Origin: Craspedostauros australis
Taxonomy: Eukaryota > Bacillariophyta > Bacillariophyceae > Mastogloiales > Achnanthaceae
Reading direction: 5' to 3'
NCBI GenBank assembly: GCA_026770025.1
Contig: JAMXDE010000066.1
Location: forward strand, 1 to 64,000
DNA: 64,000 nucleotides
A program made the position numbers and the translations under genes. Within the stretch, counting starts at the first letter, position 1, and each line of letters starts with the position of its first letter. Shown here piece by piece: positions 1 through 64,000 of the stretch. The notes beneath the pieces are model-generated. The model was given only the letters and a program-made list of their open reading frames with translations. It ran no database searches and was not told where the DNA came from.

Positions 1-623
1 ACTGAGCGTTTGTCTCCGACGGGACACAAAAAATGACGGAATCATGGTTCAGTTTTCAGTTGCCCACGGCACATTTTTTGGCCTGTCTGAACTCCAACCT
101 GTGAAGTGACGTCGCTCACATTTTTGCCACATTTGGAGTGCGCGGCCAGTCGCTGGCGATCGTTTTACTGCTCCATCCTTGGGGTGCACTCGTCTCTCAC
201 CCATGGAACCGTCCTGCCAGGTGTGTGCATGGCTGCCACAAATGAAAAGTTGTACAAATGCTTGGGCTCCTATCACCAACAATAGGTCGTGCGGTGCTGT
301 TTCATTTTGTTCCATTTCTCCATTCGAATATTGGTGTTGTCATTGCTGTTTTCGTTCGTGCTCGGTGCTCCACTTGTGCCATGGAACTATGCAGCACATG
401 TGCCAACTTTCTTGTAAAAGGGTGAAAGGCTGATTTATGATAACTTGACTGTCGTCTTCTGATTGCAGCGCGAGAGTGAGCGATGCCCTGCATGCACCGT
501 GCGATGGGACGAGATGTCAGCTCTTGATTGTAGTAAGAGCGGTGAACGGAACAGGATGACTGGTGGCTCTGACGTTGCTGGTCTGATGATCAAAGAAGGA
601 CAACGATGCTGCATGATGTTGTG
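1..623. other. spacer, no gene recognised
   Basis: No long open frame, RNA gene or repeat was recognised here. Short frames on both strands look random in composition and have no domain I recognise. The right edge at 624-640 is the left target duplication of the LINE fragment that follows. Confidence 0.5.
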
Positions 624-640
624 TCATGCACGAGGATCTG

Positions 641-1196
641 GGAACCGATGTAGAGGGGTTTTTCTGAGGCGGCAACAATCCAGAAAGTCCGTGGCGAAAT
701 GGTCTGGATAGCTCATATGTTGCATCTAGCGCATGGCGTTGGGAGCAATGGGCAGCTCGAACGAAGCACTTTTTGAAGGTCAAGACTTTGGCTGAAGCCG
801 GAATAAATCAAGCTCTTCGCAATAGATCAGAATCATTTCGTCTCCGCCGCGAGCACCATCGGCCCACGTCACCACAGGATTCAACGGACGGCACCAACAG
901 CAGACGCGCACATAGCGCAGGTCGCGATATGGGTCGAGCAAACCACACAGATGTTGCATGAACCGACTGCCTCTGGCACCCTGTTCATGTGCTGAAGCGC
1001 AGAAGACGCGCTCATCCAACCCCGGCCTAAAATGTAAAGCAGCCGCATACACGACAGCTCGCACATTCACTGAATGCATAAACAATCAACAGATTCTGTG
1101 CTCCCTTAGTGTCCGGCGCGAAGTTGAAAGGAGGCGGAGGGAAGCGCCTCCAGCGCAGCCCCATAAGAGAGTTTGATCTTTGCATTATTTATTTGC
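641..1196 (+). mobile_element. old 5'-truncated LINE (non-LTR retrotransposon) copy
   Basis: The segment is flanked by an imperfect direct repeat (tcatgcac g/a aggatctg at 624-640 and 1197-1213, 16 of 17 matching) and ends in an A/T-rich ATTT-type tail near 1184-1194. Its 3' part, with gttgaaaggaggcggag near 1122-1140, matches the tail of the LINE at 19820-20318. Translated pieces also match that copy: a WEQW motif near 750 and a WVEQ...LLxxPTASGTLF-like stretch near 931-990 align with WEQW and LWMEQ...LATGPLL of the better copy. The reading frame is interrupted by in-frame stops (for example at the end of the WVEQ block) and by frame changes, so this is a decayed relic. It represents only the C-terminal end of ORF2 plus the 3' UTR. 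Homology to the second copy is seen directly; the LINE class is inferred from the tail, the target duplication and 5' truncation. Confidence 0.7.
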
Positions 1197-1213
1197 TCAT
1201 GCACAAGGATCTG

Positions 1214-2204
1214 AAGCTTCAAGGAACATGACAGACGACGTAGGATGATGGAGGGAGTTGCAATTTTCGGGGCGAGGTTGGTGATGGCGCCATTTGTTGA
1301 TTGGTATCTTTCATCGAGTCCCCAGTCACGGATTACTGACAACTCCATCGACTCCCACAACTTTGCCGCATGCGTTCACAAAATACGATCGGGCACTGTG
1401 CCATGCATGGACGTGGTCGATCGGGACGGCTCGTACTCGCATATGCTCGATGATAGTGCCGATACGCATCAAAGTATTGCTTGCGTTTTGTTGCTGTAGA
1501 CTGGCTCAGATCAGCCTACATTGGTGCATCCATCCGTCCGAGAGGCATTGAGGTTGCAGGCTATGCCATGCTCATTCGCATGCATTCACCTCCACCATTC
1601 TCAAACCTCCACATCCAAAATCATGTGTGAACACTCTTAGGAATGTGAGATCGCGATTCTCAAGCTTGGTTCAGTACGATAAATCCGCTTAGAAGCTGCC
1701 ATGCTGATATGGGTATGGGTATCCAACCATTCAGGTCTTTGCGGAGGCTTCAGGAGCAGATCAAGGGCGTTGATACACCTAATGAGCGCCCCCTGGATAC
1801 AACACAGTTTGATGGACGTCCTGAGATTGATGATTCCAATGGGGATTTGTTCAGATATGGTTCATGTTGGCAGTTCCTGGATGGTGTCACGTGAAGGCAA
1901 AGTTTGAAGGAGCCGGTATTCGAAGATGCAAATGCAGCAAATAACCACATGGAAAGTGTCCGGGAGAGGTCCAAGGATAGCTCAAGATGATTTCATTCCT
2001 CCAAATTGATCAGTGCAGTGCAGATATAGGCCGGTTTGACCCACAGTGGCGTTCGACGATCGGTGTCATCGTGTGTACGAGGAACATGAAGGTGTCAACC
2101 CTTACGAAAGTAAAGAAAGCGTACAAACCCACGGAATATGCCGATGGAAAGGCCTTGGATGGGTCCCAATCGGTTGCATGCCTTCGGACTGTGTCATTCC
2201 CATG
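1214..2204. other. spacer between LINE relic and satellite
   Basis: No gene or RNA recognised. Frames on both strands are short. The last 30-40 bases before 2205 (gcatgaccaaattggaccgg) already resemble the monomer boundary of the satellite to the right, suggesting a decayed edge monomer. Confidence 0.45.
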
Positions 2205-5200
2205 CATGACCAAATTGGACCGGAGTGACCCTAAATATACATTGGCGACCTATAACACTCGGAGCGTGCCCATCGGGGGACCATACTATGGCCCACTATT
2301 GTTGGTTTGCTCGCGCATTGATCATTCCTATGTACATCTGGCCAGAACACGATATTCAGTGGCGCTGAATATTCACTGTCATATGAATCACCAAATTTGA
2401 CCGGAGGCACGCTTAAATATGCATTGGCGACCTATAACCAGTCGGAACGCACCCATGGGGGACCATACCATGGCCCACCATCGTTGGTTTGCTCGCGCAT
2501 TGATCATTCCTATGTACATCTGGCCAGAACACGATATTCAGTGGCGCTGAATATTCTACTTCATGTGTGTGACGCAATTTGACCGGAGGATCCCTTAAAT
2601 ATGCAATGACAGCTATAACCACTCGGAACGCACCATGGGGACCATACCATGGCCCACCATCGTTGGTTTGCCCGCGCATTGACCATTCCTATGCACTTCT
2701 GTCCAGAACACGATATTCAGTGGTGCTGAATATTCTACTTCATGTGTGTGACGCAATTTGACCGGAGGATCCCTTAAATATGCAATGACAGCCTATAACA
2801 ACTTGGAACGCACCCATTGGGGACCATACCATGGCCTACCATCGTTGGTTTGCTCGCGCATTGATCATTCCTATGCACTTCTGTCCAGAACACGATATTC
2901 AGTGGCGCTGAATATTCTACTTCATATGTATCACCAAATTTGACGGAGAGACCCTTAAATATGCAATGACGGCCTATAACCACTTGGAACGCACCCAACA
3001 GGGGCCATACACGGCCCACCATCGTTGGTTTGCTTGCGCATTGACCATTCCTATGCACTTCTGGCCAGAACACGATATTCAGTGTTGCTGAATATTCACT
3101 GTCATATGAATCACCAAAATTGACCGCAGAACCCCTTAAATATGCAATGACGGCCTATAACAACTCGGAACGCACCCATTGGGGACCATACCATGGCCCA
3201 CCATCGTTGGTTTGCTCGCGCATTGACATTCCTATGTACATCTATCCAGAACACGATATTCAGTGGCGCTGAATATTCTACTTCATGTGTGTGACGCAAT
3301 TTGACCGCAGAACCCCTAAATACGTAATGGCGGTCTATAACCACTCGAGAACGCACCCATCGGGGACCATAACATGGCCCACCATCGTTGGTTTGCTCGC
3401 GCATTGATCATTCCTATGCACTTCTGTCCAGAACACGATATTCAGTGGCGCTGAATATTCACTGTCATATGTATCACCAAATTTGACCGGAGGATCCTGT
3501 ATTACGTAATTACGACCTATAACCACTCGGAACGCACCCATCGGGAACCATACCATGGCCCACCATCGTTGGTTTGCTCGCGCATTGATCATTTGTATGT
3601 ACATCTGGCCAGAACACGATATACATTGCCTCTGAATATTCACTGTCATATGAATCACCAAATTGGACGGAGTGACCCCTAAATATGTAATGATGCTCTA
3701 TAACCACTCGGAACGCACCCATCGGGGACCATAACATGGCCCACCATCGTTGGTTTGCTCGCGCATTGACCATTCCTATGTACATCTAGCCAGAACACGA
3801 TATTCAGTGGTGCTGAATATTCAACTTCATATGAATCACCAAATATGACCGGAGTGACCCTTAAATACGTAATAGCGCTCAATAACCACTTGGAACGCAC
3901 CCATCGGGGACCATACCATGGCCCACTATCGTTGGTTTGCTCGCGCATTGATCATTTGTATGTACATCTGGCCAGAACACGATATTCAGTGGTGCTGAAT
4001 ATTCAACTTCATATGAATCACCAAATTGGACGGAGTGACCCCTAAATATGCAATGACGGTCTATAACCACTTGGAACGCACCCATCGGGGACCATACCAT
4101 GGCCCACCATCGTTGGTTTGCTCGCGCATTGATCATTTGTATGTACATCTGGCCAGAACACGATATTCAGTGGTGCTGAATATTCAACTTCATATGTATC
4201 ACCAAATTGGACGGAGTGACCCCTAAATACGTAATGGCAACCTATAACCACTTGGAACGCACCCATGGGGGACCATACCATGGCCCACCATCGTTGGTTT
4301 GCTCGCGCATTGACCATTCCTATGTACATCTGGCCAGAACACGATATTCAGTGGCGCTGAATATTCACTGTCATATGAATCAACAAATATGACCGGAGGA
4401 TCCCTTAAATATGCAATGATGCTCTATAACCACTCGGAACGCACCCATCGGGGACCATACCATGGCCCACCATCGTTGGTTTGCTCGCGCATTGATCATT
4501 TGTATGTACATCTGGCCAGAACACGATATACATTGCCTCTGAATATTCACTGTCATATGAATCACCAAATTGGACGGAGTGACCCCTAAATATGTAATGA
4601 TGCTCTATAACCACTCGGAACGCACCCATCGGGACCATAACATGGCCCACCATCGTTGGTTTGCTCGCGCATTGACCATTCCTATGTACATCTAGCCAGA
4701 ACACGATATTCAGTGGTGCTGAATATTCAACTTCATATGAATCACCAAATATGACCGGAGTGACCCTTAAATACGTAATAGCGCTCAATAACCACTTGGA
4801 ACGCACCCATCGGGGACCATACCATGGCCCACTATCGTTGGTTTGCTCGCGCATTGATCATTTGTATGTACATCTGGCCAGAACACGATATTCAGTGGTG
4901 CTGAATATTCAACTTCATATGAATCACCAAATTGGACGGAGTGACCCCTAAATATGCAATGACGGTCTATAACCACTTGGAACGCACCCATCGGGGACCA
5001 TACCATGGCCCACCATCGTTGGTTTGCTCGCGCATTGATCATTTGTATGTACATCTGGCCAGAACACGATATTCAGTGGTGCTGAATATTCAACTTCATA
5101 TGTATCACCAAATTGGACGGAGTGACCCCTAAATACGTAATGGCAACCTATAACCACTTGGAACGCACCCATGGGGGACCATACCATGGCCCACCATCGT

Positions 5201-6597
5201 TGGTTTGCTCGCGCATTGACCATTCCTATGTACATCTAGCCAGAACACGATATTCAGTGGTGCTGAATATTCAACTTCATATGAATCACCAAATATGACC
5301 GGAGTGACCCTTAAATACGTAATAGCGCTCAATAACCACTTGGAACGCACCCATCGGGGACCATACCATGGCCCACTATCGTTGGTTGCTCGCGCATTGA
5401 TCATTTGTATGTACATCTGGCCAGAACACGATATTCAGTGGTGCTGAATATTCAACTTCATATGAATCACCAAATTGGACGGAGTGACCCCTAAATATGC
5501 AATGACGGTCTATAACCACTTGGAACGCACCCATCGGGGACCATACCATGGCCCACCATCGTTGGTTTGCTCGCGCATTGATCATTTGTATGTACATCTG
5601 GCCAGAACACGATATTCAGTGGTGCTGAATATTCAACTTCATATGTATCACCAAATTGGACGGAGTGACCCCTAAATACGTAATGGCAACCTATAACCAC
5701 TTGGAACGCACCCATGGGGGACCATACCATGGCCCACCATCGTTGGTTTGCTCGCGCATTGACCATTCCTATGTACATCTAGCCAGAACACGATATTCAG
5801 TGGTGCTGAATATTCAACTTCATATGAATCACCAAATTGGACGGAGTGACCCCTAAATATGCAATGACGGTCTATAACCACTTGGAACGCACCCATCGGG
5901 GACCATACCATGGCCCACCATCGTTGGTTTGCTCGCGCATTGATCATTTGTATGTACATCTGGCCAGAACACGATATTCAGTGGTGCTGAATATTCAACT
6001 TCATATGAATCACCAAATTGGACGGAGTGACCCCTAAATATGCAATGACGGTCTATAACCACTTGGAACGCACCCATTGGGGACCATACCATGGCCCACC
6101 ATCGTTGGTTTGCTCGCGCATTGATCATTTGTATGTACATCTGTCCAGAACACGATATTCAGTGGCGCTGAATATTCACTGTCATATGAATCACCAAATT
6201 CGACGGAGTGACCCCTAAATATGCAATGACGGCCTATAACCACTTGGAACGCACCCATTGGGGACCATACCATGGCCCACCATTGTTGGTTTGCTCGCGC
6301 ATTGATCATTTGTATGCACATCTGTCCAGAACACGATATTCAGTGGCGCTGAATATTCACTGTCATATGAATCACCAAATTCGACCGGAGGATCCTATAA
6401 ATACGTAATTACGACCTATAACCACTTGGAACGCACCCATTGGAGGCCGTACCATGGCCCACCATCGTTGGTTTGCTCGCGCATTGACCATTCCTATGTA
6501 CATCTGGCCAGAACACGATATTCAGTGGTGCTGAATATTCACTGTCATATGAATCACCAAATATGACCGGAGAGACCCCTAAATATGCAATTACGAC
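2205..6597. repeat. 181-bp tandem satellite, about 24 monomers
   Basis: A head-to-tail array whose monomers all contain the same landmarks: ccaaattggacggagtgaccc, aatatgcaatgacgg, ggaccataccatggcccacc, ttggtttgctcgcgcattga and gaacacgatattcag. Landmarks recur every 181 bases, sometimes 180-182. Each monomer holds a hairpin with arms ATATTCAG and CTGAATAT around a 5-nt loop (TGGTG or TGGCG). Monomers at 2.2-3.6 kb are more diverged; those at 3.66-6.2 kb are nearly identical and form higher-order blocks of 5 monomers (shift 906 bp) and 3 monomers (shift 543 bp). Open frames of 60-95 codons exist on both strands, but 181 is not a multiple of three and the frames restart each unit, so I read them as by-products of low stop density, not genes. 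Ends are sharp within tens of bases. Confidence 0.95.
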
Positions 6598-7218
6598 CAC
6601 CCCCACTGTATACCAGATGGATTTCTTTACGGCGAGCGCCTGATCACTCTCTCATGCCATCTGGGTGCCCTCTCATCTCACTCTATCATAGTATTTTCCA
6701 CGCGTATAGAGCCTATGTTCACAAATGATAAACATATCGTTCATACAAAGTCCAGACTTTAAACAAGCGCACATGGTAGTCGCTATGCGCAAAAAAACAA
6801 CATAACAATTGGAGATACTCCGTTGCAATTGTTTTTACCTTGTCATTTTAACGCGATACTACGTAAGAGCTAATCAAATGAGTATAGAGGTTTATTTGTG
6901 GGACTGGATCGTACCGTGTAACTTGCACTGTGTTCCTTGTTTGGTCATGAGTCTGATTCGCAAAAAAAAATTTCTCAATTCGCTAATATGAAAGTCACGC
7001 CAGTCGACTTTCCCAATGCCGCCCAAACTGCTAAAACCAGAGGCTCTCACAGTACGTGCTCATGATTAAACAATTTCCCTCTCTGACACGTCACTAATTT
7101 GGGACTAGCTAAGGCGGATCCACGGGATACTACGAATCGGCGATCGAAAAGAGGAAGTACCACGGATGGGAGACACCATTCCGTTTTGCGAAGTTGATTT
7201 TGCGAATTATCGAGTTTG
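6598..7218. other. A/T-rich spacer, no gene recognised
   Basis: About 620 bases between the satellite and the partial LTR of element A1. It contains homopolymer runs (caaaaaaacaac near 6790, gcaaaaaaaaatttc near 6960) and no frame above 60 codons that looks coding. It does not resemble the copia B sequence on the far side of A1, so it is not the other half of that target. Confidence 0.5.
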
Positions 7219-7370
7219 TTGTGTTCCGTTTCCCCTGTAATTCTGACGAATCACAGTATACTATCGACACGAATGTAGTTATACCGTCCAAGTGCGTATG
7301 AGAGAATAGCGGGTGAACGATGCACATATACACGTACATCTCGACATATACTCACATGTACATCTCGACA
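7219..7370 (-). repeat. partial 3' LTR of A1
   Basis: Matches 14397-14548 almost base for base, including tgtgttccgtttcccctg at its left edge and the repeated acatctcgaca motif at its right edge, next to the pol end. The remainder of the LTR expected to the left is absent; the sequence there is unrelated. Confidence 0.85.
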
Positions 7371-7390
7371 CCCTTCCTGTGTGCATTCGG

Positions 7391-10300
7391 TCATTCGAAT
7401 GTTCTCGATGTGTCAAGGTACGACTTCTCATGTTCACGTTGCAAGTCGGCCTTGATGTTCTTGGTGAATCCGTCGCTTGTGTTTTGCTCGGATTTGACGA
7501 AAATGATCTCGATGGTTTTGTTGATTACCATGTTCCTCACGTAATGATGGCGCACGTCGATGTGCCGTGATCGTTGGGATGTCGATGGGTTCTTGGCGAT
7601 GAAGATCGCTCCGATGTTGTCCACACGGACCTTAATCGGTGTCTTCACTGGGACGCCCACACTTTCGAGTAGCTGCACGACGAAGAAGATCTCCTTTGCC
7701 GCTTCAGAAAGGGCAACGTATTCTGCTTCCGATGAGCTGAGTGTGACGGCCTTCTGTGCCTTGGATCGCCAAAGGATCGGCGCCTTGCACAGGTATAGGA
7801 TGAACCCTCCTACGCTGATTCTCGTGTTCTTGTCTCCTGCGTATTCGCTATCGCAGAAGAGCTCCATGTCCCAGCCGTCGTCGTCTGGACGCGCTGGATG
7901 GATCTTCAATCCATACTCCTTCGTATCGATCACATACTTTATGATCCGATACATCTCCTTCATTGCGGCCTTGGTGGGCCCGATCAATACCTTGGAGAGT
8001 TCCCTCACAGGGTTCGCGATATCTGGTCGCGAGTGCTTGATGAGGAAGAGTAGCATACCGACGCCTCGGCGGTACTCGGCATGTTCTTCCGGTCCAACTT
8101 TCTGCAGTCCGTTATCTTCGGACGGTCGTACGATGATTTGACCCGGGGTTCCCGGTGTCCCATAGCGTTGCATCTTCTCAACCTTGGTTCCGAATTCTTC
8201 AATGAGGTGTCAGATGAGATGTGGTTGACGCAATGTTGCTCTAGTCTTGTTGTGGTTCAACTCGATGTTGCAGCTAAGGTAGTCTCCGAGTCCGTGCTCG
8301 ATTGTTACCTTGAATTTGCTGCCTTGGATGTCCTTCAGGAATGTCTCCAGTGCCTTGGAGTCTCCGCAACAGAAGCAATCGTCCACGTAGATGGCCACGA
8401 TCATACTTCCTTCGTTCGTCTTCCTGTAGAACAGGCACGGGTCTGCTGCGCTCTGTTCGAAGTTGATATTCTTGAGGGTCGATACCAACATCTTGAACCA
8501 TTGCCTGGCGCTCTGCACAAGTCCGTAGATTGGCTTGTGTAGGGTCAGGGCTTTGTCTGCTTGATGATCCATCCCATTGGGACAGTTCATGTAGATCTCC
8601 TCGTCGAGGTCTCCGTGTAGGAATGCCGTTACGACATCGACGAGTGCGCAGTCCATCTTCTTGATCAGCATGATCACCATCATGACCCGATAGGTCACGT
8701 CATGGATGACAGGTGAGTAATGCTCTTGAAAGTCTACTCCTGCGATTTGTGAGTAGCCACATGCAACGAGCCGCGCTCGATGTGTGCCGTCACGCTTCAG
8801 CTTGAAGACCCATTTGCATTTGCAGCATCTGCGGCCGCGTGGGATGGCGTCTCGTTTGATCTTGCTGTATACCTTGCGTGTATCCATGGAGTCGAACTCC
8901 TTCTTGATGGCTGCTCGATATCCCTTTCGATGGATGGGATCTGGGTGATTGAAGGCTCCATTGAATGTCATTGGTTCGATGTGCTTCCTTGACTCTCCGT
9001 TCTGGTCCTGCATCGACAGTCCAATGTCGATCGCTGGTGTCTCGGTAATGATTGCATTCATCCCGTATAGACCTGTTGTGCTATGATGGGTGATCTCGAT
9101 CTCTTCTTCTTCGTCTACGATTTCCTCATCATCTGTGGTTTCGTTGTTATCACTCGTTTTGTTGTTTGATTCGTCAGCTATCTCATCGCTGAGTTCATCA
9201 CTGTTTTCGTTGGATGATGATTCGCTCTCGTAATCTTCCTCCTTTCGACCTCGTTCGTTGAAGTCTGCGAGCTCACGCAGAGCTCTGGGAATACTCTTCC
9301 CTGCAGCTGACGTGGGATGAGCTTCTCCCTTCCTGCCTTGTGCTTCGTGACGTCGGATCCTCTCCTTTCTGTCTGTGTCACGCTTGCTTGGTTTGCTTGG
9401 TGGAGATCTGTATGGTGTACCATGTGTAGACCTCGCTGGTGTGTTCGGAGGGGTGACGCCTGTATCATCATCGGCTTCGTCGCCGGATGGTAGGATCTCG
9501 TCATCCTCATGATTGGATTCGCTCCGATCTTCCTCGTCGTTGTGGACTAGTTGAGTCACTACTCCGTCGTCCTCGTCATCCTCATCGTCCCTGTCCGATA
9601 GGATGTAGTACCTGTTGCTGTCAGCGAAAGATACTCTCTTCGCTTCCGATGTTTGACGCGTTGCCGTCCTTGGCGTTGCTCCCTTCTGTCCGATGGTTGT
9701 GAAGCCGTCTGCGTCAGTTGTTCCTGTTTCGTTGGATATGTTCGATGCTGGCGCCCAGCCACGGAACTGTCCGTATGATTGGTTGAGCCACTTGATGTCG
9801 CGTGAGCAGATCAGTGACTTGGTCGAGGGTCTGTACATGTTGTAGACCCCTGATGCGTGTTGGTGTGCATATCCGATGAACACCATCTCTTCTCCTCTAT
9901 TCTTGAGCTTGGCGGTAATCCCGCCGTAGGTAGTCTTCACAACACCCACCTCTCCGAACGTGCGGAGTGCATCCGCATATGGTGGATCGTTGCCAAAGAA
10001 TTGTCGATGTGGTGATTCCTTTTGATTCTTCGCTACGGTGATGTTGGCGATGGCGGTGGCAGTGCTAGCAGCTGCTGCCCACAGGCCATGCGTATACTCT
10101 TCGTCGAGCTGTGCTCCGTTGAGCATGGAGCGGATCTTGGTGTAGAGGTACGCGAACTTGCGTTCCACTCTGCCGTTCTGTTGCGGCGTGTTCGATGCCG
10201 TGAATTCGAATCTCACGTTGAGTCCTGCATCAATGAGAATATCCTGTGTGGTTTTGTTCTCTCTGCTGTTGTCACCTCGGAAGATGATCTGTTGGTCACC

Positions 10301-13300
10301 AGTCTGTGACTTGATCGTTTGGATGAATCGTTTGATGTATCCTGGTTGATCACTCTTGTTCTTGAGAAAGAAACTCCAGCAGTGATCCGTGCAGTCGTCC
10401 ACGATCAGGGTCCAGTAGCGTTTATCTCCGAAGCTTATGTGTTTAGTGTAACTAATGTCAATGAAGAGCCGTTCGCCGCGGCGAGTCGCTCTCGGAATGG
10501 TTGCCTTCGGAATGTTCTTCACTCTTGCGTTCGCGACCGCGCAGTCGCGACATACCGGCATCTCGCCGATAATCTTCCATCCGTATTGGGCGGCTGTTCG
10601 CTTCATGGTTTCGAGTGGCGCGTGGCCGAGCATTCGATGCAAGTTCACCGCGATGATCTCCTTGGATGGGTTCTTGACGATGGCTGTGCAAGCCTTGTCG
10701 TTGTTCGTTGGCATGATGGGATGCATCTGCACTCCCGTGATGAATCCGTTCGATGTGGGGAAGACTCGATCGAATACGATCTTCGTTCCGGATCCGTTGA
10801 TGATGTCCATCAGAATGCCGTTGCTACCAAGCTGGTAACCGTTGTACAGAGCCTTGTTCGTGGAGAAAAGGTTCACCGCCATTTTCGGTGTGTACTTCAC
10901 GTCATCGAGCCGGATGATGTGGTCAGTGTTGTCTTGTTGCTTGACCTTCAAGCGAATGGATCCCATTTTGGGAGAGTCCAGCTTCGTGCTGTCTCCCACT
11001 TGGACGAATGACTTGATGTGCCGCACATTGAAGAGAGCGGCGTCTGAATTGACGATGTGACACGAAGCTCCACTGTCGGCGAGCCAGGTGTCCTTGTTGA
11101 CCTTGTCCTTGTGCTTGGTGCTCAGCTCGTGGAGCTGCTCCACGGCTGCCGCAGCTATCTCGTCGTCGAAGCTGCCTTCATCGTCGTCTTCGTGAACTCC
11201 ATCTTCGTTGTATGGATTGTGATCTTCATCGTCGTCCATGTTGTTGGGTAGTTGTGCGTAGTCCGATGGAATCGTGTTGCTTCGGTGTGATCCTGTGGCT
11301 GGATCGTATGGGTGGACGCGTGATCGCTCTCGCAAGAGTACACGCATGCATCCTCCAAGGATGTAGTGCAGATCCGTCTCTGGGATCGTCTCCGTGTTGT
11401 CCGCTTCCAATATGCGGTTGATGACGACCGAATTGGTAAGGATCTCTTCGATTGATCTGAAGTTCTCGGATAGGATGGATCCCATCATGTTCACCCATAT
11501 CGGTCTGAGCACTCCTTGTACGTGTCCTGGGAAGAGGTTCGTTCCTGCTTCCATTACGGCATCGAAGATGAGTTGCTTCTGGATCACCAATGCTGTTTCT
11601 GTTGCATATGGGACGGTGTCATGACGATGGAGGTAGTTGGACTCGTAGGGATTCTCAATTGGTGGAAAGTCGATGTCTCTTGGATAGACGACGCGCCCGT
11701 TTGGGTTGAAGCTGTCGTCTGGATGATTGCCGTCCTCGGATTCGTCGCTGTCATCTTCGTCGAAGATGCCCGATCTGTTGTTCCCCGCTGCTGGAGGAGG
11801 CGGCGCCGCTGCGCGGTTCGTTTCGCCTTGGCCTTGATTGATGAAGGTTCCCGTTCTCTCGTATCTCCCAGCTTGAGGAGGCGGCGCTGCGCCGCGGTTC
11901 GCCTCGTTGTCTTCATCTGCGCCGTCCTCGTTGGTGTCGTCGTCGTCGTCGCTCATGGCCTCTTCGATGTCACTATCGTTGGCCTCGTCGTCCATCTCAG
12001 CTTCGTCGCCGTATGAACCGATCAGGTCGTGCGCGTTGAAGCAGCATTCGTAGCTCACTTCGCGTCTTGGATCCACCTCGTGGATGATTGGCTCCTCGCT
12101 GAGCCACTCTGCGACGATCTCATCGTCCTGTACTTCGTCGTCACTTCCGACGCACTCGAAGTTATCGAAGAAGGAGTCTTCGATGTAGTCGTCGGACACC
12201 AACATGCAGAGCGGCATGTCCTTCGCAGAGAGTACCATCTCGTGCCCGCTCTTGTCGTGTCCTTCCGTAGCCGCGTTGGCTTGTTCGTTGGCCTTCTTGT
12301 TCTCGTTGAACTTCTTCTTTCGGCACTCCGCCTCGCAATGTCCGAAAATGCCACAGTAGTTGCACTTCCCGTTGAAGCCGCTTCCCTTGTTGCGATTGTT
12401 GTTGCGCTTTCCGTTCATCTTGTTGTTGTTGTTGTTGTTTTTCTTGTTGTTCGATTTCTTGCGTTCTGGACAATCGGCGGATCTATGACCATACACGCCA
12501 CAGTTGTGACAAGTACCCTTGAAGTTACCGGTGCTTGTGAAGCCGGTGTCGTTGCTCTTCGTGTTACTGTCTTGGAAGTCGTCGACGTATGCCTTGCCTC
12601 CTCTGTGAGTGGCGTATGCAGTACGGAGTACTCCTCTGATCGTGTTGATGGTGACCAGTTCCGGATTGAACGTGAGTTGATGTTGGAAGTTCACGATGTG
12701 GGTTCTGTACTCGTTGCTCACCGTGCTGAGGATTTGCATGATCATTTCCTCTTCCGTGATCTCGTACTTGACATCGTGGAGACGCGATCGTAGACTCTCG
12801 AGTTGCGTGATGTAGATGTCGGGGTCCGAGTCTCTCTTCATCTTTTCGTTGTTGAATTGGCGCTTGAGTTTGATCTTCGTCACCGCGTCGGATGGTCGGA
12901 ACTTCTCCGCGAGAACGTTCCACGCTGCGTGTGCGTCTCCTTCGGGGTAGTCGTCGGAGATGCACTGGTTGATGTACTGGATGGCTTGCTTGCCTTTTCC
13001 TTTCTCTGCATCCATCATGAGGATCAGATCGCTGAAGCAGTCGCATCCCAGCTTGTAGATTTCTTCCATCGCTTCCTTGGCTTCTCCGGCGGCTGCCGCG
13101 ATCTCGCTCACTGTTGGCACTTTGGTCTTGCCCAACATCACGTCTCTCGTCTTCTGTGCACGAGCGTATGCCTTCGCTTGGGACTCCCATGCGCTGTAGT
13201 CTTCCTGTTCACTGCTGAACATTGGCGCCTTGATGCGTCGCTTGTTCATGTTGGCTGATGTCGCCATGTTGATTCGTTGTTTCGTTGTTGGTGCGCTCGC

Positions 13301-13672
13301 GCCCTTGATTTCCGTCGGTTTCTGTGTTAGCGATTCTTCGATTTTCGCTCGTAGTTGCGCGGAGATTGTTTTCGTCACAAATTCTCCTCCTGGTGGTGTC
13401 TCACTTTTCCCACTCTGTTTGGCTGTGCGAATACTCTCCGTCACACCAGTCTCCTCTTGCTTGTTCGCCTTGAGAATGCTCTTCTCCTCGCGATGTTGTC
13501 TTGCAGACCGTTCTTCTTCGGTCTCGTCGATTGCGCTTGCGTCTTCGCCTGATAGAACAGTAGCCGCTGCTACTTCCTTCTCTTGTCGTGGTGGAGTCTC
13601 ACTCGCACCTTCTTCTTGCTTGATAGTCGGGTTGGACAGAGGGATGTCTCTCAATTCCTCTTCCTCGCTCAT
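7391..13672 (-). CDS. gag-pol coding region of copia element A1 (fossil)
   Basis: Roughly 2,080 codons. From the N-terminus: a charged gag with two CCHC zinc knuckles (CHNCGVYGHRSADC and CNYCGIFGHCEAEC, around residues 390-455); an acidic Asn/Asp/Glu-rich linker; the aspartic protease motif DSGASCH near residue 867; an integrase HHCC finger (HRMLGH...CRDC) near 1000-1035; the integrase core with NTPQQNGRVERKF; a second acidic, Ser/Asp-rich linker; reverse transcriptase with KCKWVFKLKRDG and the active-site box YVDDC; and RNase H with LSSSEAEYVALSEA. Domain order and motifs are seen directly; function as a Ty1/copia polyprotein is family knowledge. It has about one break and is treated as a fossil. 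Confidence 0.9.
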
Positions 13673-13754
13673 TCAGCCTGCTGCTCTTGAATGATGTTCG
13701 TCTTCCTCGCACGATACGATTCGCGGGCTCGCCCTGATCTATTGTTTATAAACG

Positions 13755-14548
13755 TGTTGGCAAGTTCTGCTCACGGTAACCTACGATCGTGGAAGATGGT
13801 GTTGGCTGATAGTCGTTCGTTTGCTATTTCATTACTTGGCTACTCCGATGCTCTCGGTGTACGCCGTTCTCTTGCCCGATGCTCTCGGCGCTTCAATCTG
13901 TTTCGTAGATTCAGTCTCCGACTATGAGTCGGTACGCGAGATCCTCTCTCGCTCTTCTCTCTTTACTCTCTCTCTCTCAACATCGTGTGCTCGTGCTACA
14001 CGATACTCCGTGTTCGATGCGTACTCCGTATTCAACACTCCGTTCATTCAGTACTGGCTCCTACTCCATGAGTACTCGCCATTTGAAGTTCACCTTCTGT
14101 ATCCATGATGCTGATGCCCTTCGGTCATCGGATCTTCGCCTCCTGCTCTGACTTGGAGACAGATGTCGACGTGGTGACATGATGACATCCTGTTGACGTC
14201 AGTAGGTGTCCTTCTGCTCTCCAGATGTCATGTTCCATTGGTGATGCAGTGGTCTGTCAGATGATATCGTCATCTGAGGTTTAGTTGGGAAGTACCTCGA
14301 GATTCTCTTGGTACCATTGATGGATGGACGGACGATCTTCCAATTCTCTCAGAAATCGTCATTTGCAAATTTCCTCCAGAAATCTTGCCCCTTTTCGTGT
14401 GTTCCGTTTCCCCTGTAATTCTGACGAATCACAGTATACTATCGACACGAATGTAGTTATACCGTCCAAGTGCGTATGAGAGAATAATGGGTGAACGATG
14501 CACATATACACGTACATCTTGACATATACTCACATATACATCTCGACA
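13755..14548 (-). repeat. 5' LTR of A1 (about 794 bp)
   Basis: On the plus strand it runs from tgttggcaagttctg to acatctcgaca; in element sense it is TGTCGAGATG...CTTGCCAACA, with the usual TG...CA ends. The same sequence occurs in plus orientation at 25343-26121, and diverged copies lie at 18113-18875 and 45136-45916. Adjacent internal sequence (13744-13754) holds the palindrome GTTTATAAAC at the expected primer-binding position. Confidence 0.88.
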
Positions 14549-16775
14549 GGTCCGTGTGCTGGGGTTATCCGCCTCGGGGTCCATGTCTTGGTCGAAGGTG
14601 ACACGCCTGTTGTTGTTTATACCCTTCCTGAAGGGGCGGACCACGCTCCGCACCAGTACACGTCGAGATTCGTCATCCAGCACGTGGTAGGTGAGGAAAT
14701 CCCCATGGGACTCTGCCACGCCGAGCCAGTATCCTGACTTCTCCTTCGAGTTCGGAAAGGTAGCGTTGGGGTCATGGTACAAGATCTTCTCGTAGAATTG
14801 GAAGGTCAAGAGCGCAGAGATGTCGACGGTTTCTCCGTGTCGTACGGTGTATGGGATTGCGTATCGTAGGGACGGGTCTGATGTGTGGTTGTGCACGTAG
14901 CACATGTATCGGAAAGCATGGAACCATGCTTTTGGTGGTGCCCCTGTCCGGTCAATGAGTGTCGTGACACATCGCTTCATGTACAGGATGGCGTTGTGCT
15001 CGGCCGGGTTCTGTTGCTGGTTGTGCGGTTCTGTCAGCCTTGATTTGATGTGGAGGTCCCTAAGAAGCTTGAGGACCTTCTCTCCGGTATATTCCTTCGC
15101 GTTGTCGCTGTGGAAGGCCCATGGTGCCCCCTCTGTCCTGATGAAATCCTGGAAGGCGACGAAAACTCCTTCTTTCTTCTTCAGGCCGTACGCGTTGATC
15201 ATGTGGGAGGATGTCCCGTAGAAGATTTGCGCCATGGAGTATCCGTCTCCAAAAGACTTGACGTTGGAGAATATGGTGCCCGTCGCCACGATCTCCCGGA
15301 TTCGTTGTCGTCGCATCCACTCGAATCTGGACTTCTTGTGCCTTCGCATAGGGTAGGTGATCACTGCCCGCATGAGTTGTGTGGTTCTGGCAAGGGTCTG
15401 CTTGATCACATGCGTGGGCAGGTACCCGAGGTACGGTCGGATCTTGTGAAGATCGATGGACTTCCATTTGGCTCGGAAAGGAAACCCTTGGTGGCTGTAC
15501 TCGGTCATAGCTTCCGCAGGGTGTCGGTCCATGGTGTCCATTGGATTGTCCTTTCCCGGATCATCAATCCCAATGGGGTTCTCGCCCTTGGTGTGCCCGT
15601 GGTATTCAGGTGCGCTTCGCGGGTCTCCCCGGTGGGTGTCAACACGTGTTGCCTTGGTCACGCCGATTTCGTTGGGGATGCGAAATGTTTCCCGATTTCT
15701 CTGGAACGCCGGTTCAGATCCTACCGAGTGTAAGGATGAGATGACGCTGTCTGCCTCGTCATCCGGATCTGATACCTTTGTCGATGGAACGTTGGTTGAC
15801 TCGGTGTATCCCTTTTGGTCCATTCCTACCGCGTTGGCTTCGCGATCGATGCCCAGCTCCCTGTATAGGTGGTCGATGTCTCCCGCGGAGAGATTGTCCA
15901 CCATGTCGAAAAGGGTGCCTTGGATCGAGATGGCAGTGTCGGTAGCCGATTTCACAAATGTTACCGTGTCAATTGCATGTGACATTCCGATGAGCTCCTC
16001 GAGACTTAGGGTGTCAAGGAATGCGTCCACCTTGGGGTACTCCTGGTGCACACGGTTGGATCCTCCTGTGGCGTGCTCATCTGGGTGACGGGCGTTGGGG
16101 TCCATGGGTTCTCGTCCCTCCATGGGATTATCCGGGGTACCGTCCTTGGCCTGGCGTGTCCTGGGTTCCATGGGATCCTTCAATGCGTTGTGGGCGCTTG
16201 GATCCATTGCTCCAGCGTCATGCGGTGCATCAGGTTGGTCATCCCAGTCGACTACCTTGTCTCCTCCGATTGGGTCCCTGGTAAGGTAGCAACCCATGGG
16301 CACGTTGCATACGTGTCCTCCTTGGTGATCCGAAGGGTTCCATCCTTGCTTTGGGGTGATGTCATAGGTGGGCAGATCCTCATCGTCCTCCATGATGGGG
16401 AAGACGTCGAACGTCATCAGCGCGTCTTGCATCTCCAAGTTGATCGTCGTGTCTTCGTCAGGCATTAGGCATTGTCGGCCTGTGCCTGGTGTCGAGAACG
16501 ATGCCCGGTGTTCCGACGAAACCGTATCGAGGACGGTTCCACTGGCCCGAATTTGGTGGTCGGATAGCAGCGTCACCCGACTGTCGACGTTCAGAGCGGC
16601 TTCGTAAATCCGGAGGATCACTTCATTGCCTTCCCTGGTCCTGGCCTTGATACTTGCGTCTACCACCGCGAGGTTGTTCTTCCTCATCGTGCTGGCCACG
16701 GCACCGACAATGTTGTACGTCCGATGCGGATAGATGTAGTCAATCTTCCAGACCCGGTCCTTGTTCCCGATAACG
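14549..16775 (-). CDS. copia B: end of protease and integrase region (fossil)
   Basis: Minus-strand frame beginning (right) with VIGNKDRVW and a TLLSDHQIR block typical of the second half of a copia-type protease, followed by a long Pro/Asp-rich linker and an integrase core. The core is recognised by HSDNAKEY near the middle and by QQQNPAEHNAILYMKR, the variant seen in some protist copia lineages, and by a downstream SGYWLGVAESHGDFLTYHVL block. Coding sequence stops where the LTR of A1 begins. Lineage assignment is inference from these motifs. Confidence 0.75.
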
Positions 16776-16950
16776 CAGCAAGACACGGGAATTTCGCTGA
16801 AACTCGATGCCGTTTGCGTTCGACCACATGGACTAATCCCCCAATGCCCCAAACGAAATCTGGGTGGACTCAATGGACCACCATTGAATTTGTAGTTTAA
16901 CGTATTTAACGCCTTTTGGTTTGAATACCGAACACCTCCCAACGAACACA

Positions 16951-17110
16951 AGTTCGATGAAAGTACCACCAGTTCGATGAAAGTACCATCACTTCGATGA
17001 AAGTACCACCAGTTCGATGAAAGTACCACCTGTTCGATGAAAGTACCACCAGTTCGATGAAAGTACCACCAGTTCGATGAAACTACGACCAGTTCGATGA
17101 AAGTACCTTA
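16951..17110. repeat. 20-bp minisatellite, 8 units (left subterminal)
   Basis: Eight units of agttcgatgaaagtaccacc with one or two changes each. The same core, ttcgatgaaagta, forms the array at 21106-21328 in the same orientation. Confidence 0.93.
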
Positions 17111-17576
17111 GTCCGACAAAGGTCCTGCGAGTCCAATGAAAGCGGACACTCTGCAACGCGCGCCACAACGGTTCAAGAAACCAACTCGTGTCCAAACAGC
17201 CATTCTGTTGCAACAAGACCCAATGACAAAAACAAGAGCCCGAAACCCCGTGCCAATCTGTGTCACTCCGCATGACAGAGGAAGAACTCAGCAATCAGCC
17301 AACCAATTGGCACACCAACATTCACCAACAAGAGGAAGCAAAGGCAGCAGGGAATTTGGAGTGTTCCAGACAGAATTGCAGTGCAGCTGGAAAGAGCGTA
17401 GCCTGTGGCGTGGGATAATGGTGAACGTGTGATGATCGGCAGACGCGACGGGTGTGCGTTGTGTGTGCACTCTGACTGTCTCAGCAGACGCAGCGGGCAG
17501 GAGAATTTGCCGCCGCTCCGTCCGTCATCAGACCGTCGACCAACGCGACTCAAAACGTCGAAATGTCCACGCGACA

Positions 17577-17955
17577 TTCCATGGACACGGAGATTTCGCA
17601 TCGACCTCCAAGGCTAGTGTATCAATGTAGACCACCTGTATCACACGGGAAAAGTACAAGCCACATCATACATGTTTATCACAATTGTAGCATTGTGACA
17701 TTAATAAGTTCCTATCAACACACATTATCTAATGAAGGGATAAATGCCTACTTCAGTTGTAGATATGTGCATCATCCATCTGTTTGCTCCAATTCTGTAC
17801 ATCGTGGATCGTATTCTGACCAAAGCTTCATAGGAAAGGATAACAGATTAAACTTTAACAAGAATAGCGCATCCCAAGCATTCCAATGGGTATACTGCCA
17901 GCTAGCAAGTGTATTTATCCATCTGGAAGAGATGCTGATATCCAAATCTATGAAC
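17577..17955. repeat. left arm of internal inverted repeat
   Basis: Pairs with 20530-20920 in reverse orientation at roughly 75-80 percent by eye: for example gagatttcgcatcgacctcc here against ggaggtcgatgtgaaatctc there, and ttccaatgggtatactgcc here against ctagtatacccattggaa-like sequence there. Adjoins further diverged repeat units up to 18112. Confidence 0.8.
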
Positions 17956-18112
17956 CTCGTCATACTCAGTGCTACGCTCGACGCTGCACAATCTTCTGCA
18001 TGTCTACGCATTCCTCAGGCCATTTTGTGAAATCCGACCGGCGGCACCACTCCAATCACACTCTAAAGAGTACGGCCATGGAGTTTGAAGTCCTTGATTT
18101 GCCTGGAAGGGA

Positions 18113-18875
18113 TGTTGGCAAGTTCCGCACACGGATGGCCTTGGCATTGCTGACGATGGTGTTGGTTGTTACAATACTCTCGTTAGTTCATTACGTTGCT
18201 ACTCCAATACTCTCGGTATCTCTTCGATGCTCTTGAAATCTCTTGTCTACCCAATGCTCTCAGTGGTTCGTCCATCCAACTATGAGTTGGCATGTGAGAT
18301 GCTCTCTTGCTGTTACTCATATTCTCTCTCTATGTTGATATTGCGTGTTAGTACCACGCATGATAGCGTGTATTCGACGCAATTTTGATCTTCCTCCTTC
18401 TACTAGTCCACTACTTCACATGTAGTAGTCAGTGCCATGCATTCTCTGCACCTTGCACCTTTCACAATGGCCATGATACTTCAATCATAAGATTCCGAAC
18501 CAGCTGTCAGTTCGAATGGCATGGACTTTGGAGTCAATGTCAGTCATCGTCATTCTATGGATGTGCTGATTCCATATTCCATTGATGATGCTGGAGGAGT
18601 ATCAGGTTGGTGTCATTTGAGGTTTAGTTGGGAAACATACCGATCCAGTATCGATATCATAGGTTTCTGGATGAGTGGGCAGATCGAACATCTGATACTC
18701 TCAGATTTCCTGTCTCATGTCTGTCCGACATTGGGCACAAAAGTGGCGTGCATAATTTTGGTTCGTGATTCACACAACCGTTGATGGCCAATGATGCAAA
18801 TGTCAATGCTGCTCAGCGTGCGTGGGGTGAAAGAACAATGGGTGAGCGATGCACATACACATATACATCCCAACA
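18113..18875 (-). mobile_element. solo LTR of copia family A (diverged)
   Basis: Runs on the plus strand from tgttggcaag to tacatcccaaca, matching the LTR of A1 in layout: the tatgagt motif, ctctctctatgttgatattgcg, aggtttagttggga, and ggtgagcgatgcacatac near the end. It is clearly more diverged than the LTRs of A1 and A2. Flanks are similar 5-mers (aggga left, cggga right), and the two flanks together match undisturbed repeat units at 19137-19150 and 19690-19705, so the insertion site can be read. No internal sequence remains, as expected after LTR-LTR recombination. Older than the A1 insertion. Confidence 0.75.
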
Positions 18876-19819
18876 ACGGGATCTAATTCTACTGATGCTG
18901 ATGTCCTGCAGTACTGAAACATACGCATCATGCTGCTCAGCGTCCTGAGCAGATGTGCACAGAAAATGTCAATCATATTCAATGTAGCACCTTGGCAAGT
19001 CCAAACACACTCCATGGAGGGCAGTCATGGAGTTTGAAGCTGCACATCCGCTAGCAAGGCACATCAACATGCCCTCAGGTGAACCTCATGTCACAACGCT
19101 GCTGAGCGCTGCTTGATGTCAGCATCAGTAGAATTAGATCTCTTCCAAATGGACCAAGGACTTCGAACTCCACAGCCATAGCCATTGAAGTCTACTTGGA
19201 GTGTTCAGCAGTTGCATGTCTCAAGACAGCCGACCAAAGGCATAGATGTGTGGAATACTGCGCAAGGCAATGCCTACCGTAGAGATGCGTCCCAGGCAGT
19301 ACTGCATGATAACAGCATCTTTAAGACTGGATCCCATACAGATGAACCTTGCATTTCCACCACCATTTGTGTACTCTTCAGATTGCATGCGGAGTGACTG
19401 AAGTGTTTGTGTGGAGTATGATCGATGCTGTCTATGCACATATGCGCAGAACACTGTACAACGCGAGGCGTATCTTTCAGCACCACGTGATATGAGCATC
19501 CATGAAATTGGATCCCTTCCTGACGGATCTAGGGGCTTCCAACTCCATGCCCGTATTCTGTGATGTATGGTTGGAGTGGTTGTAGCGTTGGATCAGAATA
19601 CGATGGACAGTTCCTATGCGCAAATATCCAAATCACTGCCCAGTGCGACACGTACTGTTTAGTACTGCGTGATATCAGCATCTGTAGAATTAGATCCCTT
19701 CCAAATGGAGCTAAGACTTCAAACTCCATGACTGTACTCTTTGGAGCGTGTTTGAAGCTACGCAGTTGATCATATCTCTCAAAACAGCTTGCCAAATGCA
19801 TAGATATGCATAATGCAGT
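18876..19819. repeat. head-to-head array of about 185-bp diverged repeats (centre of foldback)
   Basis: The motif tctaattctactgatgctgat (18882) appears inverted at 19120-19140 as atgtcagcatcagtagaatta, and again in that second orientation at 19511 and 19693. Spacing between like landmarks is 181-193 bp. The switch in orientation is near 19.0 kb, next to a perfect hairpin (CTGCTCAG at 18933-18940, loop CGTC, CTGAGCAG at 18945-18952). Short frames here show no domain. Confidence 0.75.
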
Positions 19820-20156
19820 GGCCCGACGCATATGGAGAATAGCGTGGGAACAATGGCGGCTTCGAAACCATGACATGTTCAACGAAGCCGAGTCAGCCGA
19901 GCAGGAGATGATGGAAGCCATGCGCGACAGGTCGGAAGACCTGGCAAGCATGCTCCAAGCCGACAATGCCGTCCATAAGCGTGTGCTGGCAGTACGTCCA
20001 GGATGCGAGTCCGACGCTGCAAGCGTGGCGCTGTGGATGGAGCAGGCGGCGAGACTGCTGCGAACCAACCTAGCCACAGGCCCTCTGCTCAAGTGGATGC
20101 AAGTCCACTCGAAGACGGGGTTCCAATTGCACCGCAGGACCGAGCCCAACAAGTGA
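19820..20156 (+). CDS. C-terminal fragment of LINE ORF2 (partial)
   Basis: About 111 codons of element sequence ending in a natural stop at 20154-20156. An ATG upstream at 19806 belongs to the target duplication, so it is not the element's own start. The peptide has RRIWRIAWEQWRLRNHDMF at its beginning, a Glu/Met-rich middle (ESAEQEMMEAMRDRSEDL), then LWMEQAARLL and a basic end (HRRTEPNK). The WEQW...RN block resembles the region after the reverse transcriptase in some protist LINE proteins, but no catalytic motif is present in this fragment. The frame is intact across the piece, suggesting a fairly recent insertion. Assignment rests mainly on the structural hallmarks and on the second copy at 641-1196. 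Confidence 0.65.
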
Positions 20157-20318
20157 GAACGAAATCGACACAAGCAAACAAGTGCTGAGCACCCATACTT
20201 CAGATTCCGTACCCCCTCCAGGTGTTCCACCTGGAGTTGAAAGGAGGCGGAGAAAAGCATCGCCGACGCAGTCGCAGCATAAGACCGACTAATCTATGAG
20301 TTATTTATTTATTTATTT
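19820..20318 (+). mobile_element. 5'-truncated LINE with perfect 15-bp target duplication
   Basis: The sequence tatgcataatgcagt occurs at 19805-19819 and again at 20319-20333. Between them lie a C-terminal coding piece, a short 3' UTR containing gttgaaaggaggcggag, and an (ATTT)n tail just before the right duplication. Target duplication, 5' truncation and simple tail are hallmarks of target-primed reverse transcription. It inserted into a repeat unit in the right arm of the DNA transposon and is younger than it. A more decayed relative lies at 641-1196. Confidence 0.85.
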
Positions 20319-20333
20319 ATGCATAATGCAGTA

Positions 20334-20920
20334 CAGAGTCAAGCGTACCACACAGTATGCCGAGGTTCATAGATTTGGATACCAGGATTCCTTCCAGACG
20401 GATCCAGATACTTGGAAACCACCCCCATACCCATTGAAGCACTTTCACTATGACGAGGTTGGTAGAATTGCAGATGTTGGATCTTTCATATGAAGGTTTG
20501 GTCAAAACCCTGCATACTGCGCAGAGTCGCCGTGCGGTATCATGTGATTTGATTGCGTAGAATGTGCAACATCTTCTAGATGGATCCAGTCACTCGCAAG
20601 CTGGTAGTATACCCATTGGAATGATTTCAATGTTCTGATCTTGTTTAGATGGAATATGTTTATACTTTTCAATGAAGACTTGGTCAGAATACGATCCACA
20701 ACGCACAGAATTGGAGCAAACAGGTGAATGATGCACATATCTACAACTATAGTAGGCATTCATTCCTTTCATTAGATGATGTATGTTCATATGTACTGGT
20801 TAATGTTGCCAGTATGACAAACATGTATGGTGTGGCTTGTACTTTCCCTGTGTGATACAGGTGGTCTACATTTATATTCTGGCCTTGGAGGTCGATGTGA
20901 AATCTCTGTGTTCATGAGAT
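20334..20920. repeat. right arm of internal inverted repeat and repeat units
   Basis: Reverse complement of 17577-18010, with gaggttcatagatttggatacc (20362) matching atccaaatctatgaacctcg (17940). At least two tandem units of about 190-200 bp are visible, marked by ggatcc/ggattcc near 20385 and 20583 and by tacccattg(g/a)a near 20429 and 20612. Confidence 0.78.
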
Positions 20921-21105
20921 GTCACTCACACGTTTTGTGCAACTGAGTGCTGTGAAAATCGACTGGTTGGTGGAATTCGGGACTCCAAAAGGGCTGGTTC
21001 GTGGATTTCCTCGTGAACCAACAGAATAACACGACTCACAGCTTCGCACAACATTGGTTGGTGGCGTTTCGACGAAAGTACGCACGCGCCAATGCTGGTC
21101 GCAAC

Positions 21106-21328
21106 CATTCGATGAAAGTAACACAGGTTCGATGAAACTAATGTCACTTCGATGAAAGTAACACCACTTCGATGAAAGTAATGTCACTTCGATGAAAGTA
21201 ACACCACTTCGATGAAAGTAACACCACTTCGATGAAAGTAACAGGACTTCGATGAAAGTAACACCACTTCGATGAAAGTAACACCACTTCGATGAAAGTA
21301 ACAGGACTTCGATGAAAGTAACAATACT
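21106..21328. repeat. 20-bp minisatellite, about 11 units (right subterminal)
   Basis: Units of acttcgatgaaagtaacacc, with variants ending taatgtc and taacagg. Same core and same strand orientation as the array at 16951-17110, so relative to the transposon ends the two arrays are direct, not inverted. Confidence 0.93.
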
Positions 21329-21490
21329 ACTGTTAACGTCTATAACGTCTAATTAACGTCGTGACACACGGGCTCGGTCTCCCCGTCCGACTCATTGGGG
21401 TTTTGACGTGGTTGTGAACGGGACCGGACTGATTGGAGTCTTGCGCTTGTGGTCTCCGCGAACTTTCGGCGAAATTCCCGTGTCTTGCAG

Positions 21491-24400
21491 CATTGTGCGC
21501 CTCCGTCACATACCGCGTATGATTGCGGAGAGAAGGTCGCCAGGTTGATCAGCTGTTCGGGTACTGATTGGCATTGTTTGGATTCTGGCGGGTCGACGGG
21601 GCTTGTGGCGTCAGATGAATCACTCATCGTGATCATCTTCACGAGCCGGTCGTTGCCGTTCTCCTCGTGTCCTCCATAATCGACCAGGAACTTGGCAAGC
21701 TCCGAAGCGTCAATCGAGGATAGATCCGAGCCATTCTCGTCCTGGGAATTGGATCCTTCGGTGGATCCTGTGGTGTACCTGGCCAGGTTCGCGTGGGTGA
21801 CACCTCCATACTGCTTGTGTGGCTTGGTTTCCTCCCCTTTCTCTGGGGGCTTCACGCTGGCAGGTGGTTGGGGTTCTTCCTGCTCCTTCTTGCTCTCGAC
21901 GCGGGTGAATCCGGATCCGTTCCGGTCATTGTTGCGGCGGGCCCAGCGGAGGGAGCTGCGGAGTTTCATGATTACTCGGCGGACCTTTTCGGGTAGCCCA
22001 TCGAATACTTCTTGTGAGATGAAGGTGGGGTCTTCCTGTAGTTTCTTCGAGATGGCATTGATGACCATCTCGGTGTTGGATTCACCTTGATCTTGGTTGG
22101 CTTCGGCGGTTGCCTTGAAGATCCTGCGTTTGCCGGACCTTGATCCCCGCTGGGTGTTGGCTACCGCATTGTCTCTGGCGGACTCGGAGATGAGATACAT
22201 GCAGGTGGCTCCCATCGACTGCATGTCCGGGCTTCGCTCGATGCTCCGGACCATGGTGCGTACGTTGATGTCGTCGCAACCGATGAGGTGGTTAAGGAGC
22301 GTGCGGCGTTGTTGTGCGTCGGAGACTTGTTGATCCGGGTTGGTTGCCAGGAAATTCACGTTCGCGAATATATCCTGGATCTCCTTCACATAGGATCCCA
22401 GGTCCTGTCTGCCGGGATTGAAATCGTGTACTCTCTTCATCAGAGAGTCGACCTCCATTCCTCTGATCCAGTCGTTATCGTAGGTATTGAGGAGTTCATT
22501 CCAGAATAGGATACCGTCCTCGGTGAGGAGTCCTCTGGTGGCGAGTCCATGTGCTGGGCCGCCGGCGAAGACGGAGTATAGTCCCGCGAATAGGGTCCTG
22601 ACGTCGCTCGCAACCTGTTCTGGCGAGGTGGTTGTTGGCACTCCTGTCACCGGGTCAATGTGGTCCTTGATCGCGTGGATTCCTTGGGAATGGTATCGGT
22701 GCCGGAACTGGTCATTGATCAGGTACGCCATGTCGTTTCCAAGGAGGTGGGCATGGATTTGGTGTTTCACCACTTGGAAGGATGCCGCATCACTCGTGAA
22801 TTTGACGGAGTCCGGGATGGGGCGTCGCTTCGTTAGCTTGGCCTGGGCGACTGGTGGTTCGCTGCGGGTGGATCCTCGATGTGGTGTATACCCGGGTTCG
22901 TGTTGCCCGTGTGGGGTGTTCGGGCCCATGTTGCGTGGGTCATATCTTCTGAAACCTCCAGTGGGATCGGTTGGACGGTACCCATACGTGGGTGGTCGTG
23001 GTGGATACCCGGGGTGAGGGTGTCCAACGGGGGTGAAGGCTCCTTGTGGTATTGGAAAACCTCCGGCTCCATGGGGAAAATGGCCCATGGGGATAGGGAT
23101 TCCAATGGGCGGGAATCCTCCTGGGTGGGTTCCGTGGTACATCGGAATCGGTGGGCCATGAGGGAATTGGTTTCCCATGTTAGGGGGATGCCCATACGGG
23201 TTATCGCCGTTGTGTCCATGGTTAGTTGGAGGTCCATGGTTGTCGCGGTGCGGGCGGTTTGTCCCAAGGTTCGCGGGTGGATTGCTGGCAGGGTTTCGGT
23301 TCACGGGTTCGTGTCCGTTGTTGCCTCGATAGTTACCCACGCCATGTGAGGCTGGTGTATCCGCGGTACCGTGGTAGGGATGCGGGTTCCGATCGTGGGG
23401 TGGATGGTTCCCGTCGTTCTCTGGGTAGTTCATCCGGGGTGCGTTGGCCCCTCCTGGACCTCTGGCGGTTGTTTCGGGGGCAAAGGTTACTACCTTGGCG
23501 CTGGTTGGGTTGCGGTTGTAGTCGCCGATCGTTGCTGGGTCTACGTTGGGGAAAAGTCGGTTCCGTCCTGTGGGACCTCGGTTGTCGGGTACGTCTACGG
23601 TATCGTCGTTACCAGGGTGTTGGTCGTAGTCGGGGCCTGGTTCGGTATCTTCGTTGGGCGGGGTGGTACCACGGGTGTCGATGATTACTGGTGACGTGTT
23701 TTGTGATCCTTGCTTGGCGATGCCGGAGAGTTGGGTTTCGTTCTGGAAGTTGGGTGGGGTACGGTGCGGGGTATTCCCACCAAGCAGGAGGGAGAGCCCA
23801 GATGGGGTTCCTCCTGGGTGGCTGTCGTTGTCGCGTCCGGTTCTATGGGTAGATGCTTCTGACCCAGATGAGATGCTGGTCGCGGATGCGTTGGAGAGTG
23901 CCTTCTTGTGTTCCCCGATGGCATTCAACCACGCTTGGTTGTGGTGACGTTTGCCGCATCGTTCGGAACGGCAGAAGTCTGCCATGGCTTTGGCGGTGGT
24001 GTCCGTGTCGGTGAACATTGCATCAAGGGTGGATTCGAGAGTGGATTCATCCTCAACTTCGATGGATCTGACCCATTCTCTGATGTGGTTGATGAGGAGT
24101 CCTGTCTCGTAGTTCCTTGCAACGTCGTCCGGGTGCTTGAGGTTGAACATGATTAATGCCGGGTTCATGTCGGTGGCTTCTTCATGGATGGTGATCAGCA
24201 GTTGGGAGATGGTCTTCTCTTCTGCGAGGGTCTTGGCTGGAAAGAGATCAAAGATCATGGCGGTTTCGATGCTGATCCGAAACTCTTGCTTGAGTTCCGT
24301 GAACGCGTTCCACGTAGTCTTGTGGACATGGCGCACGATTTCGGTTTCGTTGGTTCTTTCCTTTCGGTTCCATGCATCCACGATGATGGGGTGTCGGAAG

Positions 24401-24606
24401 GTGACCTCGATGAAGTTGACTCCAATCTCCTCGAAGGAGAGCGAAGATGGCCCGGCCGTTGGGTAGCCTGGCGTGCCATCAAGGATGGCAGAGAGGCTTG
24501 GGTCCTTCAGGTCCGCGGGAAGGGTCTCGAAGGCGAGGGTCCTGTCTCCTGGGCTCCTCTTGGGAGGTGGCCGGTTGGAGACCTGAAGGCGGTTGGTGAC
24601 GGTCAT
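21491..24606 (-). CDS. copia B: gag and start of protease (fossil)
   Basis: Starts at 24606 (MTVTNRLQVSNRPPP) 30 codons inside a leader that follows the LTR and primer site. The first 250 residues are a globular, Glu/Asp-rich gag part; residues about 270-590 are extremely rich in Gly, Pro, His and Asn with many short PHG/PNG-like repeats; residues about 600-830 form a second globular part (a capsid-like helix-rich region); then a Lys/Glu/Gln-rich linker and a protease opening motif with CDGGA. No CCHC zinc knuckle is visible, unlike families A, D and F. The frame is cut at the DNA transposon boundary. Identity as gag is inferred from position and from the protease that follows. Confidence 0.78.
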
Positions 24607-24636
24607 CTTGCAGAGGTCTAAGAGCTTGACAATCTT

Positions 24637-24651
24637 TTGCGACTGTTAATC
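24637..24651 (-). other. primer-binding site of element B
   Basis: In element sense GATTAACAGTCGCAA, directly abutting the LTR. The identical 15 bases abut the LTRs of C (32413-32427) and G (61521-61535). The complement, TTGCGACTGTTAATC, looks like the anticodon arm of a tRNA-Asn(GUU), whose loop is CUGUUAA, suggesting priming by a half-tRNA. Confidence 0.65.
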
Positions 24652-25179
24652 TAATAGAGCCCAAACGTAATGGCTGTTGTCTTGTTGGCTGTTCTTTAGC
24701 TGTAGGCAGAGGCTTGACTGGCAAGCGATCCGGACGAGAGTCTTCTGTTCCACAAGTAGTCAATTTAGAATACTGGTAGATGGTGAAGAAACGTGCGGAT
24801 TATGAGATTAGTGCTATGGTTCTTCTCTTCGAGGGGAATCTCCTGTGGTGTCCTGTATGACAATGCGTGTGGGATGTGTAGCCCGAGTACCGTGGGTCGA
24901 GATCCGTTGTCTGAGTTCTGTGAGAGACAATGGGCGATGATGCGCGTTGCTGTGGCCTTGGTTCCGTGCGTCAGCGTTTTGGCGATGGTGGGTGTCAGAA
25001 ACTTGGTTATCGGAACCCCATTGGTTCCCTGACACGAATTCCGAAGATCTGCTTCAAGGTTCTGGATCTGTCTCCAAACGTGGGGGTCGGTGAAGTATTC
25101 GTTCGACCTACTGGAATACTGACGAGTCGGATGATTCGTAGTCTATCTCGCTAAGATGGATACTAGTTTAGCTCTATTA
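24652..25179 (-). repeat. 5' LTR of element B (about 528 bp)
   Basis: On the plus strand it starts taatagagc and ends gctctatta, a perfect 9-bp inverted end. In length and in its TATTA/TAATA-type ends it matches the LTR of C and the solo LTR at 52474-53093 rather than the TG...CA LTRs of A, D and F. It is followed by acatg and family A pol sequence. Confidence 0.7.
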
Positions 25180-26121
25180 ACATGGTAATCAACAAAACCA
25201 TCGAAATCATTTTCGTCAAATCCGAGCAGAACACAAGCGACGGATTCACCAAGAACATCAAGGCCGACTTACAACGTGAACATGAGAAGTCGTACCTTGA
25301 TACATCGAGAACATTCGAATGACCGAATGCACACAGGAAGGGTGTCGAGATGTACATGTGAGTATATGTCGAGATGTACGTGTATATGTGCATCGTTCAC
25401 CCGCTATTCTCTCATACACACTTGGACGGTATAACTACATTCGTGTCGATAGTATGCTGTGATTCGTCAGAATTACAGTAGAAATGGAACACACGAAAAT
25501 GAGCAGAATTTCTGGAGGAAATTTGCAAATAACGATTTCTAAGAGAATTGGAAGATCGTCCGTCCATCCATCAATGGTACCAAGAGAATCTCGAGGTACT
25601 TCCCAACTAAACCTCAGATGACGATATCATCTGACAGACTACTGCATCACCAATGGAACGTGACATCTGGAGAGCAGAAGGACGCCTACTGACGTCGACA
25701 GGATGTCATCGTGTCACCACGTCGGCATCTGTCTTCAGGTCAGAGCAGGAGGCAAAGATCCGATGACCGAAGGGCATCAAGATCATGGATACAGAAGATG
25801 AAGTTCAAATGGTGAGTACTCATGGAGTAGGAACCAGTAGTAAATGAACGGAGTGTCGAATACGGAGTACGTATCGAACACGGAGTATCGTGTGCGACGA
25901 ACACACGATGTTGAGAGAGAGAGAGAATACGAAGAGCGGCGAGAGAGGATCTCGCACACCGACTCATAGTCAGAGACTCAATCTACGAAACAGATTGAAG
26001 CGCCGAGAGCATCGGGCAAGAGAGGATCGGAGTAGCCAAGTAATGAAATAGCAAGTAGAACGACTATCAACCAACACCGTCTTCCACGATCGTAGGCTTC
26101 CGTGAGCGGAACTTGCCAACA
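25180..26121 (+). mobile_element. copia A2: 3' end of pol plus LTR (fragment)
   Basis: A plus-strand fragment holding the last ~47 codons of a family A pol (VINKTIEIIFVKSEQNTSDG onwards, 25184-25322) and a complete-looking 3' LTR at 25343-26121. The pol piece is nearly identical to the ends of A1 and A4. The rest of the element is not seen: its left side is occupied by element B, which inserted here. To the right, the LTR touches the minus-strand gag fragment A3 directly. Confidence 0.85.
25343..26121 (+). repeat. LTR of family A in plus orientation (about 779 bp)
   Basis: Runs from tgtcgagatg to cttgccaaca, the reverse complement of 13755-14548 with small differences. Contains the pyrimidine-poor gagagagagaga stretch and the ttcccaactaaacctcagatg block shared by all family A LTRs. 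Confidence 0.88.
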
Positions 26122-26229
26122 TCTGTTGTCATGGTTGATGTTCCTGTCCGTGCGCTCGCGCCGGGTGTTGCTGTTGATGGTTGATAGGCTGTCTGCTGAC
26201 CTTCTCTCTCTGTCTGTCTGCTCGTCTCT
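26122..26229 (-). mobile_element. copia A3: gag fragment, left part
   Basis: Minus-strand sequence related to the N-terminal region of family A gag. It ends at the target duplication TCTCT of element C; its other part lies at 32958-33276 beyond that element. Broken fossil, reported as position only. Confidence 0.6.
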
Positions 26230-26759
26230 TGTTATCTCGTTATCGTACACAGCGAAATCACACGAGTCCTTCAAGAGAGATCAAGTCTTTCAGGACACGG
26301 GTGACGAGCTGTTGAGTGAAGACACTGATTGGGTTGAGTGACTTCTGGTTCTATGTTATCTTCATTGAGTTGTATCTCACGTTGCTCTCTTCAAGGTCAG
26401 CTCTCAGTCATTGCACCTCTGCGATCTTGTTCTGATGTGGAGATGACCCATGATGTGGCGATGATGTCTTCTGTGTCGACGTCACTCGTCACCGTTCCAT
26501 GGCTCTGTCGATTCCACATTCCATTGATGATGCTTGAGGTTGTCGAGTGTGTTGTCATTTCAGGTTTAGTTGGGAGGTATATCAGGTCGGATTGGACATC
26601 ACATGTTTGCCGGGCGATGGCCAGACCGAATCTCTGATGTTCTCTCTAGTGTGTCCCTCTTATGCCGAAAATCATGTGTCGGAGTAAAGCATCGTTTCAG
26701 CACATACCGGGACAGACTAATCAGAAAACGAATCAGGTGAATAAAGCATTGTGCTAATA
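26230..26759 (-). repeat. 3' LTR of element C
   Basis: Plus-strand ends tgttatctcg and gtgctaata; in element sense TATTAGCAC...GAGATAACA, an atypical LTR start shared with other elements of this lineage here. Preceded by target duplication tctct at 26225-26229. Confidence 0.9.
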
Positions 26760-26784
26760 CTCCCCGAAACGTATCTTTTCGCAG

Positions 26785-29700
26785 TCACTTGTTGTGGTTG
26801 GGATCGGTGTTGCCCTTCCAAAACAATAGTGGTTGGATGAGGTCCCAGAAAACCGACCGTGGAAGGAATTTTGTGAGGATGTCGGCGATGTTCTGGTTTC
26901 CCTTGATCTTGATGAAGTACATCGTCCCAGCGGCGATGGCCGATCAGACTCGGTGGTAGGCCAGTGCGTTGTGTCTCTTGGATAGTACACTGGTTGGGAT
27001 GGTGGAGGATGTGACTACGCTCTGGTTGTCACCAAAGAGCCAGCTTGGGCCGTCCACAGGTATTCCCATTTCGCACAGCATCAGGCGGATGGACAGGATC
27101 TGTTCTGTCGCCAACCGTGCTGCCACGAACTCTGATCCGTAGGTGGCTGTCTCCACGGTGGACTGTCGCTTCGAGAACCATTCGATGGGTGTTTGGTTTA
27201 TGAGATGCACGATACCGGTTGCTGATTTCCCAGTCACCTTGCAGTGCATGAGATTTGCATCAACGAAAGTCGTGGTACGTACGGGTTTGCCTTTGGCTGT
27301 TGGTGCATCCGCTGGCAGCTCCTCTCGGTTGGGTCCGTACACAGAGTACATCCATTCGTGTTGTGGGATGTCGTAGTGTTCTTCATGGTTGGGGATTCCG
27401 GTTCGGAAGCGGATGGAGGCGTCTGGGTATTTGCGAAGGTACCCATAGATGCGCTTCACTCTGTCCATGTGTCCTGCTCTTGGTGATGCACGGAAACGGG
27501 AGAGAGTCATGACCGCCACATGTATGTCGATCCTTCCCAGAGACACACACCATTGGAGTGCTCCGATCAACGACATGTACTTGGTTCGATCGATCTCCCC
27601 GAGCTCAGGTGTCGTATCGAGCTCAGGACTGTCGTCCTTGTCCATGGGGCAGCTGGTCTTGTTGGGTGGTCCGTCGAACATCTGTTCGTAGTTCGTGAGC
27701 ATGCGTTTGATGTAGGAACGCGCGCTGATTTTCATTGTGTCGTCGCTGTCTCTTCCGAAGTCTGCTCCTAGATGGTAGGAGATGGGGCCGACACCCTTGA
27801 GCTTGTAACCATACTGTGAAGTGAGAGTGTCGAAGAAGGAGCGTGGGTCAGACATGACCGCCATGAGATCGTCCACGTATACACATACGTATTCCCAGTG
27901 CGGACCTGCATCACGCATCCATACATCAGGGTCAGACCTGCACTGCTGGAAGCCCATGTCTCGGAGAGTATCTGCCAGCGCTTCGTGGAAGCGAGCTCCG
28001 GATGTCCGAAGGCCGTAGAGCGCCTTGACAATCGTGAGCATGTGGCCTGCGTGCTCCCCGAACTCGTCACCGGCTACGAAGCAGATCTTCTCCTTCGTGT
28101 ATGCCTCCAGGTAGGCGTTTCCAATGTCGCCGACCATGGTCTTGAGTCCGTTCAGTTCGCCAGCGAGTAGGGCGATTCGGAGTGACTGCAAGCTGACAAC
28201 TCCGGCGTAGGAGGAGTCCTTGCATGGATCCGTCAGGTGGCCACCTGCCACACATCGTGCTCGGTGTCGGAGGTCGTGCTTGACTGCATAGACCCATTGC
28301 AATCGGATCTGTTGGTATCCGTCTGGAACGGTCTTGGTCTTGCCAAGCGATCGGAATGTCTCATATCCGAAGAGCTGTTCCATCTCGGTACGTTCCGCAT
28401 CCGTCCAGAGCGTGTTGCCGTTGCGTTTGTCGAGGCGCACGGCTTCTTGGTGATTGCGTGGTACCTGTACACCAAACTGGTAGATGGGTGCGTTGGTGTG
28501 CTTCTTGGCCTTGTTGATAGAGGTCTTGCGCTCCATTCGAGCCTGTCGGTCAGAGAGCTTCTTCAGCCGTTTCCATCCAGGCTGATCGAGCAATCCGTTC
28601 TTCCGGCCGTATGCCGCACATGATACAGGATCGTCTTGCAACATGGTGGAGAGTGGTTCGGACGTTGTTGATCCGTCATCCCATTTTACAATGACATTGT
28701 ATCGGGACCCCTTGTAGGTCTTGGCGTTCGGAGTGAGAGGTCCTTCGTGGCCGATGATGCCTTGGAATCCCCATACTCCGTCTTCGTCGTCTTCGTTGCG
28801 TTCGAGCTGCTGTTCGATGATGTCGGACAGCTGGACGTAGGAGATGAGTTCGTTGGTGGCTCCATCGTCGAAGGCGAGCAACATCTTGATTCGCTGATGG
28901 TTCGCTGCATCCGCGTCATTGACGCGTTGGATGACTTCGGCCTTGACTCTCTGCCCGTCGCGATCGTACAGGAAGGTCTTGCCGATGAGATCCTCTGGTG
29001 TGAATCGAGGGATGGAGACTCTTGCCATGTCCGTCGTTCCAGGATCGGACTCCGCAGAAGCGAAAAGAACGGCGTCTCCGAGGGAATGGACAACTGGTTG
29101 CATTCCATCAGGCACTGGGACGTCGTCGTCAAGCTCCCCATCATCAGGTGGGTTCGTGTCCGAGCCGTCTTCCTCCCCAACGTCGGCCAGGGGAAAGTCG
29201 ACGCGCAGGTTGCGGGAGCCGTGCTCGTCGGCTGCACGGATCGAGGATCGAGGGAGGAGCTGTTGGGTGTCATCGTCCAACACCCAGAAGGTGAGTTCGT
29301 CACCCTTGTGGAGACAGGGTCCGGCCCATCTCCCCTTCCGCTCCTTGGACTGGCTGGGAAAGCCAGGTTTCTCAACGCGGTAGTACACCGGCTGCCACCA
29401 GCGGTAGGCAAGGAACTTGCTCACATCGGGACGGTGTCCGTAGGCTGCCTGCATCGGCGTGACGTTACCCGCCGTGCGCTGAGCCAAGTGGTTGAATAGC
29501 ACAATGACATACATGGTGCATATGAGCCAGAAGCGAGCAGGTGTGCCCGTTCTATCCATGATGCCGTTTGTCATGCGCTTGATGTCTTGGATACGCCTCT
29601 CTGCGGCGTTCTGGTGCTGGTGCTCCGGCTCGCTCTGATGGTCAGCGATGGAGTACTGTCGGAGGATGTCTTGCACCTTGAATCCGATCTCGGATTTCGC

Positions 29701-32175
29701 GTTGTCGGATATCAGGAGGTCAGGAGCTCCGTGACGCCGGATGAAGTCTTGGAGAGTGGAAGCGACTTGCTTCTCGGATGTCATGGGGAATCCTGCGGTG
29801 AAGCGAGAATCCACGGCCACGTACACTTGCATCATTGTGCTGCCACCATGTCCTGGCACACCATCGTCGTGTGCAGGTGTGTCAGAGAACAACGTGTCCA
29901 TGGCAACAGTCTCGTGGAGCCTGTCCACGTTCGCGGCAGGGAACCGGGTCTTGTAGTGCTTTCGCATGGTGAACCGCTCGGAGGTGCGGTACCATTGGGA
30001 CGTGCACTTGAGAGTGTCTTGGACTCTTCTGGCCGGGATCCATCCGAAGTACGGACGGAGGGCCTCATAGTCGATCGTCGGCTTCGCACGAGTGATGGCG
30101 CTTTGCTGTGGGGCACCGGTCTCACTGGTGAACACTTCGATGGAGTCTGGTGACTGGACGCCGTCGTCTGGGACACCATCGGAGATCCCATCCAGCAAAG
30201 TGAACTCGTGATCAAGAGTGGATGGGTCCCACTCTTCGTCGGCAGTGAAGTCCACGTGAGGGTACGTGTCAATCTCCTTGCGTGTGGGAGGCCTCATGTC
30301 CATGTAGGACAGGCCCTGTCGGATGGAGAGAGGTATCACATGCCCATCAGGCACGACGATTGTCTGTCGCCCTCCAGGGAGTTCGCAAGGACGCTCGTTG
30401 ACATCGAGACCGAATGCACCGAGCTGATTCGTCGAGTGAATCGTCTTGCCCTTTCCATAGAGGGCGTATTGGTGGAACTTCGCGATGATAGGTCCCTCGG
30501 TGGACATGACGAGTCCAGCGACTGTTCCGATGTCCAGGTTGACGATTGCGGTGTCTCCAATTCCGCTGATGTCGGCGGTATGGTTGGTACGGCTGATGAT
30601 AGTCACATCATCGCCTGCCAATCCTCCATTCGCTCCGCTGTCGATCAGGGAACCGGACTTCGCAACATCGGTCTTGTTGAAGCTGTATTGCAGGACTGTG
30701 GCCTGAACAGCACGGTAGACCTTGCCCTGGATGATCACTTCGTCAGAAGTGTTGGTGTTGGTCGTGGCATTGGCCAGCATGCGCTTGATGGCATCGCCAG
30801 GGATTTCGTCAGAACCGGCGCTGCCGGAGGTCGAGGTGGACTTGGCTTGCCCACCACCCCCATTGCCAGTGGCGGATGTCTTGTTGGCCTGCCTGTTCGA
30901 TGTATCCCTGGTGTACTTGGGGTCCCAAGTACCCTTGGACTGCATGTGGGCCTTCTTCTGATCCCATGTCATTTGCTTCCATTCGTTGTCTGGGATTCGC
31001 TTGTTCGTGCTCTTGTTCTTGGATTGGTTGGTCTTGTTCTCGTTGGTGCTTGCGTCCTTGCTTGTGTTGTTGACCCTACGCTTGGCCTTGTTGCGTGGGA
31101 CGCGGAGATCGTTGCGCTGTGCGGATCTGCGAACTACGCCAAGGAAGGCATCGAAGTCCAGCCTGAAGTTGGTCTTTCCTGTTGCCAACGCCAAGTTGCT
31201 CTGGAGAGCATCGGCGTCGTCGAGGGAACGAAAGAGATCGGCGTCAGGGGTGATGGCCTCCTTGAGCCACTGGAGCTTCCAGTCCTCAGAGACAGGTGCA
31301 TCTTGGATCTCTTCGAGGTCGTTGATCTTGCTGAGCCAGCTGTTCACGAAGGCTTCGCGGCTGCCGTTCCAGGAGTGGTTCAGCTTGAGGTTTCGGATCT
31401 CCTCCTGGATCAGCTGGGCCTTGTTGGCTGCAGCTACTCCGGTTGCATACTCTTCACGGAGCATGGTATACACCCCATGACCGTTCTCGTCATCGGCGTA
31501 TGCCTGGAGACAGTTGCGGCTCTTCGTGGTTCTGAGGCAGTGGGTCAAGACGTAGAAGAGGAAGGTGCGCTGCTTGTCGAACAGCTCAGACTCATCTTGG
31601 GTCGGGAGGTACTCGGGGTCCACGACGTTCTTCACACCGTGCGCTGCAGCGGTGGCTCGAAGACGTCGATCAAAGACCATGAACTGGTCATCGCTCTTCA
31701 GGATCGGATAGTCGCTGAGGTTCCGCTTGATGCCCTTGTCGAAGGCAGTGGCTCCATCAGAGACAGGTTCAGGTGGTGGTGGTGGTGTCACCATGGACGA
31801 CATGGTGGGTTCGGGTGTCGGCATGGAGGCATCCACGCGCTTCTTGAGTTCAGCTCTCATGAAGGTCTGGAGCCTCGCAGCGTTCAGGTCAAGCCAGACG
31901 GAGTCGCCGTCGCCAGCTTGCGCGTCATACCACATTGGGAGTGCGAGGATCTTGCGAATGTGCAACGCAGTCAATCGGCATGAGTATGGGTCTCCCGAGG
32001 TGGGAGTGATGTCGCGATGAAGACCGTCGAGGTCTTCCTTGGTGAGGAAGGTGAGGTCGTCAACGTTCTCCACCGCTGCGTCGATGATAACGCGGCGATG
32101 GTCGGAGTCGTCGGAGATACCCACGGCCTTGAGGACGTGGTTCAGGATGGTGATGGGGTTGTTGGGTTCTGTCAT
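26785..32175 (-). CDS. gag-pol coding region of copia element C (fossil)
   Basis: About 1,797 codons in element sense. The N-terminal gag shares with element G the block IKR N(L/I)SDYP...RRLRATAAAHG and TTKSR, near residues 170-240. No CCHC knuckle is visible in gag; a Gly/Asn/Thr-rich, basic linker follows instead. Then protease with IDSGANGGLAG near residue 515, integrase with HHCC-less lead-in, DNAKSE and NAAERRIQDIKR in the core, a GKGR-type capping block (KGRWAGPCLHKGD), reverse transcriptase with LQWVYAVKHDLRHRARCVAGG and CVYVDDLMAVM, and RNase H with WFSKRQSTVETATYGSEFVAA. Domain order is copia. About one break. It is a distinct lineage from A and D, closer to B and G by primer site and LTR type. 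Confidence 0.88.
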
Positions 32176-32412
32176 CTTGTTCGGTTCGTCACGGAGAAGC
32201 GGATACGCTGTGCTCAGTGTGTTCGTTTGTTCGGTTCGTCACGGAGAAGCGGATACGCTGTGCTCGGTGTGTTCGGGTGCGCTGCCTTGGGAGGCTCTTG
32301 TTGTTGTTCGGTTCTTGCTTCACGTCGTCACGTGATGCAATTGGTTCGGTGCTGATGGGATCAGCTCGGTGGGTTGGAGGTGTTTTCACGCAGTCAGGTC
32401 AGGACGTAGTGC

Positions 32413-32427
32413 TTGCGACTGTTAATC
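32413..32427 (-). other. primer-binding site of element C
   Basis: GATTAACAGTCGCAA in element sense, directly after the LTR; identical to the sites of B and G. Complementary to a likely tRNA-Asn anticodon arm. Confidence 0.65.
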
Positions 32428-32957
32428 TGTTATCTCGTTATCGTACACAGCGAAATCACACGAGTCCTTCAAGAGAGATCAAGTCTTTCAGGACACGGGT
32501 GACGAGCTGTTGAGTGAAGACACTGATTGGGTTGAGTGACTTCTGGTTCTATGTTATCTTCATTGAGTTGTATCTCACGTTGCTCTCTTCAAGGTCAGCT
32601 CTCAGTCATTGCACCTCTGCGATCTTGTTCTGATGTGGAGATGACCCATGATGTGGCGATGATGTCTTCTGTGTCGACGTCACTCGTCACCGTTCCATGG
32701 CTCTGTCGATTCCACATTCCATTGATGATGCTTGAGGTTGTCGAGTGTGTTGTCATTTCAGGTTTAGTTGGGAGGTATATCAGGTCGGATTGGACATCAC
32801 ATGTTTGCCGGGCGATGGCCAGACCGAATCTCTGATGTTCTCTCTAGTGTGTCCCTCTTATGCCGAAAATCATGTGTCGGAGTAAAGCATCGTTTCAGCA
32901 CATACCGGGACAGACTAATCAGAAAACGAATCAGGTGAATAAAGCATTGTGCTAATA
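32428..32957 (-). repeat. 5' LTR of element C
   Basis: Same sequence as 26230-26759. Followed by target duplication tctct at 32958-32962. Confidence 0.92.
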
Positions 32958-33415
32958 TCTCTTGTTCGTAGGCTTCGATCTTAATTGCTGTTGCCTCTGC
33001 TCTCGGTGTCTCTTCTGTCTCGGTTCTTGCTGCCGGTCTTGGTTCTTCTCTCTGTCGTCTGCCAGCTGTATCCGCGATACGCTGCGCTCTCTCTTGTTCT
33101 GTCTCGTCAATCGCTGCTTCTTGGATTGGTGTTGGGAGTGTTGGCGCGCCTTGCTCTCCTTCTGTCTCTTCCTCGATCACCGGTGTGAGAGGGTATTCAG
33201 TCTCTTTGGACTTTTTGCTCATTCAGCCATTCGGTTCTGTCACGCAGGGCTCTCTCGACCTATCGTTTATAAACGTGTTAGAAAACTCTGCGCACGGAGA
33301 TGGACTGAAGTCTTGCTGTTCTGTTGTTTGTTAGTTGTTATTGATTGTAGGACGACGGGTTGTATGAGACAAACAGATTAGCACTTCTTCTTTGCATTGT
33401 TGTCATCACGCCATA
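32958..33415 (-). mobile_element. copia A3: gag start, leader and LTR remnant
   Basis: A minus-strand frame beginning at 33222 (MSKKSKETEYPLTPV) has the same acidic, Arg/Glu-rich style as the start of the A1 gag, including an ID ETE(Q/E)ER block. Upstream (right) the leader is the same length as in A1 and holds the 12-bp palindrome CGTTTATAAACG at 33265-33276, followed by tgttagaaaactctgcgcacgg, which resembles the LTR end tgttggcaagttctgctcacgg. Only about 140 bp of LTR-like sequence follows before the MITE. Broken, older relative of A1. Confidence 0.65.
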
Positions 33416-34004
33416 TCCCTAATGAGAAATTTGTCACTGCTTTTGGGTTCGCATCAACAGCACTATTTGGCCTCCACGTGTAGGTGGTGAGATCGCATGC
33501 CAGACCAACATGGTCCTCCAGTGTGGTGGCTTCTCTCATTGTTTAACTGGAACCTTCTGGCGCAGGCAATTTCGGCTGCAAACAAGGCCACATAAGGAAT
33601 TCAGAACCCTAAGGACATACCCCATAAATAATTATTTATCAAAAAGCCGGAACGCTTCGTGCATAGACACTGTTGAAAGACAATGATTGGATGACAATCG
33701 CAGACTTCGCTTGGAAATAGCACTGAAACAAGTTCTGCGAAGCACCGGAAGGTCTAACCGCAGTCGGAAACCAAAAGAAGCACCAACGCCAATTCTGGAG
33801 AAACAAAAATCAAAAGTTTTGAGGACACAAAAGCGCCTCTCCGCGATAACGCTGTGTGGAAGTCGAAAACACAGTCTCAGTACCACCTCAGCTGACCGAT
33901 GCGAACACAAAAGAGGTGACAAATGTGGCACATCGATCCAAATTTGTCACATCAATGTGAAGTGCCAAATTTGTCACATCGGGGGCCCAAAATCTCATTA
34001 GGGA
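33416..34004. mobile_element. MITE-like element with TIRs, about 589 bp
   Basis: Inverted ends TCCCTAATGAGA at 33416 and its complement ending 34004, each flanked by TA; counting the shared ATA the inverted match is 15 bases. The motif aaatttgtcac occurs inside the left end and three times (aaat(g/t)tgtcaca or its complement) near the right end. No transposase frame. A TA duplication would suit a Tc1/mariner-type non-autonomous element; this is an inference from size and TA flanks. Confidence 0.6.
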
Positions 34005-34333
34005 TATTGCGGATGGCACACATCTTTCCTGCATTTGGTGCGGTTCACAACCATCTCGAATTGCTCTTTCACTCGACAATTCCTCCATGATGTTGCGTGT
34101 TGTTTCGGTCTGTTCATCGCACATTCCCATGTTGGTTTCTCATCAACTTCTTCTGAGATTCGCATCAACATTAAAAGTTTCATTCTTCTGTAGACTTCAG
34201 TACTAAGTCATTGTTCTTCTCTTGACATGAAGATTCCACGTCAGGATCGGAATCTTCTTCATACCACGTCACATAGTCGTCTGGTCACATTTTGTTGTTT
34301 TCCTCCTTGAGTCACGAGTGTTGAGTCACGAGT
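34005..34333. other. spacer, no gene recognised
   Basis: A/T-rich, with the short direct repeat gagtcacgagt at about 34312 and 34324. Nothing else recognised. Confidence 0.4.
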
Positions 34334-34798
34334 TCACAGTCTCACATTTTCTCGTTTGGTCGTCACCGACACACACATCAGTGTCACGGTGATTGGAACG
34401 AAGCATCGAACACACACATTTTGACAGATCTCTACGGCTGCTGCGCCTCTGATTGCGACTTCCGATCGGACTTGAGCGGCTGCGTTCGCGACTGGCATGC
34501 TGACTTCTTGTGGCACGTAGTTGTTCGCTTTGTTGAACGTGTCGATGCTTGTCCAATCGGTTCGCGCGGTGATGGTGTTGGATCTCGCGTATGCGAAGAT
34601 GCGGAGGATGTTGGTGATGTTGATTGATGACAGCGTTGGCAAAAGCGCCAATGCCGCCACGATGGTGACGTACGGATTGCGGATTGCACTATCGATTCTT
34701 CCGAGTTTCTCTCTGAGGAACGCCATCTCTTTGTCATCGAGCTGAACCAGCTCTTGGATGATCTTGTTGAAGGTGTTGATGTTGGTTGGACGGTCCAT
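34334..34798 (-). CDS. hypothetical small protein (154 aa)
   Basis: Starts with MDRPTNINTFNKIIQELVQ at 34798. Residues 5-40 look like an amphipathic helix (LDDKEMAFLREKLGRID); residues 42-65 are hydrophobic (VTIVAALALLPTLSSINITN) and could be a membrane segment or a buried helix; the C-terminal end is Val/Cys-rich (VCVRCFVPITVTLMCVSVTTK). I recognise no family. It lies in the host island, divergent from the SRR1-like gene, with about 270 bases between the two starts. An overlapping longer antisense frame exists, but its composition is unlike a protein. Whether this is a real gene is uncertain; introns cannot be excluded. Confidence 0.35.
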   Translation of the reverse strand: MDRPTNINTFNKIIQELVQLDDKEMAFLREKLGRIDSAIRNPYVTIVAALALLPTLSSINITNILRIFAYARSNTITARTDWTSIDTFNKANNYVPQEVSMPVANAAAQVRSEVAIRGAAAVEICQNVCVRCFVPITVTLMCVSVTTKRENVRL

Positions 34799-35067
34799 GG
34801 TGATAGCTCGTAAGATGGTAAAAGGTGGTGTGGTGTTGGGTGTTGCTCAGTGTTGGTAAGCACAACTCTTAATCTGTCAAACATGTACAAGTAACTACGG
34901 AAGACGTATTGGCCCGTTGTTGCGTGCCCTGGTCGGAGCTCTTGCTGGTTATTTGTGAGTGTTGTCCGAAGACAACCTCCGACTAGTATTTGACTAGTAC
35001 GATTAGTAAAGAAGTAAGAAGTAAGGAATTCAGTGAGAATTGTCAAAAATGATGGATGAAGGCGACC
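34799..35067. promoter_or_regulatory. divergent intergenic region, duplicated at 52092-52278
   Basis: Between the starts of the hypothetical gene and the SRR1-like gene. The part from 34890 (acaagtaacta) through 35030 is repeated at 52092-52240, including acgtattggcccgttgttgcgtgccctgg and the tccgaagacaa block, with scattered differences. This is the expected place for promoters of both genes; no TATA box or known factor site is claimed. Confidence 0.4.
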
Positions 35068-36133
35068 ATGGCAAGAGATGGAGATGATGCTGATGATGAT
35101 GACGAATGGGAAGTGACGAAGAGCGATTGCAACTGTATCACATCGATCGGCGACATCAGAAAGGAAGATATCAAGGCAATTGCATAGGTAAACAATCACA
35201 TGAACAATCGCAGCACCAACAACAGTGCCATCAACAACGGTGCCATCAACAGTGGCACAAGACGCCATGCTTCCGTGATAAACCCCGGATTCAAGTGATC
35301 AGCAGCAGCGCCCACGCTGGATGTGCTGTCGACAACTGAGATTCAATACCTGCTGGACGAGTGCATTCATGAGATCGGACGCAGTAACTTCTTCGGGGCC
35401 TGTAAGCACCAGGTGTTCGGAGATACCCCTTCTATTACGCCACCACTGCACCCACCATTACCGCCAACGCCGGCTCATGCTGAAGCTCAAAGCGATGCAT
35501 CGCAGCCACAACTGCAAACGATGAGATGGAGGCACTGTATCATCGGATCCACAAGTCGGAGAAATCATCTGCTCCGGAATCAGCAACTTTCCTATGGCTC
35601 GTCACCCTTGCCGGCCACATTGGGGCTCATGTGGCAGCTGGCGTGCGCTTGTGCCTTGCGTGATACCATCCAACAACGGCGGCGGCAACACCCACAAGCC
35701 GACAGTTGCAGTACATTCATCCCGCCCCGTCAAGTTGCAGTGGAGTACGACGATCCATGCATGACACCAGCGGATACCACCATCCTTTTCCACACAACTC
35801 CATCCACATCATTGAAACCAACGAACGCGGAAAGCATTTGATTGGCGACGACGATCTCGGCGACAACAGCGGTGGCCAGACTATCGTCGTCATGCCGCAC
35901 TGCCCAATGATGCTGTATGGTACACCAACGTGCTGTTCACTCACCAGGATCATCTGCTGCTCAGTGGCATGATCATCAGCAATGTATTGGCCAAAGAGCA
36001 TGCCTTGCTGTCCAGCCAGTCAGGCTGTGCTGCGAATGATACGGTCGTGCATAGAACAGCACGCTGCGCGAGTCACCAAAGGCGAAATCCAAGATTTGCC
36101 GGGCGCACCATTGGATGTATCACTGATGGCTAG
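35068..36133 (+). pseudogene. SRR1-like domain protein, decayed copy
   Basis: The start (ATG 35068) gives an acidic run and DDDDEWEV, a common opening of SRR1-like proteins. The same frame later gives IQYLLDECIHEIGRSNFF (35334 on) and VAVEYDDPCMTPADTTIL, then the match moves to a second frame (IIETNERGKHLI...TIVVMPHCPMMLYG, about 35800-35920) and a third (NVLFTHQDHLLLSGMIISN, from about 35927). In SRR1 proteins the order is xYDPxxxxxE...NExGK...FMPHCPxxLYxNxLxxN, exactly this order. In-frame stops lie at 35185 and about 35296, and two frame changes follow. These could be decay, or undetected introns for the first two and sequencing errors for the others; decay is the simplest reading. SRR1 proteins act in clock or heme-related regulation in plants and animals. 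Convergent with the ankyrin-BTB gene. Confidence 0.6.
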
Positions 36134-36263
36134 CTTACAAAATATGGTGAAGTAGTTACTGCTCTGATTACAGCCTATTCATTTCCTCTTCTTCATGACA
36201 CGCTCACTTCTGTCTACTGTTGTTGTGATTCACTCCTCTTCTCCAGCGGCAGCGCCATCGGTC

Positions 36264-37859
36264 TCAGCCAGGTGCGACGGACCGCACAAGGTTCACCAAC
36301 GTTGCACGATCCATGTATGAATCCACTTGCGCAGGACCCTCACTTTCATCCACGACCTTGTACAAATCCATCATGGACATGGCACTGTACTTGTCATCAA
36401 CTTCATTGCTTGCCGCTCCCCCACTGCAGATGCCTTGGATCTCTCCCATCAGTTGGGGATGTAGAATCAGCTTGCTGAAATCTGGATGAGTGAAGAAGTT
36501 CTGTTTATTCGCAGCTGCCAGCCTCATTGCTGCATCTTTCAACACCACACAGTTGTGTTGATTGGCGAATATCAACGCATCTACCATGGTGTCCTCTGTG
36601 AGATGAGTGCGGGCCAACTCTGCTTCAAGAACAAGCTTGAGTCGCCAGAAGCCGAACTCGTTGGCCACAAGGATCAGCTGTTGTAGATCGTCCTGTCCAT
36701 CGGCGGTGGAAGTTGGCTGGTCAGCGCCATCATCATCGTCATGAGCGCCATCGCGGGTATCAGTATCGTTGTCCGGAGCGCTGTGATCGAAGGATATCTC
36801 ACCTGTGTAGATGCATTCGAGGACACGTTGGACATGTTTGGGTTGATGGTTGGGAAGAGAGATGATCCTGCGGGGTGGAGCAGTGGCAGAATCAGTGCCG
36901 TCATCAGTGCCGTCATCGACATGCTGATGTTGGATTCCCGAGTTGATCAATGTCTGAATGGACGGAACAGTGACCATGAGGACTCCGGAGTTTGCTTTGA
37001 TTGGCTGTTGTTCGTCGCCTTGTCCGCACAGGAAGGTGATGTCTGCCTTGGCCTCAGACCGAACAGCGCTGCGACGATCTTGGTCGATGCTGATGTTGGT
37101 TGTTGTGTGGATTTTAGGATTGTTGTGCTTGGTTGGTGTTGTGATGGTGTTTGTGTGTCTTTGCTTGCGCACCTGCATCTCTGTTTGCAGCTGTGTCTGC
37201 GGTTGCAAGTTGCGTTGACTGAGATGACCGAGACGCTTCATGATTGATCTCATCAACTTGAACTGATTGTTCGCGATGATTAATTCGACGGGTGTTTTGT
37301 TGGCGTTGTTTTGGATGTCGATATTGACCTTGGTTGATTCGATGAGGTACTCGACGCATTCAGACTTGCCGTTGACGCATGCTTTATGAAGGGGAGTGTT
37401 GCCAAAGTTGGTTTTGCAGTTGACATCGGCGTTGGTTGATTCGATGAGGTACTTCACACATTCAGACTTGTCGTAGATGCATGCTATATGAAGGGGAGTG
37501 TCGCCATAGTTGTTTTTTACCGTGTTGACATCACGTCCTTCGTTCTGCTCCTTCCATTCCCTCACCACTGACAGATCACCTGCCTTGGCAGCTCCAAGGA
37601 GTTGTTCGTCTGAGACATTCGGCATGTTGGTCGTTGGTTGTTGAGCTCTTCGCAGAAAACGCATTGCTGGATGATTGCTCAATGTGTTCACGGTACGAGT
37701 CGGTCTTATGATGAAGATACTGTCTGTGTTTTTCGATAGTATGAGACCCAACCTGCTGCAAGGAACAGGAAGGTCGATGTCTGTCGTTGTCTTGTTCGCA
37801 CGTTCTGTTTCTCTGTTCCATGATCGCACTCTGGGACACTCGGCAAATGTATCAACCAC
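36264..37859 (-). CDS. ankyrin-repeat and BTB/POZ domain protein
   Basis: A 531-codon frame. Residues 81-210 hold about three to four ankyrin repeats, two of them clear (GDTPLHIACIYDKSECVKYLIE and GNTPLHKACVNGKSECVEYLIE). Residues 211-265 are a Gln/Thr/Asn-rich linker. Residues 270-450 form a BTB/POZ fold: ADITFLCG opens it, IKANSGVLM replaces the usual HK.vLa segment, VLECIYTGEISFD is the typical central helix-strand, and LILVANEFGFWRLKLVLEAELARTHLTEDTMVDALIFANQHNCVVLKDAAMRLAAAN is the classic BTB-BACK-like end. An Asp-rich loop (359-392) is inserted in the domain. The likely start is Met79 (37625) or Met66 (37664), because the ankyrin part begins there and residues 1-65 look like leader translation. 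Such proteins often bind Cullin-3 and recruit substrates through the repeats; that role is inferred. It looks intact, the clearest host gene in the window. Confidence 0.8.
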   Translation of the reverse strand: MVDTFAECPRVRSWNRETERANKTTTDIDLPVPCSRLGLILSKNTDSIFIIRPTRTVNTLSNHPAMRFLRRAQQPTTNMPNVSDEQLLGAAKAGDLSVVREWKEQNEGRDVNTVKNNYGDTPLHIACIYDKSECVKYLIESTNADVNCKTNFGNTPLHKACVNGKSECVEYLIESTKVNIDIQNNANKTPVELIIANNQFKLMRSIMKRLGHLSQRNLQPQTQLQTEMQVRKQRHTNTITTPTKHNNPKIHTTTNISIDQDRRSAVRSEAKADITFLCGQGDEQQPIKANSGVLMVTVPSIQTLINSGIQHQHVDDGTDDGTDSATAPPRRIISLPNHQPKHVQRVLECIYTGEISFDHSAPDNDTDTRDGAHDDDDGADQPTSTADGQDDLQQLILVANEFGFWRLKLVLEAELARTHLTEDTMVDALIFANQHNCVVLKDAAMRLAAANKQNFFTHPDFSKLILHPQLMGEIQGICSGGAASNEVDDKYSAMSMMDLYKVVDESEGPAQVDSYMDRATLVNLVRSVAPG

Positions 37860-38354
37860 GTCAGTATTCGACTAATTCGACCTAATCGCTCTTCTCCTTC
37901 AATTCTTCGCTTCGTTCTCCTCTTCGAAGGCCATCGCTGTAAAAAGTACGTTGGCAAGGATATGTTAAATAATGGCTCTCACTTAAATATCAATGGCATT
38001 TCTTCAGGCATACACATGCCGTTTTGATATTTGTTGTTCAAGCTATCGAGTCCCGTGAAATATCTCTCCGGAACAAAAAATGGAGGGGTTTGAGTGGCTA
38101 TGTTTTGGCATGGCCGGCGACTCCAGCCAATCAAATGGCTTGGACTTTATCATTGGCACGAGCAAGCCATCCCATTGAAGGGTGAATTGAGGGGAGTTTG
38201 GGTCATTTCTCCCGAGCTTTGTTGCGCTTGGAGTTCTCATTTGAAACCGTGTGACGCAGATGATCTGTTCCGTGTCGGATCGATTCTCGTTGTGGACGCT
38301 GACAGAGGCGGCGGGACTGCGTGGTTGGTTTCGCACGAGGATTTGAACAACTTT
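37860..38354 (+). other. spacer with a short host-like frame cut by element F
   Basis: About 500 bases upstream of the ankyrin-BTB gene. A plus-strand frame from ATG 38100 runs to the insertion point of element F at 38354 (about 85 codons, ending VSHEDLNNF). On the far side of the element, after the target duplication, the frame would end within a few codons. I recognise no domain, and it may be chance. Confidence 0.25.
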
Positions 38355-38485
38355 TGTTGGCATACGTACGCAGGACAGACGTCCGCAGCCTCCGCCTCTG
38401 AAGAGTGACAACGGAGACAGTCTCCTCCCATAAATCCATCATTAGCACACACACACACACACATCCTCCCGTACAGATACTGACA
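38355..38485 (+). repeat. 5' LTR of element F (131 bp)
   Basis: TGTTGGCATACG...CAGATACTGACA. Very short for a copia LTR. Contains aaatccatcattag and the CA microsatellite. An open frame begins inside the LTR, but the gag start is further in. Confidence 0.95.
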
Positions 38486-38497
38486 GGTTATGGCTTG
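38486..38497 (+). other. primer-binding site of element F
   Basis: GGTTATGGCTTG directly after the LTR. Drosophila copia starts its site with GGTTATGGG, complementary to the anticodon loop of initiator tRNA-Met (CCCAUAACC); eight bases agree, so half-tRNA-Met priming is likely. Confidence 0.6.
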
Positions 38498-38629
38498 TTT
38501 CACGCTTTTGTGACTACATCCTCTCCGTCTCTTCGTGCTCTTCGTTTCAGGACGTTTCATTCCCTGGCTTCGAGCTGTATGCCCTCTCGTCACCCTCTCT
38601 TCGCTCCGCACTTCGTTCCTCTCTCTACC

Positions 38630-40348
38630 ATGGCTTCCGCTGAAGACAACGCTCCGCCCGCTGCGACGGTGTCCACCGCTCAAACCATCTCTCTCCGCCT
38701 CGGGTGGAAGTGGTTCCCGGATGACATGGCCGATCTTCAGGTGCGCTCGGATGAGGAACTCTACGACCTCCTCTGCGCGCCTGATGATGGCTTCCACGAG
38801 TGCCTCTGCGCATGGTCCGCCAAGAGTCCGCTTCATGTGCGACACTTGTGGCGGCTCCGCGCGTGGTACCTGAAGACTGGCGAAGACGACGAGCATTGGG
38901 CGACCAGCCTCTCGGCGCGCGAGTTCCGTCCATTCATGCGCCTCGAGAATCCGATCCCTTCCGCCTTCCGCTCCGTGCCCTCGTCGGTGGCCTCCGTCGC
39001 TTCGCGCCGTGATGAACGCAGCCCTGGTGCGGACGACGCGGTCGTTGACATTTCCAAGGTTCGCGATCCTGCTGATGAGCCGCCGCCTGACGATGCTCGT
39101 GGGTCTGGCAATGGTGGTGCTCCTGGCGTTGGTGCTCCTTCTACTGCACCTGCCGTGGACTCTCGCACTCTACCACCTGCCGATTTCACGACTCCTCGTC
39201 TCCCGGCGGAGGACTTCGACTACGTCACTGACTCTGGAGTCGACTACTCTGTGGCCAACGCCAGCCCTGCGTTCCGGCGGCACCGTACCTACGAGGTCCC
39301 GCCCGCTCTTGAGCGTCTGGACTACGGTGTTCGTCAGGCCTGGGACAAGTGGCGCCTGCCCCTCAAGGATGACTCGCCCACCGCGATCTTCAACTGGTAT
39401 GGCCAGTTCCAGGCTGCTGCTGCACGTGCGGACTTGCACTCTTGCCCGCTGAGTTCGTTCCAGCCATCCTCTTCTGTCATTCCTCGCAATGCCCACGGTC
39501 ACCGTGTCTTTGCCATGAATGACCAGCTGGTGGTGAAGCTGCAGGCCGACGGCGTCATCAACATGGAGCATGCCGCGCTACGCCTGAAGTACACCAGCAG
39601 CATCGGCATCATGCCGCACCGGCTTTCCGCGTACGTCTTCATCCATACACTGCTCTCCGGCGCGTATGATGCCGTCCAATCGCAGGTCCACAAGGCTCCA
39701 GCTTTTCAAGGATCCGTTGCGACGTACGCTGAACAGCTGCTCAGCTTCCAGCTTGTGGAGGGCCTCGTGTTTCGCCGACACATCTCCCAGCTGGAGCTCA
39801 CGCGCCACTTCCTTGAGGAACTTCGTGGCCATGGGTACGAACTGGGGCACTTCCATACTGCCGTCCGTGGCGTTGCCGTGCCCAAGGACCTTCCCATCAA
39901 TCTACGCGTGGAGCAACTTGGGCAGGAAATTGCGGATCTCCCCCAGCAGCCTGCTCGAGGTGTCGCGCATCGTGTCAACACGCGCAGTCAAGGACGCGGT
40001 GGCGGTGGTGGCCGAGGCCAACGTCCCGAGAGGCGCCAGCACGCCTTTTCCAAGCCGGTGCCTGGTGCCTTCTGTGAGGCCTGCTGCAACATGGGTCACA
40101 CCAAGGACACGTGCAAGACTTTTGGGCGCCATGCGCACATGAACGCATATGCTGCGTCACATTCGGAATATGCTGACGCCATGCGTGACAAGTTCCGCGG
40201 GCACTTCACCAAGCAGACCTTCACGGCCAACGCTCGGGCCATCCAGCGCTACAGCGGGGATGAACATGAGTCCATTGCCAACCTCGTGGTGTCCGATGAA
40301 GTGCTCGAATCCGTTGACCAGGATTTTTGGTCTGCCGGCCAGGAGTAA
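38630..40348 (+). CDS. gag of copia element F (fossil)
   Basis: About 572 codons from ATG 38630 (MASAEDNAPPAATVS), chosen because it follows ctacc and the preceding frame is leader and LTR. A Pro/Asp-rich N-terminal third, a helix-rich capsid-like middle (residues about 220-440, with LRLKYTSSIGIMPHRLSAYVFIH), an Arg/Gly-rich basic stretch (RSQGRGGGGGRGQRPERRQ) and one CCHC zinc knuckle (CEACCNMGHTKDTC) near residue 480. Gag overlaps pol by 22 bases in a different frame, as in Ty1-type elements that make pol by frameshifting. Confidence 0.85.
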   Translation: MASAEDNAPPAATVSTAQTISLRLGWKWFPDDMADLQVRSDEELYDLLCAPDDGFHECLCAWSAKSPLHVRHLWRLRAWYLKTGEDDEHWATSLSAREFRPFMRLENPIPSAFRSVPSSVASVASRRDERSPGADDAVVDISKVRDPADEPPPDDARGSGNGGAPGVGAPSTAPAVDSRTLPPADFTTPRLPAEDFDYVTDSGVDYSVANASPAFRRHRTYEVPPALERLDYGVRQAWDKWRLPLKDDSPTAIFNWYGQFQAAAARADLHSCPLSSFQPSSSVIPRNAHGHRVFAMNDQLVVKLQADGVINMEHAALRLKYTSSIGIMPHRLSAYVFIHTLLSGAYDAVQSQVHKAPAFQGSVATYAEQLLSFQLVEGLVFRRHISQLELTRHFLEELRGHGYELGHFHTAVRGVAVPKDLPINLRVEQLGQEIADLPQQPARGVAHRVNTRSQGRGGGGGRGQRPERRQHAFSKPVPGAFCEACCNMGHTKDTCKTFGRHAHMNAYAASHSEYADAMRDKFRGHFTKQTFTANARAIQRYSGDEHESIANLVVSDEVLESVDQDFWSAGQE

Positions 40349-43300
40349 GCGAACTCTCTGGTGAACGGCCATCTTTCAACAATCGCAACAGCGGGAAACC
40401 AGCAGGTCATCACGTTGATGAGGTTTCCGTGCTCGCTCTTCCTGCTCCCTCCGCCATCCAGCCACATAATCTTATGGGATATGCTGTGGTCAGGGCCTGC
40501 CGCGTTCACGCCGCTCGTACTGATGGCCCCAGCATTCGGGCCTGGAATCCTTATGGCGGTGTGGGTCAATGCGACATTGGTGCCAATGTGAGCGCGACTC
40601 CGTACAAGGAGGTCCTGAGGGATTACCAGCCTTTCTCCTCACCTCTCATGCTGGCGGCAGCTGATGCTCTCGCTGAGTCCATGGTATGCCCGGGTGAAGG
40701 CTTCCTGGACGTTCCCACGTGCGAGGGGTCGGCTATCTCCGTCCGGACTGCACTCTGCCCCAACCTGGCTGAGACGCTCATCTCGCCGCAGTCCATCGTG
40801 CGACAGAGTGACAACGCCTTCCAGCGCTTCACATTTACAACCACCCTACAAGGCGCCACACTCACGTTCCATGGTGCAAGCGGTGAGTGCTCTGCCTCTA
40901 TGACCCAGTCCAATGGATTGTACTTCTTCAACGGCGACTCCACGCGGTCACCCATGGCGTTCGCCATTCAGACTTCGTCACTGGCCTTACAGGCGGAGCT
41001 ATGGCACTTGCGCCTGGGACACCCTGGCATGTCGCAGTTGGAGAAGTTGCCTGCGCATGTCACTGGCGTCCCTGGCAAGCTACGGTCCAACGCACACCCG
41101 TTGCGACACTGCACGACGTGCAGCCAGGCTCACCGCCAGAAGGCCGCTCGCGGACCCAACGTGGACGCTGTCGAACCGCATCCAGGCGCTCGGTTCCATG
41201 CAGACTTCGGTTTCATGCGTGCCACCAACAAGGCATACGGTGCTGCAAAGCCGCGCGGTCGCGATGCCAATCGCCGTGTTGTCCTGTCCCTTGAAGGATT
41301 CACGTCGTACCTCCTCATCACGGATGCGTACACGCGATACACGTGGGTGTTTCCGACGAAGGACAGGTCGCCTCCGGTTGAGATATTCTCCAAACTTCTG
41401 GGTGATTTTGGCCGACGTTCGGGTCATCGCGCGGTGCGTGTCGATACAGGCGGGGAGCTTGCTCGATCTGGAGCTTTCCAAGTGGCCGTCCGCGATGCTG
41501 GGTACAATCTCGAGCCCACTGGCGCTGGTTGCTCCTGGATGAATGGGAAAGTGGAGCGTCTGAACCGCACTTTCGGCGTCATGACGAGGGCACTGCTGTA
41601 TTCCGCGGGTCTCAAGCCGCAGTTCTGGGCCCTTGCGCTCGTGCATTCGGTATACCTGAAGAACCGGTTGTGGCATGCCTCCATCTCCAAGACTCCCTAC
41701 GAGCTCCAACATGGGGTCAAGCCAGATCTCGGGCACCTACGTGTTTTTGGGTCTCGTGTCACTGTCCGGAAGCCAGGGCATCCGCCTGCCAAGCTTGACG
41801 TTCACACGTACAATGGCATCTTCGTGGGACACACGGCGACACCGACTCTCCACCAATACTACGACCTTGATTCTGGCCGCATCAAAACAGCCGGCAACAT
41901 CGTCTTCGACGAGGTCCACTTCACATCCAGCAATCGGCCTCCAGGACCGCAACTTCTGTTCGAGCTGGGATTCCGTGACCCCCGAGGTGATGCAGCATTG
42001 GTCCCTACGAAGGACGGCGCGCTCAAGGGTGACAATGCGGATGCAGGGCGTACACCCGTTGAGACATGCGTTGCGTGTGGTGATTCGGAATTGCACGCAG
42101 CCGCTGCCGCATGCTCATCCACACCTCGTCGTTTCGCACGGTCGCTGGAAATGACAAGTGAACCTTTCGGTTTTCCGTTCGCGCAGGACATTGAGGTGAA
42201 TGGGTCTGATCCATGCGCTGGGTTGGTGCTGGTGACCGACGATGCTTGCGGGCGACTGCAGCTGCAGACTTGCAAGCCTGGCACTCCAGCGGCTCGCATT
42301 CCCAGGTGGCGGTCGCGGCTACGGTCTGCACATCTGCTTACCCTCGATGGCGACGACGTGTTGCGTGGTGATGATGTCGTCCGCATCGTTTCGAACGCAA
42401 GACAGCGCCAGACGAGTCCAATCATCGCTATCTTCGCTTTCGATGAGGCACGCAATGCACTCTCCCAACAAGGTGTTCCACAACTCTACTTCGACCAGCT
42501 ACGACATGTTAAGGACGTCATCCGGCAGATATCGCCACGCGCTCGCGCCGTTGCTGCTGCACCCAAACTCACGCGGCGCAAGTTGCTGTTGGGCGATGAC
42601 TGGGATGAGTGGCAAGCTGCAGAATTCAAGCAGATGGAGCAATACCACCATCAAGGGATGTTCGGCGATCCAGTGGAGCCTCCATCTGGCGCGGCTGTGT
42701 TCAACTGGGTCTGGGTATATGTCGTGAAAGCCCACGAGAACAATCGCAAGAAGGCCCGCGCGGTGTGTGACGGTTCCACCCGAGGCGGCAACGTCCGTGT
42801 ATTTGGTCACACGTATGCTGCCACTCCCGACCTCACCGAGTTCCGCATTCTTGTGGCCATCGCGGCTGTCCAGCGCCTGCTCATCTTTGGGGCTGATGTT
42901 GCCAATGCATTTGCTGAAGCTCCAGCAAGCGCCCAACGATATTACATGAAGGTGGACGATCAGTTCCGTTCGTGGTGGGAGCACAAACATGATGCTACAA
43001 TTCCGCGTGGCCATGTTGTGCCTGTCCTCAAGAACCTACAGGGTCACCCTGAGGCGCCTCGGCAGTGGAGTATTCATGTCAATGGAATCATGCGCCGCAT
43101 GGGCCTGACATCCACCACCCACGCTCCATGTCTCTACACTGGGGTCGTTCAGAGCGAGCGCGTCTACATCTTGCGACAAGTCGACGATTTCGCCGTGGCA
43201 ACCGCTCGACAGAGCACCTACATCGCGTTCTGCGATTTACTCGACAAGCAGCTCAACCAACCGATCACTCGACATGGGCTCTTCTCACACTACAATGGAC

Positions 43301-44388
43301 TTGATCTCACGCAAGGAAGGTCGCATGTGACGGTACACTGTACTACGTATCTGAACAAAGTGCTGCAAAAGCATGGTTGGAAAGACCTGCGGTCGTCACA
43401 ACGACTTCCCATGCGTGCTGACAATGGGTACATCAAGCAACTGGACAATGCTGAGGTCCCGGCTACTGACGGTGAGCGACGACAGCTACAGTCGGCATTT
43501 TTCAATTATCGACAGGCCATCGGCGAGCTGATTTGGGCCATGGTGTCTTGCCGTCCCGACATTTCGTTCCCGGTGGTGAAGCTCAGCCAGTTCTCTATCA
43601 ATCCGGCCAAGCTCCATTATGAGGCAGTCAAGTACCTCTTCCGCTACATCGCTGCCACGCGGGAGCTTGGGATCACCTACTGGCGACCGTCACCACTGCC
43701 TGATCTTCCTGATATCCTGGTGCCCGTCCCTCTTTCACCACCGGAGGACGTTTCGCATAACGTGGATGGTCATACAACGGTCCGGTTCTCCACGGTCTAT
43801 GGCTACGTGGATGCTGACTGGGGATCCGATATTCGACATCGGCGCTCTGTCACTGGCATCGTGTTCATGTTCGGCGGCGCTGCCGTCGCATGGAAGACCA
43901 GAGTCCAGCCAACTGTGTCCCTCAGCAGCTCCGAAGCCGAATTCGTTGCTGCCAGCGATGCTGGCCGCATGGCTCTGTGGCTTCGCTCCATCCTCGATGA
44001 GATCGGGGTGCCTCAGCAGCACGCAACTCTCATCTTCGAGGACAACCGAGGAGCACGCATGATGGCCAATGCAAGTCAGCCTACACGGAATTCGAGACAT
44101 ATTGATATCCGGACCTTCGCAGTCAGTGACTGGGTGGATCGGGATCTTATTCTTATCGAGGACGTCGCGTCCGATCTCAACGCTGCAGATGCGTGTACCA
44201 AGCAAACGCCTTCGGTTCTCTTCTTCCGCCATACTGACTTGATCATGGGTCGCTTCCGCCCGTCTTACGCTCAAGACCATGATGGGCGTCGCTCTGTCAG
44301 AGCAATTTTTCCCGCTGGAGATCTTCCAGCGTGGGGGGGGGTGTTGGCATACGTACGCAGGACAGACGTCCGCAGCCTCCGCCTCTGA
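40327..44388 (+). CDS. pol of copia element F (fossil, appears open throughout)
   Basis: About 1,353 codons; it runs into the 3' LTR. Protease motif DIGANVSAT near residue 80; integrase finger LWHLRLGHPG...CTTC near 235-275; integrase core with SYLLITDAYTRYTWVFP, VDTGGELARSGAF and GCSWMNGKVERLNRTFG; reverse transcriptase with FNWVWVYVVKAHENNRKKARAVCDGS and the active-site box LRQVDDFAVA; RNase H with YVDADWGSDIRHRRSVTG and VSLSSSEAEFVAASDAGR. The QVDDF box and lineage-specific spacing differ from the YVDDC of A and D and the YVDDL of C, marking a separate lineage. Confidence 0.88.
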   Translation: MVCRPGVSELSGERPSFNNRNSGKPAGHHVDEVSVLALPAPSAIQPHNLMGYAVVRACRVHAARTDGPSIRAWNPYGGVGQCDIGANVSATPYKEVLRDYQPFSSPLMLAAADALAESMVCPGEGFLDVPTCEGSAISVRTALCPNLAETLISPQSIVRQSDNAFQRFTFTTTLQGATLTFHGASGECSASMTQSNGLYFFNGDSTRSPMAFAIQTSSLALQAELWHLRLGHPGMSQLEKLPAHVTGVPGKLRSNAHPLRHCTTCSQAHRQKAARGPNVDAVEPHPGARFHADFGFMRATNKAYGAAKPRGRDANRRVVLSLEGFTSYLLITDAYTRYTWVFPTKDRSPPVEIFSKLLGDFGRRSGHRAVRVDTGGELARSGAFQVAVRDAGYNLEPTGAGCSWMNGKVERLNRTFGVMTRALLYSAGLKPQFWALALVHSVYLKNRLWHASISKTPYELQHGVKPDLGHLRVFGSRVTVRKPGHPPAKLDVHTYNGIFVGHTATPTLHQYYDLDSGRIKTAGNIVFDEVHFTSSNRPPGPQLLFELGFRDPRGDAALVPTKDGALKGDNADAGRTPVETCVACGDSELHAAAAACSSTPRRFARSLEMTSEPFGFPFAQDIEVNGSDPCAGLVLVTDDACGRLQLQTCKPGTPAARIPRWRSRLRSAHLLTLDGDDVLRGDDVVRIVSNARQRQTSPIIAIFAFDEARNALSQQGVPQLYFDQLRHVKDVIRQISPRARAVAAAPKLTRRKLLLGDDWDEWQAAEFKQMEQYHHQGMFGDPVEPPSGAAVFNWVWVYVVKAHENNRKKARAVCDGSTRGGNVRVFGHTYAATPDLTEFRILVAIAAVQRLLIFGADVANAFAEAPASAQRYYMKVDDQFRSWWEHKHDATIPRGHVVPVLKNLQGHPEAPRQWSIHVNGIMRRMGLTSTTHAPCLYTGVVQSERVYILRQVDDFAVATARQSTYIAFCDLLDKQLNQPITRHGLFSHYNGLDLTQGRSHVTVHCTTYLNKVLQKHGWKDLRSSQRLPMRADNGYIKQLDNAEVPATDGERRQLQSAFFNYRQAIGELIWAMVSCRPDISFPVVKLSQFSINPAKLHYEAVKYLFRYIAATRELGITYWRPSPLPDLPDILVPVPLSPPEDVSHNVDGHTTVRFSTVYGYVDADWGSDIRHRRSVTGIVFMFGGAAVAWKTRVQPTVSLSSSEAEFVAASDAGRMALWLRSILDEIGVPQQHATLIFEDNRGARMMANASQPTRNSRHIDIRTFAVSDWVDRDLILIEDVASDLNAADACTKQTPSVLFFRHTDLIMGRFRPSYAQDHDGRRSVRAIFPAGDLPAWGGVLAYVRRTDVRSLRL

Positions 44389-44472
44389 AGAGTGACAACG
44401 GAGACAGTCTCCTCCCATAAATCCATCATTAGCACACACACACACACACATCCTCCCGTACAGATACTGACA
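44342..44472 (+). repeat. 3' LTR of element F (131 bp)
   Basis: Identical to 38355-38485. Preceded by the G9 tract at 44333-44341 and followed by the ACTTT duplication. Confidence 0.95.
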
Positions 44473-45135
44473 ACTTTGACACTTTCTCAGAAATCACGTA
44501 TTGAGCAAATAAACTGCAATTTTTACGTGCAGTATCTCCATTTGAGTATCTCGAGGCGACAAACTCCATTGTCGTAACAGAACGACGATTCCCGACCGAT
44601 ACGTTCATGATATCGTTGCGATGGGACTATCGTATGCTCCGTATTGTTGTCGCTCATCGCAAGTACTACCACCATAGTATCAAATCATACAAAAAATTGA
44701 CAAAATTGTTTCCACAAAATCCCAACAAAAACAAGGACAGAAGTGTCCCTTTGATGTGAACGGCGACACAGCGCCATCGCCACCAACCATGCCAACATCA
44801 ACACCAGGATTGGCATCAACACAGAAAATGGTATCGACGCTGTCATTGAGTCCAACTATGCAGAGGCTTGCATTAACAAAAAGGCCCAACCCATGCTCTG
44901 TATAGTGCTTGGAACAACTACCTACTGAACACATTCAGCCACACTTCCGACGATACACATCCAAAGACGCACATCCAACAACGCAGACTCCATCTGCTTT
45001 GTTCGAGGTGATGGCAACATCAAGATAGCCAGTTCTGTGCATCGCCCATGTGTATCACAGCCAGCCAACAACTGCCAACTTGCAATGATCATGGCGTTAT
45101 TCCAAACATAAGCATTGTTGTGTTCGGCATGTGCC
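44473..45135. other. spacer, no gene recognised
   Basis: No convincing frame. It begins with the right flank of F. A Cys/Val-rich 84-codon minus frame (44680-44934) has no recognised domain and is probably chance. Confidence 0.45.
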
Positions 45136-45916
45136 TGTTGGCAAGCCCCATTATTGGTACACTTGCCGTTGCTTGCGATGAAGATGGTGGTGGTGGTTGA
45201 TCTTGATTCTGTTTGCTATTTCATTACATAGAAACTGATACTCTTGGTGTTGACTCCAGTGCTCCTGGGTGTCCTGTCTGTTGATCCAAGCCAACTATGA
45301 GTCAGATGCAGACGTGCTCCCTCTCATGATGTTCATCATCGTCCCTGTACTTCTCTCTTACACTCGTTTGCGTAGCACTCCTACGAGATCCTACACATTC
45401 GATTCATGGTTCATCACCTTATCCTCCATGAGCATACTACCATGTGCACGTGTAGGCGCTGTCGTCTAATTCCGAACTCCTTCTTGACCTTTCAAGATCT
45501 CGATGACCAATCGTCATTGAATCTTCTTTGTTCTCTGCCGGATGTTGAGACAGCTGTTGATGTGGTGACACAATGACATTCTGTCAACGTCAGCTGCTAT
45601 CTTCCCTGCATTCTCTGATTCCTCATTCCGTCATCATATGGTGGTCAGATGGTCATGTTGTCATTTTGGGTTTAGTTGCAACCTCCATCGATCCTTGCTT
45701 AATGCCATGTCGGCTGGTGGACGTACAAAAATCCTGATCGTCTCAGGTTAGATTGTCCCAACGTCCCCGTGTGATTCTTGGGTGATTTGGTGTGTCCGAG
45801 TTTGTTTTGTTGTTCTCAAACACGAAACGTTCAGGACACGAATATTGTCGACGCTAGTTGGTCGAGTTGAGGAAAACCAATTGGATGGGCGATGCACATA
45901 CATATACATCTCGGCA
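45136..45916 (-). repeat. 3' LTR of A4 (about 781 bp)
   Basis: Plus-strand ends tgttggcaag and atacatctcggca. Shares with other family A LTRs the gctatttcattac, tatgagt, tcattttgggtttagtt and gatgcacatacata landmarks, but is clearly diverged between them. Confidence 0.8.
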
Positions 45917-45936
45917 CCCTTCCTGTGTGCATTCGG

Positions 45937-48900
45937 TCACTCGAATGTTCTCGATGTGTCAAGGTACGACTTCTCATGTTCGCGTTGTAAGTCGGCCTTG
46001 ATGTTCTTGGTGAATCCGTCGCTTGTGTTCTGCTCGGATTTGACGAAGATGATTTCGATGGTCTTGTTGATTACCATGTTCCTCACGTAATGATGGCGCA
46101 CGTCGATGTGCCGTGATCGTTGGGATGTTGATGGGTTCTTGGCTATGATGATTGCTCCGATGTTGTCCACACGGACCTTGATCGGCGTCTTCACTGGAAT
46201 GCCGACACTTTCGAGTGGCTGCATGACGAAGAAGATCTCCTTTGCCGCTTCGGAAAGGGCAACGTATTCTGCTTCGGATGAGCTGAGTGTGACGGCCTTC
46301 TGTGCCTTGGATCGCCAAAGGATTGGTACCTTGCACAGGTATAGGATGAACCCTCCTACGCTGATTCTCGTGTTCTTGTCTCCTGCGTATTCGCTATCGC
46401 AGAAGAGCTCCATGTCCCAGCCGTCGTCGTCTGGACGCGCTGGATGGATCTTCAATCCATAGTCCTTTGTATCAATCACATATTTGATGATCCGATACAT
46501 CTCCTTCATTGCGGCCTTGGTGGGCCCGATCAATACCTTGGAGAGTTCCCTCACAGGGTTCGCGATATCTGGTCGCGAGTGCTTGATGAGGAAGAGTAGC
46601 ATACCGACGCCTCGGCGGTATTCGGCATGTTCTTCCGGTCCAACTTTCTGTAGTCAGTTCTCTTTGGATGGTCGCATGATGGTTTGACCCGGGGTTCCCG
46701 GTGTCACATAGTGCTGCATCTTCTCAACCTTGGTTCCGAACTCTTCGATGAGATGTCGGATGAGATGTGGTTGACGCAATGTTGCTCTAGTCTTGTTGTG
46801 GTTCAACTCGATGTTGCAACTGAGGTAGTCTCCGAGTCCGTGCTCGATTGTCACCTTGAGCTTGCTGCCTTGGATGTCCTTCAGGAATGTCTCCAGTGCC
46901 TTGGAGTCTCCGCAGCAGAAGCAGTCGTCCACGTAAATGGCCACAATCATACTTCCTTTGTTCGTCTTTCTGTAGAACAGGCACGGGTCTGCTGCGCTCT
47001 GTTCGAAGTTGATGTTCTTGAGGGTCGACACCAACATCTTGAACCACTGCCTGGCGCTCTGCACAAGTCCGTAGATTGGCTCATGTAGGGTCAGGGCTTC
47101 GTCTGGTTGATGATCCATCCCATTGGGACAGTTCATGTAAATCTCCTCGTCGAGGTCTCCGTGTAGGAATGCTGTTACGACATCGACGAGTGCGCAGTCC
47201 ATCTTCTTGATCAGCATGATCACCATCATAACTCGGTAGGTCACGTCGTGGATGACGGGTGAGTAATGCTCTTGGAAGTCTACTCCTGCGACTTGTGAAT
47301 AGCCACATGCAACGAGCCGCGCTCGATGTGTGCCGTCACGTTTCAGCTTGAAGACCCATTTGCATTTGCAGCATCTGTGGCCGTGTGGAATGGCGTCTCG
47401 TTTGATCTTGCTGTACACCTTGCGTGTATCCATGGAGTCGAACTCCTTTTTGATGGCTGCTCGGTATCCCTTTCGATGGATGGGATCTGGATGATTGAAG
47501 GCTCCATCGAATGTCGTTGGTTCGATGTGCTTCTCTAGTTCCTTGTTCTCGTCCTGCATCGACAGTCCGATGTCGATCGCTGGTGTATCGGTGATGATTG
47601 CGTTCATTCCATATAGTCCTGGTGTGGTATGATGGGTAATTTCGATCTCTTCTTCTTCGTCCATGATTTTCTCGTCATCCGTAGTTTCGTTGTTGGATTC
47701 GTCGGTTATCTCGTCGCTGAGTTCATCACTGTCTTCGTTGGATGATGGATCGCTTTCATAACCTTCCTCCTTTCGACCTCGTTTGTTGAAGTCTGCGAGC
47801 TCACGCAGAGCTCTGGGAATATTCTTTCCTGTAGTTGACTTGGGATTAGCTTCTCCCTTCCTGCCTCGTGATTCGTGACGTCGGATCCTCTCCTTTCTAG
47901 CTATGTCACGTTTGCTTGGTTTGGTCGGTGGAGATCTCGATGATGTGTCATGCGCAGATCTCGCTGGTGTGTTCGGAGGAGTGACGCCTGTGTCATCGTC
48001 GGCTTCGTCGCCAGATGGTTGGATCTCGTCATCCTCATGATTGGATTCGCTCCGATCTTCCTCGTCGTCATGGATTAGTTGAGTCACTACTCCATCGTCC
48101 TCATTATCCTCATCGTCGCCATCCGATAGGATGTGATACTTGTTCGTGTCTGCAAAGGATACTCTCCTTGGTTCTGTCATTTGACGCGCTGCCGTCCTTG
48201 GCGTTGCTCCCTTCCGTCCGATGGCCTTGAAGCCGTCTGCGTCCGTGGTGTCTGCATCGTTGACTGTGTTTGGTGCTGGTGCCCAGCCACGGAACAGTCC
48301 GTATGATTGATTGAGCCATTTAATGTCGTGAGAACAGACCAGTGACTTGGTTGATGGTCTGTACATGTTGTAGACCCCTGATGCATGTTGGTGTGCATAT
48401 CCGATGAACACCATCTCTTCTCCTCTATTCTTGAGTTTAGCGGTGATCCCGCCGTAGGTAGTCTTCACAACACCCACCTCTCCGAAAGTGCGGAGTGCAT
48501 CCGCATATGGTGGATCACTATCGAAGAATTGGCGGTGTGGTGACTTCTTCTGATTCTTTGCCACGGTGACGTTGGCAATGGCGGTGGCAGTGCTCGCAGC
48601 TGCTGCCCACAGGCCATGTCTATACTCTTCGTTGAGTTGTGATCCGTTGAGCATGGAGCAAATCTTTGTGTAGAGATACGCGAACTTGCGTTCCACTCTA
48701 CCGTTTTGTTGCGGCGTGTTGGATTCCGTGAACTCGAATTTCACGTTGAGTCCTGCATCGATGAGAATATCCTGCGTGGATTTGTTCTCTCCGCTGTTGT
48801 CACCTCGGACGATGATTTGTTGGTCACCTGTCGGTGATTTGATCGTTTGCACGAATCGTTTGATGTATCCTGGTTGGTCACTTTTGTTCTTCAGAAAGAA

Positions 48901-49780
48901 GCTCCAGCAGTAGTCTGGGCAGTTGTCCACAATCAGAGTCCAGTAGCGTTTATCTCCGAAGCTTATGTGTTTAGTGTAACCAATGTCAATGAAAAGGCGT
49001 TCGCAGCGGCAAGTCGCTCTTGGGATTGTTGTCTTCGGGATGTTCTTCACTCTTGCGTTCGCGACCGCGCAGTCGCGGCATACTGGCATCTCGCCGATGA
49101 TCTTCCATCCGTATTGAGCGGCTGTCCGCTTCATTGTCTCAAGTGGCGCGTGGCCGAGCATTCGGTGCAATTCCACCGCGCTCAACTCTTTGGATGGGCT
49201 CTTGACGATGGCTGTGGAAGTCTTGTCGTCCTCAGTTGGCATGATGGGATGCATCTGCACTCCCGTGATGAATCCGTTGGAGGTGCGAAAGATCCGATCG
49301 AAGATGATCTTCTTCCCAGCTCTGTTGATGATGTCCATCAGAATGCTGTCGCTACCAAGCTGGTAACCGTTGTACAGAGCCTTGTTCATAGAGAAAAGGT
49401 TCACCGTCATCTTGGGTGTGTACTTCACATCATCAAGCCAGATGGTGTAGCCAGTGTTGTCTCGTTGCTTGATCTGCAGTTTGATGGAGCCGATCTTGGG
49501 AGAGTCCAGTTTTGTGCTGTCTCCCACTTGGACGAATGACTTGATGTGCCGCATGAAGAAGAGGGCGGCATCTGAATTGACGATGTGACACGAAGCTCCG
49601 CTGTCGGCAAGCCAGGTGTCCTTGTTGACCTTGTCCTTCTATTTGGTGCTCAGTTCGTGGAGCTGTTCCATGGCAGCCGCTGCTATGTCGTCTTTGTAGT
49701 CGTTGTTGTTGGGATCGTTGTTCCCATCGCCCATTCCGTGGTAGGTCACGCCGTCGTAGTACGGTTCTGCGGGCACAGCT
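45937..49780 (-). CDS. pol coding region of copia A4 (fossil)
   Basis: In element sense: protease DSGASCH at the start, integrase HHCC (HRMLGH...CRDC), integrase core with NTPQQNGRVERKF, acidic Ser/Asp/Glu linker, reverse transcriptase with YVDDC and LHGDLDEEIYMNCPNGMDHQ, RNase H with LSSSEAEYVALSEA. The whole closely follows A1. It has several breaks and is a fossil. The RNase H end matches the fragment A2. Confidence 0.85.
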
Positions 49781-49791
49781 GGGGTCGTGCT

Positions 49792-50569
49792 TGTTGGAAA
49801 TCCGGGGTTATAGTAGTAGACTAATCTGTTATCAGTCTGTACCGTTTTAGAACTGTGAGCACAACATGCTCATCTCCTTTCGATTCCAATTTCACAACAA
49901 GCATGATCTGCAGCAGCCACCCGAGGTTACACCCTTTAGCTTGGCTCCTTTCGTCTGCATCTTCATCTTGCTTTCATCGTGGTTCATCGCTTGCTTAGCT
50001 GAGGATTGGAGAGTACCTACATTCGTCAAGTTCATACTCGTAGACCTGTAGGTACCTCTCTTTCAGTCTCCTGTCACCTCACTGGTCCCACTTCATTTCA
50101 GTTCCTCCCTCCAGTCATCTTGATGGTTGCCTTTGGATGTTTGGAACTTATCGTCGTCTGGATCGTGGTCTTGGGTGAATAGGGATCGCCTCTGTTTCGC
50201 TTTCTCATATTAGGTTCTCAGGGACACGTCGACTTGCTCAGATATATTGGTTGTCGCGCTCATTCGATTCACTCAGGGCTGGTGTGTTGCCCTCGTCATA
50301 GATCTCTCGGTTCCCGACCGTTATCGGGACATGGCCGAGTAGGCCACTGGATGAGGGTGCTTGGATGTCGCATAAGACAGGTAAGGCCATTGGGCTGTCC
50401 GAGTGCAACTGGTCGATTGCTAGGTTGCGGTTTGTCTGGGAGATGCTATTGGGGGTTGCGGCAACCATGGGTATCTTTTCACATAATTCCATTCCGGTTC
50501 CAGTCAGTCCTCATGGGAGCTGCGGTAGAATACGGTATCTTTGCAAAGTCGTACCCCCGATTCCTGACA
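49792..50569 (-). mobile_element. solo or orphan LTR of a D-like family (about 778 bp)
   Basis: Plus-strand start tgttggaaatccgggg and end gattcctgaca are the reverse complements of the end and start of the element D LTR, and agtagtagactaatc and gaactgtgagc near the left also match. The middle is diverged. The flanks (gtgct left, gacaa right) show no target duplication, and the left flank is mid-gag of A4, so the arrangement came from recombination rather than simple insertion. Confidence 0.6.
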
Positions 50570-52044
50570 GACAACAGATCAGAACTCTTCAAGGTTGACC
50601 ACGAAGTCTTTGCACAGTCTGCTTCACAATTATACAATTGTAACAAAAATAGAACGTATAATAGACAATAACACTCCAACTCCACACTCGTCTCTGTTGT
50701 GATCCGTCCAGAGCAGGGCAGAGTCGAGGAGAGCCACCATTTCGTGGTTTGCTTGTGTGACCCATTGCACTTGATTAGTTCGATCACTTGCCGGCCTTGT
50801 TTTCTTGGGTCACGAGTGACAAACTTGTGCGACTTATTTATCCGTCATTCGATTTTAATATCCGTCATTCGATTTATTTATCCGTCACTCGATTTATTTA
50901 TCCGTCATTCGATTTATCTAGAATTCGAAACTGTTTGTCATCAATATAGACGGGACTCGATCAATTAGGCCAGCGGCATCAATGCCTCGTTTTGTTTCTC
51001 CGAAGTAGGACCAACATGATGTCTCACTAAGTTCTTCGAAAGGAGATTCGTTCTTCGCCAATCGTGGAATGTCAATTGCGGCCTTCTTGTGTCTGAGTGA
51101 CAAAATTGTTTTTGGATGTCAAAGTAGTCGTACTAGTCGAAATACGTTTCCGATGTTTTTTGCCGGGTGTCCCTGGCATCGTATTGCCCCAAACACGATC
51201 AACCACGGATGACAGGCAGACGATTGAAGCGTGCCAACAATTCTTGACATTACCGAAAACAACGAACTGTTGATGTTGATGTCACACAGAACAACTACTC
51301 AACGACTATGGCAATACGTGTCCTCGTTCTGCGGAAGAGATCATTGTTGTACTTGTGTAGAACTACGTGCATTGATGGAGGTGTCAGCCAATGTGTCATA
51401 GTCGTACGCATACATGACCAGTAAAGCAATGCATGGGTGAAACAAGCAGCCACGCGAAACGCCACATGCCGAAAAGGATGAACGAAGGCGACCATGGCAA
51501 GAGTTGGGACAGACTTGGTCCGGGATCGACCCGGGACTCAATCGTCCATGTTGCGTACACGGTACCCGGTATCCGAACCCGATACTGCAATGAAAGGCTA
51601 CCGCGCGCACGATGTGTAGTTGAACCACAATCCATGCCCTGCTCACCCTCCAGCGCATGTAACCGCGCCACCTGTCCAGCTAACCATCTTGCAAAGCCTG
51701 CAGGCATATTGAACCATATCCATACCCTTGAATCAAGTACTGCTCTACGGATGGAGCTACTGAACAGCTGGGCGTGTGCAGAACCATCACGACATATCGC
51801 TGTACAACACGAACGGCTAAAGCACGACAGCATGAACCCTGCCCTTTTACTCGATCGCCCTGTCAACAGTAAGCTTAACACATAAAACAAGCAATCAGAA
51901 ACAATCTTCACAGCTTACTTCCGAGTCTACTACAGTTACATCATCATCTGATACAGCTTTGTTCTCAACATCAAACGGTGTCAAAACCGGTTGAAGGACA
52001 GCCCATCCTCCTGATAACGTGCAAAAGACACGGAATACCAACTG
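50570..52044. other. spacer with short repeats, no gene recognised
   Basis: Contains the 20-bp tandem repeat at 50831-50920, and near 51478 the string gaaggcgaccatggcaagag, which also stands at the start codon of the SRR1-like gene (35060-35077). Frames at 51396-51911 on either strand look random. Two GGTTCGA-like strings (complement near 51520 and 51570) recall tRNA B boxes, but no tRNA fold was found. Confidence 0.45.
50831..50920. repeat. 20-bp tandem repeat, about 4.5 units
   Basis: Units of gatttatttatccgtcattc with single changes, in the A/T-rich spacer. Confidence 0.9.
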
Positions 52045-52278
52045 CAAGAGACGGAGATGGAGACGGAGATGATGCTGATTGTCAAAGTGCACAAGTAACT
52101 ACTGTAGACGTATTGGCCCGTTGTTGCGTGCCCTGGTCGGAGCTCTTGTTCTTTATTTGTGAGTTGTCCGAAGACAAACCCCCGACCAGTATTTGTGACT
52201 AATATGATTAGTAAAGAGGTAAGAAGGTACAGAGAAAGTTGTCACTGATGATGATGACGACGAATGGGAAGTGGTGAT
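52045..52278 (+). pseudogene. duplicate of SRR1-like promoter and first exon, left part
   Basis: From 52092 (acaagtaactactg) the sequence follows 34890-35067 closely, then gives GATGATGATGACGACGAATGG (DDDDDEWEVV), the same acidic opening as the SRR1-like gene. It is cut at 52278 by element D. The exon resumes after the element at 60273. Just left of it, gcaagagacggagatggagacgg repeats part of the start-codon region, so the duplicate is itself rearranged. No later SRR1 exons follow, so this is a 5' fragment only. Confidence 0.6.
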
Positions 52279-53696
52279 TGTCAGGAATCGGGTGTCATGA
52301 AACACGTGATTGCCGCACCTCCCAAGAGTGAGAAGACAAATGCCATGAAACACTATATTACCGCACCTCCCACTGTGACATTGTGAACACCAAAATGTGA
52401 GGTACATGACAGGGCGAATGGTATCCTGAGAAGGATGGTGAATGACAAGTGTGGATCGGATGATGATGACTGTTGATAGAACGATATAGAAAACGAGGGT
52501 AACTTACTGTACGCCGAAGGGTGATCAATCCGTGGTAGTGCAGTAGGTTGGTGAGTTTGTGTGTGAGTGTGTGTCTTAGTCTTAAAGCTGTAACGAATCC
52601 AAATGAGACTTTCAAAAGGATTGTGAGCATGTGATGAGCAGCATCCATTAGAGTTGGATCTGCATCATCTCTATTAGTAGTAACATAGCGGAGCGTTGAG
52701 TCTCCCACGTGCAATCATCGCGGTGCCGATGTTGCCATTCGAGAGAGGAGACATCAATTTCGTGATGGTCGGAGAGAGAGTTTGTTGTTCACTCTCTTCC
52801 GATCGATTTGGGGGACTTTGTTCATCCAACGGTTTGATCTGTTTGTCCATCCAGGACAGGTCATGTCACGCCCATAAGTGGCGTGGGATGGCACGATCGC
52901 TCAAACCCAAATTCAGCGGACACGCGACATCGTCTTAAGTAGAGCACGATTCGTGGGGAGAGACCCCGTGGGACCCCATCCCACCGACATCGAGTCACGC
53001 TTCAATCCCGCTCAAACATTCTGAGCAGTCGGGCATTTGACTAACTAGACTAAATCTTAACACGACTAATGTGAATACTAGTTTGAGCTAATAACTGTGA
53101 AGGGTAATGCGATCATCCAATACACAGTTGCATGTCACACGGGGCTGCAATGATGCACTCGTGACCACCATCAGGTACAAGCGAATACAGCCCTCATGTA
53201 ATGACGAACAAAGAACCGAGGAGTCGGAATATCCCATTACCACGAAGTACAAAAAGGACCGTGAGAGAACCCTCCGGTGATAATGGATGAAGCTGGTGAC
53301 GAACCAGCGAAATGCAAGTGGTAAGGGATGTCTGCCTCAACACGAGACATCGTGTGAGAAATCGTGAGAACAACGGTTCAACCGTGAGAACAGTTGTGTC
53401 TCTTGTGTTTTGTGAAAAACATGAAGATGACGATCCGACCGAGTGAATCGAATCGGTGATGCCTGTGAATCAACCATGTCTACGATGATGAATCTATCAG
53501 AGGAAAGACAGGGTGAATTCACGAGATGGGCAACCTTGCAAGATGAATGCATGGTAGATCAGCAGATGCAACCATGAGGATTGCAGCAGGAGATCGATCA
53601 TCAAGATGAAAGAGCAATGAAGAGCTCACAGTTCGAAAGAGTAGATTCTAATAACGATTAGTCTTCTACTACTAACACCACCCCGGATTTCCAACA
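52279..53696 (+). repeat. 5' LTR of element D, split by a solo LTR
   Basis: TGTCAGGAATC...GGATTTCCAACA. The two parts (52279-52473 and 53094-53696) match the right LTR; the ACTGT at the break is repeated on both sides of the insertion. Confidence 0.9.
52474..53093 (-). mobile_element. solo LTR of the B/C/G lineage, ACTGT target duplication
   Basis: In element sense TATTAGCTCAAACTAG...TTCTATCA, 620 bp. ACTGT occurs at 52469-52473 and 53094-53098. The right LTR of D lacks it, proving it is an insertion that post-dates D. Its 3' part (ggattgatcaccc...ggcg) matches the region just before the primer site of element G (61438-61460), pointing to family G. Youngest readable event in this block. Confidence 0.8.
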
Positions 53697-53708
53697 CGTT
53701 TCGAAACG
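53697..53708 (+). other. palindromic primer-site region of element D
   Basis: CGTTTCGAAACG, a perfect 12-bp palindrome directly after the LTR. A3 has CGTTTATAAACG in the same position, and A1 a 10-bp version. It does not begin with TGG, so it does not pair with a tRNA 3' end. Confidence 0.5.
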
Positions 53709-53768
53709 TTTAGATTGAAATCCTACGTTTCACCCCGCACCATCAAGCCATCATCCACCATCATCATC

Positions 53769-56700
53769 ATGAGTACCATCAACGCCAAAACCGACCGCCT
53801 CCCGGTGGTCTACTTCGACGGCAAGAAGGAGAACTGGAAGTTCTGGCTGGCCAAGTTCCTCTCTCGTGCTAACCGCAAGGGTTACAGAGACATGTTCTTG
53901 ATGGCCTACTCTGAGGTGGAAGTGAAAGCTCCTTCTGAGGTTACCGAAGGCCTGGTCCCAACCATCAAGACCGAGGCAGGTACCAAGCTCAAACCCGGCA
54001 CCAAAGCAAGCGGCAAGGCAAGCGCCAAGCCAAGCGCTGCGGACCTGGCCGAGTACAAGGAAGCGATGGCGAAGTACGCCTACGAAGAACTGACCTTGGC
54101 TATTAGCCATGATTCGAAGGAAGGCAAAGTTGCCTTCGAGGCGGTGTGGGGATGCAAGAGCATGCTGAACGGGGGAGGAGACCCTCGTGCAGCTTGGGTG
54201 GCTCTTGAGCGCATCTATGAGCAGCGCACTGCGCCTATGAAGGCAAAGTTGCTAGCGGAGCTCAACGGGATGCGGCTGAAGAAGGGAGAGAATCCGGATC
54301 TCTTCCTGACGGACATGGAGGTCCTTCGAAACCGACTGATCGACCTGAAGGTGATCGTCGATGTGGAGCAGTTCAACATGCTCGTCCTCAACACACTCGG
54401 CCGCGAGTACGAGATGGATGTGAAGTTGCTCGAACTCAAGTTCCTAGGAAAGGAACGAGAGATGACGGTGGGCGACATCCGCAAAGCCGTGAGCCTCACC
54501 TACGACCGCCACCATCTCAAACATGGTTATAAGCGCGCAGGCAACAACGGTAGCGAAGAGTTCGCACTGATTGGAGTTGGCCAGTTCAAGGGAAACTGTC
54601 GCAACTGTGGCGCCTACGGGCACAAGAAGGCAGACTGTCGTGCGCCAGCCAAGGGCGGCAACAACAACAAGAGGGGCGGCGGTGCCAAGAAACAAGGCCA
54701 CCACGCCAACGCCAAAGGCGGACTCAAGAAGGTACAGTTCGATGGCAAGTGCAACTACTGCGGAAAGGCTGGGCACAAGATCCTTCAGTGCTTTAAGCTG
54801 AAGGCAGCGATGAAAGACGCAGAAAGTGCCAATGTGGCAATGGATGGCGACGACGCGATGGATGATATGGCGCTCATCATCGCGGACGGAGACTTCGTCG
54901 AAATCAACGATCATAACGAGATCATGATCGATAGCGACGACGAGGACGACATCGTGGAGTTCATGGGAACATTCTCTCCGGCTGCAAGAGCTGAGTCGCC
55001 AACCAACGACAGCAAGGTCGATATCCTCGAGCTCATGGGCGAAGACCTGATTGAGTACGACGTCATCGACGAGATCATCGCGGACAATGAAGAGATTGCG
55101 ATGCCTGGAATGGACTTCGATGATGCGCCGACTACGCGTGGGAGAGGAACAACAGTGGCTCGCACTGGCAACCCCATCGATCGCTTCTTGCGTGAAGAGG
55201 TCGACCGCGCATGTGAGGGAAGCAGAATGGACGCATGGTGCCCACTCTGTCTCACTCGCGGAGCGATGTACTCATGGTGCACGGATTGCACCGAGTATAA
55301 TCCATTCAAGATCCGCACCCACTGGGGAGATGACACTTTCCCACCGAGCACTGAAGCCGAGATTGCTCGCCGTCGCGAGATCCTTAGTCGATTCGGATCA
55401 GTGGAGGACGCCGTGAGGGTGTCCCTATCCAACGCATTGGAGGCGAACGATGTGCGCTTCAATGTAGCGCTTCTATGCTACGACGTGAGAAAGGCGACCA
55501 TCGAAACAGGAGCACAGTGTATGGGCGCTCGTGAGCTCTACTACATGCTCACGCAGATCGGCATCAACGGAATGTTCGATATGTCATGCAAGCTCGTGAT
55601 GGTTAATGAGCTACTCGAAGAAAAGCAACTCCCACTCCTCCCAAATCACCTGATCGCAAGAATGAGCAAAATGTCAGCTCAGCGACTCATGTGGATGTAC
55701 AATTGGGAAGACACCGAAGTACGCGACGGAATAGAATGTCGCGAGTTGCCAAAGAAGGGACCCCGTGTGGGGAGTCCGCAGTACCGACTGGAGATGGCGG
55801 ACCACATCGCGATGGCTACTCGAGGCTATGACTTGGCCATGGTGGTCGGGGACCTCAAGGCGAGCAGCAGCAGCCGCAAGCTCATCGCGCCAGACCAGCA
55901 TGAAGCAAACACATGGTTGGGTGACACAGGTGCATCATGCCACCTCACGAATAACGATGAGGGCATGACTAATGTGCGCCTCTCTAATTTTTCGGTGAAG
56001 GTCGGAAGCGGTAAATTCTTGCGTGCCACCAAGGTCGGAGATTTACGCATGAAAGTGTTGCAGAAGGATGGCAAGAGCGCCATCATCATCCTGAAGGGAG
56101 TGAGGTACGTGCCGAAGCTTTGGGTGAATCTCCTCAGCATCGGTAAAGCACTCCAGAATGGGTTCGACATCAGTAACAAAGGTGTCATCATCGCATTGGA
56201 GAAGAATGGACAGCGCATCCGGTTTGACCGGATCATGGCAACGCACAGTGGCTTTGTGTTGGGTGTGAACATGGTTCCAGTCCCCAAAGACGAAGAGATG
56301 GCGAACATCGGATTCGACACAAAGAAGCCCATGGATGTGAATAAGTTGCATAAGATGCTAGGCCACGTTGACTCTTACACGATCTCCAGGACGGCGAGAC
56401 ACTATGGATGGAACGTCACAGGAACGCTCAATCCCTGCGAGGATTGCGCAATCGGGAAGGCAAGACAGAAAGGCCTGACCAAAACTCTTCAACCACGAGC
56501 GAAGCGAGTTGGCGAACGACTCTTCATGGATACCTCAAGTGTCCAAGCGACAAGCTTCGGTCACGGAAAGTACTGGCTGCTGGTCATCGATGACTACAGT
56601 GATCACTGCTGGAGCTACTTCGTGAAAGAGAAAGGCGAAGTCGGATCCAAGCTGATGTCGTTGTTGAAATGGCTCTTGGGCAATCAACAAGTGACAGTGA

Positions 56701-59441
56701 AAAATATCAGATGTGACAATGCTGGCGAAAATTACAGCGCGGAGAAACTACTGTTGAAGGCAGGGTTCGCCCCAACATTCGAATACACCGCGGCATCAAC
56801 GCCACAGCAGAATGGAAGAGTGGAACGGAAATTTGCGGTACTGTATGGTAAGGTCAGGTCAATGTTGAACCAGGCACACCTACCAAGACAGCTACGCGGC
56901 AAGCTATGGGCAGAGGCAGCAAGGAATGCAACGCAGATTGAGAACATCATCGAGACTAAATCAAGGGAACCTGCGTGCCTGCTGCTCAATGGGCAAATCC
57001 CAACCTACGCGCAAGGACTGCGTGTGTTTGGGGAGATCGGAATGGTTTTCATCGGCAGTCGCACTATCAAGGCGAAACTGGATGACAGATCCAAACCAGC
57101 CATGTTCGTTGGATACGGACAGTCTCATGCGAGTGGTGTGTACCGCATGATGAATCTGGCAACTACGAGGGTCCTGATCACCAGAGACGTGACATGGATG
57201 AACCAGTCGTATGGGCAATTCAAGGGTATTGAGAATGCCAACAGGACACAGTGGGTAGACCTGGAAGACGACGACTTCGATGCCGGAGCAGCACTCCGTA
57301 ATACGAAGGTGACTTGGGAGCGTGATACGGGTATCGCGAGGAAAGCGAAGGCCGCATCAGCTGATAAGAGTAGAGAGTCCGGGATAGACCACGATGATAC
57401 TGAAGATCATACTCGAGAGCAAGATGAATTGCTACCTGCCCAAGGGGACGAACCATCGGACGAGGAATACGACGATGAATCCGGAAGGGACGAAGAATGA
57501 GTGACTCGGAGGCAAGTGGCCAAAGGCAAACACCTCGAGTACTCTCCCATTAGACCAGTGGCAAGGATGTCACGGATGCTACGCGATTTGGCACCGCACA
57601 ACAACCCGCCAGGATATGAATCCGACTCAGAGTCAGGCAGTGGGAACGACGAACCAACTGAGGTAGTTGAGACGACCCCTGCAACCGCTGAAGAACGGGA
57701 CTTCCATTCGAACATATCCATGTTCAATCGAGATGTGGCCAGTATGATGATTGACACCACACAAGGAAGGATGAGACTGGACGACTTCATTACGGCAAGT
57801 CAACGAGTCGAGAGAGAGAAATGGGATGAGATGTCCGAACATGCATACACGACTATGATGCTGGACCCCACGACATTCGAAGAATGCTGGGATCATGCAG
57901 ATCCAGCAAAGCGAAGGAAATGGCGGGAGGCCATCAATAAAGAGTTCTACGACATGACGAGACGAGGAGTCTGGCAGAAGATCAAGAAGAACGAGATGCC
58001 GAGGGATCGGCGATGTGTGAAGACGAAGTGGGTCTTCAAGGAAAAGAGGAACGGCGTCTTTCGAGCCAGGTTGGTTGCTTGTGGATACTCGCAGATTGCT
58101 GGAGTGGATTTCTCCGCTCACCATGCGCCCGTGATCCATGATGCAACATACCGTGTGATGCTTACTATGAAGATGCTGTTGAAGACCGACAGCATTATCA
58201 TCGACTTTGAGACTGCTTTCCTACATGGAGAACTCGAGGAGGAGATCTACATGCAGTGTCCCAAAGGAATGGAACACGAACCGGATGAATGCCTGCTGCT
58301 GAAAAAGACCATCTACGGTCTGGTGCAGAGCGCGAGGCAGTGGAACAAAAAGCTTGTGGACATCCTGATCAAGCTTGGCTTCCGGCAGAGCAAGGTGGAC
58401 CCATGCCTGCTAATTCGGAATCGGGAAGGGAACCTCGTCCTCATCGGGACGTACGTCGATGATTGCCTGTGCATCGGAAGCACGCGCGATCTGAAGCAAT
58501 TGGTGAAGGACATCAAGCGCGAACGATTCGGAATCAAGATCGAGAATGGTCTCGAAGATTACTTGAGCTGCCGCATCGAATTCAACAAGAACGAAACCAA
58601 CTGCTGGGTGAACCAGCCACACATCATCAAGAATATCACGGACACATTCAAGAGCGACGTGATGAAGCTTCAGAGATATGGAACCCCAGGGACACCAGGT
58701 CAAGGGATCCAGAGAAACAGTGAAGCACCCAAGGTCGATAAGGATCGACACAGCAGATACCGCAGCGGAGTGGGTATGCTGCTATACCTGGTGAAGCATT
58801 CGAGACCAGACATCGCGAATGCAGTCCGAGAGCTTACGAAGGTGTTGGATGGACCAACGGCCGCAGCATACAAGGAGATGCTGAGAGTAATGAAGTTCGT
58901 GTCGGACACGAGAGATTACGGATTGAGGATGGAACCCAATCCACTGAAGAACAACGAATGGAAGATTGTGGTGTACACCGACAGTGAATTTGCCGGGGAC
59001 AAGGACAACCGCATCAGCGTTGGAGGACATTTGGTCCTATTGCAAGGGGTGCCTATCATCTGGAGATCGAAGGCACAACGCAGCGTGACATTGAGCTCGA
59101 CCGAGGCCGAGTATGTCGCATTATCAGAAGCTGGAAAGGAGATCCGCTTTCTGACACAACTGATGGAGGACATCGGGTTAAAGATGCAGAGGCCTGCAGA
59201 CGTGATGGTCGATAACGTGGGAGCGATCTTCATCGCAACCAATCCATCGACATCAGCGAGGACGAGACACATTGACGTGCGCAACCACTTCATAAGAGAA
59301 TTGATTGCGAACAAGGAGGCAAGGGCTCGTTTCGTGAAGTCAGAAGATAACATCTCTGACGGGTTCACAAAGAATACAAAGAAGGAGATCTACGATCGGC
59401 ACAAGGGGAGTATCATTCAGCCCAGATCGGCATTGGACTGA
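53769..59441 (+). CDS. gag-pol coding region of copia element D (fossil)
   Basis: About 1,890 codons from ATG 53769 (MSTINAKTDRLPVVYFDGKK), chosen over an upstream in-frame ATG because the homologous gag of related elements starts with this style and the upstream part is leader. Gag has two CCHC knuckles (CRNCGAYGHKKADC, CNYCGKAGHKILQC) near residues 275-350; an acidic linker; protease DTGASCH near 715; integrase HKMLGH...CEDC and STPQQNGRVERKF; a second acidic linker; reverse transcriptase with TKWVFKEKRNGVFRARLVACG and TYVDDCLCIG; RNase H with LSSTEAEYVALSEAGKEI. Has about one break, otherwise looks well preserved. Confidence 0.9.
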
Positions 59442-59479
59442 ACATGGTGGATGATATGGTCGGAACGGCAATGGAAGGG

Positions 59480-60272
59480 TGTCAGGAATCGGGTGTCATG
59501 AAACACGTGATTGCCGCACCTCCCAAGAGTGAGAAGACAAATGCCATGAAACACTATATTACCGCACCTCCCACTGTGACATTGTGAACACCAAAATGTG
59601 AGGTACATGACAGGGCGAATGGTATCCTGAGAAGGATGGTGAATGACAAGTGTGGATCGGATGATGATGACTGTGAAGGGTAATGCGATCATCCAATACA
59701 CAGTTGCATGTCACACGGGGCTGCAATGATGCACTCGTGACCACCATCAGGTACAAGCGAATACAGCCCTCATGTAATGACGAACAAAGAACCGAGGAGT
59801 CGGAATATCCCATTACCACGAAGTACAAAAAGGACCGTGAGAGAACCCTCCGGTGATAATGGATGAAGCTGGTGACGAACCAGCGAAATGCAAGTGGTAA
59901 GGGATGTCTGCCTCAACACGAGACATCGTGTGAGAAATCGTGAGAACAACGGTTCAACCGTGAGAACAGTTGTGTCTCTTGTGTTTTGTGAAAAACACGA
60001 AGATGACGATCCGACCGAGTGAATCGAATCGGTGATGCCTGTGAATCAACCATGTCTACGATGATGAATCTATCAGAGGAAAGACAGGGTGAATTCACGA
60101 GATGGGCAACCTTGCAAGATGAATGCATGGGAGATGAGCAGATGCAACCATGAGGATTGCAGCAGGAGATCGATCATCAAGATGAAAGAGCAATGAAGAG
60201 CTCACAGTTCGAAAGAGTAGATTCTAATATCGATTAGTCTTCTACTACTAACACCACCCCGGATTTCCAACA
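59480..60272 (+). repeat. 3' LTR of element D (793 bp)
   Basis: Begins tgtcaggaatcgggtgtcatg and ends ggatttccaaca. Matches the left LTR with about four substitutions. Confidence 0.93.
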
Positions 60273-60330
60273 GGTGATGAGGAGCGATCGCAACCGTATC
60301 GCATCAATCGGTGACATCAGAAAGGAAGAT
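60273..60330 (+). pseudogene. duplicate of SRR1-like first exon, right part
   Basis: Continues the exon cut at 52278: (G)SDRNRIASIGDIRKEDI, compared with SDCNCITSIGDIRKEDI in the copy at 35116-35170. The match stops at about 60330 where the hairpin region begins. Host-derived, disrupted by element D. Confidence 0.6.
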
Positions 60331-60361
60331 ATCCGTAAGGAATTTTTTGTGTGGGCGTTTT

Positions 60362-60515
60362 CGTAAGTGGGCTGGTGAGTCCACTTACGACCCCCTTGCA
60401 TTTTTGGGCTTCGTAAGTGGACTCCTCAATCCAGTTACCGTAAGTGGACTGAGGAGTCCACTTACGACCACAAAAAAAGTAGTCGAATTTCGCTCATCTG
60501 AGAAAAGACTACTTT
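60362..60515. repeat. cluster of hairpin-forming inverted repeats
   Basis: Three copies of a CGTAAGTGG...CCACTTACG hairpin: 60362-60389 (loop GGTG), 60412-60440 (imperfect) and 60439-60466 (perfect 12-bp arms CGTAAGTGGACT and AGTCCACTTACG, loop GAGG). A further inverted pair, AAAGTAGTC at 60476-60484 and GACTACTTT at 60507-60515, follows. GTAAGT inside each arm is also a consensus 5' splice-site string. Confidence 0.8.
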
Positions 60516-61520
60516 GACCACTCCACCTCCTCCAAATTCCCTGTTTCTCTCGGTTGTGTTCTGGTTGTGACGCTGGCTTCGTATTTTGTCGCATTGATTT
60601 ACGTGTTGTCAACCGCATCCTTGGACTTCAATAGACTTGTAGACGGTAACACAACAACTTTGTGTGTAATCACAAGATTTTTATTGTAATTTTCGTCCCC
60701 TTCAGTACCATCAACGTCTTTCATCATCAAATGCTCCTCTAATATAACACTGTTTAGGTTCCCACCAGCTTCAAGAAGCTTGTTTCATCGTGAGTACTTT
60801 GCCTGACTATCAACATCTAGATCGAAATTAGGTACCCATCTCCCATGACTGAAACGTGATTCACTATTTTTTGATTCGACTCGATTTGAGAGTATAGTCG
60901 AGTGAGTCTTGATACACGATTGATATTCGGTCACTACGGTCATCGAACATGACGTAGGCACTGACATCATCGTATGACGTCAGAGGATCGGTCATTGTGA
61001 TCCTCGGAATCGAGATTATGTTTTAGTCATGGTACACTGACCTGTCTAGCCATGCCGAGTGCATCATCGAGCACGTGGCAACAATACTTAGGATCCAGAA
61101 CAACATCGTCAGAGGTGATGCATGCACCTTGTCGACGTAGACGGATCAATCCATATGTGATCAAACAGAGATCAAGATTAGGCAAGACCAGGAGAGATGA
61201 AGAAAGACCCAAAGGCGAGAATAACACGGAGTATCGTGTAGATCAACATGCCATCTTGGGCAATGTCTTAGAAAAGACTGCGAGAGAAACCACGAGGTAA
61301 TCGAGCAGCACGTTAGCAACCGTGCATTAGGCACCATCATTAGAAATAGGAGATCATCATCTCATAATCCAAACTCAATCATCAATTGACACACTAACTT
61401 AGCAACAACCAAATACACCAAACATCTCCAACTTCACCTATTGGATTGATCACCCAGGCGGCGTTGTAAGTGCAGTGTTTGGTGCTCCCCTCTTGTCCTG
61501 TGTGTAATTGCTGATTATCA
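60516..61520 (+). other. spacer and probable 5' LTR of element G (left edge unresolved)
   Basis: The end of the LTR is taken as 61520 (attgctgattatca) because the primer site follows. The stretch 61400-61460 (cctattggattgatcacccaggcggcg) matches the 620-bp solo LTR at 52474-53093, so an LTR of about that length would begin near 60900. I could not find a clear TATTAG-type start. No other gene seen; an 82-codon plus frame at 61052 has no domain. Confidence 0.4.
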
Positions 61521-61535
61521 GATTAACAGTCGCAA
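61521..61535 (+). other. primer-binding site of element G
   Basis: GATTAACAGTCGCAA, identical to the sites of B and C. Fits a tRNA-Asn half. Confidence 0.65.
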
Positions 61536-63122
61536 GTCTCTATCGTGAGAGTGAAAGCAACCTGAAGTGCTGCGCATGCCCTGGTGACATCACGCTGTCC
61601 CCTTCCTTTGATTCCGGCCCAAGAAAGGCCCAACGCGTTCGTGACGACGAACCCAATTGCTCGTGTGTGCAGATTGCTACGTGCCGCCACACCCGCTTTG
61701 CCCTGCTAAAGTGCAGAAAGGCTCACCCGCTGTTGCGAATATCGCAGGCGGAGTAATTCATTCCAACAACCAAGTTCCGCATCACTGCGTTACTTACGAT
61801 AGCTGGTCAGCTAAAAGACAAAGGTGTAAAAGCCCGTGAAGCAAGTCACACGTAAACACTTGGCCTGGTCAGCATCGACAAAGGTGAAAGCCCGTGAAGC
61901 AAGACACACGTAAAAACTTGGAGCGCAAAGGCCCTCTGAAACCTATCGGCAATCTCACCGTGAGTTGTCGCGACCAGGTCAGTCGTTAACACTAAGTCTA
62001 AGCCGTACTTGAGATCGGTTAACGTCCAAAAGGGACGCAGAGATAACTGCTAACCAGACTAGCGTCTGCCCTTGACTGGGGAAGAAACGTGATCGGTAGG
62101 AATACCGCGGATGCAACCCGTAAAGCTAGCATTGTGCTGATAGCAATATTACCAAGTGAGTCTAACGACACCGGAAGGCAGGTATACGCTGGACGAAAAC
62201 GCGAGTGGTGGAACCAGGTGAATCAAAGCAGTTGCTGGCACCTGGGGGGCACCGCGCTCATTAGCGTGCAAAATCCTGTTAGTATCAGGTACATCGGGCA
62301 AGCTGCTGCCAGATCTAAAAGACGTATAGCAAGCTGGTTCGTGGCACTCAAAGGAGGCACGGATTGGATCGAAGGTCCAACTGGGTGAAACCAAAGGTGC
62401 ACCACATCCTGGTGGAGCACAGCTGAACAAGCGCAAGAACACGGCGTTCGGGGAGACGAAATCCGAACGGGCAGGGCCATCCAACGCGCAATCCATCCGC
62501 GACGTTTCATCGTTTCAAGACCAACAAAACAAACAATCGCTTCATCAACAACAGCCATTTGCGCTCAGTCCACCTTCTGATTGGCTGTGAATTCCTTCGG
62601 TTCGCACAATCACTGGCGCGTCACATCGGTTCACAACTCCTTCGCTATCTCAGTCATTCATCCGACTTCGGGTCGCGCGCCAACACATCGCCCAAACGGG
62701 AAATTCACACGGTCCTGGTTGACATTTTCCATCGGTCATCCTTCGCCTCGGATTAAGTACGGTCATCTTCGCGTTCATCAATCGGGAAATTCACACGGTC
62801 CCGTCTGGCCTTCCATCCGTCAGTCAGTCACAATTCGAGACATCGCGCACGGATTAACCGCAGTCCACTCGTGACATCATACCACAGCTGACGCCTTCGC
62901 CATCACTGGCGCTTTGCATCCGGCACCACTTCCATTCCCGACGAATTCCGACAAGCGCAGAAATCCACCGTCACATCCCAGCGAACGCTTCGACATCACA
63001 GCGGACGACACAGTCATTTCCAAGTGCGACCACTTTCCTGGGAGCTGCGGGAAAATACTCGTCCGATAAAATAGCAACAAATCCGGACCAACAACCACCT
63101 CCTCGCAACACTCAGCTACACG
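61536..63122 (+). other. long non-coding leader of element G
   Basis: About 1.6 kb without a coding frame between primer site and gag. It holds a tandem pair of about 50 bp (gacaaaggtg(t)aaaagcccgtgaagcaag at 61818 and 61874) and the repeat cgggaaattcacacggtcc at 62698 and 62783. In B and C the leader is only 45 and about 240 bases. It may be a leader, or foreign sequence; no RNA family recognised. Confidence 0.5.
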
Positions 63123-64000
63123 ATGTCCAGCCCAATCCCAATCAACGACACCATCCTGGCGCACGTCCTCAGCGTTCTCGGATATGACGACTCATCCAAT
63201 GAATGGCTTATCTTGCACAACGAAGAGATCCAAACCATCATGGATTTCGCTTCGCTCCATCGCGAAGACATGCTCGATATGGACGTCACCATCCAGGTGC
63301 CTGATCCAGGATCCGACTACGTAGCCCAACTGTCTAAGGTAGCAATCCGGAAATTCATAAATGCCATTGGCTGGTTCAGTGTTCAACCTAATCCCACCGT
63401 AGAGACATGGCGGGAACTCAACCAAGCTTCGTACATGGAGTATGTCGCCCGGACGTTCACACCATCGCCCGCATCCTCAACCGCCATGCCCGATGGAACC
63501 ACCAGCGCATTCCCCTTCGAACCAACGAAGACCGAACCAACGGAGAAGACCGGACGCGACCTCGCCGCAGATTTCAACCGTAGCATCAAGCGTAACATTA
63601 GCGACTATCCCAAGTTGTCTGATGACAAGTACTTCGCTACGTTCCATCGTCGTCTGCGTGCCACCGCTGCTGCTCATGGCATCTCCAATGTTCTCGATAC
63701 TGACTACGTCCCGTCCGATGAACAAGCCGAGCTCTTCAAAGTGCAGTCCACCTTCCTGTTCAACGTGTTTGTATCCAATCTGCAGACCACGAAGAGTAGG
63801 AAGTGTGTCACTCCATACGAATCGATCTGTGATGGACAAGCCGTCTACTGCAGGCTGGTCCGCGAGTACACCACCGGTGCCACCGCCGTCAACACCATCC
63901 GACGCATCCGAGACGAGATCATCAAGTTCAAGCTGGATAAACAGTGGCGCAAGACTCGTGAACAGTTTCTGGACCTGTGGCAACACAAGGTTCACGAACT
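63123..64000 (+). CDS. gag of copia element G, N-terminal part, runs off the window (fossil)
   Basis: An open frame of 292 codons from ATG 63123 (MSSPIPINDTILAHVLSVLG) to the end of the window with no stop. It aligns with the gag of element C: both open with a short helix (ILxHVLxxxGxxDDS), then share IKRN(I/L)SDYP, RRLRATAAAHG, (L)xTTKSR and EYxTG(A/V). In element C these lie at residues about 170-270, here at 155-255. A new, more distant family in the B/C/G lineage. Pol is expected beyond 64000. Start chosen because it is the first ATG after the leader and the similarity to C begins within 10 residues. Confidence 0.8.
   Translation, partial: MSSPIPINDTILAHVLSVLGYDDSSNEWLILHNEEIQTIMDFASLHREDMLDMDVTIQVPDPGSDYVAQLSKVAIRKFINAIGWFSVQPNPTVETWRELNQASYMEYVARTFTPSPASSTAMPDGTTSAFPFEPTKTEPTEKTGRDLAADFNRSIKRNISDYPKLSDDKYFATFHRRLRATAAAHGISNVLDTDYVPSDEQAELFKVQSTFLFNVFVSNLQTTKSRKCVTPYESICDGQAVYCRLVREYTTGATAVNTIRRIRDEIIKFKLDKQWRKTREQFLDLWQHKVHE

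Follow-up and report, generated by a model that had tools for sequence, protein, structure and literature searches.

A composite DNA transposon in the diatom Craspedostauros australis, probably a PHIS/Harbinger MITE that carries a nested MULE-type foldback element

The window analyzed here, 64,000 nucleotides of Craspedostauros australis contig JAMXDE010000066.1 (positions 1 to 64,000), contains an insert of 4,709 bp at 16779-21487. Its ends are perfect 19-bp inverted repeats, CAAGACACGGGAATTTCGC on the plus strand at 16779..16797 and its complement on the minus strand at 21469..21487; a wider inverted match of the ends extends over 31 bp at 90%. The 3-bp target-site duplication CAG is present on both sides (16776..16778 and 21488..21490). 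A search with the left 180-bp flank listed 39 other places in copies of the host retroelement (best 40 of 48 scored candidates), and 38 of them are empty sites, with an adjoining right-flank match that overlaps by exactly 3 bases among the matches listed. The remaining place (C21) has no partner among the right-flank matches listed (best 40 of 49 scored). The empty site that was fetched reads ...GATAACGCAGCATTG..., with CAG once. The first-pass annotation had placed both ends exact to the base, as the terminal repeats and empty sites confirm, and had given the duplication as CAG or GCAGC; the overlap of exactly 3 bases retains CAG and discards the longer form. It had also described the target as a copia protease. 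The insertion is indeed clean, but neither 'copia' nor 'protease' is backed by a family match in Pfam. The upstream host frame has no Pfam match, and the integrase core found in the downstream frame ~1.6 kb further on (PF00665, E 1.5e-4) is below the curated cut-off; the protease reading rests on the frames, read by eye.

Two subterminal arrays with a period of 20 bp correspond to the minisatellites recognized at both ends in the earlier reading. The left array (16947..17107, plus strand) has 8.1 copies of the unit CACCAGTTCGATGAAAGTAC, and the right array (21104..21323, plus strand) has 11.1 copies, oriented like the left one. Between them is a foldback element of the MULE type (17545..21012), flanked by duplications at 17535..17544 (GTCGACCAAC, or GTCAACCAAC in the copy L021) and 21013..21022 (GTGAACCAAC). 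Its right terminus (20992..21012) reads GAGGAAATCCACGAACCAGCC on the minus strand, and its left-terminal 55 bp are missing in the window and present in L013, L021, L022 and L023. The inverted, head-to-head interior repeats noticed earlier are seen in the window, with arms at 795-1152 and 4145-3794 of the insert that are 81% identical. The inner element also harbors a 764-bp insert (18114..18877) between two copies of GGGAT (18109-18113 and 18878-18882), which is common to the composite siblings and absent from the free inner element L050. No transposase was found in the inner core in the window. Likewise, seven query stretches from the relatives L018 and L025 gave no tblastn match better than E 0.21 in the window copy, as expected from the first-pass annotation.

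The outer shell belongs, as a non-autonomous member, to a family whose ends are CAAGRCACGGGAA and whose target duplications are CWG. With up to two mismatches allowed, the outer-end pattern is found 62 times across the 74.8-Mb genome, against none for its reversed control, so the genome search proposed earlier reveals many copies. Among 27 end pairs, 25 were used to compare target duplications; L018 501-7437 (a second right end, also with CAG) and L020 501-6466 (an internal weak match without duplication) were left out, and the loci with one end or none (L026, L029-L034, L036-L043 and L047) are outside this count. The duplication is 3 bp long in 25/25 paired copies (17 CAG, 7 CTG and 1 TAG), being CWG in 24, and no two of the 25 elements have similar flanks. 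Their ends begin with CAAG in every case, these copies having been found by that very pattern. The TWA duplication that defines PIF/Harbinger proper was found in none of the 25.

The search for a transposase-bearing relative, also proposed earlier, led to L018 and L020, which have the same ends as the insert and CAG duplications; L018 matches the first 287 bases of the insert at 91%. PF13359 (DDE_Tnp_4) was detected in L018 (E 3.4e-14), L020 (E 2.9e-14) and L025 (E 8.6e-16), in all three above the curated cut-off and over positions 1-157 of the 158 in the profile. The residues D55, D131 and E163 are invariant in 10/10 aligned proteins, two of these from other lineages. As judged from the predicted DDE_Tnp_4 transposase of relatives with the same ends, the outer family is a member of the Harbinger/PHIS superfamily, and by target site its nearest group is NuwaI. 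The C-terminal piece of the transposase, compared by sequence with solved structures, gave two chance-level matches (E 1.7 and 2.5). An accessory ORF is conserved in seven sequences. Searches of Pfam and PDB gave no Myb/SANT or other DNA-binding match for the first accessory ORF. CACTA was considered on account of the 3-bp duplication and rejected: CACTA elements have ends starting with CACTA, the ends here do not, and the transposase is DDE_Tnp_4. Two loci, L030 and L031, have the same tblastn matches and may be recent duplicates.

The NuwaI group of the PHIS superfamily is described, in the available part of PMC4482050, as mainly animal, being reported from 16 animal genomes. NuwaI and the outer element have in common the 3-bp CWG duplication, a PHIS-type DDE transposase and an accessory ORF, and the terminal repeat of the outer element falls within the 12-61 bp given for NuwaI in that text. 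They differ in their hosts, diatom versus animals, and in their ends, CAAG versus GGG. The same text states that NuwaI repeats 'usually' start with GGG, and this start is therefore not strictly defining. The second ORF of NuwaI has a Myb/SANT domain, for which the diatom accessory ORF gave no match, and the available part of PMC4482050 mentions no 20-bp subterminal arrays. The Ping ORF1 protein has a Myb-like domain, with no mention of arrays in the part of PMC9921582 at hand. Harbinger-like elements are mentioned in a diatom in the accessible portion of PMC2806351, where target-site detail is absent. Our literature search, made outside Repbase and most subscription papers, found no CWG-duplication PHIS element in a diatom. 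The present family places CWG-targeting PHIS elements in such a host.

The most unusual feature of the insert is its polar arrays phased at 20 bp, which is about two helical turns. In all subfamilies with paired ends examined, the arrays are polar and phased at exactly 20 bp. The repeat finder was run on 29 sequences, the window and 28 loci (L013, L015, L016, L021, L023, L031, L041-L043, L046 and L047 are outside this set). One reading is that the arrays are passive satellites, grown by slippage and with no part in movement. In its favor, array copy number differs between copies, the left array of L021 is almost lost although both ends and the duplication are there, and two of the four subfamilies show little likeness between array and terminal repeat. 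Against it, a period-20 array is present in 28/29 sequences, the best lag is 20 or 40 at 47/48 ends across subfamilies with differing unit sequences, and the strand of the core keeps to that of the transposase at 17/17 array ends. Passive satellites are less likely than not. The sequence lacking the array, L040, has an exact 19-bp repeat, yet the 6.5 kb behind this end contain no 20-bp array. The left end of L021 is the only one of the 48 that fails the period test, from which L046 (572 bp) was left out as too short. L034 has two end-like matches (1249 and 1415), and the distance from the outer one to the array is 343 bp.

Subfamilies 1 and 3 have an array unit that resembles the inner half of the terminal repeat; subfamilies 2 and 4 do not. 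For the first two, the best agreement is 10/14 at nine of the ten ends tested (78-148 of 5,000 shuffles were as good) and 9/14 at the tenth (532 of 5,000), and for the other two it is 7-8 of 14 at the six ends tested (1,541-4,087 of 5,000 shuffles). The view of the arrays as repeated copies of the terminal site is thus supported only in part, and one protein reading both is therefore unproven. We tentatively propose, at somewhat less than even odds, that this diatom PHIS lineage targets CWG and recognizes its ends through long polar arrays, putatively protein-binding and phased at exactly 20 bp. As part of the same tentative proposal, the unit drifts between subfamilies but the period, the distance from the end and the strand with respect to the transposase stay constant, and therefore phasing, not unit sequence, would be the conserved signal. 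If this is true, the ends would tolerate any cargo, and composites such as the window copy would be explained. The phased arrays raise a testable question, that of end recognition and pairing by a Harbinger-type transposase with a terminal repeat of only ~19 bp.

Subterminal tandem repeats of 60 bp, made of a triplicated motif (about 20 bp each by arithmetic), are described for the Medicago PIF/Harbinger subfamily MtPH-A6-4 in the available part of PMC2213677. This subfamily belongs to the same superfamily and its long copies have nested insertions, but its target duplication is unlike that of the outer element. There, 18/23 members of a single subfamily are reported to have the repeats, either at one side only or at both sides with opposing orientations, whereas every diatom subfamily with paired ends that was examined has the arrays, in one orientation at both ends. 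By analogy, a functional precedent for the 20-bp arrays may be Galileo of the P-element superfamily, in which transposase binding sites are in tandem repeats near the ends (PMC3688188, in the part available); it has a different superfamily of transposase and far longer terminal repeats than the outer element.

The foldback core is itself a transposon, the second of the composite, and sits within the shell. The inner element is found alone elsewhere in the genome with 9-bp duplications: among ten free copies inspected by eye, seven have exact duplications of 9 bp and one of 10 bp (C55), C6 is imperfect, and C25 is unreadable, its left end not being captured. Mutator/MULE elements make target duplications of about 9 bp. 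Seven of the nine matches to the MULE family PF10551 are set 1,122-1,125 bp inward from an inner-type end that matches GAGGAAATTCAYKAACCAGCC, in one case with 1 mismatch, and the other two (C12 and C5) have no inner-type end listed nearby. By sequence, the family of the inner element carries a putative MULE transposase. The long imperfect inverted arms (in L050, 153-605 versus 2420-1969, 82%), the ~9-bp duplications and the MULE transposase in larger relatives resemble those of Mutator/Foldback (MULE) elements, of which Tm1 and Muta1 (PMC3169594 and PMC5225508) are examples. Unlike in those elements, only the nested core fits, without transposase and here with 55 bp lost at one end.

The first-pass annotation had taken terminal repeats, minisatellites and head-to-head core as one element type, a single undescribed foldback family. 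All parts do occur together in at least five copies, but the shell is found without the core in the 1.2-kb members L014-L017 and in L019, and free copies of the core, lacking the shell, have ends and 9-bp duplications of their own. The transposases that go with shell and core also come from different superfamilies. A single family is thus very improbable; the ends and minisatellites are of Harbinger/PHIS type and the core is a separate nested element of MULE type. Equally improbable is mobilization of the composite by the inner MULE ends in place of the outer CAAG ends: both inner ends are kept in four siblings (GAGGAAATTC ends) and the genome has MULE transposase genes, but the five complete composites share the same shell and have CAAG ends and CWG duplications at their borders, and a move driven by the inner ends would leave the shell behind. 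We conclude, with a probability of roughly 0.92, that the insert is a composite non-autonomous DNA transposon, a PHIS/Harbinger MITE carrying a nested MULE-type foldback. This reading draws on what is observed of the ends and the duplications, the empty sites, the boundaries of the nested elements, the sibling copies and the transposase-bearing relatives.

The composite is complete at five unrelated sites, and these copies are 95-98% identical over aligned positions. Compared with the 1.2-kb MITEs (L019 was left out of this junction alignment), the composites contain ~40 additional bases, which separate the right duplication of the inner element from the shared TTTCGACGAAAG. The two copies of the inner duplication are also unequal (GTCGACCAAC versus GTGAACCAAC; those of L021 agree at 9/10), and the 1.2-kb MITEs are therefore not a perfect empty site. 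The shell very probably started as a MITE of the 1.2-kb type, from a PHIS/Harbinger family with 19-bp CAAG ends, CWG duplications and 20-bp-phased arrays. A MULE-type foldback would have jumped into this MITE, producing a duplication of about 10 bp, and would then have taken up the 764-bp insert. Next, the CAAG ends would have moved the entire composite to fresh CWG sites, and the five complete copies at unrelated sites imply at least four moves. One composite would have landed in a young LTR retroelement at the window site and since then lost 55 bp at its inner left end; it also contains a LINE-like fragment, which is missing from the siblings that preserve this place. The transposase of the 6.4-7.6-kb relatives may act in trans on the CAAG ends, and an element protein may bind the 20-bp arrays, drawing the ends together. 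The seemingly new foldback family thus resolves into two identifiable superfamilies, and the composite would show a nested element turned into permanent MITE cargo. For annotation, caution is needed wherever minisatellite ends enclose a long 'foldback' interior, since it can consist of unrelated transposons nested together.

The LINE-like piece is a nested 3' fragment of a retroelement with a TTTA-rich tail (19819..20320, plus strand). A duplication of 11-14 bp borders it, with GCATAATGCAG at 19808-19818 and again at 20321-20331. The label 'LINE' rests on the tail, the duplication and frames read by eye; the frames of a longer relative (L049) have no Pfam family match. Pack-type gene capture was considered for the open frame at 19819-20320 and ruled out by its absence from L021, L022, L023 and L041, and the duplication, the tail and recurrence elsewhere also argue against it. 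The search used 521 bases of this stretch, and 12 of the 39 other listed matches span 200 or more of them.

What lies at 16779-21487 is several transposons of known kinds, nested in one another, the outermost being a diatom PHIS shell that targets CWG. The observation of the first-pass annotation is confirmed and its interpretation, a single undescribed foldback transposon in a copia protease, partly right; what is new here, as a variant, is such a shell in a diatom together with the phased arrays. The left end is CAAGACACGGGAATTTCGC and the right end its complement. The insert is real and both edges are exact to the base, as indicated by the inverted ends, a 3-base flank overlap and an empty site with one CAG. 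Each 180-bp flank is 93-98% identical to other copies of the host retroelement, and at 38 of 39 other left-flank places among the matches listed (the 40 best-scored places for each flank, so more copies are possible) the right flank adjoins the left with exactly 3 bases of overlap. CAG is present once in the fetched empty site of the host; together with the overlap in other copies, this establishes CAG as the duplication, and the longer GCAGC, offered earlier as an option, is set aside. The host is an LTR-type retroelement by an integrase match below the Pfam cut-off (E 1.5e-4); its naming as copia and that of the target as protease come from inspection of the frames.

The outer end pattern occurs at 62 genome places with up to 2 mismatches (74.8 Mb, 90 contigs; reversed control, 0). 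Among the fetched loci, a matching 3-bp duplication was found in all 25 outer-family elements with both ends (17 CAG, 7 CTG and 1 TAG, a count that leaves aside two further end pairings), and flanks were unlike between all 25. The single TAG case is L045 375-1577, all others being CWG. Elements measure 0.6-1.4 kb, 3.5-4.9 kb or 6.4-7.6 kb. Two large members, L018 and L020, have ends in common with the window element and code on the minus strand, in two pieces, for a transposase that matches DDE_Tnp_4 at full length (E 3e-14). D55, D131 and E163, probably the catalytic triad to judge by family motifs, do not vary among 10 aligned proteins, of which two come from other lineages. In a genome search with this transposase, 13 matches (L018 among them) are 74-100% identical to it and a further 137, of PHIS type, 34-51% (together the 150 best of 356 candidates scored). 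These 137 and L028 7922-8425 represent other PHIS-type lineages of the same genome. No trace of outer-family proteins was detected in the window copy with seven query stretches. Two stray ends were seen: a second right-type end at L018 7437, 450 bp past the element's own right end and followed by CAG, probably belongs to a neighbouring member, and the exact 19-bp end at L040 569 (C49:397468), behind which there is neither a 20-bp array nor another long match to the window element, is probably a broken end.

Passages of PMC4482050 describe the NuwaI group as mainly animal and marked by a PHIS transposase and CWG duplications, with ends that usually begin GGG and an accessory ORF with Myb/SANT. 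The outer element shares the CWG duplication, but its first bases differ; its family has a conserved accessory ORF, for which no Myb match was found. On these sequence features it is therefore filed as a NuwaI-like PHIS element rather than NuwaI proper.

Outer-family elements have subterminal tandem arrays of period 20 at both their ends. When lags of 12-40 were tested, 20 or 40 scored best at 47 of the 48 ends of 24 elements (40 is both a multiple of 20 and the top of the range), and a repeat finder, given 29 sequences, detected such an array in 28, the exception being L040, with its single exact end. Units vary by subfamily, for example TTCGATGAAAGTACCACCAG, AACAAACGTTGAAAGTACTC and GTTGAAACTAATGAAGAAAC, around a loose core YGAAASTA. 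This core runs in the same direction at both ends in 13/13 counted elements without transposase, and along the transposase strand at 17/17 array ends of 13 coding loci. The arrays would likely form a row of putative binding sites on one helix face, which could help the transposase to locate and pair the ends. There are precedents: passages of PMC2213677 report 60-bp subterminal repeats of a triplicated motif in a Medicago PIF/Harbinger subfamily, and passages of PMC3688188 place transposase binding sites in the tandem repeats of Galileo. Against such a role, the terminal repeat matches the array unit well in just 2 of 4 subfamilies, and the composite L021, with most of one array gone, still has both ends and a duplication, a loss that may postdate its insertion. 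It is these arrays that may be novel to specialists.

The foldback core (17545-21012) is a second transposon, separate from the shell. Searches with the insert interior located it at many other genome sites. At ten of these, read by eye, it has GAGGAAATTCAYKAACCAGCC-type ends, unrelated surroundings and no CAAG shell, with duplications of exactly 9 bp in seven, of 10 bp in one and imperfect in one; the left end of the tenth (C25) was not captured. The core end pattern was found at 88 places with up to 1 mismatch (reversed control, 0). Furthermore, seven of nine MULE-transposase matches sit 1,122-1,125 bp inside a core-type end, the other two do not, and end stretches of one MULE-coding element match the window core arms over 278-462 bp at 73-77%. 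Candidate coding MULE elements with the core's GAGGAAATTC ends are C2:3703633-3708394 (ends alone fetched), C4:2001332-2010711, C2:3323887-3330992 and C39:587575-598827. In the window, the left flank (17535-17544) reads GTCGACCAAC, and the right terminus at 21012 is followed by GTGAACCAAC. The 55 terminal bases of the left end are kept in the sibling composites L013, L021, L022 and L023 and gone from the window copy. The whole core is absent from the 1.2-kb members L014-L017, an imperfect comparison, as the composites carry some 40 additional bases next to the right boundary. A core relative, L049 (C26:409300-413500), has inverted arms that are at least 837 bp long, 99.6% identical, and end in ACACAGGGGGG-type minisatellites; the fetched locus stops short of its true ends.

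The core itself holds inserts. One, 764 bp long (18114-18877) and bracketed by GGGAT repeats, is common to the sibling composites and absent from the free inner element L050. Another (19819-20320) has a TTTA-rich tail and a duplication of 11-14 bp. Copies of it elsewhere in the genome match at up to 99%, and it is absent from L021, L022, L023 and the partial composite L041; L013 is uninformative because a larger deletion spans the place.

The composite moved as a unit. The window copy and its four siblings, all complete, show 95-98% pairwise identity over aligned positions and occupy unrelated CWG sites, which implies a minimum of four moves; at least two further copies are partial (L041 and L042). 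A second, parallel composite of the CAAG family is found at L009-L012, four copies of a 4.57-kb element at 97-99.5% identity. Its ends match the 1.38-kb L024 at 83-91%, and the extra 3 kb is cargo, for which no Pfam match was obtained. The cargo frames look retroelement-like by eye, and one end of a composite of this type was seen at L026.

The genome is taken to be that of a diatom on account of its silicon transporters: PF03842 matches it 88 times, and in none of 14 control genomes is this family over its cut-off. Of the 88 matches, 28 span nearly the whole profile (about 500 positions) and contain no stops; examples are C2:977655-979259, C2:984679-986283 and C61:24421-26025. This looks like a large expansion, to which haplotype or assembly duplicates may contribute. 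Retroelements make up much of the window, with long open frames of copia-type gag-pol by eye at 8210-13672, 26944-32238, 40318-44388 and 53676-59441. Surrounded by retroelements is a 535-aa frame (36267-37871, minus strand) in which Pfam recognises ankyrin repeats (Ank_2, E 2.6e-29) and a BTB domain (3.1e-5).
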